Shown here: piece after piece, positions 1-64,000 of the stretch
How the letters are laid out: every line of letters starts with the position of its first letter
How positions within the stretch are numbered: the first letter of the stretch is position 1
DNA from: Pseudomonadota bacterium
GTDB taxonomy: Bacteria; Myxococcota_A; UBA9042
Assembly: GCA_005792545.1 (NCBI GenBank)
Contig: SXRM01000249.1
Coordinates: 1 to 64,000, forward strand
Reading direction: 5' to 3'
Length of the DNA: 64,000 nt
Notes under the pieces: generated by a model
The model's database searches: none
Told to the model about the DNA's origin: nothing
The model's input: only the letters and a program-made list of their open reading frames with translations
Position numbers and translations under genes: made by a program

Positions 1-2
1 GA

Positions 3-140
3 TTTAATATCAACGCCATCTCTCAGCAACCCGACGACCCTCTGCCGCACCTGCTCTCCCAGAACCATGACCGCCTCCTCGCCCAGACGGGGTTCTCGCA
101 CGGATTGGTTGCTGGTCAAGTTTTTGCATACACCCTTTAA
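3..140 (+). CDS. 3' end of an unidentified protein (partial)
   Basis: The frame starting at base 3 is open from the window edge to a TAA at 138-140 and has the look of a natural protein end (it ends AGQVFAYTL). It is too short to assign to a family. Its stop lies just where the Cys-rich reading frame in a different register begins to make sense, so the two sequences abut or overlap at about base 140. It could be a chance open frame. Confidence 0.3.
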   Translation, partial: FNINAISQQPDDPLPHLLSQNHDRLLAQTGFSHGLVAGQVFAYTL

Positions 141-142
141 AG

Positions 143-688
143 ACACTGTGCAACAAGAAGACAGCGAAGTGTGAGCCGGTGTTCGCCGAGTTCATCGGCA
201 AAAGCTGTCCACCTAATGACCTCAATTGCTCGGCGTATGTGCTCATCCCCCCCGACAGCGAGCCGCTGACCGTGTCTTGCGATGACGGCGATGCCTGCAC
301 CGGCTCCAGTGCTTGCGCGCAAGGCAAGTGCGTCACCGACCCAACGGCGCTGCTGTGTGGCTGCAAGTCCGACACCGACTGTGCAAAGTACGGTCACCCG
401 TGCACCGGACCCCTGGTATGCGATACCACAAAGGGATTTTGCGCCGTCGACGCCAAGGTCGCGATCAAGTGCGACGCGACCAGCAACAAGCCGTGCCTCA
501 AGAACACCTGCGTGCCAACCTTGGGTAAGTGCCTGATGCTGCCGCCCCTCTGCGCGGACGGCAACCAGTGCACGGCCGACACATGCGATCCTGCCAGTGG
601 CTGCAAGTTTGCTGCAATGCCCGATGGCGCAGCGTGTCTGGACGGCAAAGGCGCGTGCGCGGCCGGCAAGTGCGCGGCCAAGCCCTAG
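143..688 (+). pseudogene. Cys-rich secreted protein, 5'-truncated fragment
   Basis: About 180 codons of the Cys-rich repeat family seen in the large lipoproteins of this window, with motifs such as CDDGDACTG and DTCDPASGCKF and a natural C-terminus ending in KCAAKP. The tracked start is a GTG at 179, but the same frame already reads family-like sequence (TLCNKKTAKCEPV) from about 143, so 179 is not a true start. No signal peptide or lipobox precedes it, whereas every complete relative in the window has one. I read it as the 3' end of a larger lipoprotein gene fused by rearrangement to unrelated sequence at about base 140. The family role is unknown; extracellular display is inferred from the complete paralogues. 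Confidence 0.6.
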
Positions 689-744
689 TGCTTGCGGCCC
701 GAAGTTCGCGGCGGGTTCCGCCGCGCGACAAGGGCGAAGTGCCC

Positions 745-764
745 GCGGCCGCCACTGCGGCCGC
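745..764 (+). terminator. GC-rich hairpin (gcggccgc x2)
   Basis: Two copies of the self-complementary octamer gcggccgc are separated by cact and can fold into an 8-bp stem. It lies 57 bases after the stop of the Cys-rich fragment. There is no T-run, so intrinsic termination is uncertain. Confidence 0.35.
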
Positions 765-794
765 AGGTAGGGGTGAGCGCGCCGACGCGCGCGA

Positions 795-811
795 GGGGGC
801 GGTGAGCCCCC
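795..811 (+). terminator. GC-rich hairpin gggggc-ggtga-gccccc
   Basis: A perfect 6-bp G/C stem with a 5-base loop, followed by cttgac. It is the second hairpin downstream of the Cys-rich fragment and may help end its transcript. No U-tract follows. Confidence 0.35.
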
Positions 812-827
812 TTGACGAAACAAGCTG

Positions 828-907
828 CTAGTAGGCGAAGCATACAGCGGATTTCCACCACAAAATCAAACGCCATCCCAACTCGAACTTCGGGTTTCGC
901 CTACTAG
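828..907. repeat. 80-bp element bounded by 12-bp perfect inverted repeat
   Basis: The arms ctagtaggcgaa (828-839) and ttcgcctactag (896-907) are perfect inverted copies around 56 bases that are less GC-rich than the surroundings. No coding frame crosses it. Together with the two hairpins, this is the content of the gene-free stretch 689-1180. It resembles a small non-autonomous (MITE-like) or hairpin-forming intergenic element; only one copy was noticed in the window. Confidence 0.5.
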
Positions 908-1050
908 TTCGGCCGCCGCCAGTGGTGGCAATGACCTGAAAATACTATGCAGAATCGCCTTGAGGTGAGATCAAACCTGCCGCAAGGAAGGAGCGACGAG
1001 TCGGCTTGCAAAGCCGCGAGTTTGCGACCCACTGAGCAAGCAAGAACAGC

Positions 1051-1079
1051 GATCGCAGATGACCTCGGTCATCGCGATC
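1051..1079. promoter_or_regulatory. Long imperfect palindrome upstream of GGDEF gene
   Basis: gatcgcagatgacc / ggtcatcgcgatc form a 13-bp inverted repeat with a single bulged a and only tc between the arms. It lies about 100 bases before the start of the diguanylate cyclase gene in otherwise non-coding DNA. The near-continuous symmetry fits a dimeric repressor operator better than an RNA hairpin. Function is inferred. Confidence 0.4.
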
Positions 1080-1180
1080 CTGTATAGATCAGCTTGCCGT
1101 TTGGGCACGTTTGGACCTGCGTCGCGTTTGACACCGGGCGGCCGCGACCCTAGCCTCTCGGACCATGCCTGCGCTGCGCC

Positions 1181-2340
1181 GTGGGCAAGCGAACTTGCCT
1201 GGTGCACGCATACAACGCCGTTATTGAGGCCGCCATCGCGCAGCGGTTGCGCACCGTGGCCGCCGCCGGTTCGGTGTTGTACGTGGCCTTCAACGGCCTG
1301 GACTGGGTGGTTTATCCGCAGCAAGCGGCCCGGTTTTTGGGGTGGCGCGCCGCCATTGCCGCTTTTCTGGCGCTCATCGCCGCTGTCTGCATGCGCCCCA
1401 CCTTGCAGCGCTGGTCGGCGTGGCTGGGCGACCTGACCGTGCTGGTCGCGGCTGCGGGCATAGCGTCTATGATTGGCGCGACGGACCAGTCGGCCGGGGA
1501 CTACCACCAAGGCTTGACTTTGTGCATCTTGGCGATGTTCACCGTCAACAGCTTTTCGCTCGCCCACAACTTGGGCAGCGGTGCGGCGATGCTGGCGATG
1601 TACACGATCGCTGTGTGGCAACAAGCCACGACACACGGACCTCGGCTCATCAGCGCCTACTTTTTCATGTCGGCGACCATGGTGTTTACGGCGATCCTGA
1701 CTCGCGTGTTCAGCGTGCACCATCGCCTTCAGTACCAGCAAGCCCGGGCACTGGAGGCCACCAACCTCGACCTGCACCACCAAATGGCGGAGCGCGAGGC
1801 CATGCAGGAGCAGCTGCGCAACCTGTCGATGACCGACGACCTGACGGGGCTACACAACCGGCGCGGCTTCAAGCTCCTGGTCGACGAGCAGCGCAAGCTC
1901 GCCCGCCGCAACAAGTGCGGGTTGCTGCTGTTTTTCGGCGACATTGACGGCCTCAAGGCCATCAACGACAACCACGGCCACGCCCAGGGCGACCTCGCAA
2001 TCCAAAAGTCGCCGCGTTGTTGAAGCAGTCTTGCCGCGAAACCGACATTTTGGCGCGGCTGGGCGGCGACGAATTCACGGTGCTCGCCGTCGGTGCCGCG
2101 GCCAAAGATGCCGATAGCTTTACGCGGCGCTTGCGCGGCAACCTCGATACCTTCAACCAGCAAAGCGGACTGCCGTTTCGGCTGGCGGTCAGCATCGGCG
2201 CCACCTACATCGACGCGGCGGACTCGGCAACGATCGGCGAGTTGATGCAGCGCGCCGACGACGAATTGTACGCGCTCAAGCGCCAAAAGAAGCAAACCCG
2301 CCAATCGACGGTGCTGTTTGGATCGATCCTTGGCGCCTGA
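1181..2340 (+). pseudogene. Membrane-bound GGDEF diguanylate cyclase, frameshifted
   Basis: The 5' part (1181-2023) encodes about six hydrophobic membrane segments, a short helical linker and the start of a GGDEF domain (MTDDLTGLHNRRGF, then GDIDGLKAINDNHGH). The second half is in another frame (to 2340) and contains an intact GGDEF active-site motif. An RxxD product-inhibition site (RETD) sits five residues before it, as in feedback-controlled cyclases. The two halves join if one g is restored near 2008 (caaaag|tcgcc; expected caaaaggtcgcc). The product would make cyclic di-GMP from two GTP at the inner membrane. The start may be GTG 1181 or GTG 1202. Whether the frameshift is real or an assembly error cannot be told from one sequence. 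Confidence 0.8.
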
Positions 2341-2397
2341 GCTCGTTGGCCCTCTGTTTTGCGGTCGCGCTGGCGGTAACGCATCCGCGGACCCGGC

Positions 2398-3396
2398 GTG
2401 GTAGCGCGCTTGCGTGCGTGCGCCGCCTGGTTGCTGTGCGCCGCTTTGGCCGCAGCCTCAGGCTGCCGCGCCCCAGCGCAGCCCGCGGGCGCCGCAGCCC
2501 CTGTTGCCCACGATGCCGGTTCGAGTCAGACGCTGGCAGACGCCGAGCACGACGAGGCTGTCGAGCCGACCGACCCCGGCGCTGCAGTCACCGAGACCCA
2601 CGATGCCGCGACCGCAGGAGCACAGACCGACGGGCAGCCGGCGAGCACAGCAGATGCAGCCGCCCTGTGGTACCAGCCCGATCCGGCCAGCACCTGGGCC
2701 TGGCAGTTGCAGGGGCAAGTAGACACGTCGGTTGTGGCCACAGTCTATGACATTGACCTGTTCGACAGCCCGACCGCCGTCGTGGCCAGCCTGCATGCCA
2801 AGGGCCGCAAGGTCATTTGCTACTTCTCTGCCGGCACCGCAGCCAATTGGCGGCCTGACTTCGCCCGGTTTGCCAAGGCCACGCTCGGCAAGCCGCTGCA
2901 CGATTGGGCCGGCGAGCGCTGGCTGGACATCCGCGCCGCTTCCGTGCGCTCGGTCCTGTTGCAGCGCATGCAGCTCGCCAAAACCAAAGGCTGTGACGCC
3001 GTTGAGCCCGACAACGTCGATGGCTACGCCCACCAGACCGGGTTTGCGCTGACACCTGACGACCAGTTGGCCTTCAACCTGTGGCTGGCCGAGACGGCCC
3101 ACGGTCTGAACCTTGGCATTGGCTTGAAGAATGACGGCGACCAGGCTGCGCTGCTGGTCGGGGCGTTCGACTTCGCGCTCAACGAAGAGTGCCACCAGTA
3201 CGACGAGTGCAGCCAGTGGGCGCCCTTTGTCGCCGCGAACAAGGCTGTTTTCAATGCGGAATACGCACCGTCGCACGCCAAAGCCGTGACCCTCGCCGCC
3301 AAGCTGTGCCCGCTGGCCGCCGCAGAGCACCTGCTGACATTGGTGTTGCCGCTAGCGCTCGATGGTTCGTTTCGTGTCGCGTGCAACGGCCCGTGA
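2398..3396 (+). CDS. GH114-family (endo-alpha-1,4-polygalactosaminidase-like) lipoprotein
   Basis: A 332-aa protein with a lipoprotein signal (hydrophobic segment then ASGC), a low-complexity Ala/Asp/Thr linker to about residue 80, and a TIM-barrel domain. The domain carries the family's hallmarks in order: WQLQGQVDTS, VYDIDLFD, VICYFSAGT, WRPDF, GERWLDIR, CDAVEPDNVDGY, LKND, NEECHQY and VFNAEY. Relatives hydrolyse alpha-1,4-linked galactosamine polymers; the domain also occurs in PelA-type exopolysaccharide enzymes. The start is GTG 2398. It lies 58 bases after the diguanylate cyclase on the same strand, which suggests, but does not prove, a link to cyclic di-GMP-controlled matrix. It converges with sbcC with only 28 bases between. 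Confidence 0.85.
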   Translation: MVARLRACAAWLLCAALAAASGCRAPAQPAGAAAPVAHDAGSSQTLADAEHDEAVEPTDPGAAVTETHDAATAGAQTDGQPASTADAAALWYQPDPASTWAWQLQGQVDTSVVATVYDIDLFDSPTAVVASLHAKGRKVICYFSAGTAANWRPDFARFAKATLGKPLHDWAGERWLDIRAASVRSVLLQRMQLAKTKGCDAVEPDNVDGYAHQTGFALTPDDQLAFNLWLAETAHGLNLGIGLKNDGDQAALLVGAFDFALNEECHQYDECSQWAPFVAANKAVFNAEYAPSHAKAVTLAAKLCPLAAAEHLLTLVLPLALDGSFRVACNGP

Positions 3397-3424
3397 CGGG
3401 GGGCGCAAGCAGGCCCAACGCGGC

Positions 3425-6400
3425 TCACGAAGGCCTGGGCTGGCAGATGCTGCTGCCCTTGCCGTCCGCGCCGACCACGACGTCGATGCCGCGGGCCAGC
3501 CGCGCCTTAAGTTCCGGTACGTGCGAAATCACGCCGACCATTCGCCCGCCGGCATCCTTGGTTTGGCTGAGCGCCATCAGGGCGCTGATGGCCAGGTCGA
3601 GCGCCTCCGGATCGAGCGTGCCAAAGCCCTCGTCGATGAACAGCGCATCCAGCCGAATGCCTCCGCTATACCCCTGCACCACGTCAGACAAGCCGAGCGC
3701 CAGTGCCAGAGCAGCCATGAAACCCTCGCCACCGGACAAGGTGGTCGCTGCGCGCTGCTGACCGGTGTAGCTGTCCGCGACTTCCAGGTCCAGCCCGCCG
3801 ACCCTGCGCCGGTCAGCCAGCGCGCCAACCCGCTGCAGGGCATAGCGTCCGCGGGTCATGGTCGACAGCCGCACGTTGGCAGCGCACAACACATCGTCCA
3901 GCAACCCGGCCAGCACAAAGCGCTGCAACGCCAGGTTCTTGGGGTTGTTGCCATTGCAAGTTGCCGCCAGTTCCTTGACGACCAGGTGCCGCGCCTCGAG
4001 ATCCCCCGCTTGCACCGCCAGATCGGCCAGTGCCTGGGCGGTCTGCTGCAGCTGACCCCGCTGCGTTTGCAACCGGGCCAACTGTTGCTGCGCGGCGCTG
4101 TCCGCGGTTTTGGCGGTGGCGACGACCTGGGTCAGCATGGGCAGGTCGGGTGCCACGATGCCCGCTGCGCGCTCCGCGGCTTGTGCCGCCATCGCCGCGA
4201 GGCTGGTCGCCGCGTCGCGCCATACCTGCGCCAGTTGTTGCTGTTGCGCCAGCGTTTCCACGGAGAGCCGCGCTGCTTGCCACTGCGCATGGCTCGCAAA
4301 ACCGTGCGCGCCCAGCGTCAAAGCCAGCTCGTTGGCGCAGCGGTTCGACTCAGCGCTGGCATCCTTGGCCGCCACCTCCGCTGCTTGCTGGCGGGCCAGC
4401 AGTCCGGCGCTGGCTTCGCCGGCTGCCGTCGCAGCTTGCTGCGCCGTGTCCAGCGCCGCTTGCAGCTGGGCCGCCGCAGTGGTCTTGCTGGTGATGGCCT
4501 GCTCCAGCGCTGCCGGACTGCGCAGCGCTTCGGGCACGTCGGTGAGCAAGCTGGCCACGCGCTCGACCGCGGTCGCTGCCGCCGCCGTCGCTGCGGTGAC
4601 TGCCGCTTCCAGGCCGGGCGCCGCTTGGCCAAGCCCGTGTAGCGCTGTTTCCGCCGCGGTTACCCGCTCGACGGCAGCGGCCACCTTTGCGGCGGCGGTC
4701 TCGGCCTGCTGCACGGCTCGGCGGGCAGCCTGCAGTGCGGCGTCGTCGGCGAGCGCTGGGTCCAGCGACTCTTCGGCCAGCGCCTGGCTGGCTGCGTCGA
4801 CCGCTGCCGCTGCGGCATCGACCTGCGCCGCGAGGCGCTGCGCTTTGACCTCACAGTCGCTGGCCAGGCTGCGCGCTCGCTCGTATTTGCCCTTGGCTTC
4901 TTCCAATTGCGCGTCGCTCGGCAGGGCGCCACCGCTGACTGCCGGCTGCGGATGATCGCGGCTGCCACACACCGCGCACGGCTCGCCCGCTTGCAAGGTC
5001 GCCGCCAGTCGCGCCGCCTGGCCGGTGACCCACGCCTGATGGCACTGGTCATACAGGCTGAGCAGCGCCCCAGCAGCCTGCCCAGCCTGGGTCAGCGCTG
5101 CCGCGGCTTCTGTGTGCTGGCCGTGCAAGCTTGCATGCTTGGCTTGTTCGCTGCCAACCGCAGCGGCCAGCCGGCGCACGCGTTCTAGCTTGGCGACGTG
5201 GGCCTGCAGGCCCGCGGCCGTGGCAGCAAGGCCTCGCAACGTGTCGACGCTCGCCTGCAACTTGGGCAACTGGTCTTGCAGGTCAAGCGCGGCGCTGGCG
5301 TTGTCCTGTCGGGCCTTTGTCGCGGTTTCCAGGGCCTGCTGCGCGGCTGCGGCAGCGACCCGGGCCAGGTCGAGCGCGCCGACCTTGTCGCGCATCCCTT
5401 CCAGTGTCTTGGCCTGCGCCGTCAAAGCGTCGCGCTGCGGGGCGTTGTCGCGCTGATTTTGCAGCTCTGCTTGTGCCGCGGCCAGTTTTGGCAGGGCGAC
5501 AGCGTAGGCCGCCTTGGCCTTTTGCGCCGAGTTCCCGGCATTGTCGGCCTGCTGCGCCGCCCTTTGCGCCAGCTGATCGGCCGCAACCACCTGCTGTGCG
5601 CGCAGCGCTGCCGCAATGTTGCCCTCACGCAGCTGCTGTTGCGGTCGCGTCTGCTCGTGGGCCGCCAACTGCTGCGCCGCGCTGGCCGCCTCCTGCAGGC
5701 GCTGCGCGTCCGCCTCGCCCGCCTGCAAGGCTGCCTGTGCCGCGCTGCGGGTCGCAATTGCGTCGGCCGCGTCGGCGTTCGCCACCAGCAGTCCGGCATC
5801 TACGCGCACTACCTGTGCGTCCAGCTCCGCCACGTCTTTGGCGTCAAACTGACCCAGCAGCGTCTTTCTGCGCTCGTTGAGCAGCTCCGCTTGCTTGCCG
5901 AGCGCGCTCTCGCGGCCCTTGAGCTCGAGTTGAATGCTCTCGTACAGCTGGGTCGCAAACAGCTGCTTAAGGATGTCTTCGCGATCCTTACTGCCCGCGG
6001 ACAGCAGCTGCCGAAACGCGCCCTGCGGCAGCACCACCACCTGCCGAAACTGCTCGACGCTAAAGCCGAGCAGCTTACCGACCTTGTCGTTGACGTCGCC
6101 GAGGCGCTGGGCGTCGTCCTGCCAACCTTCGGGCCCAAGCTGCCGCGACAGCCGCGCCGACTGCGAGACTTCGGCCGTCGGTGGGCGCCGAACCACCTTC
6201 CACACGGTTTGGCCCAGAGCGAACTCCAGCGTCACTTCGGTGGGCACGTCTTTGGCGGCGTGCTGGCTGCGCATCTCGGCGGCCTGGCGCTCGCCACCTG
6301 AGGTTTTGCCGAACAACGCCACGCACATGGCGTCGAGGATGGCGGTCTTGCCGGCGCCGGTCGGCCCACTGATGGTGAACGGCGCTCGCTGCGGCAAGTT

Positions 6401-6469
6401 TGTGAAGTCAATGCGCTCGACCCCGGCAAACGGGCCAAAGGCTTGGATGGTCATGCGTAAGGGTCTCAT
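3425..6469 (-). CDS. sbcC: Exonuclease subunit SbcC (Rad50-like ATPase)
   Basis: A 1014-aa SMC-like ATPase of the SbcCD nuclease that processes DNA ends and hairpins. Visible parts are the N-terminal Walker A (GPTGAGKTAILDAM), long Ala/Gln-rich coiled coils, a central zinc-hook CAVCGSRDHP, the ABC signature TTLSGGEGF, and Walker B with D-loop (LFIDEGFGTLDPEAL). The tracked ORF begins 88 codons earlier, but those residues are an Arg/Pro-rich shadow of sbcD. The start MRPLRMTIQAFGPF at 6469 overlaps the sbcD stop as ATGA, giving translational coupling and the correct N-terminus. Confidence 0.95.
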   Translation of the reverse strand: MRPLRMTIQAFGPFAGVERIDFTNLPQRAPFTISGPTGAGKTAILDAMCVALFGKTSGGERQAAEMRSQHAAKDVPTEVTLEFALGQTVWKVVRRPPTAEVSQSARLSRQLGPEGWQDDAQRLGDVNDKVGKLLGFSVEQFRQVVVLPQGAFRQLLSAGSKDREDILKQLFATQLYESIQLELKGRESALGKQAELLNERRKTLLGQFDAKDVAELDAQVVRVDAGLLVANADAADAIATRSAAQAALQAGEADAQRLQEAASAAQQLAAHEQTRPQQQLREGNIAAALRAQQVVAADQLAQRAAQQADNAGNSAQKAKAAYAVALPKLAAAQAELQNQRDNAPQRDALTAQAKTLEGMRDKVGALDLARVAAAAAQQALETATKARQDNASAALDLQDQLPKLQASVDTLRGLAATAAGLQAHVAKLERVRRLAAAVGSEQAKHASLHGQHTEAAAALTQAGQAAGALLSLYDQCHQAWVTGQAARLAATLQAGEPCAVCGSRDHPQPAVSGGALPSDAQLEEAKGKYERARSLASDCEVKAQRLAAQVDAAAAAVDAASQALAEESLDPALADDAALQAARRAVQQAETAAAKVAAAVERVTAAETALHGLGQAAPGLEAAVTAATAAAATAVERVASLLTDVPEALRSPAALEQAITSKTTAAAQLQAALDTAQQAATAAGEASAGLLARQQAAEVAAKDASAESNRCANELALTLGAHGFASHAQWQAARLSVETLAQQQQLAQVWRDAATSLAAMAAQAAERAAGIVAPDLPMLTQVVATAKTADSAAQQQLARLQTQRGQLQQTAQALADLAVQAGDLEARHLVVKELAATCNGNNPKNLALQRFVLAGLLDDVLCAANVRLSTMTRGRYALQRVGALADRRRVGGLDLEVADSYTGQQRAATTLSGGEGFMAALALALGLSDVVQGYSGGIRLDALFIDEGFGTLDPEALDLAISALMALSQTKDAGGRMVGVISHVPELKARLARGIDVVVGADGKGSSICQPRPS

Positions 6470-7683
6470 CGGGCACCTCGAGCGTCGGCAATCAGCTTGT
6501 CCACCAGCGGCGCGGCTACGACCCGCGCCGGATCGGGCAAAGGCACGCCGTGCACCGCCACCCAGAAGTCGCCCAGGACGTCGATCGGCTGTCGCTGGCG
6601 GTGGTCGCCGCGCAGCAACTCGCCGCTGCCGCCCTCCAGCTGGGGCCGGGCGATGTGCAGCGCGTTGGGGTAGCCTTGCCGCAACTGTCCCATCGGATCC
6701 AGCAGCACCCCGGCGTCGGTCAGCGTCGCCCACACCAGGTCGTCGCGGTGGGGGTCGCGCTTGCCTTGTTCCACCAGATCGGCCAACAACCCTTCGATCT
6801 TGCGCAGGGGGCGCACGGGCACCATCGACAATTCCGTCACGTCGACACTGCCGTCGCTACTCAGTGCCACCAGCGAGGCCGAGCGCGGCTGATCCGCTTC
6901 GGCAAACGAGTATTGCAGCAGCGAGCCGCTGTAGCGGATGCGCCGACTGCCAGCCACCCACTGTGGCTGGTGCAAGTGGCCGAGGGCGGCGTAGTCAAAC
7001 CCTTCGAAAGCCTGCGGATCGATGACGGCCGTGCCACCGACTGCCAGCGGTCGCTCGGACTCGCTGTATTCGTCGCCACTATTGTTGGCGACCCGGCCGC
7101 CTTGCACGAAACCGTGGGCGATGGCCACCGTGCGGTCGCCGGGTGGCACCTGGTCCAGCAGATGGCGCGCCTGCAGGGCCAGCGCAGCCGCGTGGTCGCG
7201 CACAGTGGCCCCGCCCGCGGCCGGATCCGCCTCGCCTACGCCGGCTTGTGCGCGCACGGTCGTCGGCTCGGCGTAGGGCATCGGGCACAGCGACACCCAC
7301 CAGCCGCCGGCGTCCAGCCGTACGGGCGCTGCGCGCAGGTCCACCGGACCGCGCACGGTCAGGCCGCAACCGCCGAGCAGCGCTGCGCCAAACCCCAGCC
7401 GCTCAGGCCCGTCGTGGTTGCCGGCGATGAGCACGACTGGCGTCTGCAGGCGCTGCACGATGGCCGTCAGCGTTTCATCGAGCAGCTGCACCGCGTCGGC
7501 CGCGGGCACCGATCGGTCGTAGATGTCGCCAGCGATGACAACGACGTTGGGTCGATGGGCCTCGATGTGGGCAAGTAGCTGTTGCAGCACATGGCGCTGG
7601 TCGTCCAGCAGGGGCAGGCCGAGCAGGGTCTTGCCGATGTGCCAGTCGGCGGTGTGTAGGATTCTAAAATGCTTGTCGGACAT
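6466..7683 (-). CDS. sbcD: Exonuclease subunit SbcD (Mre11-like nuclease)
   Basis: A 405-aa calcineurin-like phosphoesterase, the nuclease partner of SbcC. The metal-binding motifs are intact and in order: HTADWHIG, GDIYDR, GNHDGPER, IAHGF and LGHLHQPQ. The ORF track extends it to 8055, but family homology begins at MSDKHFRILHTADWH, whose ATG at 7683 has a gagg 9 bases upstream. It is first in the sbcDC operon and is followed by sbcC with an ATGA overlap. The protein is complete and looks functional. Confidence 0.95.
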   Translation of the reverse strand: MSDKHFRILHTADWHIGKTLLGLPLLDDQRHVLQQLLAHIEAHRPNVVVIAGDIYDRSVPAADAVQLLDETLTAIVQRLQTPVVLIAGNHDGPERLGFGAALLGGCGLTVRGPVDLRAAPVRLDAGGWWVSLCPMPYAEPTTVRAQAGVGEADPAAGGATVRDHAAALALQARHLLDQVPPGDRTVAIAHGFVQGGRVANNSGDEYSESERPLAVGGTAVIDPQAFEGFDYAALGHLHQPQWVAGSRRIRYSGSLLQYSFAEADQPRSASLVALSSDGSVDVTELSMVPVRPLRKIEGLLADLVEQGKRDPHRDDLVWATLTDAGVLLDPMGQLRQGYPNALHIARPQLEGGSGELLRGDHRQRQPIDVLGDFWVAVHGVPLPDPARVVAAPLVDKLIADARGAR

Positions 7684-7832
7684 GTGGTTAGCCTCAGTCG
7701 CGTGGCGCAATCCTAGCAGACTCGGGGTCAAGCCAAAACGTCGCCAGTCGGCAACTCCGTCGCAAAGCGACATGGCACGTCGCTCCCGCGAGACGTGCGC
7801 CAGCCTGCCGCCAGGCTGCGGCGAGCGGGAAT

Positions 7833-8003
7833 GGCTTGGACTATGACTGCGCCAGCGGCAAAAGCCGGTGCGACCCCACCCAGGCGCTGCCGCTGTTTGC
7901 CTGCGCAGTGCGCGAGGGTGGCGTGTGGGTAGAACTTGCCGCTGTGCAGCGCTGGCGCGCCGCGGCGCCCATGGACTTTTACGAAGACGAGTTGGACCCT
8001 TAG
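7833..8003 (+). pseudogene. Rieske-type ferredoxin/reductase small-subunit remnant
   Basis: This short plus-strand frame reads like the second half of a Rieske [2Fe-2S] domain protein: DYDCASGKSRCDPTQALPL followed by CAVREGGVWVEL and a short acidic tail ending in a TAG. The diagnostic CxH...CxxH cluster ligands are not recognisable upstream, where sequence degrades and no start codon or ribosome site fits. It is most likely a truncated gene relic in the 434-base gap between sbcD and the next gene. The rest of that gap shows nothing I can name. Confidence 0.45.
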
Positions 8004-8117
8004 CCATTGGCCGGGCCTGCGCGCGCATCCCCGGGCTGCAGGGGCAGCGTTTCACGGTCTGAGTGCCATTGCGCGTTGAGGCGCTGGCGGCTTGGCACCC
8101 ATGTGTTGGAGGTCCGC

Positions 8118-8498
8118 ATGAACATTGGCATTGGCAACTTGTTGTTGGGCCTGGGCTGCTTCAAGGCCGTCGTCGGCCTCGCCGTGTACTGGGACGCTCT
8201 GCGCGCCGTCGCTCAGCCTGGCGGTTGGCCCATTGCTGACCAGAGTGTCGGGGCCGCAGCGCTGTGGTTCCTGGTCGCCGCCGGCCTGTTGGTGGCGCTG
8301 GGCCTGTCGGTGCGCAGCCTCGAACAGCGGGGCGGCATGCCGACGGCGGCGTTCGGGTGGTTCCTGGCCGCGGTGGCGTTGGGCGCAGTGGCGCTCATGC
8401 CAGCCAACGGGGCGTGGCTGATCTTTCCGATTGCGGCGCTGGTCGTGGTGCGTGCGCGGGGGCGCGAGGGGCAGGACCGCACCGCTGCGGCAGATTAG
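8118..8498 (+). CDS. Small four-helix membrane protein (DUF6463-like)
   Basis: 126 residues with four hydrophobic helices and short loops, including a WDAL/WPIAD extracytoplasmic stretch and a charged tail (RARGREGQDR). The longer tracked ORF from 8007 is unlikely; the ATG at 8118 has a strong ggagg five bases upstream (8108-8112). The overall size and topology resemble DUF6463-type small membrane proteins of unknown function. The family assignment is tentative; that it is a real membrane protein is well supported. Confidence 0.75.
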   Translation: MNIGIGNLLLGLGCFKAVVGLAVYWDALRAVAQPGGWPIADQSVGAAALWFLVAAGLLVALGLSVRSLEQRGGMPTAAFGWFLAAVALGAVALMPANGAWLIFPIAALVVVRARGREGQDRTAAAD

Positions 8499-8517
8499 GC
8501 GCGAAGTGCTCCACCGG

Positions 8518-8859
8518 CTACGGCTCGCCCCGGCCATACACGGTCCACTGGCCAACGTAAGCCGGATCGACCACCACTTCGCCCGTACTGCGCAGCCGAT
8601 ACTCGCCCGGCGAAGCTGCGCTGAACACCGCGGTATCAGGCGGGTACCAGCGCTCGCTGCCAGCGTGAACACCGCCCAACTGCACACAAATCCCTTGCTC
8701 GGGGTCGAGCGAGCGCACCGTGCCCCAGTACTGCGCGTGACCGAGCAGCTTGCCCGCGCGGTCGACGTACGTCTCGCCCAGCAGCACGACCTGGCCCAGC
8801 AACTGCTCCGCCATGGCCACGTCAAAGCGCAAGGCGTCTGGACTTTGAGCGTCGCGCAC
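8518..8859 (-). CDS. Conserved small hypothetical protein
   Basis: Up to 113 aa, read from GTG 8859. The compact domain starts at an internal Met (about 8814, MAEQLLGQVVLLGETY), which is an equally likely start. It is rich in beta-strand-like alternation with a GTVRSLDPEQGI stretch and ends EYRLRSTGEVVVDPAYVGQWTV, suggesting a small SH3-like or beta-barrel fold. The codon pattern and protein-like composition indicate a genuine gene. It converges with the DUF6463-like gene, 20 bases apart. I do not recognise a function. Confidence 0.65.
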   Translation of the reverse strand: MRDAQSPDALRFDVAMAEQLLGQVVLLGETYVDRAGKLLGHAQYWGTVRSLDPEQGICVQLGGVHAGSERWYPPDTAVFSAASPGEYRLRSTGEVVVDPAYVGQWTVYGRGEP

Positions 8860-8861
8860 CG

Positions 8862-9011
8862 CTACCTCACCAGCACCTGCCCGAAGCCCTTGGCGTCGCA
8901 GTCGCCGTTATCGGCGCCGCAGCTGCCTGACTTGTAGGTGTCGATCTCGCTGCAGTTGTTACCGCCGTCGCAGGCCAAGCCGTCTGCTACCGCCTCGACC
9001 GCGGCCTGCAC
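8862..9011 (-). CDS. Possible short Cys-containing peptide or C-terminal fragment
   Basis: A short frame whose end reads LACDGGNNCSEID...GSCGADNGDCDAKGFGQVLVR, resembling the tail of a Cys-rich or metal-binding protein. The TAG is two bases before the GTG of the next gene, as in a coupled operon. A GTG at 9011 would give 49 residues, but no ribosome site is evident and the upstream part of the tracked ORF looks like shadow. It is either a tiny gene or a truncated relic. Confidence 0.3.
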   Translation of the reverse strand: MQAAVEAVADGLACDGGNNCSEIDTYKSGSCGADNGDCDAKGFGQVLVR

Positions 9012-9117
9012 AACGCGGAGCCCGGCGGCGTGGACTTGATCATACCTCCGCCACCTCCTTGACCGCCACCAGCGCGCCAAGCAGGATGCGCCCGCGGCAT
9101 CAACGAGGAGCTGGCAA

Positions 9118-10224
9118 GTGCAGATCTTTTTGGCCATGTTGCTGGCGGCTGGCCTGTTGACGGCAATTGGCGTGCTGTACAACCGTCTGGGGCCCGTGTG
9201 GAGCGGGGCGCGCCGCGGCACCCAACAAGCGCCCTGGTTTCGCAAAGTGGACCGCTTTCTGTGGCAAGCCAGTTGCTATCGCTTGGGGGTGGACGCACCG
9301 GCCGACTTCGAGTTCAGCCTGGTGACCGAGTGGCCGCTGGACCGCTACGCCAAAGCTCGCGGCTGGGCGTTCGAGGACCAGATCGGCATCAGTGAGTTCG
9401 ACGAAAAAGTCTACATCGTTGCCGACGATCCACGCGTTGCCGAGGCCCTTGGCAGGGTGCCCGAAGCTGCGCGAATGCTCGCCAAAGCAATGGAGTCCGT
9501 TGCAGCCGACCAGCGGGTGAGCGAGGTGCACTGCCGCAACGGCCGGCTCTGGATCGAAGTGGACCTGGGCAAAAGCGACACGGTGGCTGAGATCGAAGGC
9601 GACCCGCAACAGCGCCTGCGGCCGCTGCGGCAAATCGCGGAGAGCCTGGCGCGCGTCGGCACTGCGCAATCTCGGCCGCACAAGGCCGGGGCCGCCAAGC
9701 GGCACGCCGTCGTCGATGCCCTGGTGTGGGCCATGCTGGTCAGCGGTAGCGTGGCAACATTGTGGTTTTCGCTGGATCTCCTGCCGGGGATGGCCAACGC
9801 AACGACGATCTGGGTCCGCGCCGCGTGGATCGCGCCGCTGTTGACGGCCCTTGGCGTCGTCGGCGCGGGGAGTTGGCTTGGCCGATCCGCGCGGCGCTTT
9901 GCCGCCGCCAAGTTCGTCGTGTTCGCCGGCGGTCCGGCCGCTTTTTTCTGGGCCAGCGGCGGAGCCAGCGTCGTCAACATTGCGCTAGACGACGGCCTGG
10001 GGCAGCAGGTCGAGATGCGGTTGGTCGATGCCTGGACAAGGTCTGTAAAATCAAGGGGCTATCCGGTGATTCGCCTGGCGGGCGCCGCGCCTGACACCGC
10101 CACGCCCATTGGGATCGATGTCGAACACCTGCCGATTACCCCGGTCGGCACGCGCTACACGGTCAGGGTCCACGCTGGCGCGCTCGGCTGGCCGTGGGTG
10201 GATGCCGTCGCGCCGACGGATTGA
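9118..10224 (+). CDS. Hypothetical multi-pass membrane protein
   Basis: 368 aa. A single N-terminal membrane anchor (residues 1-20) is followed by a soluble domain of about 200 residues with aromatic/charged motifs (WFRKVDRFLW, KVYIVADD, LWIEVDLG). Three hydrophobic helices follow between about 225 and 315, then a C-terminal extracytoplasmic or cytosolic tail. The start is GTG 9118 with gaggag seven bases upstream. No family was recognised. It stands alone between the small hypotheticals and the toxin-antitoxin pair. Confidence 0.75.
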   Translation: MQIFLAMLLAAGLLTAIGVLYNRLGPVWSGARRGTQQAPWFRKVDRFLWQASCYRLGVDAPADFEFSLVTEWPLDRYAKARGWAFEDQIGISEFDEKVYIVADDPRVAEALGRVPEAARMLAKAMESVAADQRVSEVHCRNGRLWIEVDLGKSDTVAEIEGDPQQRLRPLRQIAESLARVGTAQSRPHKAGAAKRHAVVDALVWAMLVSGSVATLWFSLDLLPGMANATTIWVRAAWIAPLLTALGVVGAGSWLGRSARRFAAAKFVVFAGGPAAFFWASGGASVVNIALDDGLGQQVEMRLVDAWTRSVKSRGYPVIRLAGAAPDTATPIGIDVEHLPITPVGTRYTVRVHAGALGWPWVDAVAPTD

Positions 10225-10562
10225 GAGCTTGTGTCCAAAACAACGCCGACTACGGCTCCCGCGTCGATGGGGGCGCACGACTCAGCGACCCCACCATGCA
10301 CCGTTGTCGGCCCCATTCCTCCTTGCGGCACACCGCGAGTGCGCCTCCGTCGTCATAGGGCTTCCGCCTGACCTTGCGGGCGCCTGATTCCGCTCGCGAA
10401 GACCAATACGTCAATACCCTCAAATGCCGCTGCGGGATCGCCAGCCCCAGGATCGGCCGCATGGCGCGGACAGGCCCCGGGGTCAGGCCCAGCTAAGAAC
10501 AGGTCCAATCTGGCGCACTTGCGCAATGGACGCGTGCCGCGCCGCTTGCTCGGATTCGTCGC

Positions 10563-10579
10563 GAGGCAGATTCTGCCTC
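10563..10579. promoter_or_regulatory. Likely VapBC autoregulatory operator
   Basis: gaggcaga-t-tctgcctc is a perfect 8-bp inverted repeat with one central base. It lies 15 bases before the antitoxin ATG, the usual place for antitoxin-complex binding. The rest of the 370-base gap (10225-10562) shows no gene I can support. Confidence 0.55.
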
Positions 10580-10594
10580 ATGGTGAGGCGGTCG

Positions 10595-10864
10595 ATGGCC
10601 ATACCTCAATTGACCGTGCGCGGAGTGGACGATGAACTGGCGGACCTCCTGCGCCGACACGCCGACTCTACCGGCATGTCGCTGAGTCAGGCGGCGCTCG
10701 ACCTGTTGCGGCGGGGCGCTGGCCTTGCTTCCAAGCCAGTCGCCAGCCAGACCATCGGCCACTCCTTGGACCCCTGGTTTGGGACGTGGAGCGAGCAAGA
10801 AGCCAGCGCCGTTGCGCAGGCCGTCGCGGACTTTTCGACCGTCGACCCGGAGCTTTGGCGATGA
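10595..10864 (+). CDS. vapB: VapB/FitA-type antitoxin
   Basis: 89 aa with an N-terminal ribbon-helix-helix-like DNA-binding half (QLTVRGVDDELADLLRRHA ... SLSQAALDLLRR) and a C-terminal toxin-neutralising tail. The tracked ORF begins earlier, but ATG 10595 follows a gaggcgg seven bases upstream and gives the family-typical start MAIPQLTVRG. The stop overlaps the toxin ATG (ATGA). It should bind the palindrome just upstream and sequester the PIN toxin. Confidence 0.85.
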   Translation: MAIPQLTVRGVDDELADLLRRHADSTGMSLSQAALDLLRRGAGLASKPVASQTIGHSLDPWFGTWSEQEASAVAQAVADFSTVDPELWR

Positions 10865-11256
10865 GGTTGCTGCTCGACACCAACGCCTACACCGCCATGA
10901 AGCGCGGCCATCCACAGGTCACCGGCCAGATTCGCGCGGCGACCGCGCTATGCCTGTCGACCATCGTCGTTGGCGAATTGCTGCACGGCTTTCGCAATGG
11001 CCCGCGCTACGACGCCAATGTCGCGGAACTGCAGGCGTTGCTCGACCATCCGCTGTGCGCCCTGGTTGGCGTCGACTGGGACACCGCCGTTCACTTCGCC
11101 CGCATTGCGGCAGACTTGCGCCGCATCGGGCGGCCAATCGCCAGCAATGACATTTGGATTGCCGCCCAATGCTGGCAGACTGGCGCCACGCTGCTGACAA
11201 GCGACGGCGACTTTGCCCACATTGCAGGGCTGGCGTGGCAGCGATTCACGGTCTGA
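10861..11256 (+). CDS. vapC: PIN-domain toxin, VapC type
   Basis: A 131-aa PIN-domain ribonuclease. Acidic catalytic positions are present: D in LLLDTN, E in VVGELLHGF, D in SNDIWIAA and D in TSDGDF. The real start is ATG 10861, overlapping the antitoxin stop by ATGA; the tracked extension is a shadow of the antitoxin. Family members cleave tRNA or rRNA when released from the antitoxin. The active site appears complete. Confidence 0.9.
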   Translation: MRLLLDTNAYTAMKRGHPQVTGQIRAATALCLSTIVVGELLHGFRNGPRYDANVAELQALLDHPLCALVGVDWDTAVHFARIAADLRRIGRPIASNDIWIAAQCWQTGATLLTSDGDFAHIAGLAWQRFTV

Positions 11257-11312
11257 CAGCGGTGCCAGCAAAGCTCGATTCTGGTCGGATCCCAGCGTTG
11301 CAATCCTGCTGC

Positions 11313-14300
11313 CTACTTACAAACCGGCTTGCTCACCATCAACGAGTACCCATCCGTGCTCGCCGACGGCGTGCCCTGGGCATACGGGCTGTTGACCACC
11401 TTGGCCCCATCGGGTGGCGTGTCCGGGCAGGTCGTCGCCGCCACGCACGTGCAACTTTGCAGGTTGGCATCGCAGTTGTGCTGCACGATCGGCGCATCGA
11501 CCCACTCGTTGTAGTTCAGGTCCAGCTTTTGACCGGAGTTGTTCCAGACCTGGTAGCCGTCGGGGCAGTTCTCGGGCGTGCAGCAATTGCCGGGTTCGGC
11601 TTTGCTATTGCAGTAGAATTTGTTGTGCTTGGTGGTGGCGCTCGCGACTCCGTTGAGCGTCACCGGCGCCGCGCCTGAGGCCAACGCCGACCGATACACC
11701 AGACCCCAGTGGCTGTTGCGGATGATGTTGGTGTTGCCGCTCAGCTTGCCCGCTTCGACGTAGACGCCCGCGCAGCCGGCGTTGCGGATGTGGCTGCTCG
11801 ACAGGCTGACCTGTGGGTTGTTGACCGAGTACGCCGGGTTGTTGCGTAACGCAATGGTGTCGCCGAGCGTGCAGCCGGCGACCAGACCCGACAGCGTCAC
11901 CACCGCGTTGCTGTCGGCGCGCAGGCCTTCGGTCAGGACCTTGTTGCCACACGCTGTTCCTGTGGACGTCGAACTGATGCCGAAGTACGAACTGGTGGTC
12001 GGCGTGAACACGCAGTTGGTGCTGGCCCAGATGCCGATCGAGCCCTTGCCGGTGACGCGAAAGTACGCGCCGGCGGTGCTCTGGGCGGTGCCGCTGTCGG
12101 TCCGGCATAACATGCCGATGTCGTTGCCGTCGAGCCAGACCTCGTAGCCGGTGCTGCTGCCGTACATGACCTTGCCGCCGTCGACCCGCAACCCAATGCT
12201 GCCGCCGACCAGGTGGACGCCGCCGAAATACGGCTCCAGCGTGCCGCGCACGCGGGCACCTACTGCGGCGCCGACGACCTCGACGTCGTGCAGGCGAACC
12301 AGTGTCCCGGCCGGCACATCGACGCCGATCGACGGCTTGGCCGATGCGCCGGTACAGCCGCCAAATCGAAGGCTGGTCACATAATGCAGCGCGCTGCCCT
12401 GGGCGGTGAGCGTCGTCAGCCCGGTCTTGCCGGGAAAGCACGGTGTGCCCGAGATGTGAGCCAGCTGCACGCCGTGACGCAGCACGATCGGGTAGGTCTC
12501 TTTGAGCGACATCGTGCTGGCCGCATCGCCGGTGACCAGGATCTTCCAGCCGACCTTGTCGGTCTGCGCGTCGAGCACCGCCAGCGCCTGCGCGACGGTG
12601 TTGCAGTAGCCGCCGAGCGTGCTGGCGTTCTTGGTGCGGCCGCAGCACAGGTTGTCGGTGCCGACCGCCAGGCTGCCGCTGACATAGATGGTCTTGCCGG
12701 CCGGAAAGGCCGGGCAACTGGTGCACACGCCCGTCGCCATCACTTTGCCGGTGCCGCAGCTGCACACGCCCGCCTTGCAGGTGCCGGTGTTGGCGCCGCA
12801 GGCAGTACCCTCGCTGTTCAGTTTGGGCGTGCCAAACACGCAGGCCTTGCTGCCGCCCTTGCAGCCTTCGAAGCCCTGCGCGCAGCTGTCTTCGTAGTCG
12901 CACAGCATGTCGCCAAGCGGCCCGTCTTTGGATGGCACGGCATTGCAGCCGCCGAGCGCCGGGTCGCAGGCGTCCGTCGTGCACGGGTTGCCGTCGTCGC
13001 AGACCTTGGCGACGCTGCTGCACTTGCCGGTGCCCGATTCGCACTGGTCGTCGGTGCACACGGCGCCGTCGTCGCACTTGGCCTTGCCCTTGCAGGTGCC
13101 GCTGGCGCAAGCGTCGAACACCGAGCAGATGTTGCCATCGTCGCACGGCGGGCTGCCGACCGCAGGCAAGGGCTGGCACACGCCGTTGCTGCACTTGTCG
13201 TCGGTACACACGTTGCCGTCGTTGCAGTTCTTGGCAGTGCCGCCGCAGGTGCCTTTGGTACAAGCGTCGCTCTCGGTGCATGCGTTGTTGTCGCTGCAGG
13301 TTGCGCCATCGGCCATCGGCACGAACTGGCACAGCGCGGTCTTGGGGTCGCACACATCAAGGGTGCAGGGGTTGTTGTCGGTGCACGCCTTTTTGGCGCC
13401 AGGCAGGCAGGTGCCGTTGGTGCACTTGTCGCCGGCGGTGCACAAGTCGCCGTCGGCGTCGCAGGTGTTGCTGTTGTACGCATGCTGGCAGCCCTGAATG
13501 GTGTTGCAAGTATCGTTGGTGCATGGGTTCTTGTCGTCGCAACTCAGGCTGCCCAGGGGCTTACACTGCCCCGATACACACTTGTCGTCCGGCGTGCACT
13601 TGCTGTTGTCGGCGTTGCAAGTGCCGCCTTCATTGACGTTGGTGGGTGCGCACTTGGCCAGTTTGGGGTCGCAGGCGACCTGCACGCACGGGGTGCTGCC
13701 GGTGCAGGTGATGACCGACCCGGGCTTGGTCTTGCAGCTGTAGGGCGCGACCGCCTTGTCGCAAAAGAGCGTGCCATTGCACGGATTGCCGGTGTTGCCG
13801 GCGGCGCAATCGGCGTCGGTATTGCACTTGCAGATGTCGCTGCCGCCTTTGCAACTGCCGGCGGCGCAGGTGTCCTTGACCGTGCAGGCGTTGTTGTCAT
13901 CGCAGGCCAGCGTGTTGTTGGCGTGCACGCAGCCGGTCTTGCTGTCGCAGCTGTCGTCGGTGCACGGGTTGCTGTCGTCGCAGCCGTCTTTGGCTTTGGC
14001 GGTGCCGGCGCAGACTTTGTCTTTGCAGGTATCGTTGTCGCTGCAGGCGTTGCCGTCGTCGCACGGGCCGCCCGTCGGCGCATTGACGCAGCCGCTCTTG
14101 GCGTCGCAGTTGTCGACCGTGCACGCGTTCTTGTCGTCGCAGACCACCACCTGGCCCTGACACGCGCCGTCTTTGCAGGTGTCGCCTGCCGTGCACACCG
14201 TGCCGTCGCTGCACGCCGCCGTGTTGAACGGATACGCGCACTTGCCGATCTTGGCGTCGCAACCGTCGTCCGTGCACGGGTTGTCGTCTTTGCACTGCAG

Positions 14301-16085
14301 CGCCTGGCCCTGCTGGCACACCTTTTGGGCGCACGCATCGCCGACCGTGCAGGCATCGCCGTCGTCGCAGGCCGACACGTTGGCCTGGTTCTGACAGCCG
14401 GCCTTGGGGTCGCAGCTGTCGTTGGTGCACGGGTTTTTGTCGTCGCACACCACTGTTTCGCCCTGGCAGGCCCCTTCTTTGCACGCATCGGCGTTGGTGC
14501 AGGCCGTCTCGTCGTTGCAGGGGGCCGTGTTGTTGGTATAGGCGCACTTGCCGGCCTTGGCGTCGCAGGCGTCGTCGGTGCAGGGGTTGCTGTCTTTGCA
14601 GACCAACGGCTGGCCTTTGGCGCAGGCTTTGGTGGCACACTCCTCGCCGGTGGTGCAGGGGTCGCCGTCGTCGCAGGCGGCGGTGTTGGCGGCGTTGACG
14701 CAGCCTTCCTTGGCGTCACAGCTGTCGTTGGTGCACGGGTTCTTGTCGTCACAGGCGGTCGGCGTGCCCTCGCACACGCCATCGGCGCAGGTGTCCGCCG
14801 CGGTACATGCGGTGCCGTCGTCGCAGGGTGAGCCGTCTTTTTTCTTCTTGTACGAGCAGTTGCCGCTCTCGATGTCGCAGTTTGCAGATACGCACACGTC
14901 GGGCGGTGTGCAGACCTTGGGCGCGCCGTTCTTGCATTGACCGGCCTGGCAGACGTCGCCGACCGTACACGGGTTTTGGTCGCTGCACGGCACATTGTCG
15001 TCCGCGGTCTGGGTGCAGCCTTTGGCCGGGTCGCAGGCGTCCTTGGTGCAGGCGTTGTTGTCGTTGCATGCCTTGACGGGCCCAGCCACGCACTTGCCGT
15101 CTTTGCATGCATCGTTCTCCGTGCACACGCTGCCGTCGGCGTCGCAAGGGCCGTCTTTGGGCGCGTGGATGCACAGCTTGGCCGCGGCGTCGCAGCTGTC
15201 GTTGGTGCAGGCGCTTTTGTCGTCGCAGGCGCTCTCGTCGGTCTGGCCGTCGCAGTCGTCGTCCTGGCCGTTGCAGGTCTCCGCCTTGACCTCTGGCACC
15301 GAGCAGGCCGACAGTCCCTGGTCCGAGCAGATCCGCTGGCCGTGGCATTTGCCGACCACGCCGCCCTTGTCGTCTTTGATGAACTGGTAGCAGGCTGTCG
15401 TCAGCTTCTGCTGCGCCGCCCACGCCGAGCAGTCGCAGGTGCCAAAGGCACTCGGATCGCCCTCCTTGGTCTTGCGGACACACTGCTTGGTGGCGGCGCC
15501 CTCGACCGAGGTCACCGACTGGCAGCCGTAGCCCGCGTCACAGTCGCTGTCGGCGGAGCAGGCGATGCCGCAAAACCGGCCCTGCTGGCCCTGGTCCACG
15601 CACACGGCGTCCTTGAGGCCCAGCGACTCGCACTGGGTCGACTTGTCGCAGGGGTCGCACAGCCGGCCGAACTTGGGCACGCACACGGTCGCGATGTCGC
15701 CGCCGGCGCCGGGGATCGCCGCGCATTTCCAGCCCGCTTTGCACTCGGTGACGCACGGCGTCACGCACTGCTTCTGGGCGTCTGGGCCGAGGATGCAGAG
15801 ACCCGTGTCGCACTCGGCGTTGTCCTTGCACGGGCAGCCGGCCGCACCAGGGCACGCGATCTTGACCTCGGGCAGATCCGGCAAGGTCGCGACGTCGCCC
15901 GAGTCGCCGCCACTGGCCGCGTCGGGGTCGCCGCCCACCGAGCTATCACCGCCGGCGGTGGCCGCGTCACTCGCTCCAGCTGCCGCGGCCGGGTTGGCCG
16001 TTTCCTCGCAGCTGGCGAGCAGCCACGTCACGGCGGCAAGGCTGCCTAGCCGACGCCAAAGTACCGGGCCCAATCGCACCGCCAT
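11313..16085 (-). CDS. Giant Cys-rich lipoprotein with C-terminal beta-helix-like domain
   Basis: A 1590-aa lipoprotein. The start MAVRLGPVLW at 16085 has gggagggg just upstream; the 17 codons before it in the track are unsupported. A signal peptide ending LLASC is followed by an Ala/Asp-rich spacer and, from about residue 75, a long string of Cys-rich modules (CDDGNPCT, DxCDxKxGC, NACTxxDxC) to about residue 1110. The last 470 residues contain the sequence GKTIYVSGS and repeated short strands (VRLHDVEVV, LRVDGGKVMYGS, LWLDGNDIG-like turns), which fit a right-handed beta-helix. It should be anchored in the outer envelope. The role (adhesion, matrix or prey contact) is not known. It is transcribed alone and converges with vapC. 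Confidence 0.85.
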   Translation of the reverse strand: MAVRLGPVLWRRLGSLAAVTWLLASCEETANPAAAAGASDAATAGGDSSVGGDPDAASGGDSGDVATLPDLPEVKIACPGAAGCPCKDNAECDTGLCILGPDAQKQCVTPCVTECKAGWKCAAIPGAGGDIATVCVPKFGRLCDPCDKSTQCESLGLKDAVCVDQGQQGRFCGIACSADSDCDAGYGCQSVTSVEGAATKQCVRKTKEGDPSAFGTCDCSAWAAQQKLTTACYQFIKDDKGGVVGKCHGQRICSDQGLSACSVPEVKAETCNGQDDDCDGQTDESACDDKSACTNDSCDAAAKLCIHAPKDGPCDADGSVCTENDACKDGKCVAGPVKACNDNNACTKDACDPAKGCTQTADDNVPCSDQNPCTVGDVCQAGQCKNGAPKVCTPPDVCVSANCDIESGNCSYKKKKDGSPCDDGTACTAADTCADGVCEGTPTACDDKNPCTNDSCDAKEGCVNAANTAACDDGDPCTTGEECATKACAKGQPLVCKDSNPCTDDACDAKAGKCAYTNNTAPCNDETACTNADACKEGACQGETVVCDDKNPCTNDSCDPKAGCQNQANVSACDDGDACTVGDACAQKVCQQGQALQCKDDNPCTDDGCDAKIGKCAYPFNTAACSDGTVCTAGDTCKDGACQGQVVVCDDKNACTVDNCDAKSGCVNAPTGGPCDDGNACSDNDTCKDKVCAGTAKAKDGCDDSNPCTDDSCDSKTGCVHANNTLACDDNNACTVKDTCAAGSCKGGSDICKCNTDADCAAGNTGNPCNGTLFCDKAVAPYSCKTKPGSVITCTGSTPCVQVACDPKLAKCAPTNVNEGGTCNADNSKCTPDDKCVSGQCKPLGSLSCDDKNPCTNDTCNTIQGCQHAYNSNTCDADGDLCTAGDKCTNGTCLPGAKKACTDNNPCTLDVCDPKTALCQFVPMADGATCSDNNACTESDACTKGTCGGTAKNCNDGNVCTDDKCSNGVCQPLPAVGSPPCDDGNICSVFDACASGTCKGKAKCDDGAVCTDDQCESGTGKCSSVAKVCDDGNPCTTDACDPALGGCNAVPSKDGPLGDMLCDYEDSCAQGFEGCKGGSKACVFGTPKLNSEGTACGANTGTCKAGVCSCGTGKVMATGVCTSCPAFPAGKTIYVSGSLAVGTDNLCCGRTKNASTLGGYCNTVAQALAVLDAQTDKVGWKILVTGDAASTMSLKETYPIVLRHGVQLAHISGTPCFPGKTGLTTLTAQGSALHYVTSLRFGGCTGASAKPSIGVDVPAGTLVRLHDVEVVGAAVGARVRGTLEPYFGGVHLVGGSIGLRVDGGKVMYGSSTGYEVWLDGNDIGMLCRTDSGTAQSTAGAYFRVTGKGSIGIWASTNCVFTPTTSSYFGISSTSTGTACGNKVLTEGLRADSNAVVTLSGLVAGCTLGDTIALRNNPAYSVNNPQVSLSSSHIRNAGCAGVYVEAGKLSGNTNIIRNSHWGLVYRSALASGAAPVTLNGVASATTKHNKFYCNSKAEPGNCCTPENCPDGYQVWNNSGQKLDLNYNEWVDAPIVQHNCDANLQSCTCVAATTCPDTPPDGAKVVNSPYAQGTPSASTDGYSLMVSKPVCK

Positions 16086-16356
16086 GACCCCTCCCGCTGG
16101 GCGTTCGGCCGGGGGAATGCCGGTCGCCCACGTCACGTACGGCGCGCAGCATAGCGGGGGCGGGGGCTGGGCTCAATTGGACATTTGCGGTGGACGATTT
16201 ACGCGCTGCGGTTGGTGTGACTGCGCAAAAAGAACTAGCTGTTCGCTGGCAGCGACGACCTACACGGTGCTCGCCACCTGCATCGTCGTCGGGGGCGATC
16301 CGCGTGGGAGTATCTGCACGCCATGCTGCCCGTGCTGGCAGCAGGCGCGGACTGGT

Positions 16357-16620
16357 TCACGTCACCCGCTCTGCGGCGAGCGCTGGGCTGGCAACAGAAT
16401 CGTCGTAGAGCGTTTCTGGCGCAACGTCGATGCCGCCGGGCCAGACAACCGTGCCGTATGCGACCGCAACGCGACTGAACAAGTCGTCGACAAGCAAGCG
16501 ATTCCAAGGCTTGAGAGCAACCAGCGGCCGCATGTCAAAGTAGCGGATCTCGCCGTTGGCATAGTGCAATTGCAACTGGTGCTCGGGCATGGCGTGTACT
16601 GCTGTGATCTCTAAACGCAT
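16357..16620 (-). CDS. DUF2442-family protein
   Basis: An 87-aa protein starting MRLEITAVHAMPEHQLQLHYANG with the family's core ...FDMRPLVALKPWNRL...VVWPGGIDVAPETLYDD. The start at 16620 is eight bases after the DUF4160 stop and has a gaaggcgg ribosome site. The tracked 276-codon ORF upstream of this Met is a shadow. DUF2442 genes are commonly paired with DUF4160 genes, and the pair behaves in gene neighbourhoods like a toxin-antitoxin or nucleic-acid-binding module. The biochemical role is unknown. Confidence 0.85.
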   Translation of the reverse strand: MRLEITAVHAMPEHQLQLHYANGEIRYFDMRPLVALKPWNRLLVDDLFSRVAVAYGTVVWPGGIDVAPETLYDDSVASPALAAERVT

Positions 16621-16627
16621 GCCGCCT

Positions 16628-16895
16628 TCACTGCAGCGGCGCAATGCGCAGCGGTTCATCGCCGTTGACGGCAAGGCCCCAATCGACGACCAGTTCTTCG
16701 CGGTGGATCTCGATCCACGCTTGCACCAGCTTGCGCTGCTTCGCTGGCAATTCGCCATCCAGCACGGCACCGTCTTCAATCGCAAAGACAGCTTCATCGC
16801 CTTGATAGCGGGCGTGAATGTGAGGTGCATGATGCCGCCGGTTGTCGCGGTGGTATAAGCACCAAGATGCCGTAGAACAAACTGATTGTCGGCAC
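16628..16895 (-). pseudogene. DUF4160-family protein, frameshifted
   Basis: The N-terminus reads VPTISLFYGILVLI from a GTG at 16895. The remainder (YHRDN ... HHAPHIHARYQGDEAVF ... PAKQRKLVQAWIEIHREEL) is in another frame, ending at 16628. The two join if two bases (ta) are restored near 16854-16858 (cttata|ccacc; expected cttatataccacc). The conserved family motif H(A)PHIHARY is intact. It lies immediately upstream of the DUF2442 gene and is probably its partner. The 340 bases upstream (16896-17235) contain no gene I can support. Confidence 0.7.
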
Positions 16896-17235
16896 TGTTT
16901 GCCACCGTGGTCGCGCTCTGGCGCGAGCTCGCTCGGCCGCCGCACCGTCGCGGGGCGGGCTCTGGGCAATTGTCGGTCGCCAGTTGCCGCTGTTCAAGAT
17001 CGCGGGTCCGACGACTTTCCGTTGCTCGCGCCACTGTGCCATGCGCATGGGACAACTGTGTTTGGCGCCGCAGTCGCCCCGCCAAGCACCAATCGCCGCC
17101 GGATGTCGCCAGTGAATTCTTCCAATTCGGTGTCGCCTCATCCGCGCAGTGCTTTCGCCACATCTTCCCGAGCAACGCCGATAGCATGGGGTCTGGTCAA
17201 GAACACTCGGGCGCAACATCCAGCCGATTGCCATG

Positions 17236-18276
17236 CTACCGCAAGTCACTGTACGGCCTTTGAATGATGCGGCCGGTGATTTCGCCGGCGATGAGGGCGA
17301 GGAACTGTTGCGGCGTTGCTCGGAGGTACTCTTTCGGCAGCCAGGCGCTGTGGCCGTCGAGCAGCGCGCGCCAGTCTTTTGGGTGGTAGCGGGCCGGCGA
17401 GCTCAAGGCCAACGAGATCGCGTAGTTCATGGTGATCTGTGACCATGGCACTGGTGGATGATCTGCCCGGCGCACGTAGTAGGCCAAACGGTCATACAGC
17501 GAAATGAGGTCAAATAGCCTGCGGTGCTTTTGGTGAAAATCGCTGAAGTACTTCGCGTTGGCGACATCACCGTCGCTGATCGTCGCAAGTGTTCGGACGA
17601 CGAGTTTTCCATCAGCGGTCGCGTGTTAGCCGAGCAGGCGACTTGGCAATGCCGCAGACGACAACGCTGAGACTGCGTGCTTCGCGACCTCTGCTTCGAA
17701 GTACAGAGTCCCTGCCGTTGGCTTTAGCCGGACGGGACCGTGCAGCGTCACACAGCGCTCTTTGGCTCCGGTTCGCGATGTCTGCCAGGCCCGATGGGTC
17801 CACGGGATGCTGGCGACCAACTCCTCAAGGTCAACATCCGCCGCAGTGTCACCCATGGCGCTGCACAGTGCTTGAAAGACTCCCGGGGTCTCCTGCGCAA
17901 GGCGACCGGGCAGGGGATCCGACGGCCCAGTGGCGACGGGCATTGGCAGCCTGTAGCTAAGGCCGTGAACGCGAAAGTTGGCGCTGGGACCCGATTGCCG
18001 CAATACGATCAACGCCTTTGATGCATTCAGGATCATGTAGTAGAGGTGCAATGGGTGGGCTTCGTAGCTTTCGCCGGCCAGGTTTGCTGCGAAGCGCTGA
18101 GCCTGCCGCCAGTATTCGTGGCTGTCGCTGTTGTGGTGGCCGTTGGCGAGGAACCAATGCTCAAAAAACGCCCAGACGTCGGCGGCCAAGACGGCGACGT
18201 CCAGAGCGGGTCTCGATCCAAGTTGCAGGTCGACCGGTCGGCCGGTGTGCTCAAAGTGGTCTGACGATGTGCTCAT
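17236..18276 (-). pseudogene. YaaC-like protein with one in-frame TAA
   Basis: The N-terminal part (MSTSSDHFEH... from 18276) contains the YaaC-like core: VWAFFEHWFL, a helical stretch, then LYYMILNASKALIVL and FRVHGLSYRLP. The frame meets TAA at 17626-17628 but continues open and protein-like in the same frame (DGKLVVRTLATISDGDV ... YDRLAYYVRRADHPPVPW ... ALIAGEITGRII) to a TAG at 17236. No start codon lies just after the TAA, so this is one gene of about 346 codons with a nonsense codon at about 217. It starts 50 bases after the primase gene and is probably in the same operon. YaaC function is not established. Confidence 0.7.
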
Positions 18277-18326
18277 CTTTTGCGTCTCATATTCACGATG
18301 ATATTCAATCTGTTTTGGCTCGTGAT

Positions 18327-19641
18327 CTACCCCACTATCTTGCGCTGGACGACTGGCCAAATAAGTGCCACCGTGTTCATCGACAAGCCTGTCTCTTCAA
18401 TAAGTTGCCGATTGGTGAGGCGCTTACCTGCATTCGCAAGCCTTTTTGGCAGCCGACTCGACTGCCAATTCGTTTGCCCTCCGCACTGACTCGTTGGCAG
18501 CGAGGGCCGCCTGTTGCACCGAAGTCGGCCCCGGTCGCCAGACCGCCAGTCGCCGAATCTCGGCGAGGATACCCTCGCGTTGCGTTGGATCCAGCCACGC
18601 CGCGCTGTGGCCATTGTGCTTTGCGCGCAGCCACTCGAGGAGCAGCAATTCACGGTCGGTCGGCGCTAGATAACCAACGAAAAACAGGTAAAACGCCACA
18701 CCGCGCAGCGCCTCGTTGCGCGAGCCCGGCCGGTCGAGGCCAACCTGGTAGCGGCGCTCCCCGTCGCGGAACCGTGCCAATGCAGAGGTCTCGAACGGCG
18801 GCTTACCCTTCTTGGCGGCGTTGCGGTCGTAGCGGTACACCAAGCCACGCTGCAGGTGCAGGTCTGTTGCGTTGAGCAGGCCGGCAGTGGCCTTGGGCGG
18901 TGGCACCAGCTTAGGCGGCCGGCCCCGCCGCATTTGGGCGACGTGCGACGACGGTGTGAGGGCCGCTGCTTCGCCGACAAGTCGAGACGCTGGCACGGCG
19001 GTGTCCGTGACCCATTGCTCCAAAGCCAACAGGTTGCCGGCAACGTCCTCGGCTCGGAACTCGCGCAGCACCGCGCCGTCTACCGGCGACAGCCACGCAA
19101 AGCCGGCCTGACAGGGCAACCGAAAGGCCTGGCGGGCGTGTTGTGGGTCGGGGGTAACCTCGCATACGCCGTTTTCGAAACGAGCAATGCCGGCGTCTTG
19201 CGCGAGTTGGCGCAGCAGCGCGTGCATGTCCGCGCTGGCCACGAAATCGTCTGCCACAGGTACACGTGCCAGCCGCCGGATTGCGACGAGCGGCATAAGG
19301 TCAGGCGCAGATCGCGGGCCTTGGCTGCGGCGTCAAGGGTGGTGAAGGTGGCGAGCGTCCGGTAGGGGCTGGTGGCATCCAGGTCGATGGCGCCGAAGCG
19401 GGTGCGGTCGGTGAAGCGCAGGGCGAGCAGTTGCGGGCCGCGCGAAGATGCGCTGGATGCGTAGGCGGCCAAGATGCGCGGCGCCGTGTAATAGCCGAAG
19501 CGGGTGCCCCATTTGGTGCGGTTTTCAGGGGTTGGCGAGCCTTGGACACCGTGCGCGGGGGGGAAAGAGGGCGAGGGCCTCGGCGGCCGCGGTTGGGGCT
19601 GGGACCATTGTCGTTGGTTGAACCGCCGGATGGTTAGCCAT
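18327..19641 (-). pseudogene. Archaeo-eukaryotic-type primase (AEP + PriCT-like + HTH), three frameshifts
   Basis: This assembles from three frames. From ATG 19641 the first 28 codons end LFPP in a run of seven C; removing one C continues AHGVQGSPTPENRTKWG. The AEP-like core has the catalytic pair in FGAIDLDAT and an SGGWHVYLW motif. At about 19254 one base is missing (tgg-cag; expected tgg-gca). The next frame gives DDFVASADMHALLRQL ... FRLPCQAGFAWL and a PriCT-like LDRPGSRNEALRGVAFYLFF. An A5 run at 18443-18447 shifts again into a C-terminal helix-turn-helix, LTNRQLIEETGLSMNTVALI, ending at 18327. Such proteins make primers or fill gaps in plasmid, phage or conflict systems. All three breaks sit in or beside homopolymers, so assembly error is likely. 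Confidence 0.65.
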
Positions 19642-19713
19642 GACCGACACCGCCGGCGCACTGACCGACCGCCATCTGGTGCAGGATCGGCGCATGGGCG
19701 AAGGTACATTGCG

Positions 19714-22383
19714 TCATTCTGACGGTCCACACGGCGAGGGCATATTGGGCGCTCCGGGTTTCGGCGCGGGGACCGGCGCCCCTTTCGGAAGTTGCCGCCG
19801 AGCCGCAATCAAGCCTAGCCATTCCTTGAGTTCCGCGACGTCGCGGTGGACCGTCGCGAGTTCGGGCAACCGTTGGCCGATTTCCCGCGGTTGCGAGTGC
19901 TCGTAGCACGAATACTCGGTCATCAGGCGGTCCAACAAGATACAATCGGTCAGGTCAATGGCCGCTAAGCCTGCGAGCTTGTTCTTGGTCTGTACTTCGC
20001 GACGAAATCGCACGACGACACCGTCAAGTAGGTGATCTTCGACCGTTCGCTCCACGAGAATTCTGAAATCACTGCAAATCGCTTTGACTGCTGACTGATA
20101 GCTGCCGATATCCCCAGCCTCAAGCTCCTTTCTCGCCCTGACGAGTCGCTCGTTCAGCAGGGCATTCAACGCCTTGTCAACTTTGCCCTCAAGAACATTC
20201 GTCTCGGTCACCAGGCCAACGAGGCCCTCAACGTTTCGCAGCGCGATTTCCCGGCACACCACTTTGGGCGTATCCGGTGCGACCAGCCCTGAGGTCTCTT
20301 GCTTTTTCGCTGCCTCGCGTACGGCAGCCAGAAACGACAGCCTGTGCGTGAGGACAATCACCTGGCGCGCCTGCGCCAGTTCGACCAGCCTAGCCACCAC
20401 GCGCTCCTCAAACTCTTGATCCAGCGACGAAATCGGGTCATCGAACACGAACGGCGACCGCGAGTTCGCCACCGTCAGGTCCGCCAGAAACGTCGCCAGC
20501 GCCACAATTCTGGCCTCGCCCTCGCTCAACACGTCCGCAACCTTGGCGGGCTGTTTCGCGTCGACAAGCGCCAAGTGGAACAGTACCTTGCCCTTCGTCC
20601 GCTCCTTGACGTCCGGCCGCACCTTCAAGCGCCCACCGCCGAGCTTGGTCAACTCGGCCGCAAATCGTTCAACGTAGCCCTTTTCAACCTCAACTGTGGC
20701 GAGCTCCGCTTTCTTTTCAGTCATCTTCCGCGTGCCACATAGCTTCCTCGCCGCCTCAAGGTCTCGCACGGCGGCCAAGCGCTTCAGCTCCGCCTCAAAC
20801 GCCGCAATATTGCTAAACGCCCACTCCTTTGTCTTGAGTTCGTTGAGTTCGCTGATCAGGGCCTCGTGTTGACTGGGTGCCGCTGCCGCTTCAAGGGCTT
20901 GGATCTCGGTCTTCTTGTTCGCAATGTGCAGCCCAATCGCCGTCGCCAGCGGCGCAAGGCCCAACGGCGACAGTTCAGTCGCCGAGGCGATTGTGCCGGT
21001 CGACTTGAACCGTGCGTCGATTGCCGCAAGTGCCGTGTCCAGAGCGCCCTCGGAAATCGCAATTACGTTGTATCGGGCCAACCAATCGGCGCGTTCAGGT
21101 GGCGCGGGAATGGCCGACACGAGGGCCTTGAGGGTCTCCTCGGCCTTTTTCGCCTTCACTTCCAGTTGGCAACCTACATATTCCTCGAACCTGTACATCC
21201 GCTCGGCCGCATCCGCGGCTATGGGCTGCTGGCATAGTGGGCACTGCGCGTCGGTACCAACATGCGGGAACGAGCATTCCGGATAGGCGGATTTGGACGA
21301 GTACTCCCGCGCGGCTTCCCACATGGCGCGCCAACTCGCTTCCCCAATGCCGGGCAGGGTTGGTGGCTCGAATACCACTTTTGCCAGATCCTGGGCCGCC
21401 TGCCGGGCAACCATAGCTGCCGTGCGCGCGCCTGCGACGGCTGTCATGGCTTCGTCGGAATACGTCGAAGCCGTCGTGTCGTGCGTCCTTTTTAGCTGCT
21501 CCATCGTTGCGAGCAACTTCTTCTGCTTCGCCAACTGCTCAGCCGGATTGGGCTGCTTCAGCGCGTCCTCGAGGCTCAGCCTGCGCGCCGTGTCGGCGTC
21601 GGTCCAAGCCAACTTCTGGGCGAGCTGCTCGTTGGTCATGCTGACCTTCAGGTTCTTCAGCCATTCTGCCAACCTCGTAGTGGCCAGTTGGGCGGGCGGC
21701 ACGGGTTTGCGCCGGACTTGGTTCTCGACCCTGCGTTTGAGCTCGGCGTCCACTGCGTCTGCGATGTTCACCAAATGGGTAATAAACCGAAGCGCTCGCG
21801 GCTCGTAGGTCGCCTCCATCGCCTGCTGCAGGTACTGCTGGGCGACGTCGCTGTCAAAGATGTGTGCGCCGCGCAGGGCCTCGTGTGGCTCCGAGTCAGG
21901 CGTCCAAGTGTGCAGGCCTTCGGTGCCGTCGGCTTTACGCAGGCGAATTCCGCAGGACCTTTCGGCGGTTGTGGTGTCGAAAACGTTGGAAAGAATTGGT
22001 TTTCCGGGTCGGTTGCCGGTGGCGTGTTTTAGAATTCGGGCGTAGCTGGACTTGCCGCTGCCGTTTTGGCCGTAGATGACCACCAGGTTGGCTTGGCCAA
22101 AGTCGAGTTTTGCTTTTTGGGTTAGCGCGTTGATGCCTGTCGGGGCTTGCAAACCAAGAATAGTCGAGCTGGACGCTGAGTCTTCTGTATTGAATGCAAA
22201 GGTCGCGTTCCCAGCCGTTGACTTATCGCCGTTGGCCGCCTCGGTGACGGCCATGTCCGCCAATGTACTCACCGCTTCGAGGTTGGGAGCGCGGCCCGAC
22301 TTGAGCAGTTCGCTAGCTGCGTGCCGCAGCCAAGCGCTCATGCCAAGGTCGTCAGATTGCACGGCATCGCAGTTGTCAGCCAT
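19714..22383 (-). CDS. RloC-like zinc-hook ABC ATPase (AAA_13 family)
   Basis: 889 aa. Walker A at 105-112 (GQNGSGKS), flanking helical coiled coils, a zinc-hook CPLC at 381-384, ABC signature LSEGEAR at 619-625, Walker B FVFDDPISSLD from about 645, and an H-loop LTHR. A helical C-terminal domain of about 200 residues follows with conserved-looking polar clusters (RILVERTVEDHLL, TEYSCYEHSQP). The start at 22383 follows aggagag. This is the layout of RloC/PrrC-type DNA-damage-sensing ATPases, but I cannot confirm an anticodon-nuclease site, so the effector is undefined. It heads a same-strand run with the primase (72 bases later) and YaaC-like gene. The gene itself is intact. Confidence 0.8.
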   Translation of the reverse strand: MADNCDAVQSDDLGMSAWLRHAASELLKSGRAPNLEAVSTLADMAVTEAANGDKSTAGNATFAFNTEDSASSSTILGLQAPTGINALTQKAKLDFGQANLVVIYGQNGSGKSSYARILKHATGNRPGKPILSNVFDTTTAERSCGIRLRKADGTEGLHTWTPDSEPHEALRGAHIFDSDVAQQYLQQAMEATYEPRALRFITHLVNIADAVDAELKRRVENQVRRKPVPPAQLATTRLAEWLKNLKVSMTNEQLAQKLAWTDADTARRLSLEDALKQPNPAEQLAKQKKLLATMEQLKRTHDTTASTYSDEAMTAVAGARTAAMVARQAAQDLAKVVFEPPTLPGIGEASWRAMWEAAREYSSKSAYPECSFPHVGTDAQCPLCQQPIAADAAERMYRFEEYVGCQLEVKAKKAEETLKALVSAIPAPPERADWLARYNVIAISEGALDTALAAIDARFKSTGTIASATELSPLGLAPLATAIGLHIANKKTEIQALEAAAAPSQHEALISELNELKTKEWAFSNIAAFEAELKRLAAVRDLEAARKLCGTRKMTEKKAELATVEVEKGYVERFAAELTKLGGGRLKVRPDVKERTKGKVLFHLALVDAKQPAKVADVLSEGEARIVALATFLADLTVANSRSPFVFDDPISSLDQEFEERVVARLVELAQARQVIVLTHRLSFLAAVREAAKKQETSGLVAPDTPKVVCREIALRNVEGLVGLVTETNVLEGKVDKALNALLNERLVRARKELEAGDIGSYQSAVKAICSDFRILVERTVEDHLLDGVVVRFRREVQTKNKLAGLAAIDLTDCILLDRLMTEYSCYEHSQPREIGQRLPELATVHRDVAELKEWLGLIAARRQLPKGAPVPAPKPGAPNMPSPCGPSE

Positions 22384-22592
22384 ATCTCTCCTGCCTTCGT
22401 TGTCCGTTAGGCGTCAAGTGGCTGCCTGCCGGAGGCGATCAGACTGTGCTGCGGCGAAGCAGGAATCGGTCGCCGCGCCCAACTCGCTACGGCTGGGCGT
22501 GGAAATACAAGTAGGGTTTCGTCTCCAATTATTGCCCTCCCGGCCTTGCTTTCGACGACCTTGAGCCGACCGTGCCCTTATTCCAGGCGTTC

Positions 22593-22608
22593 AAAGACGA
22601 CCGTCTTT
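22593..22608. promoter_or_regulatory. 16-bp palindrome aaagacg-ac-cgtcttt
   Basis: A perfect 7-bp inverted repeat with two central bases in the 268-base gap between the Cys/His-motif hypothetical and the zinc-hook ATPase. It could be an operator for the ATPase operon or a terminator of the upstream gene. The 2-base loop favours a protein-binding site. Confidence 0.4.
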
Positions 22609-22651
22609 GGCACCGCGGTCGCCACTTAGCAGTGGGGCATGCCGCCAAGCC

Positions 22652-23353
22652 TCAAAACCGCCGCCGGTTGATCTTCTCCCAGCGCCGCCGTTCGTGGCGC
22701 GACAGGTTCTGTGGCACCGCCGAAGGCATCTGGCCAATGCGGCCAAACTCGCTGGTATCCATCGGCTCGCCAGGCGCCATTCGCGCGATGTAGTGGACGT
22801 TCATATCCGCGGCCGCTTGGGCGACCTTCCGCAGCTGGTCCTGCGTCTGCACGCTGACTCGGACCGGGCACTTCGCCGTGCCGATCGCACCTGGCCGCAG
22901 TTGCGAACCGGGCGCCTCCTTGGCCTCGTGCTCCGTCGCCTTGAGCTGTGCGTGGCATGGGTGCTCGGGATTGCGCACCGCGCGCTTGACCATTGCGTAG
23001 TGTTCTTCGAGCCTGTGGGCATAGGCGGTATCTTCGCTCAACATCGACTCGACGAGTTCAAGCAATGCCGGCGCGAACGCATCTGCCCGCTGCGTCGGGT
23101 CGACGTACGTCACCTCGTCGTTGGGGCCCAGGTCGCCATCCACAAACGCGTGGCTGATCGTGGCGCAGCTGCTAGCGTGCCCTCGGCGCACGACCAACAG
23201 CGACACCCGCCGGCAATCGCAATCCGGCTTGGGGCAGTACATTTCGAGCAAGCCGTACTCGCCGTCTGGGATCGAGTCGTTGCCGCGGATTGCGAACGTG
23301 CGAACCGTCGCGTCGGCGACTTGCGGTTCGATCTGGTTGAAAGGAACTAGCAT
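22652..23353 (-). CDS. Hypothetical protein with YCPKPDCDCRR motif
   Basis: 233 aa from ATG 23353 (MLVPFNQIEPQVAD); the tracked extension to 23422 is not needed. Near the N-terminus DGEYGLLEMYCPKPDCDCRRV looks like a small metal-binding knuckle found at the start of uncharacterised bacterial proteins. The C-terminus is basic (LSRHERRRWEKINRRRF), possibly nucleic-acid binding. It is upstream of the zinc-hook ATPase on the same strand, 268 bases apart. Function is unknown. Confidence 0.7.
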   Translation of the reverse strand: MLVPFNQIEPQVADATVRTFAIRGNDSIPDGEYGLLEMYCPKPDCDCRRVSLLVVRRGHASSCATISHAFVDGDLGPNDEVTYVDPTQRADAFAPALLELVESMLSEDTAYAHRLEEHYAMVKRAVRNPEHPCHAQLKATEHEAKEAPGSQLRPGAIGTAKCPVRVSVQTQDQLRKVAQAAADMNVHYIARMAPGEPMDTSEFGRIGQMPSAVPQNLSRHERRRWEKINRRRF

Positions 23354-23524
23354 GGTGGCAAGCCGAAAGCGCCGCGGCCGGGCGCGGCCGGCGATGCTAC
23401 AACTCGGCCCGGCGGCGTGCAAAGGCGCTCACGCCGTTGCTTTGTTGCAGATTCACTTGGGCGGCCCGCACCCGCACGCTGGCAATGGCGCGCATTCAGG
23501 CTCGCACATCGCCTGACCCGCGGC

Positions 23525-26500
23525 CTACTGCCCGCGCACGAACACGCTATACCCGCCGTAGTTGGTGCTGCCGCACAGCGTAAACGCCGTGCCCGTCATC
23601 GCCGCCTTGTCGTTGGCACACTGGTTGCCGCTGACCACGCCGGGCAGCACGAACGCGGCCTTGTCGGCCGCGCCATTGGAGCAGCCGTAGCCGAAGCCAC
23701 AGGTGACCGCGCCAAAAGCCGGATCCGCACCGCACACGACTGCATTGCCGCCAACCGACCACTCGCCCGCAACCGCGGTCTTGGTCGTCCACGACCACGG
23801 CGCGGCCGTCTTTGGCGAGATCACGCCGTTTGCCGCCGTATCGCTGCATTTGAGCAGCATCTGCCCTTCGCCACCCCGCAGTTGGTCGACCGTTGCCGCC
23901 GGCACGCTGGCGTCGACCCGGGTCCAGCCGCCGCCGTCGGTGGTCTGGTCGCAGGTGGTCTTCCAGGCGTCGGCCTTGCTGCCGCCGTTGGGGTCCACGT
24001 AGTAGTGCGGGCTGCCGCTCCACTTGGCGACGGCCTGGATCGCCTTGCAACTGCTGCCGGCCGTGTACTTGCTGGCGCCGGTCAGGTCGGCGCAGCCGCT
24101 CCACTGCATCCATACCTTGCGGATGCGGTTGTTGCCCGAGTCGGCCACGATGAGGTTCCCCAACTTGTCCACGACGACGCCGTGTGGATTGTAGAAGCGC
24201 GCGTCGCCGCCCATGCCATCGGCAAAGCCGTTTTGTGGGGCGCCGGCAAGCGTAGTGGTGGAGCCGTCCAGGGAGACCCGCCGCAGCGACGCATTGCCTT
24301 TTTCGGCCACCACCACCGACCCGTCCGGCAACAGCGCAAGGCCGACCGGTGCGTTGAATCGGCCGGCAAAGCGCCCCGCGCCGTTGACGAACCCGATCGT
24401 ATTGCCCGCGATGGTCACGACACTGCCCGCGATGTCCATGCGCCGAATCAGCTGGTTGTTGGTGTCGGCGATCCACACGTTGCCCGACCCATCGACCGCC
24501 AACCCCAACGGAAAGGCCAACTTGGCCGCTGCCGCCGGGCCGTCGATCGCGTTGCCCCCGGTGTTCAGGTTGAGCGAAGTCACAGCGCCATCCACCGTGA
24601 TTTTTCGAATGCGGTGGTTGCCCGTGTCGGTAACGTAGGCGGACCCGGCCGTGTCTACCACCACGTCGGACGGCGCCGAGAACTTGGCCAGCACGCCGGG
24701 ACCGTCGGCGAGGCCGATGGCCGAGCCGGCTAGCGTACTGACCGTGCCATCGGGCGCCACCTTGCGAATGCGGTGGTTGTCGCGGTCGGCGACCAGCAGC
24801 GACCCGTCGGCGGTCACTGCCACCCCCATCGGCCAGGCGAACTTGGCGGCGTTGCCCTTGCCTTCGGCATAGCCGCCCACGCCACCCGCCACCGTGGACA
24901 CCGTGCCGTCCGCCGCAATCTTGCGGATGCGGTTGTTGCCGGTGTCGGCGACGTACAGGGCGCCATCTTTGTCGACCGCGACCCGGTGCGGACTGTTGAA
25001 GCGTGCCGTCGCCGCGGGTCCATCCTGGCTGCCGGCGTCGCCGCCGGCCAGCGTCGTGACCAACCCCGCAGCCATGCAGCCGCCGCCGCGGCATTGCTTT
25101 TGGCACGCACCGGGCGCGTCGCACACGCTTCCGTCAGCGGCTGGCGCGTACACGCAGCGCATGGCTGCGGCGTCGCAGGTCGCCACGGAGCAGGCCGGTC
25201 CCTCGTTACACGCTTGTGCGGCAGTGGCAGCGCCGTATTTGCAGCCGGCGGCCTTGTCGCAAACGTCTGTGGTGCACGGATTGCCGTCGTCGCAGTTGCC
25301 GGCAACTTGCCGTAGCCGCACGATACGGCAGTTGGACGCGTCACTGACGTACAAGCGCCCCTGGGCGTCGATGGCGATGCCGCGCGGCTTGCTCAACACG
25401 TTGCCAAGCGCTGACCCGCCAGCGGTCGTACCCGGTTTGCCAGAACCTGCCAGCGTGGTGACGGTGCCATCCGGGTCCAGCCGCCGCACCCGCAGGTTGC
25501 TCTCTTCGGCGATGTACAACACGCCCGCGGCATCGGCGACGAGGCCAGTGGGATGGAAGAACCGCCCGCCCAGTAATCCCTGGCCATCGACGAAGCCGCT
25601 GCCAGCCCCGCCAGCCAGGGTGGTGACAAAGCCGCTCAGCGTCAGCTTGCGAATGGCGTGGTTCTGGGTATCGGCTACGGCCAGTGCGCCGTCGGGCAAT
25701 AGTGCGAGGTCGCGCGGTTGATTGAAGGCGGCGGCGCTGCCCTGGCCGTCCACAAACCCTGATGTAGACCCAGCGAGCGTGGTGACCTGGCCATCGGGCG
25801 TGACCTTGCGAATGCGGTTGTTGCCGGTGTCCGCGACAAAGACGTTGCCGATGGGGTCAGCCACCAGCCCGCGGGGGTTGGTAAACGTGGCTGCGCTGCC
25901 CTTGCCGTCGGCGTTGCCGGCCTTGCCCGGATTGCCCGCCAGCGTGGTCACATTGCCTTGGGCATCCAGCTTGCGGATCACGTGGTTGCCATAGTCCGCG
26001 ACGTAGACGTTGCCTGCGGCATCGGTGGCCACATCGTCGGGCTGGTAAAAGCGCGCCACCACGGCCTTGCCGTCGGCGTGACCCGCCGCAGGGAACAAAC
26101 TGCCCGCTGGCGTGCGCACGTTGCCGTCCGGGTCCACCCGGCGAATCAGGTGGTTGCTGAGGTCGGCCACCCATAGTTGCCCCGCGCCGTCCATCGCCAG
26201 CCCGGTCGGTTGTCCAAAGCTCGCCCCGGCTTGGGTGCCGCCCACAGGCCGACGCAAGCCATCGGACAGCCCGGTGCCAGCGCCGGCCGGGCCGCCCTCG
26301 GGGCCGGCAAACGGCTCCGCCACCCAGTCGCCCGAGGGTTGCGGCACGCACTTGCCGCCGGTGCACCAGGTGTTGGCGGTGCAGGCGTTGCCGTCGTCGC
26401 AGGGGGTGCCGGCGGGCATCGGGCTGGCAGCACACCCGGCTGGTAGCGCGCAAGTGTCCAGGGTGCAAGGGTTGCCGTCGTTGCAGCCGCCGCCGGGGCC

Positions 26501-29500
26501 GGGCTTGCACGGACAGTTGGCGACTGGCGCACTGGACTTGCACAGGCCAGCGCTGCACAGGTCGTTAGCAGTGCAGGCATCGCCGTCGTCACAGGCTTTA
26601 TCCGTGCCCAGCGCCACATGCTGGCAGCCAAGCTTGGGCGTACACACGTCGGCAGTACAGGCATTGGCGTCGTCGCACGACACCAACGCAGGCTTAAGTT
26701 TGCGCAGGCGGTGGTCGTCATTGCCGCTGACCAGCACCTCGCCACCGGGTAGCGGCAGCACGCCGGTGGGTTCAGCAAACTGTGCGGCCGCACCGACACC
26801 ATCTACCACCCCCGAGGTCGCGCCGCCTGCGACCGTGTAGCTGCGGCCGCCCGGCACCAACGCCCGGATTCGCTGCGCGCCAGCCCCGGTTTCGGTTACC
26901 CAAACCACGCCGGCCGCATCGACGCCGAGGCCATTGGGTTCGTTCAGACGGACACCATAAGGCAGGTTGCCGTCTTGCGAACCGATGCTGTCCAGCCCGG
27001 CAAAAGTGGTGACGACGCCGGCTGGCGACAGCTTGCGCACGGTGTGGTTGTTGCCGTCGGCGATGTACAGGTTGCCGGCGGCGTCGCGGCCCAGGCCGCG
27101 CGGACCGAAAAAGCGGGCGCTGGCGGCCGCGCCATCCACATAGCCGTAGGTCACCGCCCCCGCGACGGTCGTGACTACGCCGGTCGGCGACACCGCTCGG
27201 ATCATGTGGTTGCTTTCGTCGGACACCCACAGGTTGCCGGCCGCATCGCTGACCACGTCGTTCGGGCTCTTGAAGCGCGCCGCCTTGCCGATGCCATCGA
27301 CCGAACCTTGCGCGTTGGTGCCGGCAAGCGTCGACACGCTGCCATCGGGTGCGATCTTGCGGATGCAATGGTTGTTGCGGTCGGCGACGTACACGTTGCC
27401 GGCGCCGTCGGCGGCGATGCCGGTCGGGTAGCTGAAGCGGGCAGCGGTCGGCGGACCGTCCTGGTAGCCGTTGCCGTACCACGCCGATCCGGCGTACAGC
27501 GTCACGATGCCCTGAGCAGAGATTTTGCGGACACAGTGGTTGCCGGTCTCAACGACGTACACGTTGCCCTGCGGGTCGCGGACACTGCGCGCCGGCTTGT
27601 AGTAGCGGGCGTCTTGCAGCGGCCCGTCTTGCTTGCCGATGTCTTTACCCGACCAGGTGGTGACCTGCACCGCTGGCTGACACTGGCCAGCCGTGCACTG
27701 CAGCGCCAGCGCGCACCCCTGGCCATCGTTGCAAGCCTTGCCGTCCGGCTCGGATTTCCACGTGCAGGCGCCGCTTTGGGCGTCGCAGCTGTCCGCCGTG
27801 CACGGGTTGCCGTCGTTGCAATGCGTTGAAGGTGCGGTTGCGCACTGGCCCGTAGCGGGGTCGCAGCTGTCGGTCGTGCACGGGTTGCCATCGTCGCAGC
27901 TGTGGCCGCGGAGCTCCAGCGCCCGCAAGCGCTTGTTGCCGGTGTCTGCGACCAGCATGCGGCCAAGGCCCGCGCTTGCTACACCCATGGGGCCCTGCAA
28001 TAGGGCGCTGGCGGCTTTGCCGTCGTTGGGCAGGGTCGCGCTGCAGGCAGCCACACCACAGGTAGGGCCAACCTTGGCCACGCACGCCGGCGTCCAGGTG
28101 CTGGCACAGCAAGCGGGATCCACAGCGCACACCTTGGCGACGCAGGGGTCGCAGGCTGCGGCGAGCGGCGGCCCGTTGATGCAGGCGTGATGCGCGCAAG
28201 CGGTCGTATTGGCGACCGTCCAGACCTTGCCGTCCAGCCCGAGCGCGCGCAAGCGACTGTTGCCACGGTCGGCGATCAGCAGCAGGCCGCTGGGGTCCAC
28301 AGCTACATCGTGCGGATCGTTAAACTTGGCCGTCGCCACCGCGCCATCCACCCACCCGGACGAACCGCCGCCGGCCACCGTCGTCACCACGGCCGCCGCG
28401 GTGATGCGGCGAATGGCGTGGTTGCCCGAATCGGCCACGAAAAGGTCGCCATTCTTGGCCCACGCCAGTGCGCTCAGGCTGGAGAAGGCTGCGTTGGTGC
28501 CCGTGCCATCTTTCTTGGCCGCCGTGCTGCCGGCAAACGTCGACACCGTGCCGTCCTTGGCAATCTTGCGGATGCGGTGGTTGTTGGTGTCGGCCACGTA
28601 AATCGTGCCGTCCTTGGCCACAGCGACGCCGCGCGGCGAATTGAACTTGGCCACAGTCGCGGCGCCGTCGACCCAGCCGCTGCCGCCCTGTCCGGCGACG
28701 AGCGTTACCGTGCCATCTGGCGTCACGCGCTTGATCTGATGGTTGCCCATGTCGGCGACGACCACGTCCTGACCGTCGATGGCCAGATGGTACGGTTGGC
28801 TGAAGCGGGCGCCGCTGCCTTTGCCCAGGTTGCTGCCGTACACGCTGGGCATGCCGGCGACCGTCACCACGACGCCGTCTGGACCCAAGCGGCGCACCAC
28901 ATGCAGCGCGGCCTCGCTGAACCAAATGTTGCCGGCGGCGTCTTGCGCCACGCCCGTTGGCCCGGTCAACGCCGCAGCGATGGCCGGCCCGTCGCTCATG
29001 CCGCCTGGCACTGCCGGCCCGCCGGTTAGGGTGTGCAAGTACGCGACGGGCGCGGTGGGTGCGCACACTTCGCTCTGGCAAGTGGTGTCCTTGGTGCAGC
29101 CATCGCCGTCGTCGCAGGTGGCGCCGTCGGCCTTGCCGATGCACACCGTGGCCGCGGCGCCGCAGGCCAGCGATTTCGGACCCGGCGCGCACTTGCCGGC
29201 CTTGCAGCCGTCGCCCTGGGTGCAGGCGTCGCCGTCGCTGCATGCCGCGCCATCGTAGTTGGCGGGGTGCTGGCAGCCGGCCGCCGAGCAAACGTCCTGA
29301 GTGCAGCTGTCGTTGTCGTTGCAGGCGGCGTCATCGCTGCCGTGGGTGCAGCCGATGCCAAACTCGCAGGCGTCGGCCGTGCAGGCCACTTTGTCGTCGC
29401 ACGGCCCGGCCGACGGGGTGTTGACGCAGCCCTTGACCGGGTCACAGCTCTCGATGGTGCAGGCGACGCCGTCGTCGCAGATCTTGGCGGCGTCGGCGTT

Positions 29501-31672
29501 AGCGCTGCTGCAGGCGCCGGTCGCCTTGTCGCAGCTGTCTAGCGTGCACGGCTTGCCATCGCCACAGTCTTTGGGCACGCCGGCCCCGCACGCGCCGGCT
29601 TTGCAGGTCTCGCCGCTGGTACAAGCGTTGCCGTCGTTGCACAGTTCGCTGTTCTTGAACGACACGCATCCCGCGAGCTTATTGCACACCTCGGTCGTGC
29701 ACGCGTTTTTGTCGTCGCAGTCCACGGCCTTGCCGGCGCTGCAGCTACCGCCTTTGCAGCCGTCGTCGCTGGTGCAGGCGTCGCCATCGGTGCAGGTGGC
29801 GGCATTGGCAGCGTTGACGCAGCCAGCCTTGGGGTTGCAGCTGTCGTCCGTGCACGGATTGCCGTCGTCGCAGGGCTTGGTGATGTCCAGCGTCGGCAGC
29901 GCGCACACGCCCTGTTTGCAGATCTCGCCCACCGTGCACGGCGTGCCGTCGTTGCACGGTTCGTCGTTGTGCAGGTAGGCCACCTGGCACTTGCCGGTCT
30001 TGGGCACGCAGCTGTTTTTCTGGCAGAAGTTGTCGTCCACGCTCGGACACGACACCACGGTGGCCGGGTTGACCTGGCAGACATAGGGCGCCTTGGTCTT
30101 ATTGCAGACCAGCGTGCCGTTGCACAGGTCGCCGTCCTCCTGGGTGGCGCAGTCGGCGTCGCTGTTGCATTTGCAGGTGTTGGCGCCCGCTTTGCACAGG
30201 CCTGTTGCACAGACATCGCCCTCGGTGCACACGTTGCCATCGTCGCAGGGTTTGCCGGCGTTGACCGCGGCCATGGCGCACTGTGCGGTCTTGGGGTCGC
30301 ACAAGTTGTGCGAACACGGCGTGTTGAACGCCCCCGAGCAGCCGACCACAGTCTTGGGGTTGATGGCGCAGCTGTTTTTGACTTTGTCGCAGTAGAGCGT
30401 GCCGTTGCACAGGTCGCCGTCCTCAAAGGGGCCGCAGTCGGCGTCTTCGTTGCAGATTCAGGTGTTGGTGGCGGCGGCGCAGGCCCCGGCTTTGCAGGTG
30501 TCGCCAGCCGTGCACTTGCTGCCGTCGGCCTCGCAGGTGGCGCCGTCGGGTAGCGGCACGGGCGCGCACTTGCCGGTCGTCGGCACGCAGGTGTTGACCT
30601 CGCAGGGCCCGTCGCCCGCCGTTTGGCACACCACTACGGTCGCTGGATTCGGTACACAGGTGCCGGTGGCTTTGTTGCAAAACGGCACGCCATTGCACAG
30701 GTCGCCGTCGTCTTTGCTCGCGCACTCGGCGTCGTTCTGGCAGGTGCAGGTGTTGGCGCTGGCTGTGCAATTGCCTTTCTCGCAGGCGTCGCCGGCCGTG
30801 CACGGGTTGCCATCGTTGCACGCCGTCTTGTCCGCCACCGCGACCATTGCGCACTTGCCGGTCTTACTGTCGCAGGTGTTCTTGCTGCATGCGGTGTTAT
30901 CCACCACTGGACAGACCACAACCGTAACCGGGTTCACCTGGCAGATCTTGCTGGCTTTGTTGCAGAACCACGAACCGGCGCACAAATCGGCGCCATTGAA
31001 CTTGGCGCAGTCGGCGTTGCTGGTGCAGCAGGTGTTTTCGCCGCCTTTGCAGGTGCCGGCCGCGCAGACGTCGCCTTGGGTGCACGGCAGGGTGTCCTCG
31101 CACGGGGTGCCGTCGGACTTGGGTGCCTGGTCGCACTTGCCGGTGTTGGCGTTGCAGGCAACCGTCAGGCACTGGTTGGCCGGCGCCTGGCACTTGACCA
31201 CCGTGATGGGGTTGACCTTGCACACGAATGGCGCCGTGGCCTTGTCGCAGTACAGCGTGCCGTTGCACAGGTCGCCGTCCTCCTTGGCAACGCAGTCGTC
31301 ATTGGTTTTGCAGGCACAGGTGTTTGGGCCGCTGGAGCACAGGCCTGCCTTGCACGCATCGGCCGTACACGGGTCGCCATCGTCGCACGGCGTGCCGTCG
31401 GGCTTGTCGGTGCACGGCCCAATGGGCGGGTCTATGCCATCGACCGTTTCGGGTGCGTCGCCTGGGCCCAGATCGGGCGTGTCTGGCGCTTCGTCTGGCG
31501 GGTTGTCGGGGGCCGTTGCCGCATCGGTCGCAGAGTCCGCGGCAGCCGCAACATCGGCGGCGTTGGCCGTTTCTGCCACAGCGCTATCGGCGGTCGCGAC
31601 CGGTGCCGGGTCTTCGCCGCACGAAAGCGCCAGCAGTGCACAAGACGCAAGCCAATAGTGGTGCAGTCGCAT
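23525..31672 (-). CDS. Giant Cys-rich / NHL beta-propeller / fibrinogen-like lipoprotein with internal TGA
   Basis: One reading frame of 2715 codons split in the track because codon 405 is TGA (30458-30460). The start MRLHHYWLASCALLALSC at 31672 is a lipoprotein signal. An Ala/Asp/Pro spacer is followed by Cys-rich modules (EDGDLCNG, NPCTADxC types) to about residue 870. Many NHL repeats (VADxGNHxIRK, TLAGxxxxGxxDG) then run to about 2530, interrupted by three Cys-rich blocks. The C-terminus resembles a fibrinogen-like/SUEL-type fold (QTTDGGGWTRVD ... CGFGYGC). The TGA replaces a cysteine conserved in neighbouring repeats (NTC-x-C), and downstream sequence is intact for over 2300 codons. Beta-propellers plus a lectin-like end suggest surface glycan or matrix binding; this is inferred. 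Confidence 0.8.
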
Positions 31673-31779
31673 CGAAAACCCGTCCAACGCCTTGCGCGTT
31701 CAGGGGGCCATGGTGCGAAAATGGGGCGGAAACGGCAAGCGCATGCGACTGCATGCCAGTGCGGTTGTGTCCCCAAACG

Positions 31780-33498
31780 TCAACGATGCCGGCCCACCAC
31801 CGCCAAAAGCCGCTCGCGGGTCGCGCCAATCAGTTTGTCGTCCTGCGCAGCCAGGGCGGCGCGAAAATGGGCAATCAGCTCACCCAGGTGTGCCCGCTCA
31901 GCCCCCGTCAGCGCCATATACAGGGCATCGGCGCGGCTGAGCGCCGTCACGTTCGGCAGTGCCTCTTGCGGGTGGAACTTGAGGCGCGCCATCGCCGCCC
32001 GCGCTTCCTCGATTTGGGCCGCGGTCAAACGGCCCGGTGACTGCTCGATGACCAACTGCGCCTTCTTGCCTGTCGAGCGCACCGTGGTCTCAACTTCGAT
32101 AATGCCATTGAGATCATAGCTGAATCGGATGTCCACCCCCTCCTGCCCGCTCGGCCCCGCTGGGATGTCCTTGACCGCGTACTCGCCGAGCTTGGTGTTG
32201 TGCGCCGCCATCGGGTGCTCGCCCTGGTACACATCGACGGTAATCGAGGTCTGCTCGTCCTGGGACGTGACAAAGGGCTTACTGCGGCTGCACGGAATGA
32301 CCGTGCCGCGCTCGATGATCGGCACGAACACGCCCGTGATCTCCAGCGGCCCCATGCGGCTCATGCTGCTGGTTCCGAGCGAAAATGGCGCAATATCCGT
32401 CACCACCAGGTCATCCACCGCCGCGTCGCCTTGCTTTAATGCCGCCTGCACCGCCGCACCCATCGCCACCGCCTCGTCCGGCGGCAGCTTGCGCAGCGGC
32501 AAGCGGCCAAACAGCTGGCTCGCCAACCGACCCACACACGGCAGCCGCGTCGAGCCACCGACCAGCAGCACTTCGTCGATTTGCGTTGGTTTCAAGTTGG
32601 CATCGCGCAGCGCCCGCACCACGATGCCGCGGATGCGATCGAGCAACGGCGCCCACTCGGCCTCGGCTTCGGCGCGCGTCACGGACATTTCCAGCGACAG
32701 CGTCTTGCCGCCGACCGCCAGCTCGTAGAGCGCAATCTGCGCCTTGTCGGTCTCGCTCAGCTGCTTTTTGGCCATCTCGGCCGACTGGCGCAGCCGCGCC
32801 CACGCTTTGACATCCTTGGCAGCGTCCACCTGGTGGTCGGCCTGGATCTGCACCGCAAAGCGCTTGCCCAGCGCCTCGTCAAAGTCGTCGCCACCCAGCC
32901 GCGAGTCGCCGGCGCTCGCCTGCACTTCGATGACGCCCTCGATGATCTCCAAGATGGTGACGTCAAAGGTGCCACCGCCGAGATCCAGCACCGCGGCGCG
33001 CAATTCGCGGTTGCGCTCGTGCAGGCCATAGGCCATCGCGGCGGCCGTCGGCTCGTTGATGATGCGCTCGACGTGCAACCCTGCGATGCGCCCGGCAGCG
33101 CGCGTGGCCTGGCGTTGGGCGTCGCCAAAGTACGCGGGCACGGTGACCACGGCTTCGTCAATCGTCCTACCCAGCGCCTTTTCGGCGTCGAGCTTGAGCG
33201 CGCGCAGCACCAGCGCCGACAGGTCTTGCGGCGTGAACTTCTTGCCCGCCAGCTCATAGACCTTGTCCGAGCCCATGTCGCGCTTGAACGACATCGCCGA
33301 CCGCTCCGGGTGCGTCACGGCGCGTGCCCGCGCCGCCGCGCCGACCAGCACCCGGCCGTCGTCGTCCAGGCTGACCGCGCTTGGCGTCAGCAGCTCGCCC
33401 AGGCCATTGGGCAACACCACAGGTTTACCGTCTTGCAGTACGGCCACCAGCGAGTAGGTGGTGCCCAAGTCGATGCCAAGAATGGGTTTGCTGCTCAT
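31780..33498 (-). CDS. dnaK: DnaK-type Hsp70 chaperone
   Basis: A 572-aa Hsp70. The N-terminal ATPase has [13 protein letters not shown], an [17 protein letters not shown] segment, [11 protein letters not shown] and [12 protein letters not shown]; the substrate domain has [11 protein letters not shown] and [10 protein letters not shown]. The C-terminal lid is short and lacks the long acidic tail of housekeeping DnaK, so this is probably an accessory paralogue. The start [12 protein letters not shown] at 33498 overlaps the stop of the upstream J-like gene as ATGA, with aaaggcgac as ribosome site. The pair is clearly one translation-coupled unit. Confidence 0.95.
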
Positions 33499-35174
33499 TT
33501 GTCGCCTTTCTTGGTGGGCATGCTGCGCCGGCATGCTTGTACGGCTGCGACGACCGCGCAACCCGGTTCGCCGCCGCCGGGCGAGGCCAGCGCGGCCTTT
33601 TCGACGGCGTCGGCGTCGCCGTGCAGCGCGCCCAAGAGCGTCGCCGTCTCCCAGGCCGCCAGCTGGCAGCGGCCAACCCGCAGGGCCGCCGCCACTTTCT
33701 TGCCTTGCGCGCGCAAGGCCTGCGCCGAGTCAGGGGCAGCGTGTTCCGCCAAGGCATCGACGCTGCTGCGCACATGGCGACCGGCAGCCGCACCGGTGCC
33801 AGGCGCCTTGCCGCAGCCAGCTGGCAGGTCGCTGGGCCAGCCTGGGGCTGTCTGCCACGGCGTCAACACCGCCGCCAGCCCCACGGGCCGCCACGGCACT
33901 AGCGGGTAGCGCAGCGCCAGGTCGGGGATGGTGACCGGCGTCGGCGGGACGTACAGGTCGCGGAACAGGTGGTCGAGGTTGGGCGCCTGCGGCCGATAGT
34001 TGGGCAAATAATCCACCGTCGAAATACCCCGTTGGGTCCGGGACTTGCTTTTGCCGGCCATGCCGGCCAGCGCCCCAATCGCCACCATGATCATCGCAAT
34101 CAGCGCGACGGCGCCCCAGGAGTCTGCCGTATGGCGTCGCGGTGGCACCGGCAATGGCCAGGGCTGCTGCGCCGTCGCGAAAGGCAGCGCCACCTGCCCC
34201 GGCCGCCGCTGGTCCCAGCCCTTCTGCAACGCCGCGACCAGCGTCTGCGCCGCCACCGGGCAGTGCATGCGCAGCATCAGCAACGCCACCGGCACGCGAT
34301 CCAAGTGCGTGTCGAGCCAGCGGTCAACCACTGGCTGCAGGTCGGCCTTGGACAGTTGCTCGGCCTGCAACAGCAGCGCAAACACCGGCTGCTGCAGGCT
34401 GCGGGCCGCGAGCGCCGTCTCGCGCGTGACCTGCCAGCGCAGCATCGACTCGGTGCTGCGAAACACCTTGAGCTCGCCGCCATTGGCGTCGATCCAGCCC
34501 GCTAGCGCCTTGGCCAGTCGCTCGGCACTGGCGCGGTGCCCTTGCTGCAACAGGTCGGCAATGCCCTGCACGCAGCGCAGGACCTGCGGCCGCGGCGCGT
34601 CAGGCAGGTCGCGTGCCACATCGAGCGCGCGCGCCAGCTCGTAGGCGTGGACCACCGGGCGATCGCCCAGACCGCGCTCGAAGACGCCGCGCAGCCGCGC
34701 ACGCTCGATCCGCGGATCCGCCGCGGGCAGGGGCTGCGGTGCCGGTTGCCCGTGCGGGAAGGCAGCCAACTCGGGCAATGCCTCAGCGGCTTGGTCGGCA
34801 ACAGTCTGCGCTGGCGCAGCCTGGACCTGGACATCCTCCAGGTCCATCTCGGACAGCAATGCGTCCAGATCCTGGGCATAGGCCTCGCGCGCCGCAGCCG
34901 GGTCTACCCACACGATGGGCGCACGGGCGCTGTCGGCACGGTCGACTTCGTCCTCGTCGTCTTCGTTGTCGCGCAGATCCGGCTGGCCCAACAACCACGG
35001 TCGCTCACGCAGGGCCTCGTCCACTGCCTCCCAGGCCGCGCGGGCGCGGGCAAAACCCTCTGGATCGCGCTCGGGCTTGCAGACCTTGACCTGCCGCAGA
35101 TAGGCGCGCCGCGCGGTGTCGCGGTCGAACCGTTCGGGCAGGCCCAGATGCGTGCGGGCGGCGTACAGGTCCAT
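33495..35174 (-). CDS. J-like membrane protein paired with DnaK
   Basis: 559 aa starting MDLYAARTHLGLPERFDRDTARRAYLRQV, which matches J-domain helices I-II. The Hsp70-triggering HPD is replaced by KPERDP before FARARAAWEAVDE, so it is a degenerate J-domain. A long helical middle (residues 130-340) is followed by one transmembrane segment near 355-375 (VALIAMIMVAIGAL) and a Pro-rich tail with scattered cysteines. The start at 35174 is chosen over the tracked 35279 because the earlier codons are shadow and the duplicated copy at 36556 begins the same way. It may localise or tune the Hsp70 next to it rather than stimulate it classically. Confidence 0.8.
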   Translation of the reverse strand: MDLYAARTHLGLPERFDRDTARRAYLRQVKVCKPERDPEGFARARAAWEAVDEALRERPWLLGQPDLRDNEDDEDEVDRADSARAPIVWVDPAAAREAYAQDLDALLSEMDLEDVQVQAAPAQTVADQAAEALPELAAFPHGQPAPQPLPAADPRIERARLRGVFERGLGDRPVVHAYELARALDVARDLPDAPRPQVLRCVQGIADLLQQGHRASAERLAKALAGWIDANGGELKVFRSTESMLRWQVTRETALAARSLQQPVFALLLQAEQLSKADLQPVVDRWLDTHLDRVPVALLMLRMHCPVAAQTLVAALQKGWDQRRPGQVALPFATAQQPWPLPVPPRRHTADSWGAVALIAMIMVAIGALAGMAGKSKSRTQRGISTVDYLPNYRPQAPNLDHLFRDLYVPPTPVTIPDLALRYPLVPWRPVGLAAVLTPWQTAPGWPSDLPAGCGKAPGTGAAAGRHVRSSVDALAEHAAPDSAQALRAQGKKVAAALRVGRCQLAAWETATLLGALHGDADAVEKAALASPGGGEPGCAVVAAVQACRRSMPTKKGDK

Positions 35175-35246
35175 GCGGGCAGCGTAGCGCCAAACGAGGG
35201 GGTTGGCACGGGCGCTGGGACGCGCGGCCGGCGGCGACGGTGCAGG
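35028..35246. repeat. Direct repeat copy A (J-gene 5' end and upstream)
   Basis: About 219 bases that cover codons 1 to about 49 of the J-like gene and 70 bases upstream. It matches copy B at a constant offset of 1382 with roughly 90% identity by eye. It bounds the AbiEii-type module on the left. Confidence 0.85.
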
Positions 35247-35417
35247 GCTGAAGGCGCGGCGGGTTCCACACCGGGACACCCGGCGCCGCTAGCTGTTGGC
35301 AGGCACCGGCGATCGGGAACTGCCCGTCTGACCGCAGCTGCGCCGCCCTTGCCGCCAACCACGGCCACGCGTACGCTGACCTCGCATGGCGGGTTGGTGC
35401 CGCCGAAAATCGCCCGG

Positions 35418-35720
35418 ATGCCGCCTGCCGCTCTGCACGTAACGCCCGCGCACCTGCTGACCGACAGCCAAGGCCGGCCCTACTTCTTGTGGGACATGGA
35501 TATGACGTTGGCCCAGTTGCGCGCTCAGTTGGCCATGCCGCCGTCGGCCGGCCGCGATGCGCTGACGGCCAAGGTGCTGCGGCAAGCCAAGCCAGACGAT
35601 GCGGTACACCTGATCGGCAAAGCCGAAATCGTCGCCCGTATGGACGACTTGGGGCCATTGCTCGGCGACACCCGCGCGTTCTGGGAGTTTTGGGCCGCGC
35701 GCTGGCGCCAAACGAGGTAG
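35418..35720 (+). CDS. Antitoxin of AbiEii-type nucleotidyltransferase pair
   Basis: 100 aa, beginning MPPAALHVTPAHLLTDSQGRPYF and ending RAFWEFWAARWRQTR, with a GRPYFLWD segment and a C-terminal FWEFWAARW. This layout is familiar as the small partner preceding nucleotidyltransferase toxins. The tracked ORF from 34536 is an antisense shadow of the J-like gene; the true start is ATG 35418. The stop is three bases before the toxin GTG, so both are coexpressed. Antitoxin role is inferred from family and position. Confidence 0.75.
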   Translation: MPPAALHVTPAHLLTDSQGRPYFLWDMDMTLAQLRAQLAMPPSAGRDALTAKVLRQAKPDDAVHLIGKAEIVARMDDLGPLLGDTRAFWEFWAARWRQTR

Positions 35721-35723
35721 GGC

Positions 35724-36371
35724 GTGGCGGCGTTGACGACCCTACAACTGCGCATCGTTGCGCTGGTGCAGTCGGTGGAGCCAGCGCCACTTCTGTTTGG
35801 GGGCGCCGCCATCTTGGCGCTGTACAGCGACCACCGGTTGACCCGCGACCTGGACCTGCAATGGCAGCCTTGTGACGACCTGTCGCAAGTGGCGCCGCAA
35901 GTGCAACGCGTGCTCACAGCGGCTGGGATTACATGGGCGGTCATCCAACGCTCACCGACGTTTGTGCGTCTTCGCGCGGCCCTCCACGACGAAGTCGTGC
36001 TCTTGGACCTGGTCGCCCACCCTGGCAGCGCACGAACCGACACCTGTCGTGCGATGATCGGCGGCGTGCCTTGCCTGGCATTGACGCTGCAGGGGGCATT
36101 GATGGACAAGCTGGGCGCGTTGCTGTCACGGCAAGAGGGCCGCGATTTGGACGACATCGCACACCTGCTCGCGGTCGGCGGCGATCTCGCTGCCGCCCTT
36201 GCCGCCGCCCCCAACCAGGATGCCGGTTTTTCGTGCATGACCGTTGCGTGGTTGTTGCGCGGCTGGCGCATGGAGGCCGTGGCGCTGGCTTCCGGATGGT
36301 CCCCCGCCAAGATGGCCGAAATGACCCTGTTTCGCGACCAGCTCGTCGAGCGGTTGGCGGCTAGCGTGTAG
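35724..36371 (+). CDS. AbiEii/AbiGii-type nucleotidyltransferase toxin
   Basis: 215 aa with the nucleotidyltransferase core LLFGGAAILALYSDHRLTRDLDL: the GG motif, the R-x-T residue and the paired metal-binding D-x-D are all present, followed by a helical domain with LDDIAHLLAVGG. The start is GTG 35724. Such toxins add nucleotides to tRNA or other substrates and are neutralised by the upstream protein. With the antitoxin it forms a module lying between two direct repeats (35028-35246 and 36410-36629), suggesting arrival by insertion or duplication. Confidence 0.8.
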   Translation: MAALTTLQLRIVALVQSVEPAPLLFGGAAILALYSDHRLTRDLDLQWQPCDDLSQVAPQVQRVLTAAGITWAVIQRSPTFVRLRAALHDEVVLLDLVAHPGSARTDTCRAMIGGVPCLALTLQGALMDKLGALLSRQEGRDLDDIAHLLAVGGDLAAALAAAPNQDAGFSCMTVAWLLRGWRMEAVALASGWSPAKMAEMTLFRDQLVERLAASV

Positions 36372-36405
36372 GCTGACGCCGCTTTCTTGCACTTGGCCAG
36401 TTCCT

Positions 36406-36556
36406 TTGTCTCCGAGGCCACGCGGGCGCGCGCAAAGCCCTCGGGATCGCGCTCGGGCTTGCAGACCTTGACATGCCGCAGATAGCCGCGCCGCGCGGTG
36501 TCGCGGACGAACCGTTCGGGCAGGCCCAAGTGCATGCGGGCGGCGTACAGGTCCAT
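36406..36556 (-). pseudogene. Truncated duplicate of J-like gene 5' end
   Basis: From ATG 36556 the frame repeats MDLYAARMHLGLPERFVRD... then CKPERDPEGFARARV, a close copy of the first ~49 residues of the J-like protein. After the repeat ends (about 36410), the frame runs into antisense sequence of the toxin gene. It is a non-functional fragment left by the duplication. Confidence 0.75.
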
Positions 36557-36629
36557 GCGGGCAGGGTAGCGCCAAACGAGGGGGTTGCCACGGGGCCGTG
36601 GGACGCGCCGCGGGCGGAGCAGGTGCAGG
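36410..36629. repeat. Direct repeat copy B (J-gene 5' end and upstream)
   Basis: This is the right-hand copy of the ~220-bp duplication; see copy A. It also contains the pseudogene fragment on the minus strand. The rest of the gap up to the RHS gene (36630-36830) shows no gene I can support. Confidence 0.85.
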
Positions 36630-36830
36630 CGCGGGGCTCCGGTTGGTTCAACAGAAGGACAGCTGAGGCCCGCAGCGGATGGCATGCAGTGGGGGATGCT
36701 GAACCGGATCGGCAGAGCTCTGGTGTGTGCAGTGCTTGGCGTTGACACGTCTTGTCTTGCAGCGTTACGGTTGCGACGTTCACGGGCTGCTGCACTTGGT
36801 CATGCGGCGGTCGGCAGGTTGTGCCGTTGC

Positions 36831-36881
36831 AGGAGGCCCTGATGTGTAAGCCCCCCCCCCCGGTTGACGTTTTCTGAAATG
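36831..36881 (+). promoter_or_regulatory. Strong SD, ATG, C11 tract and leader before RHS gene
   Basis: aggagg (36831-36836) lies five bases before ATG 36842. That ATG reads through eleven C (36851-36861) and, as sequenced, ends at TGA 36875-36877 as an 11-residue leader, one base before the RHS ATG at 36879. With ten or thirteen C the same ATG is in frame with the lipoprotein signal. This is the arrangement of a slipped-strand phase-variable gene; reinitiation after the leader is another possibility. Confidence 0.6.
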
Positions 36882-39800
36882 TCCAGAATCGCTTGCTTGC
36901 TCGCGATTGCGCTTCTCGCCGCGTGCACTGTCGATGTCGCGGTGGCCCCGGACCGGGATAGTGGTGAGAGCGATCTCAAGGTGGCCGACTCTGGGTTCGC
37001 GACGAGATCGACAGCGCTGACCAATCCGGGCATCGAGCTCAAGTCGCAAGATCTCGCGACGATTGAGGTGGGCACGCAATCCGCTGTGGACGTGCCTGTC
37101 ATTTTTGAAGTCGCCGTTGCGAACCCTAGCCCGATAACCGACGAGATTCGCTGCCGCCGAGACGGTCTGATCGAGACGGTGTACGGGGGCCTGCAAAGCG
37201 GCCAATTCACGCATACGTTTACTCAAGTGCCACGCGGCATGCATGACCTGGCGTGTTCGCTGTTTATTGGCGCCGACCTGGTCCAACGAGCGACGCGCCG
37301 CGTATTTGTTTCCGGCGACTGCACCGGCGGCGACTGCGACGATGGCAACCCCTGCACCAACGACCCGTGCATCAATGGCAAATGCGTCTACGAGGCACTG
37401 CCAAACTGCTGCCTTTCCGACGATGCTTGTCCGAAGTCCCACACCTGCGTTCAGTTGACAGCGGGACCCAAGGTCTGCTCGCCTTGTGCGAGCGATAGCG
37501 TCTGCGACGACGGTGCCAACGCCGGCGGTACCGACTGTGCCCAAGACAAATGCAACCTCGACGCAAGTTTAGGCCCCTACGCGCTTTGCGAACATCCGAC
37601 CAACTGCAATACGGAGAGGCCACTACGCGGTTGCACTACCTTCACGGGCAACCTGGGCGGGTGGATAGGCCCCGCGGCGTTTTCGCACCAAGTCGCTGAC
37701 CTTACAGGCTCTGCATCGCCAGGATCGGTGCGCTTCCAATCGGCGTCGTCCGACAATGGGCCGTTTTGCCTGCGCTCACCCGAGTTTGTGGCACCGCCAG
37801 CCGGGCCGACAACGTGGACCGTGCAGTTCTGGCACAAGCTGGTGTCAGGGTCGCCAGTGACGTTATCGGTGACGCCGGTGTACCCGAACGCCGGCGGGTG
37901 GGCACAATCGTCTGCACCGCCCTGGACCAAACAAATCCCCGCCCCCGCCGGGCAGCCGGTGCTGGAGTCCATTGTTCCGGTGGACCCATTGGGCGGCGGC
38001 ACAATCAAGCTCGACATCTGCGTCACTGTGGCTGGTGCCGCGGTTTGGGACCTGGACGACGTCTGCATCGCTGCCGGCACTGCCCCGACGCTCGTTTGCA
38101 AGCCGATTGTGCACATGACCGCAGGCGGCAAGCGGACCGACAAAGTGTACGATTTGCATGCCCTGGGTGGCTCTGCCGGCTATCCATTGCAATTCAGTAA
38201 GCTCGCAGGGCCATCGTGGCTGGGATTCTACCCGGCGCTTTACGATGGCCACCTTGGGCAATGGCTGGCTAGCCCGGATCTGCGGTCGATGGCCAAGGAA
38301 CAGGCTGGCTACCACGCAGTTACGATCCGAGCGAGCGATACTGTACTGCAAGCGCAGTGCACGACGAGCGCGAATATCCGGCATCCGAGCGGGCTACTGA
38401 TCTGGGCGCCCGGGGCGCCGGACCATGCCTTTCAGCCTTTGCGCGATGCGGCGAAGGCGTTGGGTATGAGCTGGCTGGATACGCCGGCGCTTGCCAATGT
38501 CGGGGACCTATCGGCATTCCACACGATTATCGGCGTGTTGGGGATTGGCGTTGCTCCGCACTTCCCGTCTGCGCAGGAGGCTGAACGGCTGATTGCGCAT
38601 TGGCAGTCAGGTCGGCTGGCCCTGGCTGGCAGCGCGTACTGGTCGGCGAATGACGGTGGCTGGTCGGCCAACCAAAAGGCAATGCGCCAAGCGTTTGGCA
38701 CAACAGGCTATTCTGCCCCAGGCCAGCCCAACCTCGAACCCTCCGCTACTGGCTTCGCACTGCACCTCGACACCAACCAAGTCCCCGCAGCGCCACAACC
38801 CTATGCCATCAAGGAGGACGAGAACCTCTGGGCCAACAACGACCACCTGACCGTAACCAATGCCGCCACGAGCTGCCTGCCGGTGTTGCGCGTCCAGCCG
38901 TTCACCGGCCCGGCCTTCTGGACCGAAATTGCGTGCGAGCACCAGGGCGGCAACCGCACGATCGCGATGTCCGCACCCTTCGGCGCGTTCAAGGACGCGC
39001 TGGGCCACGCCTCGACCGTCGAGCATGCCAAGCGGATCCTGCAGTTCCTGTCTAACGGCTTTCCGCCGTGCGCGAGCAGTTCGGACTGCAACGACAACGA
39101 TGCATGCACAACAAACGCTTGCGTCGACGGCAAATGCGACTTTGCCGCGCCGGTCAACTGCAATGACGCCAACGATTGCACCGTGGACAGTTGCTCGAAA
39201 GACACCGGGTGCGCGCACTATGCTGACCCCAACGCGACATGCAACGACACCACGACCTGTACCGGCGACGAACACTGCCAGGCCGGCGTGTGCATTACCG
39301 GCGGCGTGATGGCGTGTGACGACACCGACGGCAACCCTTGCACCTCGCCCTCCTGCATTGCCTGGGTCGGTTGCGTCAACTTCAACAATGCCAACGCCTG
39401 CAACGACCAAAACCCGTGCACGGAAAACGACCCGTGCCAGGGCGGCGTCTGCGCTGGGGCGAACCAGACGGTGGCCGCGACCGGGTACTGCGCGCCCGAC
39501 CCGATCGGCCCCCTGCCGCCGGACCCGACGGCACTTGCGCCTCCGTTGCCCACCACCACCGTCACCTCGTTTTCGGCAGCCGTCGCCTTCCTGTGGTCCG
39601 GTGCCAATGCCATCCAGAAGCCGCTGCCGAATGCGGCGCCGCTGAACTTCGACCCCAGAGTCATCGCAGTCAGCCGCGGCAAGGTCATGCAGCGGAGTGG
39701 CAATGGCGTTGCGCCCCTGCCCAAGGCCAAAGTGTGGGTACCGGCGCACCCCGAATGGGGCTACGTGCTGACGCGCATCGATGGCAGCTTCGACTTCGTG

Positions 39801-42800
39801 GCCGAGCAGGGCGCCGGTATCGTGGTCGAGTTCGTCAAGCCGGGGTTCTTCCCCGTTCATCGCAAGATCGACGTGCCCAGGCGCGATTACGTGGTGCTTG
39901 CTGAAGTTGTGCTGGTGCAGCCGGATCCGGTATCGAAAGTGTTGCAATTTCCGACGCCGCCCCTAGCGGTTGGTGCACTGCTGAGCTCTGTTGTCCAGGG
40001 CCCGCCGGGCAGCACCAAGGTCGACGACGGCCCACGCCAGACCATGCTGCTCGTGCCGCCCGAGACGACGGCGGTAGTCCATGGCCCAGGTGGCGCGCTG
40101 ACCTCGCCGCCACAACTGACCTTGCGGGTGACTGAGTACACGGTCGGGCCAAATGGCCCGGCGGCAATGCCCGCAAATCTGCCGCCGGCGTCCGGCTATA
40201 CGTGGTGTGGCGAGTTCAGCGCGGATGAGGTGATGGCGGCTGGCCCCAAAGCGTGGGTCGAGTTCGGCAAGCCCCTGTCGGTGTACCTCGACAACTTTCT
40301 GGATCTGCCCGTCGGTCGGACCGTGCCGCTCGGCTACTACGACCGCACCGATGCCGTGTGGAAGCAGCCGCGCCCAAAGACGGACGGCAATGGCAATGCG
40401 CTCGCCAAGACTGTCGGCAACGCGCTGGTTATCGCCGCCGGCATTTACCAAGGTGAACTCAAAGTCTGGCTGACGCCGCCAACCCAGGGCCTGGCCACGC
40501 CTGGCTTGCCCAATGCGCTCCTTGACGCGATGGGCATGGCCGCTTGGGAACGTGACGCGCTCAAACAGCGACTCCAGATGTTGCCCGGTGGCGCGCCTGC
40601 TCAGCCCAAGTCGTTCTGGCGCTTTCAGATTGACCACATGACACCTTGGGATGCCAACCTGGGCTATTCCTACGTCGCCGAAGGTCCTACGGAAGACCCG
40701 CCAGGTATTTCGGGGCCGCCAGACGACACCGAAACGCCGACGTGCAAGAAAGGTTCGATCATCGAATGTGAAACGCAAGGCCTGGGCGAGGTCTTTCCCG
40801 TCGTTGGGACGCCGCTCGCGCTTCGCTACCAGAGTCGCCGCACGCCCGGTGGCCGGCAGCGGTTGGTGGAGGTGCCAGCGCCGACCGCGACCACGCCAGC
40901 GAAGGCGACCTCAACGGTCAACGTGGCCGGCCAGACCGTGCCACAGACCGGTACGGGCGGCTCGGGCGGCAAAGTGTTCCAGTGGGATGGCAAGGACGCG
41001 TTCGGACGCACGGTCAACGGTTACCAGCTCGCTGCGGCAACGACGACCTATGCCTACAATAACAAGCGGATTACTGTCCCCATTTCCGAGGGTTCGATTG
41101 GTTTCTCGATCACGCTCCAGGACATCGCCATTTCTTTGGGGTGCACATGCGCGTCCGATGCGAGCGCCACGCTCACCTGCCACTACCCGGACGGCTCGCT
41201 ATGCATGGCGATGGGCGGCACCGAGCCGACCTCGACCTTGGTCAAGTTCCCGCCGCCGCTATTCGGCACCCAGGCCGCGACGACGAAGGGCTTGGCGACC
41301 GTTGAAGTACCTGTGCTCGCCTTTAGCCCGAATCTCGCTCAGCGGACGAACACGCGCACGGTTCACAAGCGCATCGGCAACGTCGCCCCTGATGGCGACC
41401 TCGGCGGGCTGAGCCTGGGCGTGCACCATGTGTACGACCCTGGGTCACAAACCTTGGTGCTGGGCAGTGGCAAGGTGCGCAACCTGCCGACAAACAAGCT
41501 CACCGTGTCGTCGCACGCCGGGGCCGGGACCACGGCGTTGTCGACCGTGCTTGCGGAGCCGCCCGTGCCCATGGCGGGCATTGAACTGACCAACAAGATT
41601 GACGCGCTGGTGGTGACACCCCATGGTTACACCTACTTCGCCTCGGAAGGCAACCTCTATGAACTGAACCCAGCGGGTAACGTGCGCCGGGCCTGTCAGC
41701 AAGCAGGCGGCTTCGCAGTCAGGTCCCTCGCTCTTGCTGGCCCGATTACGCTGCTGGTCGGTATGCACAACAATCTGAACGGTGTGGTCCACAAGACACA
41801 GGTTGGCGCGGCATCCTGCGGCGGTGCGCCGGCCTACGGCAACGCAAGCGCCACCAGTGCCGGTAATTGGGGGCCTGCGAAAGACGCCAAGCTTCTGCCG
41901 TCCGCGCTGGCGGTCGCCCCAGACGGCGCAGTCTTCATCGCAGAGGGTGCTGAGGACCCCGACATGCGCAAGGTTCGCCGGATCGATCCCAGCGGTGTGA
42001 TTGCGCCGTATTTGGGCTCGGGCCTCGACCCGGATCTTTCGACTTCGTGTGAAGACATCGACCAGCCGGCGACCCAAGTTTGCATCGGCCGGCCCAGTGC
42101 ATTGGCGGTGGATGGCGGCGGCAACCTGTTCGTTGGTACCGACACCGGGCGGCTCTTTTGGGTCAGCGGCGCAGATGGCCGCGTCCGTCGAATCCACGTC
42201 GAATTGCCTGCCACGCAAGCGGGCACAACCCTGCTCGGCCTGTATGCTGGGGCTACCAATGTCATCGGCTACTGCCAGTTCGGCGGCAATGGCCAAGGCA
42301 CTGTCAAGCTTGCCATGACCGGCCAGCCCGTTTCGGGCGTCTGGCGCCTGCTTGGCGCGGACCAGACGCTCGCAGCTGACAGCGGCGCCGCGCAAGTAGC
42401 AAACCTGCTCGGCGGCTCGGCCGGGGACCTTGCCATTTCCAACTGCACCGCCGTGGCCCACACCCCACAAGGCGATTGGTATGCCGCTGCGCTTGTCGAC
42501 TACGTTGCGCAATCACGGCGGATCCTGCGCGTCACGCCCCAAGGCCAGGCTTGGACCGGGGGCAACCTCTACCTGCCGTCCGAGGATGGTAGCGAGGCCT
42601 ACGAATTCACTGCCGACGGCCGGCACGTAAGCACGAAAGACGCAACCACCGGCGCGACCCTGTGGGCGTTTCAATACGACCCGCCATTCTCTGGCAAGTT
42701 GGTTTCCGTCACCGACGCCGACGGCATCCTCACCACCATCACGCGAGACGCCGCCGGCAAATCCGTTGCATTGTCGGGCCCGCCGCAGCAAGGCGCGATC

Positions 42801-45800
42801 ACCAAGATCGCGCTCAACGACAGCGGTCTTGCCAGCAAGTTCATCAATCCGGCCGGCGAGACGACGACACTGGTCTATGAGACAGCGCAAGCCAAGCATG
42901 GGCTGCTGAGCAAGCTCATCCAACCGAGCGGCGACATCAGTACCTTTGCATGGGACGACCGCGGTCGGCTGCAGAAGGACACCAATGCGGCCGGCCAGTA
43001 CAAGCAGTTGGCTACGAACGAGACGGTCGCCGAAAACAAGGCCGTGACGACCGTGACGACCAACCTCGGCCGCGTTACCACCTATGACACCAAGCACAAC
43101 CCAGACGGCAGCAGCGAGCGCAAGACGGTCACGCCGGCCGGGCTGCTGACGCTCCGGCGCGAGTTCATCACGACCGCGTGGGTCATGGCCGATGGCACCG
43201 TCAAGCAAACAGCCGAAGCCGGCAGCCAGCGCGCCAACTACTTCCGCCGGGATCCTGATGGCACGGCGACCTGGCTGCGCAATGGCCCGGATACCCAGTG
43301 GGGCGCCGGGGGGCAGCAGCCTGTTGAGGCGTTTGTCTCAGTGCCTGCAATGCCCGCGGGCGAGACCTATGGGCCGGCGTTGTTGGCCCGCCAGTCGCGC
43401 GTTGAGGAGATCACCAAGCAAGCCGGTGGCCAGCCCGTGCCTCTGGTCAACCGGTTGGTGACCGACTCGATGGACGTGACGGACCTGGGCGTGCTCGGGT
43501 CAGTATCTTTCAAGCAAAAGGCCGAAATTGTCGCGGGGACGTGGCAGGTAACCTCAACATCTGCCCAGAACCGCGTGGTGACCACCTATTTCGACGCCAG
43601 CTACCGCCCGGAGCGGACGGTTGTCTCCGGCTTGCCAGAAACCAAGACCGCCTACAACACCGATGGCACCGTGGCGACGGTGACCACCACATCCGCGCTT
43701 GACCAGAACCAGGTGCGGACGGTGTCCTACACCTATGCCGGCGGCCGTGTGTCCAAGGTGACAGCGACGGGCACCATCTCAGGCACCACCAACACGACCA
43801 CCGCTAGCGTGGAAATCGGCACCGATGCCGCGTGGCGCGTATCGAGCCAAAAATTCACTGACGGCCCGACGATCACGTTGGCGCGCGCCGCCGCCGGCCG
43901 CCTTGCCGGCGTTTCGATGCCCAAGTCAGCGGTGGAACTCGAGCCGCCGGTGTACAGCTTCACGTATGGCAAGGCGGACCAACCGAAAAACGAAGCCTTG
44001 CCGGCGGTGGCGCCCAAGCAGGCGTGGCTGACACAGTTCGAGTACGACAACGACGGCAATCTTGCGAAGGCGACGCGGCCGGATGGCAAACAGGTCAAGT
44101 TCGAGCGCAATGGCCTGGCGCAAGTCGAGAATATTGAAGCGCCCAACGACGCCGAGCCCAACGACCCCGTTGTAACCACGGTTGCCCTCAAACCGGAGTA
44201 CGACGCGGCGGGACGGGTCAAGAAAATCGCGCACAGCAAGTACGGTAGCTTGGGCTTCGCCTGGCGCGGCGTCCTCAACGGCCGTGAAACCTGGCTGGCG
44301 CCGGATGGCAACGACCCGCCCGGCAGTAACGGCCCAGCCGCCAATTGGAGCGTGCTGCGCGACTACGATTCCGCGCTGCGACTGCGCCGGGTTGGGGTGC
44401 TCAAGCCTGACGTGGCCGGCCTGGCCAACTACCATTGGGTGCACGCGTTCCTCGATGGCGATGGCTTGCTGACGGGCTTGCAACTCAGGAGCGGCAACCT
44501 GGAGAGCCCGTACCCAGTCACAGTGGCCATGGGCACGTATGGTCGCGACGCTGCCAATGGCCTGCTGACGGGTCGGTTGCTCGGCGCGGTGGCGGAGGCT
44601 CGCAGCTATGACGGGTTTGCCGATCCTTTGACCTACCTCGTTGAGATGCCAGCGACCGCGCAGAGCCCGGCAACATTGCTGTACCGCGAGGACTACACCA
44701 AGCGCGATGGGCTGGGCCGCCTGATGGAACGAAAAATCAAGTACGGTGGCGTCGACGACACTTGGACCTATACCTACGACGGGGCCCGAGGCTGGCTCAA
44801 GACTGCGCACAAGAACGGTGTTCTGGTTGGCGAATGGAAGTACGACGTCCGCGGCAACCGCACGTCGTCGATGGAGAATGGCGTCACGACGACGGCAGCG
44901 TTTGACGTGCAGGACAAGCAACTGACCGCGGGCGACCGCACGTACACCTACGGCGACGACCTTGGGCGGGTGACCGGCGAGTCGGAACCGGGCGTCGAGT
45001 CGCGCAGCTACACTTGGGATGCTGGCGGGCGGTTGGTCAAAGCCGTCCTCGTCAAGGACGGCGCGACTACGACCGTCGACTACGTGCTCGACGCTGCCGG
45101 TCGGCGTATTGGTAGGAAGCTCAACGGCGTGGTACAGGCCGGCTGGCTCTACGACGGCGCGCTGCGGCCGACGGCGCAGCTCGATGCCAACGGCAAGTTG
45201 GTGTTGCGGTTTGCCTATGGATCGCTGGGGCATTCGCCCGATGCCGCGGTCAAGTTCAACACTGAGACCGGTGCGGTCGCGGGCGTTTACTGGTTTGTGC
45301 ATGACCAGGTCGGTAGTGTGGTGGCTGTGGTGGACACGGCGACAGGGGGCGCTGTCGAGCGGTGCAGCTACCAGCCGTGGGGCAAGCGAGATTGCGAACC
45401 GCTGCCGCCGCCGCCGTTCACGCATCCGTTCGGCTTCGCTGGTGGGCTGCACGACCTTGACACCGGGCTGGTTCGGTTTGGGGCGCGCGAGTACGACCCG
45501 CGGATCGGGCGGTGGCTGGCGCGGGATCCGATTGGGTTGGCGGGGGGGTGGAACCCGGCAGCGTACGTGGGCAATGACCCGATTGGCGCAACCGACCCAA
45601 GCGGACTGCGGCCGGATTTTGACATGGGCCCAATTGACCAGTGCCGCGCACTAGATTCCGGCTGTCGCGAGGATTTCCTAAAGGTCGCCGAAGTTTGGGA
45701 AGCTATAGCAACAGTTCTGTTTTCAGGCCCACGGTGTGCCGGCCGTAGCCCTGGCAAGGATGGCTACGCCTTCTCGGGCCATCCTCGCGGTCCCTTGAAG

Positions 45801-46046
45801 GGCAGTACGGCGGGCCGCGGGCGGTCGAACTCGGGCAAAGGGGGTGGACCGGCTGGCCGGCCACCAGAGAAACTTACTGACTGGGAAGTCGACCAGTTGA
45901 CGAAAGCCGGCCACCATCCCCATTCCTTGAAACCCAATTCCAAATACGATTTGTACAAGGACGGCGACGGCAATATTTCGGTGCACCGGAAGGGCGGCAG
46001 CGGTGTCGGCGATCCAACTAACCTCAACATTAATGACTTCAAATGA
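36879..46046 (+). CDS. Teneurin-like RHS/YD-repeat polymorphic toxin lipoprotein
   Basis: 3055 aa from ATG 36879 (MSRIACLLAIALLAAC lipobox). In order: Cys-rich modules near 150-230 and 725-860; a transthyretin/carboxypeptidase-regulatory-like Ig domain near 935-1018 (LPKAKVWVP ... DGSFDF); a plug-like region near 1310 (LRYQSRRTPGGRQ); NHL-type propeller sequence near 1570-1870; YD repeats to about 2870 (YTYDGARGWL, YDxxGNR types); and the RHS core end ARDPIGLAGG...DPSGL. The last ~147 residues are a swapped-in toxin ending SKYDLYKDGDG...VHRKGG...DPTNLNIND, resembling polymorphic toxin type 33 nucleases. The stop overlaps the immunity gene by ATGA. The domain order matches eukaryotic teneurins closely. 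Confidence 0.85.
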   Translation: MSRIACLLAIALLAACTVDVAVAPDRDSGESDLKVADSGFATRSTALTNPGIELKSQDLATIEVGTQSAVDVPVIFEVAVANPSPITDEIRCRRDGLIETVYGGLQSGQFTHTFTQVPRGMHDLACSLFIGADLVQRATRRVFVSGDCTGGDCDDGNPCTNDPCINGKCVYEALPNCCLSDDACPKSHTCVQLTAGPKVCSPCASDSVCDDGANAGGTDCAQDKCNLDASLGPYALCEHPTNCNTERPLRGCTTFTGNLGGWIGPAAFSHQVADLTGSASPGSVRFQSASSDNGPFCLRSPEFVAPPAGPTTWTVQFWHKLVSGSPVTLSVTPVYPNAGGWAQSSAPPWTKQIPAPAGQPVLESIVPVDPLGGGTIKLDICVTVAGAAVWDLDDVCIAAGTAPTLVCKPIVHMTAGGKRTDKVYDLHALGGSAGYPLQFSKLAGPSWLGFYPALYDGHLGQWLASPDLRSMAKEQAGYHAVTIRASDTVLQAQCTTSANIRHPSGLLIWAPGAPDHAFQPLRDAAKALGMSWLDTPALANVGDLSAFHTIIGVLGIGVAPHFPSAQEAERLIAHWQSGRLALAGSAYWSANDGGWSANQKAMRQAFGTTGYSAPGQPNLEPSATGFALHLDTNQVPAAPQPYAIKEDENLWANNDHLTVTNAATSCLPVLRVQPFTGPAFWTEIACEHQGGNRTIAMSAPFGAFKDALGHASTVEHAKRILQFLSNGFPPCASSSDCNDNDACTTNACVDGKCDFAAPVNCNDANDCTVDSCSKDTGCAHYADPNATCNDTTTCTGDEHCQAGVCITGGVMACDDTDGNPCTSPSCIAWVGCVNFNNANACNDQNPCTENDPCQGGVCAGANQTVAATGYCAPDPIGPLPPDPTALAPPLPTTTVTSFSAAVAFLWSGANAIQKPLPNAAPLNFDPRVIAVSRGKVMQRSGNGVAPLPKAKVWVPAHPEWGYVLTRIDGSFDFVAEQGAGIVVEFVKPGFFPVHRKIDVPRRDYVVLAEVVLVQPDPVSKVLQFPTPPLAVGALLSSVVQGPPGSTKVDDGPRQTMLLVPPETTAVVHGPGGALTSPPQLTLRVTEYTVGPNGPAAMPANLPPASGYTWCGEFSADEVMAAGPKAWVEFGKPLSVYLDNFLDLPVGRTVPLGYYDRTDAVWKQPRPKTDGNGNALAKTVGNALVIAAGIYQGELKVWLTPPTQGLATPGLPNALLDAMGMAAWERDALKQRLQMLPGGAPAQPKSFWRFQIDHMTPWDANLGYSYVAEGPTEDPPGISGPPDDTETPTCKKGSIIECETQGLGEVFPVVGTPLALRYQSRRTPGGRQRLVEVPAPTATTPAKATSTVNVAGQTVPQTGTGGSGGKVFQWDGKDAFGRTVNGYQLAAATTTYAYNNKRITVPISEGSIGFSITLQDIAISLGCTCASDASATLTCHYPDGSLCMAMGGTEPTSTLVKFPPPLFGTQAATTKGLATVEVPVLAFSPNLAQRTNTRTVHKRIGNVAPDGDLGGLSLGVHHVYDPGSQTLVLGSGKVRNLPTNKLTVSSHAGAGTTALSTVLAEPPVPMAGIELTNKIDALVVTPHGYTYFASEGNLYELNPAGNVRRACQQAGGFAVRSLALAGPITLLVGMHNNLNGVVHKTQVGAASCGGAPAYGNASATSAGNWGPAKDAKLLPSALAVAPDGAVFIAEGAEDPDMRKVRRIDPSGVIAPYLGSGLDPDLSTSCEDIDQPATQVCIGRPSALAVDGGGNLFVGTDTGRLFWVSGADGRVRRIHVELPATQAGTTLLGLYAGATNVIGYCQFGGNGQGTVKLAMTGQPVSGVWRLLGADQTLAADSGAAQVANLLGGSAGDLAISNCTAVAHTPQGDWYAAALVDYVAQSRRILRVTPQGQAWTGGNLYLPSEDGSEAYEFTADGRHVSTKDATTGATLWAFQYDPPFSGKLVSVTDADGILTTITRDAAGKSVALSGPPQQGAITKIALNDSGLASKFINPAGETTTLVYETAQAKHGLLSKLIQPSGDISTFAWDDRGRLQKDTNAAGQYKQLATNETVAENKAVTTVTTNLGRVTTYDTKHNPDGSSERKTVTPAGLLTLRREFITTAWVMADGTVKQTAEAGSQRANYFRRDPDGTATWLRNGPDTQWGAGGQQPVEAFVSVPAMPAGETYGPALLARQSRVEEITKQAGGQPVPLVNRLVTDSMDVTDLGVLGSVSFKQKAEIVAGTWQVTSTSAQNRVVTTYFDASYRPERTVVSGLPETKTAYNTDGTVATVTTTSALDQNQVRTVSYTYAGGRVSKVTATGTISGTTNTTTASVEIGTDAAWRVSSQKFTDGPTITLARAAAGRLAGVSMPKSAVELEPPVYSFTYGKADQPKNEALPAVAPKQAWLTQFEYDNDGNLAKATRPDGKQVKFERNGLAQVENIEAPNDAEPNDPVVTTVALKPEYDAAGRVKKIAHSKYGSLGFAWRGVLNGRETWLAPDGNDPPGSNGPAANWSVLRDYDSALRLRRVGVLKPDVAGLANYHWVHAFLDGDGLLTGLQLRSGNLESPYPVTVAMGTYGRDAANGLLTGRLLGAVAEARSYDGFADPLTYLVEMPATAQSPATLLYREDYTKRDGLGRLMERKIKYGGVDDTWTYTYDGARGWLKTAHKNGVLVGEWKYDVRGNRTSSMENGVTTTAAFDVQDKQLTAGDRTYTYGDDLGRVTGESEPGVESRSYTWDAGGRLVKAVLVKDGATTTVDYVLDAAGRRIGRKLNGVVQAGWLYDGALRPTAQLDANGKLVLRFAYGSLGHSPDAAVKFNTETGAVAGVYWFVHDQVGSVVAVVDTATGGAVERCSYQPWGKRDCEPLPPPPFTHPFGFAGGLHDLDTGLVRFGAREYDPRIGRWLARDPIGLAGGWNPAAYVGNDPIGATDPSGLRPDFDMGPIDQCRALDSGCREDFLKVAEVWEAIATVLFSGPRCAGRSPGKDGYAFSGHPRGPLKGSTAGRGRSNSGKGGGPAGRPPEKLTDWEVDQLTKAGHHPHSLKPNSKYDLYKDGDGNISVHRKGGSGVGDPTNLNINDFK

Positions 46047-46420
46047 AAACATTCGTTTTGCTTACGATTGGCCCACTTCAGGGCACAGCACCGCGTGCCG
46101 ACGACATTGATGCGCTGGCCAAGAGCGCTGGCGTCGACATTGAAGACCGCACGTGGTTTGGGATGCCGTATTGGCGGTTCTCAAGCCACAGGTCCGGAAT
46201 CGCGCTGGCGTTGCATGTCGCCGAGATCGTGCCAACTCTGGTGCGTCTGACCCAGCTCGCCCGCCGAGGCGCCGTCGCAGTACCTGCCCAGTTGGGTCTG
46301 GTCGTTTACGGCAGCGACAACTGGGACATCTGCTTTTCTGGAAAGCAACTGCGTCAGTTTGCGCGCCTGGGTATAGACTTGGAAGTACAGCACTACTATT
46401 CAAATATGAATGCCGAGTGA
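46043..46420 (+). CDS. Probable immunity protein for the RHS toxin
   Basis: 125 aa, acidic-neutral, without a signal peptide, starting MKTFVLLTIGPLQG. Its ATG overlaps the RHS stop (ATGA), the typical coupling of toxin and immunity genes. No family was recognised. The role is inferred from position: it would bind the type-33-like toxin tip and protect the producer's cytoplasm. Confidence 0.7.
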   Translation: MKTFVLLTIGPLQGTAPRADDIDALAKSAGVDIEDRTWFGMPYWRFSSHRSGIALALHVAEIVPTLVRLTQLARRGAVAVPAQLGLVVYGSDNWDICFSGKQLRQFARLGIDLEVQHYYSNMNAE

Positions 46421-46486
46421 GCGTATCATGTACGCCACCCCATCAGTGCCCCGGCTTTGCCCGCGCTCACGCGTAGAGCGGTTTTG

Positions 46487-46762
46487 GCAACGAGCACGCT
46501 GGACTATTGGTCATTTCGGCACTGGTTCGGCCCGGCAGTCAGATTTTGGGGCCTGGCCGCCATTGGCGACGGCTAGGGGTTTGCAGTCCGTTCTGCGACT
46601 TCCACGAACGCCTGGCTTGCCGGGCCGAGTTGGCTTGATGGGGCATCGCACTTCCGGTTTCGTGTGGAAACGCAGTATTGTGTCGCATTGGTCGGCTTGG
46701 GGGCCGTCGTTGGGCTGGCGCTGATGTTGGTCGTCCGCATCGGGTTGAGGTGGATAAGATGA
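46487..46762 (+). pseudogene. Possible broken small membrane-protein gene
   Basis: One frame reads TLDYWSFRHWFGPAVRFWGLAAIGDG, meets TAG at 46574-46576, then continues in the same frame to a clear hydrophobic helix (VALVGLGAVVGLALMLVV) and basic end RIGLRWIR before TGA 46760-46762. A TTG near 46487 could start it. It may be a decayed orphan immunity or membrane gene behind the RHS locus. Chance hydrophobicity cannot be excluded. Confidence 0.3.
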
Positions 46763-46842
46763 CCGGCAAAGGGCACTTGGCGATCGGCGACCGCATGGCT
46801 GCATTCGGAAACGGCCGTTGCGAACCCCCGGCTGCACCCGCC

Positions 46843-49497
46843 GTGCTATCTTGCCGGTTACTCTGCGTTGCCGCTGTCCACTTTGGTTGCAGCGAAGACG
46901 CCGAAAGCGGCAAAGCCACCGCCCAGCGTGCGGATATCGCTGTCGTCGAAGCCGACGCGGCAGCAGACGCGCCCACCGACGCGCCCCAACCCCCGGCCAC
47001 AGCAAAACCCTGCCCCCCGACCCCCTGCCCCGACCAAAACCCCTGCACCCACGACTACCCCCGCCCCGACTGCACCTGCGCCCACGACCCGCTGCCTTTG
47101 GCTTGCAACGACAACAACGCCTGCACCACCGCCGACTTCTGCGGCCCCGACGCCACCTGCGCAGGCTTGCCGCTACCCGCCACCGCCTGCGCCGACGCCA
47201 ACCCCTGCACGCTCGACGCCTGCGACCCCAAGCTCGGCTGCGTCCACTCGCCTGCCGACACGACCACGCCTTGCGACGACGGCAACCCGTGCACCACCCC
47301 CGACGGCTGCAAGGCCGGGGCATGCTCGCCGGGACCCAAGCTGCCGTGTGACTGCACCACCACCGCCGACTGTGCCTCCAAAGAGGACGGCAACAAGTGC
47401 AACGGCACGCTGTACTGCGACACCACCGCGCCGCCGTTTCAGTGCAAAGTGCTTCCCGGCTCCGTCGTTGTCTGCCCGGCCGGCTTCGACACCCCGTGCA
47501 CGCAGCTCAAGTGCCTCGACAGCACCGGGCAGTGTGCGCCGCTTGGCGTCAACGAAGGCGGGCCGTGCAGCGACGGCAACGCGTGCAGCGTAGGCGACCA
47601 CTGCTCCGTTGGCGCTTGCCTGCCGACCGGCGTCACCACCTGTGACGACGGCAATCCCTGCACCGCCGACGGCTGTGGGCTGGCGTTTGGCTGCAACCAC
47701 AAGCCGGTGGTCGACGGAACAGCTTGCGAAGCAGACGGCAGTGTGTGCACGCAGGCCGATGCGTGCGCCACCGGGAGCTGCGCCGCCGGCAAGCCGCTGC
47801 TGTGCAATGACGGCAACCAGTGCACCTTCGACGACTGCTCGCCGGCGGTCGGCTGCGTCGCCATCTTCACCACAGCCAGTTGCAATGACGGTAATGCGTG
47901 CACCGGCGGCGATGAGTGCTACAAGGGCCTCTGCTTCGGCAAAGAGGTCAATTGCGACGACGGCAACGCGTGCACCGTGGACCTGTGCGCGGCTGGCAGC
48001 GGGTGCGACCATGTTATCGCGCCGTTCGCTTGCTCGGACGGCAACGCATGCACGGTCGGCGATGCTTGCAAGGGCGGGGTGTGCACGCCGGGGCCGGCCA
48101 CCGTGACGTGCAATGACAACAGCGTCTGCACGGTTGACAGCTGCGTGCCCGCGAAGGGCTGCAACTTTGCGCCGTTGCCCGAAGACACGACGTGTACCGA
48201 TGATGTGGCGTGTACAAGCGGCGATGCTTGCAAGGCGGGCAAGTGTGTTGGGGCGGCGGCGGTTTGGAAAGTGGAGTTTGGTCTGGCAAATAGCGACATT
48301 CCGCGCAAACTGCTCGTCTTGCCTGACGGATACGTGGTCGTGGGCTACTCAAAGTCGTTTTCGACGGTCAGTCGCGCCTGGTTCGTGCGCATTGACACGC
48401 ACGGCAACCTCCTATGGCAAAAGTCGGCTGGTGGCAAAACGAACATAGAGGTTTATTCGGCTACCGGCGTAGGCGGCGGTCTGCTAGTTGTGGCGACTGT
48501 CCAGGGCGACAGCGCCACGGCCTCGAAGACCTGGTTGAGCAAGGTCACCGGCAATGGGGACGTCGCGTGGACGGAACTCGGCGTGCCTTGCTACGGACAC
48601 ACAGCGGGTGAGAGCATTATTGTCCCAGCGCCCGCGGGTTTTGCCTGCATATCGGCGCTGTATGGCATGGGCATGGCGCGCCTTGACCAGCAGGCCAAGC
48701 TGCTGTGGACCGGCAATCTCGGCCAGCCTGCGGATCAGACAAGGACAATAACGGCAATGCCCGGGGGCTTTGTGCTTGCGGGCCAGGTGCCGATCGAACA
48801 AAAAGGGGGGCAACAGCTTCGTTTTGTTGCTACCGATGACGTTGGCAAGCAGATTTGGCAGTTGACCGCGCCCGTGCAAGGCTCGCCCAGTGTCATCGAT
48901 TCAGACAGCGGCCCACTCGGGCCAGTCTTTGTTGGCAGCGCGACTTGGATTGAGACTATAAACATCAAGAAGTTTGCCCGCGCGCTGCAGGTTGATGCCG
49001 GCGGCAAGCTTGTTTGGGATGCGCTGTATTCGTTTGCACCCAGTTGGGCAGAAGCAGTGGGTGTCGCGGCCGGTCCAGAAGGCCTCGCCGTCGCCGGTGT
49101 CGTTATCGCTTCAACGCCTCCCTTCAAGGCGACACCCATGCTGTTGAGGACGGATGCCGCCGGCTTGGAGCGCTGGCGGGCATTGTTCGAGATCAATTCC
49201 GACGGCAATACAGTTGATGTTGCGTTTGTCGATGGCGGCATCACCGTCCTCGGCGGCTATGATCCCCCAGGCGACGACAAGATTGACGGCTGGCTCGCCC
49301 ATACCGACGCATTCGGCAACTATTCGTGCGCCAACTCCGGCCCTTGCTACGCCATGAAACTCGCCGACTGCGACGACAACAACCCTTGCACCTACGACCA
49401 GTGCGACGCCGCGCACAATGGGTGTTGGAATCCTAAGCAGCCCGACAGCACGCCCTGCGGCGGGGGCAAGGTCTGCAAGGCGGGGGTATGCCAGTAA
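46843..49497 (+). CDS. Cys-rich lipoprotein with beta-propeller-like domain
   Basis: About 884 aa. GTG 46843 gives a compact lipoprotein signal (MLSCRLLCVAAVHFGC); ATG 46795 or 46759 would add a less typical N-terminus. A Pro/Ala spacer leads into about 430 residues of Cys-rich modules (CDDGNPCTTPDGC, SCVPAKGCNF). Residues about 470-830 form repeated blade-like units (GYVVVGYSKS, GNLLWQKS, GGKLVWDALYS, LLRTDAAGLERW) of a PQQ/delta-60-type propeller. A final Cys module ends CGGGKVCKAGVCQ. It is surface-displayed by inference. Confidence 0.8.
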   Translation: MLSCRLLCVAAVHFGCSEDAESGKATAQRADIAVVEADAAADAPTDAPQPPATAKPCPPTPCPDQNPCTHDYPRPDCTCAHDPLPLACNDNNACTTADFCGPDATCAGLPLPATACADANPCTLDACDPKLGCVHSPADTTTPCDDGNPCTTPDGCKAGACSPGPKLPCDCTTTADCASKEDGNKCNGTLYCDTTAPPFQCKVLPGSVVVCPAGFDTPCTQLKCLDSTGQCAPLGVNEGGPCSDGNACSVGDHCSVGACLPTGVTTCDDGNPCTADGCGLAFGCNHKPVVDGTACEADGSVCTQADACATGSCAAGKPLLCNDGNQCTFDDCSPAVGCVAIFTTASCNDGNACTGGDECYKGLCFGKEVNCDDGNACTVDLCAAGSGCDHVIAPFACSDGNACTVGDACKGGVCTPGPATVTCNDNSVCTVDSCVPAKGCNFAPLPEDTTCTDDVACTSGDACKAGKCVGAAAVWKVEFGLANSDIPRKLLVLPDGYVVVGYSKSFSTVSRAWFVRIDTHGNLLWQKSAGGKTNIEVYSATGVGGGLLVVATVQGDSATASKTWLSKVTGNGDVAWTELGVPCYGHTAGESIIVPAPAGFACISALYGMGMARLDQQAKLLWTGNLGQPADQTRTITAMPGGFVLAGQVPIEQKGGQQLRFVATDDVGKQIWQLTAPVQGSPSVIDSDSGPLGPVFVGSATWIETINIKKFARALQVDAGGKLVWDALYSFAPSWAEAVGVAAGPEGLAVAGVVIASTPPFKATPMLLRTDAAGLERWRALFEINSDGNTVDVAFVDGGITVLGGYDPPGDDKIDGWLAHTDAFGNYSCANSGPCYAMKLADCDDNNPCTYDQCDAAHNGCWNPKQPDSTPCGGGKVCKAGVCQ

Positions 49498-49555
49498 CGG
49501 CGTTCGTTTGCGGTGCTGATTGGGCCACCCCCGACACCGCAGCCGGCGCGTCCGC

Positions 49556-51028
49556 CTACCGATGCCCCCGCAACGCCCGCGCCATCACACTGGCTTTGGC
49601 CTTCATACGCTCGCGCTCCACCGCATCGCCCCAGCGCTCCTGGTAATTCGGCTGCAAGGCGGCAATCGGGTCAAAGAAAAAGAACTGCTTGTCCGGGTCC
49701 ACGTTCGGGCTCGAAAACACCGCGATGCCCGAGTCGCGGTCGTAAAAATCGTAGCTGTGCGCATCGCGCTTGCCGCCGCCGCCCAAGGTATCCACCACGA
49801 ACGTCGGCGTATTGAAGCCGGCCGTGACCCCGCGCACCGCCTTTTCGAGGTCGATGGCCTTCTGCAGCGTGGTCCGCAGGTCTTCGACGCCTTTGACCAG
49901 GTCGTGCACGTACATGTAGTACGGATGCACGCCGACCGCGCCCAGGCGCTTGACTAGCCCCTTGCAGGTGTCGACGTCGTCGTTGACGCGGTACTGCAGC
50001 ACGCTCTGATTGCGGATGTGCACCCCAAACTCGGCCAGCAGCCCCAGCGCGTCGCGGGTAATCCAGGTGATCTCGCGCGGATGGTTGAAGTGGGTGTGCA
50101 GCACCACGTCCTTGCGCAGCTGACGGCCAAATGCCACCACGTCGCACAGCGCCTTGGTCCACTCCTGGTCGGTCAGCAGCTTTTGCGGCATCACCGCCGG
50201 GCCTTTGGTGGCAAAGCGGATGCGGCGGATATTGGGCAGCTGCAGCAGGCGCTCGCCCAGCATGCGAATATGCCGCGCCGGCAGGTTGTAAACGTCGCCG
50301 CCCGACAGCACGATGTCTTCCAGCTCTGGCCGGGTCGCGATGTAGGCGAAAATCTGCTCCCAGCGCGCCGCGTCGGCGTTCAGCTGCACCTTGTCGACAA
50401 GCTCGGTGTCCAGGCCCACGGCGTAGCTGCGCGTGCAGAAACGGCAATACACCGGGCAGGTGTCGAGCGCCAGGAACAGTGCCTTGTCCGGGTAGCGGTG
50501 GGTCAGGCCAGGCACCGGCGCGTCTTCCTGCTCGTGCAGCGAGTCCAGCGTCAGCTCCGGGTGGTCGGCCTGCAGCTGCGACCCGAGCGGAATGAACTGC
50601 CGGCGCAGCGGATCCTGGTACGGATCGGACCAGTCGATGAGGCTGAGCAGGTAGGGCGTCACCCGCACCGACATCGGCGACCGGCCAAAGCCCTGGGCCG
50701 CGTCTTGCACGAATTGGGCGGGCGCCACGCCCTGGATCGCCTGCAGCAGCTTGTCCGGGCTGGTGATGCTGTGGCGGCCCTGCCAGCGGTAGTCCAAAAA
50801 CGTCGCCGTATCGACATCGGCGTAGGCCGGGATGCGCTGCCAGAACTGGCCTTCGTCGAATTCGGTGTGGCGCAGCGCGCTGGCCGCGGCCGGCGGCTTG
50901 ACGTGGCGGCCGGGCAGCGGCGCGAACGGCTGGACGGCCTGGGGCGCAGCCTCAACCGGCTGCGGCGCCGAAATGCGGCTCACGGAACCGATCGACAGGG
51001 CTTGGGACGCGGCGGCGGATTCAGACAT
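49556..51028 (-). CDS. kamA: Lysine 2,3-aminomutase family radical-SAM enzyme
   Basis: 490 aa from MSESAAASQALS at 51028 (tggag ribosome site); the tracked 12-codon extension is unsupported. Cysteines 191, 195 and 198 form the radical-SAM CxxxCxxC (CPVYCRFC). SGGDVYNLP is the SAM-binding GGD-type motif. The PLP-lysine loop (DTLGGGGKRDAHSYDF) and LHTHFNHPREIT are intact. The enzyme interconverts L-lysine and beta-lysine using SAM, a [4Fe-4S] cluster and PLP; glutamate 2,3-aminomutase or a YodO-like role cannot be excluded. It is a single gene on its strand, about 97 bases downstream of the ArsA-like pair. Confidence 0.9.
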   Translation of the reverse strand: MSESAAASQALSIGSVSRISAPQPVEAAPQAVQPFAPLPGRHVKPPAAASALRHTEFDEGQFWQRIPAYADVDTATFLDYRWQGRHSITSPDKLLQAIQGVAPAQFVQDAAQGFGRSPMSVRVTPYLLSLIDWSDPYQDPLRRQFIPLGSQLQADHPELTLDSLHEQEDAPVPGLTHRYPDKALFLALDTCPVYCRFCTRSYAVGLDTELVDKVQLNADAARWEQIFAYIATRPELEDIVLSGGDVYNLPARHIRMLGERLLQLPNIRRIRFATKGPAVMPQKLLTDQEWTKALCDVVAFGRQLRKDVVLHTHFNHPREITWITRDALGLLAEFGVHIRNQSVLQYRVNDDVDTCKGLVKRLGAVGVHPYYMYVHDLVKGVEDLRTTLQKAIDLEKAVRGVTAGFNTPTFVVDTLGGGGKRDAHSYDFYDRDSGIAVFSSPNVDPDKQFFFFDPIAALQPNYQERWGDAVERERMKAKASVMARALRGHR

Positions 51029-51092
51029 CGGCGGACTCCAAAACGATGATCCCCCCGAAGCCAACCCACGTTCGGCTTCTAACCCCCCGATT

Positions 51093-51120
51093 GCAAACGC
51101 CGCTTGCGGCGACGGTTTGC
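51093..51120 (-). terminator. Hairpin after the ArsA-like operon
   Basis: gcaaac-gccg ... cggc-gtttgc form a stem of 4 plus 6 bp with a bulge, overlapping nothing coding and starting a few bases past the stop of the second ArsA-like gene. The U-tract is poor. Confidence 0.35.
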
Positions 51121-51124
51121 TCCT

Positions 51125-52339
51125 TCAGTGTACCACTGGCGCTGCGGCCGCGCCAAGCACCAATTGGCCCAATTCGGCCAACTGCGCCACATGGTGCAGG
51201 TCACCCTCGTGTTGCGGCACCGCCACGCACAGCCCGCCCGGACCCGCCAGGTGGCGCAGGGATTTGAGGTGCTGCGCGTCGGCGTGGGCCAGATGCCGCA
51301 GCCGGTCGCCCGCCAGGTGCAGCTGCGCGGCCCAGTTGGTCAGTTGCTCCGCCGGCGCGCCCGCCGACTGCAAGGCCGAGCGCAGGTGGGCCTCGTCGGT
51401 CGGGCCGTGCAGCGTGTCTGGCAGCTGCAACACCCGGTTGACGACGAACCCAGTGGTGCCGATGCCATGGCTGTGCAACACGTGGTGCAGGTGCCGCGCC
51501 TCACGCAGGCTGGTCTCGCCGGGCGCCGTTACCACCACAAAATGGGTGCTGTCGGCACGCAGTAGGGCATCGGTCGCCACCGCCCTGTCGCGCAGCCGCG
51601 GCAGCACCTCTTGAAAGGCCACGAAGAACTGCGCCACATCGGGCAGCGTCTCGGCGCCGAACAGCCGACCCAGCACCGACATCGCCACCGAGCCGCCGGT
51701 GCCGAGCAGACCCGACAGTCCGCCGGCTTTCTTGCCTGGCAGCGGTACCTTGGCAAACCACTTGAGCACGCGATCGTTGATAAAGCTCGCCAGCGTGTGG
51801 CCAGCGCGCAAGAAATCCAAGGCGTTGTGCATGGGCGGGGTGTCGAGCACCAGCACGTCATATTGTCCGCGCTGGTGCAACTCGCAGATGAGCTCCAGCG
51901 CCATGTAGTCGGGCGAGGCTTGTAAGGTCGGCAAGAAGGCCTTGTAGATCCGGTTGTTGATGACGTCGTCGCGCCGGGCCTGGTCGGGCAGCAAGCGCTC
52001 GACCATCGCGATAGCGCCGGTCGACGGGTCGAGCATCATGGCGTGCAGCGAGCCCTGGCCGAGCTCTGGCTGACCGGGCAGCAAGTGACGCAGCCGCGGT
52101 AGCACCTCGTGGGCGACGTTGGGGGCTGTCAGCTGCTCAGGGTTATCGGGCTGCAGCCCCAGCGCTTGCAGCAGGCGCCGCGCCGGGTCGATGGTCAGCA
52201 CCAGCACGCGCTTGCCCTGCACGGCGTACGCCAGCGCCAGCGCCGCGCTGGTGGTGGTTTTGCCGACCCCGCCAGAACCGGCCAGCACCACCAGCCCTGC
52301 TTTGGGCAAGTCGGCCGCCAGACGCACCGCGTGCTTCAC
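51125..52339 (-). CDS. ArsA/Get3-like ATPase (second of pair)
   Basis: 404 aa. Deviant Walker A GSGGVGKTT, then VLVLTIDPARRL and VLVLDTPPMHNALDFL, which are signature motifs of the ArsA family. The tracked start at 52513 is within the upstream gene. GTG 52339 overlaps the upstream stop (GTGA) and gives VKHAVRLAADLPKAG. Family members are dimeric ATPases for anion transport or tail-anchored protein handling; in predatory and gliding deltaproteobacteria such pairs are common but of unknown role. No arsenic genes are nearby. Confidence 0.85.
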   Translation of the reverse strand: MKHAVRLAADLPKAGLVVLAGSGGVGKTTTSAALALAYAVQGKRVLVLTIDPARRLLQALGLQPDNPEQLTAPNVAHEVLPRLRHLLPGQPELGQGSLHAMMLDPSTGAIAMVERLLPDQARRDDVINNRIYKAFLPTLQASPDYMALELICELHQRGQYDVLVLDTPPMHNALDFLRAGHTLASFINDRVLKWFAKVPLPGKKAGGLSGLLGTGGSVAMSVLGRLFGAETLPDVAQFFVAFQEVLPRLRDRAVATDALLRADSTHFVVVTAPGETSLREARHLHHVLHSHGIGTTGFVVNRVLQLPDTLHGPTDEAHLRSALQSAGAPAEQLTNWAAQLHLAGDRLRHLAHADAQHLKSLRHLAGPGGLCVAVPQHEGDLHHVAQLAELGQLVLGAAAAPVVH

Positions 52340-53331
52340 GCTGGCACCGGATCCTGGCCGAGTAGGCCAGCGATTTCGTCGATTTGCGGCAGCGGCAAGT
52401 CGCGCCGAAACAGGAACGGCACTTGCAGCACCCGGCCCTGGGCCGCGTCGCTCAGCCTGGGCAATAGGGCTAGCGCGCGCTGTCGGCGGTTGGCCAGCCA
52501 GCGAGCTGCCCACAGCGCCCCTTGCAGGCCGGTTGGCCCGTGCAGCGGCGGGTCCGTTTGCAGCGGGCCCGGGTCAGCGGCCGGCACCACGCCGTTGAGC
52601 ACCAGCGCCGCCGGCACTACGCCGTGGGCCTTGTGCAGGATCGCTTGCAGTTCCAAGGTCTCGACCACCGGCATGTCTTCGGGCAGCGTCACCAGCACCA
52701 GGCCCGCGCGCTGCGGATCGAGCAACAGCTCGCGCATGCCGCCTGCGTAGTTGTGGACCGGGCCAGAGCGAAACGCCTGCTGCAAGGTCCGCGGAATCTG
52801 GTACATGCCCTGCACGAAGCCGCTGGTCGGCAGATCGCAGATCGCCAGGTCCCAGGTGCGGTCGCCGCGCGGACCGTGCAGCTGCAGCATGTGCCACACC
52901 TGGTACAGCACCAGGATCGGTTTGATGGCGGGCACGGCCTGGAAAAACGACTCCACGGCTTTGTTGCGCAGCGCCAGGTTGACCAGCGTCTCGACCTTAA
53001 GCTGCTGGATCGCGAAAAAGCGCAGGCTGTCCATGACATCCAGGGCCATCACGTCCAAGTTGGGCGCGACCCGCTGTGGCTGCGCGCCGACGTGGCGGAC
53101 GCCAAACAGCGGACCCGCGCGCGACACCGACTCCAGCTCGACCAGCAACACGCGCTTGCCCCGTTGGCTGGCATGGCGGGCCAGCGCCTGGGCCATCGTC
53201 GACTTGCCGACGCCGCCCTTGCCGGTCACCAGCAGCAGTTCGCGCTGCAAAAGGTCCGCGCAAACCTGGCCCTGCGGGAGCGGCGCGGGCGGCGAATTGT
53301 GCGCGGGGGGCGCGGTCATGGCCGGCAGCAT
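52336..53331 (-). CDS. ArsA/Get3-like ATPase (first of pair)
   Basis: About 331 aa (start 53331, or the internal ATG 53319). Walker A GKGGVGKSTM, then VLLVELES in place of the DPA motif and LAICDLPTSG as switch region. It is the partner of the following ArsA-like gene, with which it overlaps by GTGA, implying a fixed-ratio heteromer. This copy has the diverged switch I (LVELES) seen in the N-terminal partner of such pairs. Confidence 0.85.
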   Translation of the reverse strand: MLPAMTAPPAHNSPPAPLPQGQVCADLLQRELLLVTGKGGVGKSTMAQALARHASQRGKRVLLVELESVSRAGPLFGVRHVGAQPQRVAPNLDVMALDVMDSLRFFAIQQLKVETLVNLALRNKAVESFFQAVPAIKPILVLYQVWHMLQLHGPRGDRTWDLAICDLPTSGFVQGMYQIPRTLQQAFRSGPVHNYAGGMRELLLDPQRAGLVLVTLPEDMPVVETLELQAILHKAHGVVPAALVLNGVVPAADPGPLQTDPPLHGPTGLQGALWAARWLANRRQRALALLPRLSDAAQGRVLQVPFLFRRDLPLPQIDEIAGLLGQDPVPA

Positions 53332-53373
53332 AGCCGGTTGGGGGCGCAGCGCAACGGTCGCAGGTAGTCGAGA

Positions 53374-53679
53374 TTAGGCGCCGGTAAACAGCAGGGCGAG
53401 TGCCGCCAGAATGTCGGCGCGGCGGTCGGCCAGGTTGGCGATGGGAGAGCGCAGTTCGCGCCTTGGCACGGCGGCGACACTGGTCGTCAACACCCGATAG
53501 GCGTTGCCGTCGATGACAAACACGGGCGTCAGGGAACGGACAACGTAGCCAACGAGCCGTGCTGCCGGGACTAGCGGAATCACGACGCGTGTTTCCAATT
53601 CCGACAGCAACTCCGCCTGAACGTCGAGCAACAGCACTTCGCCGCCGTTTGGATCGCGGTATGCGTCGAACTGCGCCAT
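53374..53679 (-). CDS. ccdB: CcdB-type toxin
   Basis: 101 aa starting MAQFDAYRDP, with VVIPLVPA in the middle and the conserved C-terminal ILAALALLFTGA, all typical of CcdB. The ATG at 53679 overlaps the antitoxin stop (TGATG). CcdB poisons DNA gyrase; the C-terminal residues important for that are present. It follows ccdA in one operon. Confidence 0.9.
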   Translation of the reverse strand: MAQFDAYRDPNGGEVLLLDVQAELLSELETRVVIPLVPAARLVGYVVRSLTPVFVIDGNAYRVLTTSVAAVPRRELRSPIANLADRRADILAALALLFTGA

Positions 53680-53942
53680 CAAAAATCTCGATACCGTGCA
53701 AGCGGCAGACCATACTCGCGAAAGTAGGCGTTGTAGGTCTCAATCGCCTCGCGGTTCTCCGCCACCCAATCGGCAGCTTTTTGCGCCTCGACCTGCTTGC
53801 GCAACGCCGCTTCGCAAGTCGCCGACACGTTGATGCCGGCGGCGCGGGCCTCCGCGACCAGCGCTGCATCCAGGGTCAAGTTCACGGCTTTCTTGCGCGG
53901 CTTGGCGGCGACAGGTTGCGACGGAGCGGAAGCGGCGAGCAT
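53679..53942 (-). CDS. ccdA: CcdA-type antitoxin
   Basis: 87 aa. The N-terminal ribbon-helix-helix region (AVNLTLDAALVAEARAAGINVSATCEAAL) is typical of CcdA, and the C-terminal DWVAENREAIETYNAYFREYGLPL is the classic toxin-binding tail. The start at 53942 has a gagg seven bases upstream; the tracked ORF to 54581 is a shadow of the monooxygenase gene. Confidence 0.9.
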   Translation of the reverse strand: MLAASAPSQPVAAKPRKKAVNLTLDAALVAEARAAGINVSATCEAALRKQVEAQKAADWVAENREAIETYNAYFREYGLPLARYRDF

Positions 53943-53963
53943 GGCGGACCTCGAAAACGACCT

Positions 53964-53982
53964 ATGCGCATTGTATGCGCAT
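53964..53982. promoter_or_regulatory. CcdAB operator: two atgcgcat palindromes
   Basis: Two copies of the self-complementary octamer atgcgcat are separated by tgt, 22 bases before the ccdA start. Spacing and symmetry match an array for a ribbon-helix-helix antitoxin. Confidence 0.6.
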
Positions 53983-53994
53983 CCCCGCGGTCGT

Positions 53995-55212
53995 TCAACC
54001 GCCGCCGAATCCGCCGCCGCCGAGGTAGGTCTTGATGAGGCCGCATAGGGGCGAGTCGGGGCAGCACACCGGGTCGGTGATGAGGTCGGGGGCCTGTTTC
54101 TTCCAGCTGCCCGGGTTGATGCACATCCGATAGCCCTTGCTCGGGTAGTAGTAGGCCCAAAAGAAGCACATTTCCTTGTTGGCCGACTCGCCAAAGCCGA
54201 CGTTTGCGGTGGTGGAGTTGAACCACGAGCAGCGGTACTGAAAGCCCTGACCGGTCTTGAATTCCAGCGGCGGGTCGTACACCGCCATCGGCGCCTCGGC
54301 CCAGTCGAACGGCTTATCCTTGGGCGGGTACACCAGCGGCGCGTCGGTCGAGGTGCCGCCCTGGGCGAGCGCGATCTGCACGTCGGTGCCGAGCGCATGG
54401 GTGTGGCCGGTCGCAGCGAACACCTTGGTCCCTGGCCAGACGTCGATGAAATTCCACGGTGTGGTGGTGGTCTTGCCCGCCTTGAGCGAGAAATCCGGCG
54501 TGCCATAGAACAGCATGTCGGCTTCGTTTTCGACCTTGTCCTTGGGCAGCGTCGAAAACGTGATGTCGGCGCCCGTTTCAATGGCGTCCTTGTAGTAGTT
54601 GAGGTAGTGGGCCTCGATGCGGATCATCTGCTTGGCCGCGAACTTGAACGCTACCCCCTTGGGCAGCGTCAGCGTCTCGGTCGCCACCTGACTGATCATC
54701 AGCGGCACGTTGCCGCCGGACAGCGTTTCCGTGAACGGCGTGCACTTCTTGGGTTCTGGCTGTTCGACGGTGGCGTCGCTGCGGTACACGATGAGGTGGT
54801 GCGAGCCCTTGGCGAGCTTGCTGTGAATCTGGTGCACCCACACCTCGGTCTCGTTGTCCAAGCGCTTGAGGATGCAGCGGGTCGTCTCTTCCTTGGGCTG
54901 CATGGTCCACGGTGTCAGGCCCAGCTTGAGCTCGGTCGGGTAGGGCTTGGGCGGACCCGCGTCGGCTACCGCGGCGTCGCCCGGCACGGCATCTGTCGCA
55001 ACAGCGACGTCGGTCGGACTGGTCGATGTGTCGCTTTGGACTTCGACGGCCGTCGCGTCGTCGCCTGTGGCGCCATCCGCACCGCTCTGACTGGTGTCGG
55101 CCGCCGCAACTACGTCTGCACTGGCGATTACATCGGCACCCGCCGCCGCACCGCCGCCCTCACACGCCCAAACAGCCAACGCCAGTACTGGCGTCGCGAT
55201 CCACCTGCTCAT
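53995..55212 (-). CDS. Copper type II monooxygenase-like lipoprotein
   Basis: 405 aa. Lipoprotein signal (MSRWIATPVLALAVWAC), an Ala/Asp/Thr spacer to about 95, then a domain resembling ascorbate-dependent copper monooxygenases (PHM/DBM). It has HSKLAKGSHHLIVYR (the first copper-site histidine cluster), IRIEAHYLNYY, the HxH motif in TGHTHALGTDV, and a Cys-containing MCFFWAYYYPSKGYRMC. The start at 55212 follows an aagg. The substrate is unknown; bacterial examples are secreted hydroxylases. It is divergent from the small repeat protein across 165 bases and lies just upstream of ccdAB. Confidence 0.8.
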   Translation of the reverse strand: MSRWIATPVLALAVWACEGGGAAAGADVIASADVVAAADTSQSGADGATGDDATAVEVQSDTSTSPTDVAVATDAVPGDAAVADAGPPKPYPTELKLGLTPWTMQPKEETTRCILKRLDNETEVWVHQIHSKLAKGSHHLIVYRSDATVEQPEPKKCTPFTETLSGGNVPLMISQVATETLTLPKGVAFKFAAKQMIRIEAHYLNYYKDAIETGADITFSTLPKDKVENEADMLFYGTPDFSLKAGKTTTTPWNFIDVWPGTKVFAATGHTHALGTDVQIALAQGGTSTDAPLVYPPKDKPFDWAEAPMAVYDPPLEFKTGQGFQYRCSWFNSTTANVGFGESANKEMCFFWAYYYPSKGYRMCINPGSWKKQAPDLITDPVCCPDSPLCGLIKTYLGGGGFGGG

Positions 55213-55376
55213 CCTTGCCCCAATCCGCCGCGCAGCCTGCGCCCGGCCGCCAAGCATCGCGATTTCCTCGACGTCGTCAAGGTGATTGCGGTGCCCTCGC
55301 CCCACGCTGGGTTGCCAACCGGGGCGCCAAGGCGGTACCGTCGCCGCGGCTCTCACGCCAGCCAGCGAGCCTTGTT

Positions 55377-55853
55377 ATGCGCAGCCTTCTCGTCCTTGTC
55401 GGCCTCGCCGCGATCTGCGGCGCCGCGCCGGCCTTTGCCAGCAACTGTGAGTCGATCAGCGACAGCGACGCCCGCAACCACTGCCGCGCCGTGGCCAAGA
55501 AAGACAAAGGCGCCTGCGAGTCGATCCGCGACAGCGATCGCCGCAACCTGTGCCGCGCCGAGGCGAGCGGCAACAAAAGCCACTGCGAGTCGATCAGCGA
55601 CAGCAACAAGCGCAACCAGTGTCGCGGCGTCGCCGGTGGCAAGGACAGCGCCGGTTCATGCGAATCGATCTCAGACAGCGACCAGCGCAACCACTGCCGC
55701 GCCGTGGCCCGCAAAGACAAGGGACCCTGCGAGTCGATCCGCGACAGTGACGCCCGCAACTACTGCCGAGCGGTGGCAGGTGGCAACAAGTCGCCATGCG
55801 AGTCGATCAAAGACAGCAACTTGCGCAACCGCTGCCGGGCCGAGGCGCGATAG
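55377..55853 (+). CDS. Secreted six-repeat protein (CESIxDSDxRNxCRA)
   Basis: 158 aa. A cleavable signal peptide (MRSLLVLVGLAAICGAAPAFAS) is followed by six tandem repeats of about 22-24 residues with consensus CESIxDSDxRNxCRAxA, separated by short KDKGx or GGNKSx spacers. Each repeat has two cysteines 11 residues apart and an acidic DSDxRN core; paired disulfides or metal binding are possible. The start ATG 55377 was chosen because it begins the signal peptide; the tracked extension is an antisense shadow of the monooxygenase. I do not recognise a family. Confidence 0.8.
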   Translation: MRSLLVLVGLAAICGAAPAFASNCESISDSDARNHCRAVAKKDKGACESIRDSDRRNLCRAEASGNKSHCESISDSNKRNQCRGVAGGKDSAGSCESISDSDQRNHCRAVARKDKGPCESIRDSDARNYCRAVAGGNKSPCESIKDSNLRNRCRAEAR

Positions 55854-55869
55854 GTCAGGCCGCTGCGGT

Positions 55870-57381
55870 TCAGAACGAGCACGCCGCCAGCTGCGCCGCG
55901 CAGAACTGCTCGACACAGGCCGCACAGTTGGGCGATCCGGGGTTGGCGCACCAATTGCCGCACTTGCCGTCGCGGCAGTCGATGAAATCGTCTACCGCGG
56001 CCTGGGCCGCCGGCGTGCCCGCGGCCTTGCACGCTTTGGCGCAGGTGATGTCGCCAGAGCACTTGCCTTGGCACTGGGCGATCTGCAAGCAAGTCGTGTA
56101 CAGCGCTCCAGCGCCGCCAAAGCACTTGTCCCAGCCCGCTTTGCATGCCTGCTGAGCGCACTGCAGCTGCGCGTCGCCGGCTAGGCCCGCGCACAGGTTG
56201 TCGATGCAGGTCAGCAGCCCATAGTAGTCCAGACCGCCCTGCTGGCTGGCGCTGCTGCCGCAGGTGTTGGCGCAGGTCGAAGATCCACCGCAGCCGGACA
56301 GACACTCGCTCAGCTGTTTGCAGCTGGCGGTGCCGGCGCCAGTGCAGGCTTTTTGCTCGGCAAAGCAGTTGGTGTACACGCACAGCAGCGTCTCGTTGAG
56401 CTTGCCGGCATCGGCCAGCGGTTTGCACACGGCCTTGATGCAGCCCTGGTAGCCAGCGAGCAAGCCGAGCGCGGCGTCGCTGCCCTTGGCCTTGCAGCTG
56501 TCGGGGCAGCCGGCATCGCCGGCCGGGCAGTTACCGATGCACGCCACCACCTGCGCGCACGACAGCGTGCCGCCACCTTTTGGTACGCACACGCCTTTTT
56601 GGCAAGATTGGCCGCTCGGACAGGCCGGCGCACATGGCGCATCGATGCAGACGTTGCCCTGGCAGACCTGGCCGGGCGGGCAGCCCGGGTTGCAGGCCGG
56701 CGGCGCCTGACAAATCCCCAGCTGGCAGACTTCGCCAGGCTTACAGGCGACCGGCAAGTTCCACGACAGGCAGCCTGAGCCGGTCAGCTGGCAGGTCTTG
56801 GTCGCCGGCACGCCGTCCACGCATTGCACGAGGTTGAGCGCCGGGCACGGATCCTTGCACCCGCAAATCCCTTTTTGGCATTGCAGGTCGGCTGGGCACG
56901 CTGGCTGCGCCACCCATTTGCCAGCCTGGCAGAGCTGCGGCGTGTTGCCGGCACACTGCGCCTCGCCCGCTGCGCATAGAGCGCCATCGGCTAACGGGAT
57001 ATCCTTGGCAACGTCGAGATCGGTGGCCTGACTGTCCGATGCAACCTCCGGCGCGGCATCCGGGCCGCTATCGGCAACGGCTTCGGCCTTTGCATCCGAG
57101 CTGGGCGCATCGGCCAGGCCTTCGGTCTTGCCGCCGTCGCCAGCCGTTTCTGCAGCGGTCGCGCCGTCGCCGCTGGCGTCGGTGTCGCCAAACGCGATGA
57201 TACTACAGGCAATTGGCATGCACTGCACCGGGTCGACGCAGCCGCTGCTGCCCGGGCACGGATGGCAGGCCTGGGTGACCGGGTCGCGGCAGACGCGGGT
57301 GCTGTCGGCCGGATTGGGGGCGCAGGCGGCGACGAGCGTCATCGCCCCGATCGCACCTGCCAAAAACAACGCGCGCGCCAT
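55870..57381 (-). CDS. Cys-rich lipoprotein with paired-Cys C-terminal repeats
   Basis: 503 aa from MARALFLAGAIGAMTLVAAC at 57381; the tracked 119-codon extension is an antisense shadow of the pseudouridine synthase. An Ala/Asp linker is followed by short modules with CxxGxxCQxGxC (PGQVCQGNVC, SGQSCQKGVC types), then about 220 residues of helical units bearing regular cysteine pairs (CAQVVACIGNC, CKQLSECLSGC, CLQIAQCQGKC). It differs in module type from the CDDGNPCT proteins but shares the lipoprotein plan. It converges with the repeat-protein gene (16-base gap). Confidence 0.8.
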   Translation of the reverse strand: MARALFLAGAIGAMTLVAACAPNPADSTRVCRDPVTQACHPCPGSSGCVDPVQCMPIACSIIAFGDTDASGDGATAAETAGDGGKTEGLADAPSSDAKAEAVADSGPDAAPEVASDSQATDLDVAKDIPLADGALCAAGEAQCAGNTPQLCQAGKWVAQPACPADLQCQKGICGCKDPCPALNLVQCVDGVPATKTCQLTGSGCLSWNLPVACKPGEVCQLGICQAPPACNPGCPPGQVCQGNVCIDAPCAPACPSGQSCQKGVCVPKGGGTLSCAQVVACIGNCPAGDAGCPDSCKAKGSDAALGLLAGYQGCIKAVCKPLADAGKLNETLLCVYTNCFAEQKACTGAGTASCKQLSECLSGCGGSSTCANTCGSSASQQGGLDYYGLLTCIDNLCAGLAGDAQLQCAQQACKAGWDKCFGGAGALYTTCLQIAQCQGKCSGDITCAKACKAAGTPAAQAAVDDFIDCRDGKCGNWCANPGSPNCAACVEQFCAAQLAACSF

Positions 57382-57460
57382 GGCCGCAAGGATACGTGGC
57401 CTGCGCCGCCCGCACAATCGCGCTATCATCGCCACGGCGCCTGCGCGCCGCAAAACTACC

Positions 57461-58150
57461 GTGCCGCTGCTCGAACCGACCGTGCTGTATTGCGACAACC
57501 ACCTGCTCGCGCTCGACAAGCCCGCGGGCATGCCGATCCAGGCCGATGCTAGCGGCGACCTCGACTTACACAGCTGGGCCAAGGTCTGGATCGGCAAACA
57601 GTTCCGCAAGCCCGGCGCCGTGTTCTGCGGCATCGTCCATCGGCTCGACCGTCCGGCGCGCGGTGTGGTGGTGCTGGCGCGCACCTCCAAGGCGGCGGCG
57701 CGGCTGTCGCGGCAGTTTGCCGAGCGCACCGCCCACAAGGTCTACGAGGCCGTCGTGTTGGCCGAAGTCGCCAGTGACACGGGCGACTGCGTCGATTGGC
57801 TGGCCACCGGCGAAGGATCTACGCGCGTCGTGGCGGCCAGCCACCCGGATGCGCAGCGCGCTGAGCTGACGTGGCAGGTGGCGGATCGCGCTGTCGGCCG
57901 GACGCTGTTGCAGATTGCGCTGCGCACTGGCCGCAAGCACCAGATTCGCGCCCAGTGGGCGCACCGCGGTCATCCGTTGCTCGGCGACCTGCGCTATGGC
58001 GCACCGGCCCCGCTGCCCGACCGCAGCATCGCGCTGTGGGCGCGCGAGCTGACCTTGTCGCACCCGACCCGGCCAGAGACGCTGACGTTTGCGTCCACGC
58101 CGCCGCCCGGCTGGCCGTGGCACCTGGAGGCTCGCCTTGCTCCCCGATGA
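57461..58150 (+). CDS. RluA-family 23S rRNA/tRNA pseudouridine synthase
   Basis: 229 aa. The catalytic loop HRLDRPARGVVVLARTSKAA carries the essential Asp in HRLD, and GRKHQIRAQWAHRGHPLLGDLRYG is the conserved RluA C-terminal block. The tracked ATG at 57128 lies in antisense lipoprotein sequence, so GTG 57461 (VPLLEPTVLYCDNHLLALDKP) is preferred. It lacks an S4 domain, which is usual for short RluA-type enzymes. Its end overlaps the start of the lyase gene. Confidence 0.85.
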   Translation: MPLLEPTVLYCDNHLLALDKPAGMPIQADASGDLDLHSWAKVWIGKQFRKPGAVFCGIVHRLDRPARGVVVLARTSKAAARLSRQFAERTAHKVYEAVVLAEVASDTGDCVDWLATGEGSTRVVAASHPDAQRAELTWQVADRAVGRTLLQIALRTGRKHQIRAQWAHRGHPLLGDLRYGAPAPLPDRSIALWARELTLSHPTRPETLTFASTPPPGWPWHLEARLAPR

Positions 58151-59294
58151 TTCTTGGTCTTCAAAGGTCGCCGCCGTCGCGACTCGCCACGCCGCTACCC
58201 GACCGCTGGTGCGCGGTCAGCACGTGCCCTACTTCCGCCGTGGCGTGCTGTCGGTGCCGTCGTTCAAGTGGAACCGCACCGGCGAACCCAACGTCGAGGC
58301 GCGCGGCCAGTCGCTGCGGCTGATGGGCAATGCCACGCGTTTGCCGGTGGACGCGCTGTTCTTTGACTTGGAAGACGCGGCGCCTGACCAGCCCGAGTTC
58401 AAAGCGCTAGCGCGCGATTTCTGCCGGCAAGCGCTGCTGGCCGCGGCCGGGTGCGGTCGCGTAGTGGGTTTTCGGCCCAACGACATTCGCTCGCCGTACT
58501 TTGCCGATGACCTGGCAGCGGTGTTACCGACCGCCGGCGCGCACCTGCATTTCGTGGTGCTGCCCAAAACGGAGTCGGCCGACGAGGTGCGCGACGTGGC
58601 CCGCCTGCTGCGGGGCGCGGCCGACCGCTTCGGCTGGGCGCAGGTGCCGCGCCTGGAGGTGCTCATCGAGTCACCGCGGGCGCTTTTGCAAGCCGAGTCG
58701 ATCGCCGCCGTCGACGAAGTGGCCACGCTGGTGTTTGGCGCCTACGACTTTGCGCGGTGCATCGGTGGCGAGGTGGACCCGCAGAGCTGGCTCAGGGACC
58801 AGTCCGCAGCCCGCCAGTGGCTGCCGATCGTGGCCGCGGCTCACGGCAAAGACGCGCTCGACGCCGTGACCGCGACGCTGCCGGTTCGCGCCAAGGATCC
58901 GGCCGCGCCGACGGACGCAGAACGCGCGCGTCACAACGAGGCACTGGCGCTGGCCAGCCGCGACGCCGCCGATGCTGCGCGGCTGGGCTACGCCGGCAAG
59001 TGGGTGCTGCACCCCGACCAGATCGCGCCCATTCAGGCCGCGTTTGCGCCGACCGCCGAGCGCGCCCATCAAGCGCTTGCCCTGTGCGCCGCCTATGCCC
59101 GCGCTGCCCTGGCCGGGTCGGGGGCAGAGCGCGACGAGGCAGGCGGGCAAGTCCGGTTGGTCGACAAGGCCGTGGCGGGCGTGGAGTTCTGGGCCGTCAA
59201 GGCGGGCTTGCGCGCCGGCGCTTTGAACGTCGCCGACCTGCACGCTAGCGGTTTTTCGCTGGACGAACTGCGCGCGGCATCTTGTGGCCGCTGA
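58137..59294 (+). CDS. HpcH/HpaI aldolase / CitE-like C-C lyase
   Basis: 385 aa from TTG 58137, which has a perfect ggagg six bases upstream inside the end of the preceding gene. The long tracked start at 58089 is not needed. Motifs are DALFFDLEDAAPDQPEFKALARD (metal-binding region), RLEVLIESPRALL (catalytic Glu), VFGAYDFARCIGG and GYAGKWVLHPDQI, as in CitE-type and malyl-CoA-lyase enzymes that cleave or form CoA thioester C-C bonds. The CoA substrate cannot be told. The overlap suggests cotranscription with the pseudouridine synthase, without a pathway link. Confidence 0.85.
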   Translation: MLPDDSWSSKVAAVATRHAATRPLVRGQHVPYFRRGVLSVPSFKWNRTGEPNVEARGQSLRLMGNATRLPVDALFFDLEDAAPDQPEFKALARDFCRQALLAAAGCGRVVGFRPNDIRSPYFADDLAAVLPTAGAHLHFVVLPKTESADEVRDVARLLRGAADRFGWAQVPRLEVLIESPRALLQAESIAAVDEVATLVFGAYDFARCIGGEVDPQSWLRDQSAARQWLPIVAAAHGKDALDAVTATLPVRAKDPAAPTDAERARHNEALALASRDAADAARLGYAGKWVLHPDQIAPIQAAFAPTAERAHQALALCAAYARAALAGSGAERDEAGGQVRLVDKAVAGVEFWAVKAGLRAGALNVADLHASGFSLDELRAASCGR

Positions 59295-59306
59295 CGCCAT
59301 CAGGGG

Positions 59307-61490
59307 CTAGGGATTGGGCGGCGGTGGCGGGCAGTCGGGTTTCTTGGTGTTCTTGCACACTTTGGCGGCGCACTGGTCGGTGGTGCAGTCGTTCTTATCG
59401 TCGCAATCGGCATCGGCTTCGCAACAGCCGGAGATCTTGGCGCAAGTGCAGCCCTGCGTCGCATCGCACTTGGGCGCCTCACAAGCAGCGCACTTCTTGG
59501 TCGCGCACTCGCCGTCCAGGTAGCAGAGTTGCTTACTGCACGCCACCTTGACGGCCAGTTCGTCCACCGCCACCCCGGCAAACTCGTTCTTGCTGCCATC
59601 GCCGGCGTCAAAACCCAGGCACAGCTGGATCGTCTTGCCCTGCAGGGCGTCGAGCGCCACGGTGATGGTCTTCCATTTGCCGTTGGTGGTGCCCGCAATC
59701 AGGTCGCTGGACCACACCACCGTCGGCTGGTTGGCGACCATCGCCACAACGGTGAACTCGTCGTACTTGGCCAGCCCGGCCAGCGGCGGATTGACGTACT
59801 TGCCTGCAGCGACGCCGGTCCACTCGGTATCGAGCTGCAGCTGGAAAGTCAGCAGGTTGAACAAGGAGCCCGCTTTGATTTCGACGGGCTTACTGCACAC
59901 CAGGCCCTTAGGCCCGACATCGTCGCTCAACACCGGGTCGTCATAGGTGGTGCCTTCTTCGTTCGAGAACGCCAGCGCGCCGCCCGCTTCGCCGCCATTG
60001 GGCGCAAGGTGCCAACCGACCGTCGCCGAGTTCTGCTGCAGCGTCGTCCACCCAGTCAGCGCATCGTCGAACGGCGCATACAGCGATACCGCACTCTTGC
60101 AGCAGCCGGGCTTGGCGGGATCGGGGTTGTTGGCGCACTGACCGTTCTTGCACGCATCGAGCGTACACGCCACGCCGTCGTCGCAATCGGCGTCGGCCGC
60201 ACAACAACCAGCAGCCTTGCCGTACAGGCACGCGCCCGCTCCGGAGCCCGCGGCGCCGTTGACGTAGGGATGGCAGGCATCGAGCGTACAGGCGTTTTCG
60301 TCCGCCTTGCACGGGTTGGCGGCGTCGCAGTAGGCCTGGGCGCACACGGTCTCCCACACCACGTCGTCCAAGTAGATGCCCTCGTGGTCGTTCTTGAACG
60401 CCGAGCCGCTCGCAAAATTCCACTGGACTTTGACGGTCTTGCCGGCCCAGTCGCTGAGATCGACGGCAATCTGCTGCCACTGGCCCTTGGTGGTCTTGCC
60501 GATCGCCATCGACGTCCACACCTGGGTCATCTTGGTGCCCTCGACGACCTGCGCGGTCAGCACGTCTTTTTCGGCGAGGCACTGCGCCACGTCGTTGACC
60601 AGAAAGCAGCTGGCGCCAGTCGGGCACGCGGTCTTGCAGGTCGCCGGCTTGAACTGATTGGCGTAGGGCGCCTCGGTATCGAGCCACAGCCAGAACACTA
60701 GATGCGCCTTCTTGCCTTCGGGCAGGAACTGGGCGTTGCTGGCAAGCACCGTCGCCACCGGCTGCGCAGTCTTGGCCGGCTTACAGCCGCTGTCGGGCGA
60801 CATCGAGTTGTCGTAGGTCTTGCAGGCGTTGCCGAAGTACAGCGACTGCTTGCCCGAGTGCGCCCGCGCGGTGCTGGGCTGCCACTGTACGTTGCCGTTG
60901 GTCGCGGCGTCCGACGACTTGAGCCCATCGGTCACCGCCGCCTCGAACCCGGACTTGAGCAGCGTCTTCTTGCCCGAGCAGCACAGCGGATCGACCGTGT
61001 TCTTGCACTGGTGGCTGGCGCTGTCACAGGTGTCGGTGGTGCACTCGTCCTTGTCGTCGCAGCCGGCGTTGTTGCAGCACGACGGAAACGGCTTGGGGAT
61101 GGCCTTGCAGGTGCCCAGATCGCACAGCGCGTCCTGGCACGGCGACAGCGTCAGCTTGCCGGCGCAGTCGGTCCCGGTCGCGCACTGCGCCACGTCGGCC
61201 GGTGGCACATCCGGGGCGACCTCGGGTGCGGCATCGGCATCGTCACCGGCAACTTCTTCCGTTGTGTCGAGCGGATCGCCGCCGTCGGAGGCCCCATCTG
61301 GCGTCACGGTGTCTACGCCGGTTTCGCCCCCGGCCGCGTCGGCAGGTTCGCCCGAGTCGGTGGCGACTTCGGCCGCGCTGTCACTGCCCGCGTCCTTGGC
61401 CGCTGGCTTGGGCTCTTCGCCGCAGCCGGCGCCCATGACGGCCGCCAATACGGCAACCAGCATCGGTACTGTCCACCACCGCATGTGCAT
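59307..61490 (-). CDS. Cys-rich lipoprotein with two jelly-roll/MAM-like domains
   Basis: 727 aa from MHMRWWTVPM at 61490 (or the Met two codons on). Lipobox region AVMGAGC, Asp/Ala spacer, Cys modules (CSGKKTL...), then a first jelly-roll-like domain (residues about 177-383, with SLYFGNACKTYDNS, VFWLWLDTE, GIYLDDVVW) and a second near 470-650 (LTFQLQLDTEW, AGVAVDELAV). Further Cys modules end in a Pro-rich tail. Such MAM-like domains bind glycans or proteins. It lies 53 bases downstream of another family member on the same strand and converges with the lyase gene (12 bases). Confidence 0.8.
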   Translation of the reverse strand: MHMRWWTVPMLVAVLAAVMGAGCGEEPKPAAKDAGSDSAAEVATDSGEPADAAGGETGVDTVTPDGASDGGDPLDTTEEVAGDDADAAPEVAPDVPPADVAQCATGTDCAGKLTLSPCQDALCDLGTCKAIPKPFPSCCNNAGCDDKDECTTDTCDSASHQCKNTVDPLCCSGKKTLLKSGFEAAVTDGLKSSDAATNGNVQWQPSTARAHSGKQSLYFGNACKTYDNSMSPDSGCKPAKTAQPVATVLASNAQFLPEGKKAHLVFWLWLDTEAPYANQFKPATCKTACPTGASCFLVNDVAQCLAEKDVLTAQVVEGTKMTQVWTSMAIGKTTKGQWQQIAVDLSDWAGKTVKVQWNFASGSAFKNDHEGIYLDDVVWETVCAQAYCDAANPCKADENACTLDACHPYVNGAAGSGAGACLYGKAAGCCAADADCDDGVACTLDACKNGQCANNPDPAKPGCCKSAVSLYAPFDDALTGWTTLQQNSATVGWHLAPNGGEAGGALAFSNEEGTTYDDPVLSDDVGPKGLVCSKPVEIKAGSLFNLLTFQLQLDTEWTGVAAGKYVNPPLAGLAKYDEFTVVAMVANQPTVVWSSDLIAGTTNGKWKTITVALDALQGKTIQLCLGFDAGDGSKNEFAGVAVDELAVKVACSKQLCYLDGECATKKCAACEAPKCDATQGCTCAKISGCCEADADCDDKNDCTTDQCAAKVCKNTKKPDCPPPPPNP

Positions 61491-61543
61491 GCCTACGTTT
61501 CTCCAGCCCGCCGTGCCCGTGCAGATCGCCGCCGCCATCCCGG

Positions 61544-64000
61544 TCAGCTGCCGCAGTCGGTGGTGACCTTGAGGTCGTCGATGAACACGCCCTTACCGCC
61601 GTTGCCAATGCTGTCGATGGTGTTGAAGTACAGCTCGATCTGGATTTCCTGGCCCATATACGGCGACAGGTCATAGCTGATGTCGTACCACTTGTTGGGC
61701 GTAACGCCGGTGCCCTTGTCCCACACCGTCAGCTTCTGGCCGTTGACGTACAGGTACACGTACATGTCGTCGTATGAGCCTTTGCCGCCCGACTCGGTGT
61801 CCATCAGCAAACCCATCGTCAGCTTGGACTTGGTGCCGGCCGGCAGCTGGATCTTGGGCGTTGTGGCTTTGCCGTTGGTCGAGCCCATGTCGAAGCTGCC
61901 CTTGGCCGGGTCGCCATACCACAGCACGGCCGGCGCGCTTTTGTTCAAGCCGCCCGGAGGACTGGCGTTGATCTGCCAGCCCTTGCCCGCACCAGCGCTG
62001 TTGCTGATGGTGATGTCCTTGAGCGCGCCCTGGTCGAAGTCGTTGACCCACACGTCGGGTTCGCAGCAACCGGCGGCGCCGGTCGGCTTGTGCTGGCACT
62101 TGCCGCCGACGCAGGTGTCGGTGGTGCACTTGGTCTCGCCGTCGGCGCAGTCTTTGTCGGCGGCGCAGCACAAGGTGGCGTTGACGCACTTGTTCTGCAT
62201 GCAATTGTCGGTGGTGCAGGCGTTCTTGTCGTCGCACTGCGAACTGCTCAAACAACAGCCCGGTACGCCCGGATTGCTGCACTGACCGCCCGGGCCGGGG
62301 CAGACGTCGGTGGTGCAAGCGTTGGCGTCGTTGCAGTCGCCAGGACCCATGCAGCAGCCCTTGATGGCCGTGAACGAGCACTTCTTGGTGGTGGTCACAC
62401 ACAGGTCCGCCGTGCACAGGTTGCTGTCGTTGCAGTCCTTGTCGCCGGCGCAGCAGCTGTTGGTGTAGGTGCACAGGCCATCGGTGCACACGCCAGCCAG
62501 ACACCCAAAGCCGGTGGTTGGGCAGTTGGCGCTGGTCGTGCACTTCTTGTTCTGGCAAGTCGAGGTCACCACGACGTCGTCCAGATAGATGCCGGTCGCC
62601 ACGTAGGTGCCACCGGTGGTGGTGGCCACGACTTCAAACTTCAACTCGACCGACTTGCCGCCAAGTGGTGTCAGATCCACCACCGTGTTCTTCCACACGT
62701 TGAAGTGCGACGAGTACGAGAAGCTCGCCAGCACGTTCTCAACGCCATCGATCACCACGTAGACCCGGAAGGTGTAGCTGGTGCCATTGCCGCTGACGTG
62801 GTACGACCAGAACGACAGCGTAGTCTCCTTGCCAGGCAGGACCGTAACCGCCGGCGAGGCCGCGGTCACTTTGAACACCGGGTTGGTAAAGGGCACCGAA
62901 CTACTGTCTTTGGCCGGGTCGGCCATTTTGAGGCTGCCCGGCGCCGACTTGGTGAACGTGCTGTCTTTGTAGAACCACTTAATCGTCGGGTGGGTGCTGG
63001 TCAACGTCCAGCCCTCTTCGGAGCCGTCGAACTTGCTGACCAGCACTTGCGGTGCACAGCAGCCAGGCACGGTCGCGCTGGTGTACACGCACTTGCCTTT
63101 GTCGCAGGCGTCGGTGGTGCACGGGTTGAAGTCGTCGCAGTCGTCATTGAACAGGCAGCAGGTGTCGGCGTAGCTGCACTGGCCCGAATTGCACGTGCCC
63201 TTCTTGCACGGATCGCTGGTCGCGCATTCGCCGTCGCCTTTGCAGCACTTGTTGATGTGCTGGCACTGGCCGCCGGCCGCCGGACACACGTCGTCGGTGC
63301 AGGCGTTGTTGTCGTTGCAGCCGGCGCTGTCCATGCAGCAGCCCGGCAGGTCGCTGTGGCTGCAGGTGCCGCCCGGGCCGCTGCACAGGTCGAGCGTGCA
63401 CGGCTTTTTGTCGTCGCAGTTGGCGTTGGTCACGCAGCAGTCGGCCTTGGCAGTGTTCTTGCACACCGGCAGCTTATCGCCCTCGCCGACGCAGGCGTCG
63501 GTGGTGCAGGCGTTGCCGTCTTCGCACTCGGCGTCGGCGGCGCAACAGCCGGTCGCCACTGCCAGATCGTCAATGAAGGCGCCGGCATAGGCATTGAGCA
63601 CGCCGTCTTTGGTGGCGAACACCAACTGGAACTGCACGGTCTTGTCGGCAAACGCCGCCAGATCGACCACGATGCGCTGCCAGGCTCCATGGGTGCTGCC
63701 GCCGATCGCGTCGCTGGTCCAGATCGCCGACGGCTGGCCGCCGGAGACAACTTGCACGGTCAGCAGGTCGTCGCCCTCGGTCTGCTCGGTGTCGAGCCAC
63801 AGCCAGAAGTTGAGTTTGGGCTTGATGCCCGGCAGGTTGGGTATCTTGGCGTCGCCACTGGTCGCGGTGGCGCCGACCGCTTTGCCGTTGGCGTAGGTGC
63901 CCTTGGCCGGGTCGCCGATCCACAGCGACTTGCCGCCCGAGATGGCTTTCTTGTCGGTGTAATTCCAACTGATGCCGTTGCCGGCGACGTCTTTGATGAC
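61544..64000 (-). CDS. Cys-rich lipoprotein with jelly-roll domains (5' end outside window)
   Basis: This frame stays open from the window edge to TGA at 61544-61546. It has three MAM/jelly-roll-like domains (for example KLNFWLWLDTEQTE, TTLSFWSYHVSGNGTSY, KLTMGLLMDTES), each followed by a region with I/VxLDDV or VFIDDLKV. These alternate with CCxxDxxCDDxNxCTxDxC modules in which a vicinal CC begins each unit. The start and any signal peptide are beyond 64000. It is a paralogue of the downstream gene, probably cotranscribed. Confidence 0.8.
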   Translation of the reverse strand, partial: VIKDVAGNGISWNYTDKKAISGGKSLWIGDPAKGTYANGKAVGATATSGDAKIPNLPGIKPKLNFWLWLDTEQTEGDDLLTVQVVSGGQPSAIWTSDAIGGSTHGAWQRIVVDLAAFADKTVQFQLVFATKDGVLNAYAGAFIDDLAVATGCCAADAECEDGNACTTDACVGEGDKLPVCKNTAKADCCVTNANCDDKKPCTLDLCSGPGGTCSHSDLPGCCMDSAGCNDNNACTDDVCPAAGGQCQHINKCCKGDGECATSDPCKKGTCNSGQCSYADTCCLFNDDCDDFNPCTTDACDKGKCVYTSATVPGCCAPQVLVSKFDGSEEGWTLTSTHPTIKWFYKDSTFTKSAPGSLKMADPAKDSSSVPFTNPVFKVTAASPAVTVLPGKETTLSFWSYHVSGNGTSYTFRVYVVIDGVENVLASFSYSSHFNVWKNTVVDLTPLGGKSVELKFEVVATTTGGTYVATGIYLDDVVVTSTCQNKKCTTSANCPTTGFGCLAGVCTDGLCTYTNSCCAGDKDCNDSNLCTADLCVTTTKKCSFTAIKGCCMGPGDCNDANACTTDVCPGPGGQCSNPGVPGCCLSSSQCDDKNACTTDNCMQNKCVNATLCCAADKDCADGETKCTTDTCVGGKCQHKPTGAAGCCEPDVWVNDFDQGALKDITISNSAGAGKGWQINASPPGGLNKSAPAVLWYGDPAKGSFDMGSTNGKATTPKIQLPAGTKSKLTMGLLMDTESGGKGSYDDMYVYLYVNGQKLTVWDKGTGVTPNKWYDISYDLSPYMGQEIQIELYFNTIDSIGNGGKGVFIDDLKVTTDCGS

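What the first reader, a model, noticed from the sequence alone, without database searches (positions are those of the whole stretch)
36879..46420. Bacterial lipoprotein with teneurin-like domain order and a nuclease-like toxin tip
The predicted order is Cys-rich modules, transthyretin-like Ig, plug region, NHL propeller, YD shell, RHS core motif, then a C-terminal toxin. This is the extracellular order of teneurins, here on a lipobox-anchored bacterial protein with a type-33-like toxin and an ATGA-overlapping immunity gene. It may illuminate the bacterial source of teneurins and a cell-contact toxin of this lineage.
Basis: partly seen in the sequence, partly recalled or inferred. Interest (0 to 1): 0.7.

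Follow-up and report, generated by a model that had tools for sequence, protein, structure and literature searches.

The report
Teneurin-like lipoprotein toxin with immunity gene
This gene encodes a giant surface lipoprotein of a myxobacterium relative that, like the published bacterial cousins of our neuronal teneurins, appears to carry a swappable RNase-type toxin in a protein shell next to its antidote gene; the family is already known, but a slippery run of 11 cytosines at its start hints that its production may be switched on and off at random.

Summary
The best solved relative is the Bacillus teneurin-like protein (9ifo, E 1e-124); animal teneurins follow at about 1e-32. All self-cleavage residues are kept. 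It is a new member of the teneurin-like protein (TLP) polymorphic toxins characterised in 2026 (PMC13018210). "Bacterial source of teneurins" is not supported. New here: (i) a paralogue in the same genome, 62% identical up to the RHS core, has an unrelated HNH tip and a DUF4265 gene; (ii) relatives in the genus carry other tip/immunity pairs and a duplicated shell segment, as in Rhs systems; (iii) tip and immunity gene have lower GC; (iv) both TLP genes start behind an identical leader (SD, ATG TGT AAG, poly-C) with 11 or 12 C, the only C/G runs above 10 inside any contig of the 7-Mb assembly. That suggests phase variation, untested. No T6SS sheath gene was found in six genus genomes. The structure model failed (pLDDT 31); immunity is inferred from position and analogy.

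The parts
36831..36836 (+). Shine-Dalgarno-like AGGAGG before the upstream leader ATG
   Evidence: sequence; leader 25-mer identical in the paralogue and found nowhere else in 21 family genomes
36842..36877 (+). leader ORF ATG TGT AAG (C)n ... TGA, which ends one base before the TLP ATG at 11 C
   Evidence: frame table for 8-14 C
36851..36861 (+). poly-C tract, 11 C (12 C in the paralogue); candidate slippage switch
   Evidence: only homopolymer of 8 or more in the window; genome-wide runs of 10 or more at six places
36879..46046 (+). teneurin-like protein (TLP) gene, 3055 aa
36879..36926 (+). type II signal peptide with lipobox LAAC (Cys16; Thr +2, Val +7)
   Evidence: sequence; rule for outer-membrane lipoproteins as cited in PMC5562445; no SignalP run
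37314..37598 (+). Cys-rich module I (about residues 146-240)
   Evidence: sequence
39087..39593 (+). Cys-rich module II (about residues 737-905), Dicty_CTDC-like
   Evidence: Pfam below cut-off at 760-781
39648..39914 (+). teneurin TTR-like domain (924-1012)
   Evidence: PF25020
39924..40598 (+). TIP domain (about 1016-1240)
   Evidence: alignment to 9ifo and to TLP profiles
40599..41513 (+). FN-plug (about 1241-1545), with cleavage site G1292|S1293
   Evidence: invariant Ser
41514..42572 (+). NHL propeller region (about 1546-1898), divergent
42573..45458 (+). YD shell (about 1899-2860)
   Evidence: PF25023
45369..45608 (+). RHS-associated core (2831-2910) with R2870, D2883, D2906
   Evidence: TIGR03696; invariant residues
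45542..45548 (+). G7 run at the shell/tip junction, in frame here; copies at the same site in G001:C212 and L009 are out of frame
45609..46046 (+). toxin tip, residues 2911-3055 (Ntox33 at 45867-46034) and stop
   Evidence: PF15533; GC 58.4% against 64.3% in the body
46043..46420 (+). candidate immunity gene, 125 aa, ATGA overlap
46678..49497 (+). Cys-rich (Dicty_CTDC) protein ORF; homologue also lies downstream of the paralogous TLP; relation to the toxin unknown

Best explanation
It is a teneurin-like protein (TLP), a class of polymorphic toxin. Shown by sequence: Sec/SPII lipoprotein signal, Cys-rich stalk, TTR-TIP-plug-NHL-YD shell, both self-cleavage sites, a tip that differs completely between two otherwise similar paralogues, and a downstream gene overlapping the stop. 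Inferred: the protein sits in the outer membrane, the shell closes around the tip, the RHS aspartyl protease frees the tip after L2910 and the plug cuts at G1292|S1293, and on contact the 15-kDa Ntox33 domain (a predicted RNase) acts in a neighbouring bacterium while the 125-aa protein protects the producer and its kin. Tip and immunity gene are exchanged as a cassette through homologous shell DNA. Delivery is probably not by T6SS; outer-membrane exchange or another contact route is possible but untested.
For: Domain and PDB matches; invariant catalytic and cleavage residues in 18 TLPs; paralogue identical in plan with an HNH tip and a DUF4265 gene; HNH plus DUF4265 pair behind a different shell in G001; GC step at tip and immunity gene; duplicated shell segment behind a tip/immunity pair in G001:C86; published TLP tips are toxic and neutralised by the downstream gene (PMC13018210); no T6SS sheath gene in six genus genomes.
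Against: No experiment; structure model failed; the 125-aa protein has no recognised family, with only a faint DUF4279-like signal; the first position of the published Ntox33 motif is H here, not D or N; the genome is a 78%-complete MAG.
Confidence: 0.85

Rival explanations
1. It is mainly an adhesion or recognition protein, as teneurins are in animals; the tip is secondary or inactive.
For: Cys-rich stalk and NHL propeller are contact-type modules; a second Cys-rich protein is encoded next door in both loci.
Against: The tip is the part that is replaced as a unit with its downstream gene, Ntox33 still scores well over its cut-off, and all protease residues are kept.
Confidence: 0.1
2. It is an Rhs effector fired by a type VI secretion system.
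For: Same shell and core as T6SS Rhs effectors (PDB matches 7q97, 8h8a, 8uy4).
Against: Lipoprotein signal; N-terminal TTR/TIP/plug instead of a T6SS adaptor; no VipB in six genus genomes, although the E. coli control rang.
Confidence: 0.02
3. The protein belongs to the lineage that gave rise to animal teneurins.
For: TTR-plug-NHL-YD order shared with teneurins.
Against: Closer to a Bacillus TLP than to teneurins; TIP domain present; different tip; published tree favours Paenibacillaceae. I built no tree that includes animal sequences.
Confidence: 0.02
4. The poly-C leader is incidental: the TLP is simply translated from the ATG at 36879.
For: MSRIACLLAIALLAAC is a complete signal peptide from that ATG in both paralogues; other TLP loci examined show no comparable tract, though not all reach the true start.
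Against: AGGAGG stands before the upstream ATG and nothing similar before 36879; C/G runs of 10 or more are about three times rarer in the assembly than a first-order model expects, yet both paralogues keep one, of different length, with flanks about 18% diverged.
Confidence: 0.6

Closest known systems
Bacterial teneurin-like proteins (TLPs), e.g. Bacillus inaquosorum BiTLP (9ifo, 9pt5; PMC13018210)
   Same: TTR-TIP-plug-NHL-YD shell-RHS core, plug cut at G|S, aspartyl self-cleavage, short variable tip, downstream immunity gene; SPII signals are reported for Myxococcota members
   Different: Ntox33 tip and Cys-rich stalk instead of Ig domains; poly-C leader; only remote sequence similarity in the propeller
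Animal teneurins
   Same: TTR, plug, NHL, YD shell
   Different: no intracellular or transmembrane part, no ABD or Tox-GHH, extra TIP, lipid anchor, active self-cleavage motifs
Rhs and CDI polymorphic toxins with orphan cassettes (PMC3150448, PMC2935791)
   Same: sharp break after the core motif, exchange of tip with immunity gene, displaced shell-end fragments
   Different: lipoprotein TLP scaffold; no T6SS found
SitA lipoprotein toxins of myxobacteria (PMC5562445)
   Same: outer-membrane-type lipobox, polymorphic C-terminal toxin, downstream immunity gene
   Different: SitA has no described YD shell; dependence on TraA not testable here
Ntox33 (PF15533; Zhang et al. 2012, PMC3482391)
   Same: terminal 56 residues match; DxxxD and HxxK kept
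   Different: first motif position is H; here on a TLP, and the only Ntox33 in 377 sampled genomes of the phylum

Membership tests
Bacterial TLP | FN-plug, NHL and YD shell adjacent and in order in one frame | tested here: met
   (homology; the authors' own HMMs were not available)
Bacterial TLP | TTR domain before the plug | tested here: met
   PF25020
Bacterial TLP | TIP domain between TTR and plug (96% of members) | tested here: met
Bacterial TLP | RHS-core Asp pair with Arg, and conserved plug Ser | tested here: met
   R2870, D2883, D2906, S1293 invariant
Bacterial TLP | short variable C-terminal domain of about 15 kDa | tested here: met
   145 aa, 15.4 kDa; differs from the paralogue
Bacterial TLP | gene immediately downstream acting as immunity gene | tested here: inconclusive
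   position met (ATGA); neutralisation not testable
Bacterial TLP | barrel structure holding the tip | tested here: inconclusive
   AlphaFold of residues 889-2000 failed, pLDDT 31
Animal teneurin | ABD and Tox-GHH C-terminus | tested here: not met
   tip is Ntox33
T6SS Rhs effector | T6SS encoded in the genome | tested here: not met
   no VipB in six genus genomes; assembly incomplete
SitA / outer-membrane exchange toxin | outer-membrane lipobox (no Lys +2, no Ala +7) | tested here: met
   CTVDVAV; rule
SitA / outer-membrane exchange toxin | transfer that depends on TraA/TraB | not testable with these tools
   no TraA model or sequence at hand
Ntox33 | profile match over the curated cut-off | tested here: met
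   42.8 and 48.0 bits against 28.4
Ntox33 | motifs [DN]xHxxK and DxxxD | tested here: inconclusive
   HPHSLK (first position H) and DLYKD
DUF4279 immunity family (for the 125-aa protein) | profile match | tested here: inconclusive
   no Pfam hit; hhalign score 22.5 against a maximum of 20.9 in 100 shuffles
Phase-variable (contingency) locus | long homopolymer where a length change alters the reading frame | tested here: met
   differs between the paralogues (11 and 12 C)
Phase-variable (contingency) locus | length variation within a population with a switch in expression | not testable with these tools
   no reads, no expression data

The most novel reading that the evidence does not exclude
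The TLP toxins of this species are phase-variable: slippage of a poly-C tract between a strong start site and the signal peptide moves translation among fused (10 or 13 C), coupled (11 C, stop one base before the ATG) and early-stop (12 C) states, so that each of the two TLPs is made by a random subset of cells.
Probability: 0.35. Interest if true: 0.55.

Novelty: new member of a known kind. Interest (0 to 1): 0.38.

Why it matters
It adds a pair of TLPs in one genome whose scaffolds match and whose toxin/immunity cassettes differ, a natural experiment for the polymorphic-toxin reading of bacterial teneurins. If the poly-C leader is a real switch, it would show that production of such a surface toxin is randomised among cells, which bears on how these proteins act in cell-to-cell conflict or recognition; I found no report of this for TLPs.

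Tried and rejected
AlphaFold of the 125-aa protein alone gave pLDDT 53 and Foldseek found nothing at E <= 0.001. No relative of tip or 125-aa protein in viral contigs or PDB, none of the tip in phages, none of the 125-aa protein in plasmids; four plasmid records hold Ntox33, of which I read only the Deinococcus one. Weak matches of the 125-aa protein elsewhere in the phylum were judged chance; the best lies in an unrelated reading frame. Other poly-C runs of 10 or more in the genus do not stand in a similar SD-ATG setting. The G6-G7 run at the shell/tip junction is too short for a claim. The promoter scan found nothing upstream.

Full report
What is there. The ORF 36879-46046 (+) encodes 3055 aa without a stop and begins with a lipoprotein signal (MSRIACLLAIALLAAC). 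Pfam finds a teneurin TTR domain, the teneurin YD shell and a terminal Ntox33 domain; NCBIfam finds the RHS-associated core. The best PDB relative is the Bacillus inaquosorum teneurin-like protein (9ifo/9pt5, E 1e-124), far ahead of animal teneurins at about 1e-32. Segment by segment, profiles from this protein and its paralogue match the corresponding segments of 15 other TLPs of the phylum: TTR 1e-21, TIP 7e-39, plug 9e-36, NHL 3e-18, shell 4e-96, with column-shuffled controls far below. The target segments were cut from a multiple alignment, so this tests homology of the segments rather than their order; the order follows.

Self-processing. In an alignment of 18 TLPs, R2870, D2883 and D2906 (the RHS-core protease) and S1293 (the plug cut) are invariant. 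By analogy with BiTLP the tip should be freed after L2910, leaving a 145-aa, 15.4-kDa domain, the usual size of TLP tips.

Tip and immunity. The tip matches Ntox33 at 48.0 bits (cut-off 28.4) and a Deinococcus Ntox33 protein at 42% over 62 aa. The 2012 inventory gives the motifs [DN]xHxxK and DxxxD; here they read HPHSLK and DLYKD. RNase action is a prediction of that inventory as I recall its grouping, not something tested here. The next ORF starts inside the stop codon. GC falls from 64.3% in the body to 58.4% in the tip and 57.1% in the next gene, and is 64.4% in the ORF after that, as expected for an imported pair. The 125-aa protein has no recognised family; a faint DUF4279-like signal, and the DUF4279 gene that follows the Deinococcus Ntox33 gene, are suggestive only.

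A natural control in the same genome. Contig C257 carries a paralogue 62% identical to the end of the RHS core; similarity stops there, and the tip is an HNH nuclease followed by an ATGA-overlapping DUF4265 gene. In a second species of the genus (G001) an HNH tip with a DUF4265-like gene follows a different shell, so tip and downstream gene seem to travel together. The same species has, on contig C86, a shell end with an Ntox24-like tip (weak, below cut-off) and a 141-aa gene, followed by a second, 95% identical copy of a 513-base shell segment. A third (G004) has a shell-end fragment with another tip and a DUF6984 gene. A further locus (L009 = G002:C99) joins a lipobox to the last part of the shell and is frame-shifted at the shell/tip junction, with its tip in another frame. 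This is the displacement pattern known from Rhs systems (PMC2935791, PMC3150448); the main text of the 2026 TLP paper does not mention orphans.

Distribution and delivery. TTR_TEN is present in 50 of 377 genomes of the phylum. Two related records of the genus are titled Myxococcales and Deltaproteobacteria MAGs, so the organism is a myxobacterium relative; the two TLPs of this genome form a pair on a long branch, apart from the other complete TLP of the genus. No T6SS sheath protein was found in six genus genomes. By the rule cited for Myxococcus, Thr +2 and Val +7 point to the outer membrane. Delivery by outer-membrane exchange, as for SitA, is a guess I could not test.

Leader. Upstream of the TLP ATG lies AGGAGG-CCCTG-ATG-TGT-AAG followed by 11 C and then a sequence that gives three outcomes: with 10 or 13 C the upstream ATG is fused in frame to the signal peptide; with 11 C it stops at a TGA one base before the TLP ATG; with 12 C it stops earlier. 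The paralogue keeps the same leader with 12 C and the same three outcomes, although the surrounding 326 bases are 82% identical. These are the only homopolymers of 8 or more in the 64-kb window and in the sequenced part of the 29-kb contig that I read. In the whole assembly C/G runs of 10 or more occur at six places, one of them at a contig end, and the two longest internal ones are these; a first-order model based on the window expects about 18. The leader occurs nowhere else in 21 genomes of the family, and other TLP loci show no comparable tract, though not all reach the true start. Phase variation is a live hypothesis limited to this pair; tract lengths in an assembly may be off by one, and there are no reads or expression data.

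Limits. The structure model failed; shell and cargo are inferred from homology. Nothing here shows toxicity, neutralisation, localisation or switching.

Verdict. The family is published, so the finding is a new member of a known kind, and the teneurin-origin angle is not supported. The extra value lies in the matched pair with different cassettes and in the poly-C leader.

Noticed in passing
window 36831-36879; L003 2500-2555: Identical leader with poly-C (11 and 12 C) before both TLP genes; candidate phase-variation switch.
   Followed up: partly
window 23525-30349 (-): 2274-aa protein with 18 NHL repeat matches, a teneurin-type NHL match and 11 Dicty_CTDC repeats; a Cys-rich gene also lies upstream of the paralogous TLP on C257.
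   Followed up: no
window 46678-49497 (+); L003 13935-16661: Homologous Cys-rich proteins follow both TLP loci and are up to 85-89% identical in DNA, more than the TLP genes (69%), which suggests recent exchange between the loci.
   Followed up: partly
window 11313-16136 (-): 1607-aa ORF with Dicty_CTDC repeats; Cys-rich repeat proteins are common in this window.
   Followed up: no
window 19714-22383 (-): 889-aa ATPase matching PADLOC candidate defence family PDC-S06 (E 9e-275) and Pfam AAA_13.
   Followed up: no
L009 9614-11607: Lipobox fused to the last part of a TLP shell, frame-shifted at a G run at the shell/tip junction; a similar break is in G001:C212.
   Followed up: partly
L003 12319-13722 (-): IS66-type transposase ORF between the paralogue's immunity gene and the Cys-rich gene.
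   Followed up: no
L135 (G000), L139, L142, L149 (G002): Recurring motif of poly-C (10-13) followed by ATTGTTCAGATC in several places of two genomes of the genus.
   Followed up: no
L090, L096: TLP tips elsewhere in the phylum include a pretoxin HINT module and, by eye, a Fic-like motif.
   Followed up: no

What the first reader, a model, noticed from the sequence alone, without database searches (positions are those of the whole stretch)
36831..36881. C11 tract between a perfect Shine-Dalgarno/ATG and the RHS toxin: phase-variation switch
aggagg plus ATG 36842 is the best initiation site in the region, but with 11 C it makes only an 11-residue leader whose TGA is one base before the RHS ATG. 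With 10 or 13 C the same ATG is fused in frame to the signal peptide. Homopolymer slippage would thus switch expression or change initiation of a costly contact toxin.
Basis: partly seen in the sequence, partly recalled or inferred. Interest (0 to 1): 0.7.

Follow-up and report, generated by a model that had tools for sequence, protein, structure and literature searches.

The report
C-tract switch before RHS toxin genes
A run of 11 cytosines sits between the best start codon and the body of a giant bacterial toxin gene, and an old sister gene in the same genome keeps the same start and a 12-cytosine run, so copying slips there probably turn these toxins on and off, although no switching has been seen yet.

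Summary
In detail: AGGAGG 36831-36836, ATG 36842, C11 36851-36861, TGA 36875-36877, ATG 36879. C10 or C13 fuses ATG 36842 in frame to the lipoprotein signal of a 3,055-residue RHS protein with an Ntox33 tip and a 4-bp-overlapping downstream ORF (putative immunity gene). The window lies in a Myxococcota metagenome assembly. Its closest paralogue (contig C257, HNH tip) has the identical SD-ATG-TGT-AAG, then C12, then a spacer of the same 17 nt; it too is out of frame, and C10 or C13 opens it. These are the only internal C runs of 11 or more in the assembly. The paralogues are old (dN 0.32, dS about 1.4; fourfold sites 47% identical), yet the 32 nt up to the tract are identical and the 5'UTR is 90% identical, so leader and tract look selected, and neither gene is decaying. 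In 22 relatives the matching SD-ATG is in frame with the lipoprotein signal and has no tract. [quoted passage not shown] No read-level or population data were available, so switching itself is inferred. Main rivals: polyproline leader peptide with translational coupling, wrong tract length in the assembly, frameshifting in expression.

The parts
36742..36771 (+). Candidate promoter: TTGACA (36742-36747), 18-nt spacer, TACGGT (36766-36771). The paralogue has the same two hexamers at the same spacing.
   Evidence: Sequence and paralogue alignment. The consensus scan does not score it because TACGGT matches TATAAT at only 3 of 6 positions. Inferred.
36768..36829 (+). 5' untranslated region
   Evidence: 56/62 identical between paralogues, against 47% at fourfold-degenerate sites. 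Not more structured than shuffles (z = +1.5 and +1.2).
36831..36836 (+). Shine-Dalgarno AGGAGG
   Evidence: inside a 32-nt stretch identical in the paralogue, ending at 36850.
36842..36877 (+). Leader ORF in the assembled C11 phase: MCKPPPPVDVF-stop. Start codon of the fused protein in C10 or C13.
   Evidence: the matching SD-ATG is in frame in 22 relatives.
36851..36861 (+). C11 homopolymeric tract, proposed slippage site. The paralogue has C12 at the same place.
36862..36878 (+). 17-nt spacer between tract and internal ATG; length conserved in the paralogue. It fixes the outcome of each of the three frames.
   Evidence: 14/17 identical, no gap.
36879..36926 (+). Internal ATG without Shine-Dalgarno, and lipoprotein signal MSRIACLLAIALLAAC (lipobox LAAC)
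   Evidence: aligned with the signals of relatives.
36879..46046 (+). RHS protein, 3,055 aa: lipoprotein signal, Cys-rich repeats, teneurin TTR-like and YD-shell domains, RHS core
   Evidence: Pfam PF25020, PF25023, PF05593; NCBIfam TIGR03696. dN 0.315 and dS 1.44 against the paralogue.
45867..46034 (+). C-terminal toxin domain Ntox33 (PF15533), residues 2997-3052
   Evidence: E 7.7e-11. The paralogue has an HNH nuclease tip instead.
46043..46420 (+). Putative immunity gene, 125 aa, overlapping the RHS stop by 4 bp
   Evidence: no Pfam or NCBIfam match. At the same position the paralogue has a DUF4265 protein, also with a 4-bp overlap. Role inferred from position.

Best explanation
The C tract is a contingency (phase-variation) site inside the 5' end of an RHS polymorphic-toxin gene. 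Shown by the sequence: a strong SD-ATG at 36842 is followed by the tract; with C10 or C13 that ATG is in frame with the lipoprotein signal and the whole RHS protein, and with C11 or C12 its reading frame stops after 11 or 8 residues. Inferred: replication slippage on the tract switches cells between full expression (C10, C13) and low expression, where only reinitiation at the SD-less ATG 36879 could make the protein (the stop ends 1 nt upstream in the C11 phase and 11 nt upstream in the C12 phase). The paralogue on contig C257, with a different toxin tip, carries the same device with its own tract, so the two toxins could be switched independently.
For: Frame outcomes are the same in both paralogues for C9 to C14. 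The paralogue has an identical SD-ATG-TGT-AAG and C12 rather than C11. The two genes are old (fourfold identity 0.466, dS 1.44), yet 32/32 nt before the tract and 56/62 nt of 5'UTR are identical: P about 2e-11 and 4e-13 at the gene-wide rate, 2e-9 and 6e-10 at the rate of the first 100 codons. They are the only internal C runs of 11 or more in the assembly. In 22 relatives the matching SD-ATG is in frame with the lipoprotein signal and has no tract, with a similar n-region length in the short members. The 9.2-kb ORFs are intact, with dN/dS about 0.22, so the genes are presumably expressed at least in some cells. The same layout is described for inlA of Listeria, where the A6 allele gives an 8-residue product (PMC2831843).
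Against: No tract-length variation has been observed, and both assembled copies are out of frame. No other genome searched has this leader (51 others of the class), so there is no allele of another strain. Reinitiation at ATG 36879 might make enough protein in every phase. A C13 tract at the start of a radC-like gene is also out of frame in another assembly, so an out-of-frame state alone is weak evidence.
Confidence: 0.68

Rival explanations
1. Fixed leader peptide: the short ORF with four consecutive prolines is a regulatory uORF. Ribosome pausing on CCC codons (EF-P, tRNA-Pro supply) and termination next to ATG 36879 set RHS translation by coupling; tract length is not switched.
For: PPP or PPPP is encoded in every phase. 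Runs of three or more prolines stall ribosomes unless EF-P acts (PMC4176338, abstract). TGA-A-ATG in the C11 phase is typical of coupling (own knowledge). The leader is conserved.
Against: The paralogue's C12 gives a different stop, 11 nt upstream. CCC is not the preferred proline codon in the large ORFs counted (CCG 257, CCC 169), so a stable leader would be expected to mix codons. The 5'UTR is not unusually structured. In relatives the matching ATG starts the protein itself.
Confidence: 0.15
2. Assembly error: the true tracts are C10 or C13 and both genes are simply in frame from ATG 36842.
For: The genome is a fragmented metagenome assembly (435 contigs, 77.75% complete); homopolymers are where consensus errors fall; relatives are in frame.
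Against: Two separate loci would both have to be wrong. Very long ORFs (3,060, 2,274, 1,607 codons) are intact, so indel errors are rare. A true C10 or C13 tract would itself be expected to slip.
Confidence: 0.1
3. Frameshifting in expression: ribosomes shift +1 on CCC codons, or RNA polymerase slips on the tract, so a fraction of product is in frame at fixed DNA length.
For: C11 needs a +1 shift, and +1 shifting at CCC codons is documented (PMC5009743).
Against: The C12 paralogue would need a different shift (-1 or +2). No stimulatory structure stands out.
Confidence: 0.07

Closest known systems
5' homopolymer phase variation (inlA A6/A7 of Listeria monocytogenes; swrA of Bacillus subtilis; PMC2831843)
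   Same: A homopolymer within the first codons; a one-base change switches between the full protein and a peptide of about 8-11 residues.
   Different: Those are poly(A) tracts in low-GC Firmicutes with measured or observed length change. Here it is poly(C) upstream of an RHS toxin in a high-GC Myxococcota assembly, with no observed change.
G/C homopolymer contingency loci of Campylobacter (PMC8355987) and Bordetella pertussis (PMC1891110)
   Same: G/C tracts that slip and change expression (abstracts).
   Different: Those genomes carry many such tracts, often in surface-structure genes; this assembly has very few long ones, two of them on RHS paralogues.
RHS polymorphic toxins (Ntox33 and HNH tips)
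   Same: RHS core, variable C-terminal toxin domain, downstream immunity-like gene.
   Different: N-terminal lipoprotein signal with Cys-rich and teneurin-like domains, and a C-tract leader. My searches of the open library found no RHS toxin reported as phase-variable by a homopolymer.
SitA lipoprotein toxins of Myxococcus (PMC8546572)
   Same: Polymorphic toxins with a lipobox in the same phylum.
   Different: That paper does not mention RHS; outer-membrane exchange was not tested here.

Membership tests
Homopolymer (slipped-strand) phase-variable gene | Repeat tract long and rare for the genome | tested here: met
   Only two internal C runs of 11 or more in 7.03 Mb, both on these paralogues
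Homopolymer (slipped-strand) phase-variable gene | One-base tract change switches the reading frame of an intact downstream gene | tested here: met
   C9-C14 translations in both paralogues; intact 9.2-kb ORFs
Homopolymer (slipped-strand) phase-variable gene | Initiation signals upstream of the tract are the genuine start | tested here: inconclusive
   SD-ATG conserved and in frame in 22 relatives; not shown by proteomics
Homopolymer (slipped-strand) phase-variable gene | Tract length differs between related copies or strains | tested here: inconclusive
   C11 against C12 between paralogues of one genome; no second strain available
Homopolymer (slipped-strand) phase-variable gene | Reversible switching in a clonal population | not testable with these tools
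   No reads or cultures
RHS polymorphic toxin | RHS repeats and RHS-associated core | tested here: met
   PF05593, TIGR03696
RHS polymorphic toxin | Variable C-terminal toxin domain after the core | tested here: met
   Ntox33 here, HNH in the paralogue
RHS polymorphic toxin | Cognate immunity gene downstream | tested here: inconclusive
   4-bp-overlapping small ORF, no family match here; DUF4265 protein in the paralogue
RHS polymorphic toxin | Toxic activity and neutralisation | not testable with these tools
   Needs expression assays

The most novel reading that the evidence does not exclude
A Myxococcota lineage keeps a small set of RHS toxins with different tips, each behind its own C-tract switch with three outcomes (fused, closely coupled restart, distant restart), so clonal cells vary combinatorially in which competition toxins they display.
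Probability: 0.45. Interest if true: 0.68.

Novelty: new member of a known kind. Interest (0 to 1): 0.52.

Why it matters
Homopolymer phase variation is best known in host-associated pathogens and their surface antigens. A switch maintained by selection on contact-type toxins of an environmental Myxococcota would mean that kin competition itself is diversified by slippage. It would also raise the question of how OFF cells keep immunity when the putative immunity gene overlaps the toxin gene. The prediction (tract lengths in reads at two loci) is cheap to test.

Tried and rejected
Promoter-spacing switch: rejected, because the tract lies about 80 nt downstream of the candidate -10, behind an SD-ATG. 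Structured 5'UTR or riboswitch: folding is no better than shuffles. The leader elsewhere: absent from the 51 other genomes of the class at up to 3 mismatches and from viral contigs. Closest RHS relatives in sister species: on G001 contig C336 the frame runs off the contig start, so the gene's start is missing; G002 contig C224 was fetched but gave no clear comparable start. Other C runs of 9 or more in the family: no common placement at gene starts. Phylum scan for SD-ATG-C10: scattered cases in both phases, useful only as background. Literature searches found no phase-variable RHS toxin, within an open-access library only.

Full report
AGGAGG lies at 36831-36836, ATG at 36842, eleven C at 36851-36861, TGA at 36875-36877 and the next ATG at 36879. 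Translating C9 to C14 shows that C10 and C13 join ATG 36842 in frame to MSRIACLLAIALLAAC and the long ORF, C11 and C14 stop one base before ATG 36879, and C9 and C12 stop earlier. The next longest C or G run in the window is 7.

The window is contig C189 of a 7.03-Mb, 435-contig assembly, 77.75% complete. Related public records are Myxococcales and Deltaproteobacteria metagenome assemblies. Six C/G runs of 10 or more occur in the assembly; three reach 11, and one of these is at a contig end. The other two are this tract and one at C257:14523-14534.

C257 encodes the closest paralogue. Both proteins have an RHS core, teneurin-like domains and a lipoprotein signal, but different tips: Ntox33 here, HNH there. 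Each is followed by a small ORF overlapping its stop by 4 bp; the one in C257 matches DUF4265. These are putative immunity genes by position.

Upstream homology starts near a TTGACA/TACGGT pair with 18-nt spacing in both and includes the same SD-ATG-TGT-AAG. The paralogue then has C12 and a 17-nt spacer of the same length, so all three frames have the same outcomes as in the window.

Conservation of the leader is not due to youth. The paralogues have dN 0.315 and dS 1.44, and fourfold sites are 46.6% identical, 54% in the first 100 codons and 63% in the first 60. Yet the 32 nt up to 36850 are identical and the 5'UTR is 56/62 identical. At the gene-wide fourfold rate these have P about 2e-11 and 4e-13; at the 100-codon rate 2e-9 and 6e-10; at 63% my own arithmetic gives about 4e-7 for the 32 nt. 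The 32-nt stretch is the longest identical run in the 2-kb stretch aligned, so its P is for a chosen stretch. Partial gene conversion at the 5' end could contribute to the gradient but would not readily explain the peak. Low dN/dS says both genes are used, although both are assembled out of frame.

Relatives show which start is ancestral. In 22 N-terminal homologues from the family, many of them giant Cys-rich lipoproteins, an SD-ATG of the form GAGGAtTGTG-ATG begins MRNQH-like sequence in frame with the lipoprotein signal, without a homopolymer. For L003 and L005 the script chose a further ATG upstream in the same frame. One hit at a contig end (L199) lacks the motif. These homologues are 25-47% identical over the N-terminus, so equivalence of the start codons is an inference from position and signal layout.

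Best reading: a coding-frame phase switch. Shown are the anatomy, the rarity of the tract, the conservation and the frame logic. Slippage, ON/OFF expression and biological role are inferred. The closest published parallel in layout is inlA of Listeria, where an A6 allele gives an 8-residue product (PMC2831843). My searches found no RHS toxin described with such a switch.

Rivals are kept open: a polyproline leader with translational coupling, a wrong tract length in the assembly, and frameshifting in expression at CCC codons (PMC5009743). Read-level tract lengths at the two loci would separate most of them. A scan of 379 genomes of the phylum found a few other SD-ATG-C10 arrangements in both phases, including secreted proteins and a radC-like gene (recognised by eye); this is background, not proof.

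Noticed in passing
L208 (G002 C1, reverse strand) and L209 (G000 C134): Intergenic repeat of the form CCCCCCC(n)ATTGTTCAGATCNNTGTTTT, three copies within about 300 bp in one species and one copy with C10 after a Cys-rich gene in the window's genome.
   Followed up: no
L245 (G217 C129): A radC-like gene whose SD-ATG is followed by C13 and is out of frame in the assembly; G217 has 13 SD-ATG-C10 pattern matches against 0 for the reversed control, several of them overlapping hits on one tract.
   Followed up: partly
L241 (G291 C123) and L242 (G140 C42): Secreted or lipoprotein-like genes of other families with SD-ATG-C11 and SD-ATG-C10 leaders out of frame with the downstream ORF.
   Followed up: partly
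L037 (G000 C84): A C10/G10 run near the start of a gene on the reverse strand, possibly in a promoter spacer.
   Followed up: no
window 23525-30349 and 46678-49497: Other large Cys-rich repeat proteins lie near the RHS gene; the first also has NHL and teneurin NHL repeats.
   Followed up: no
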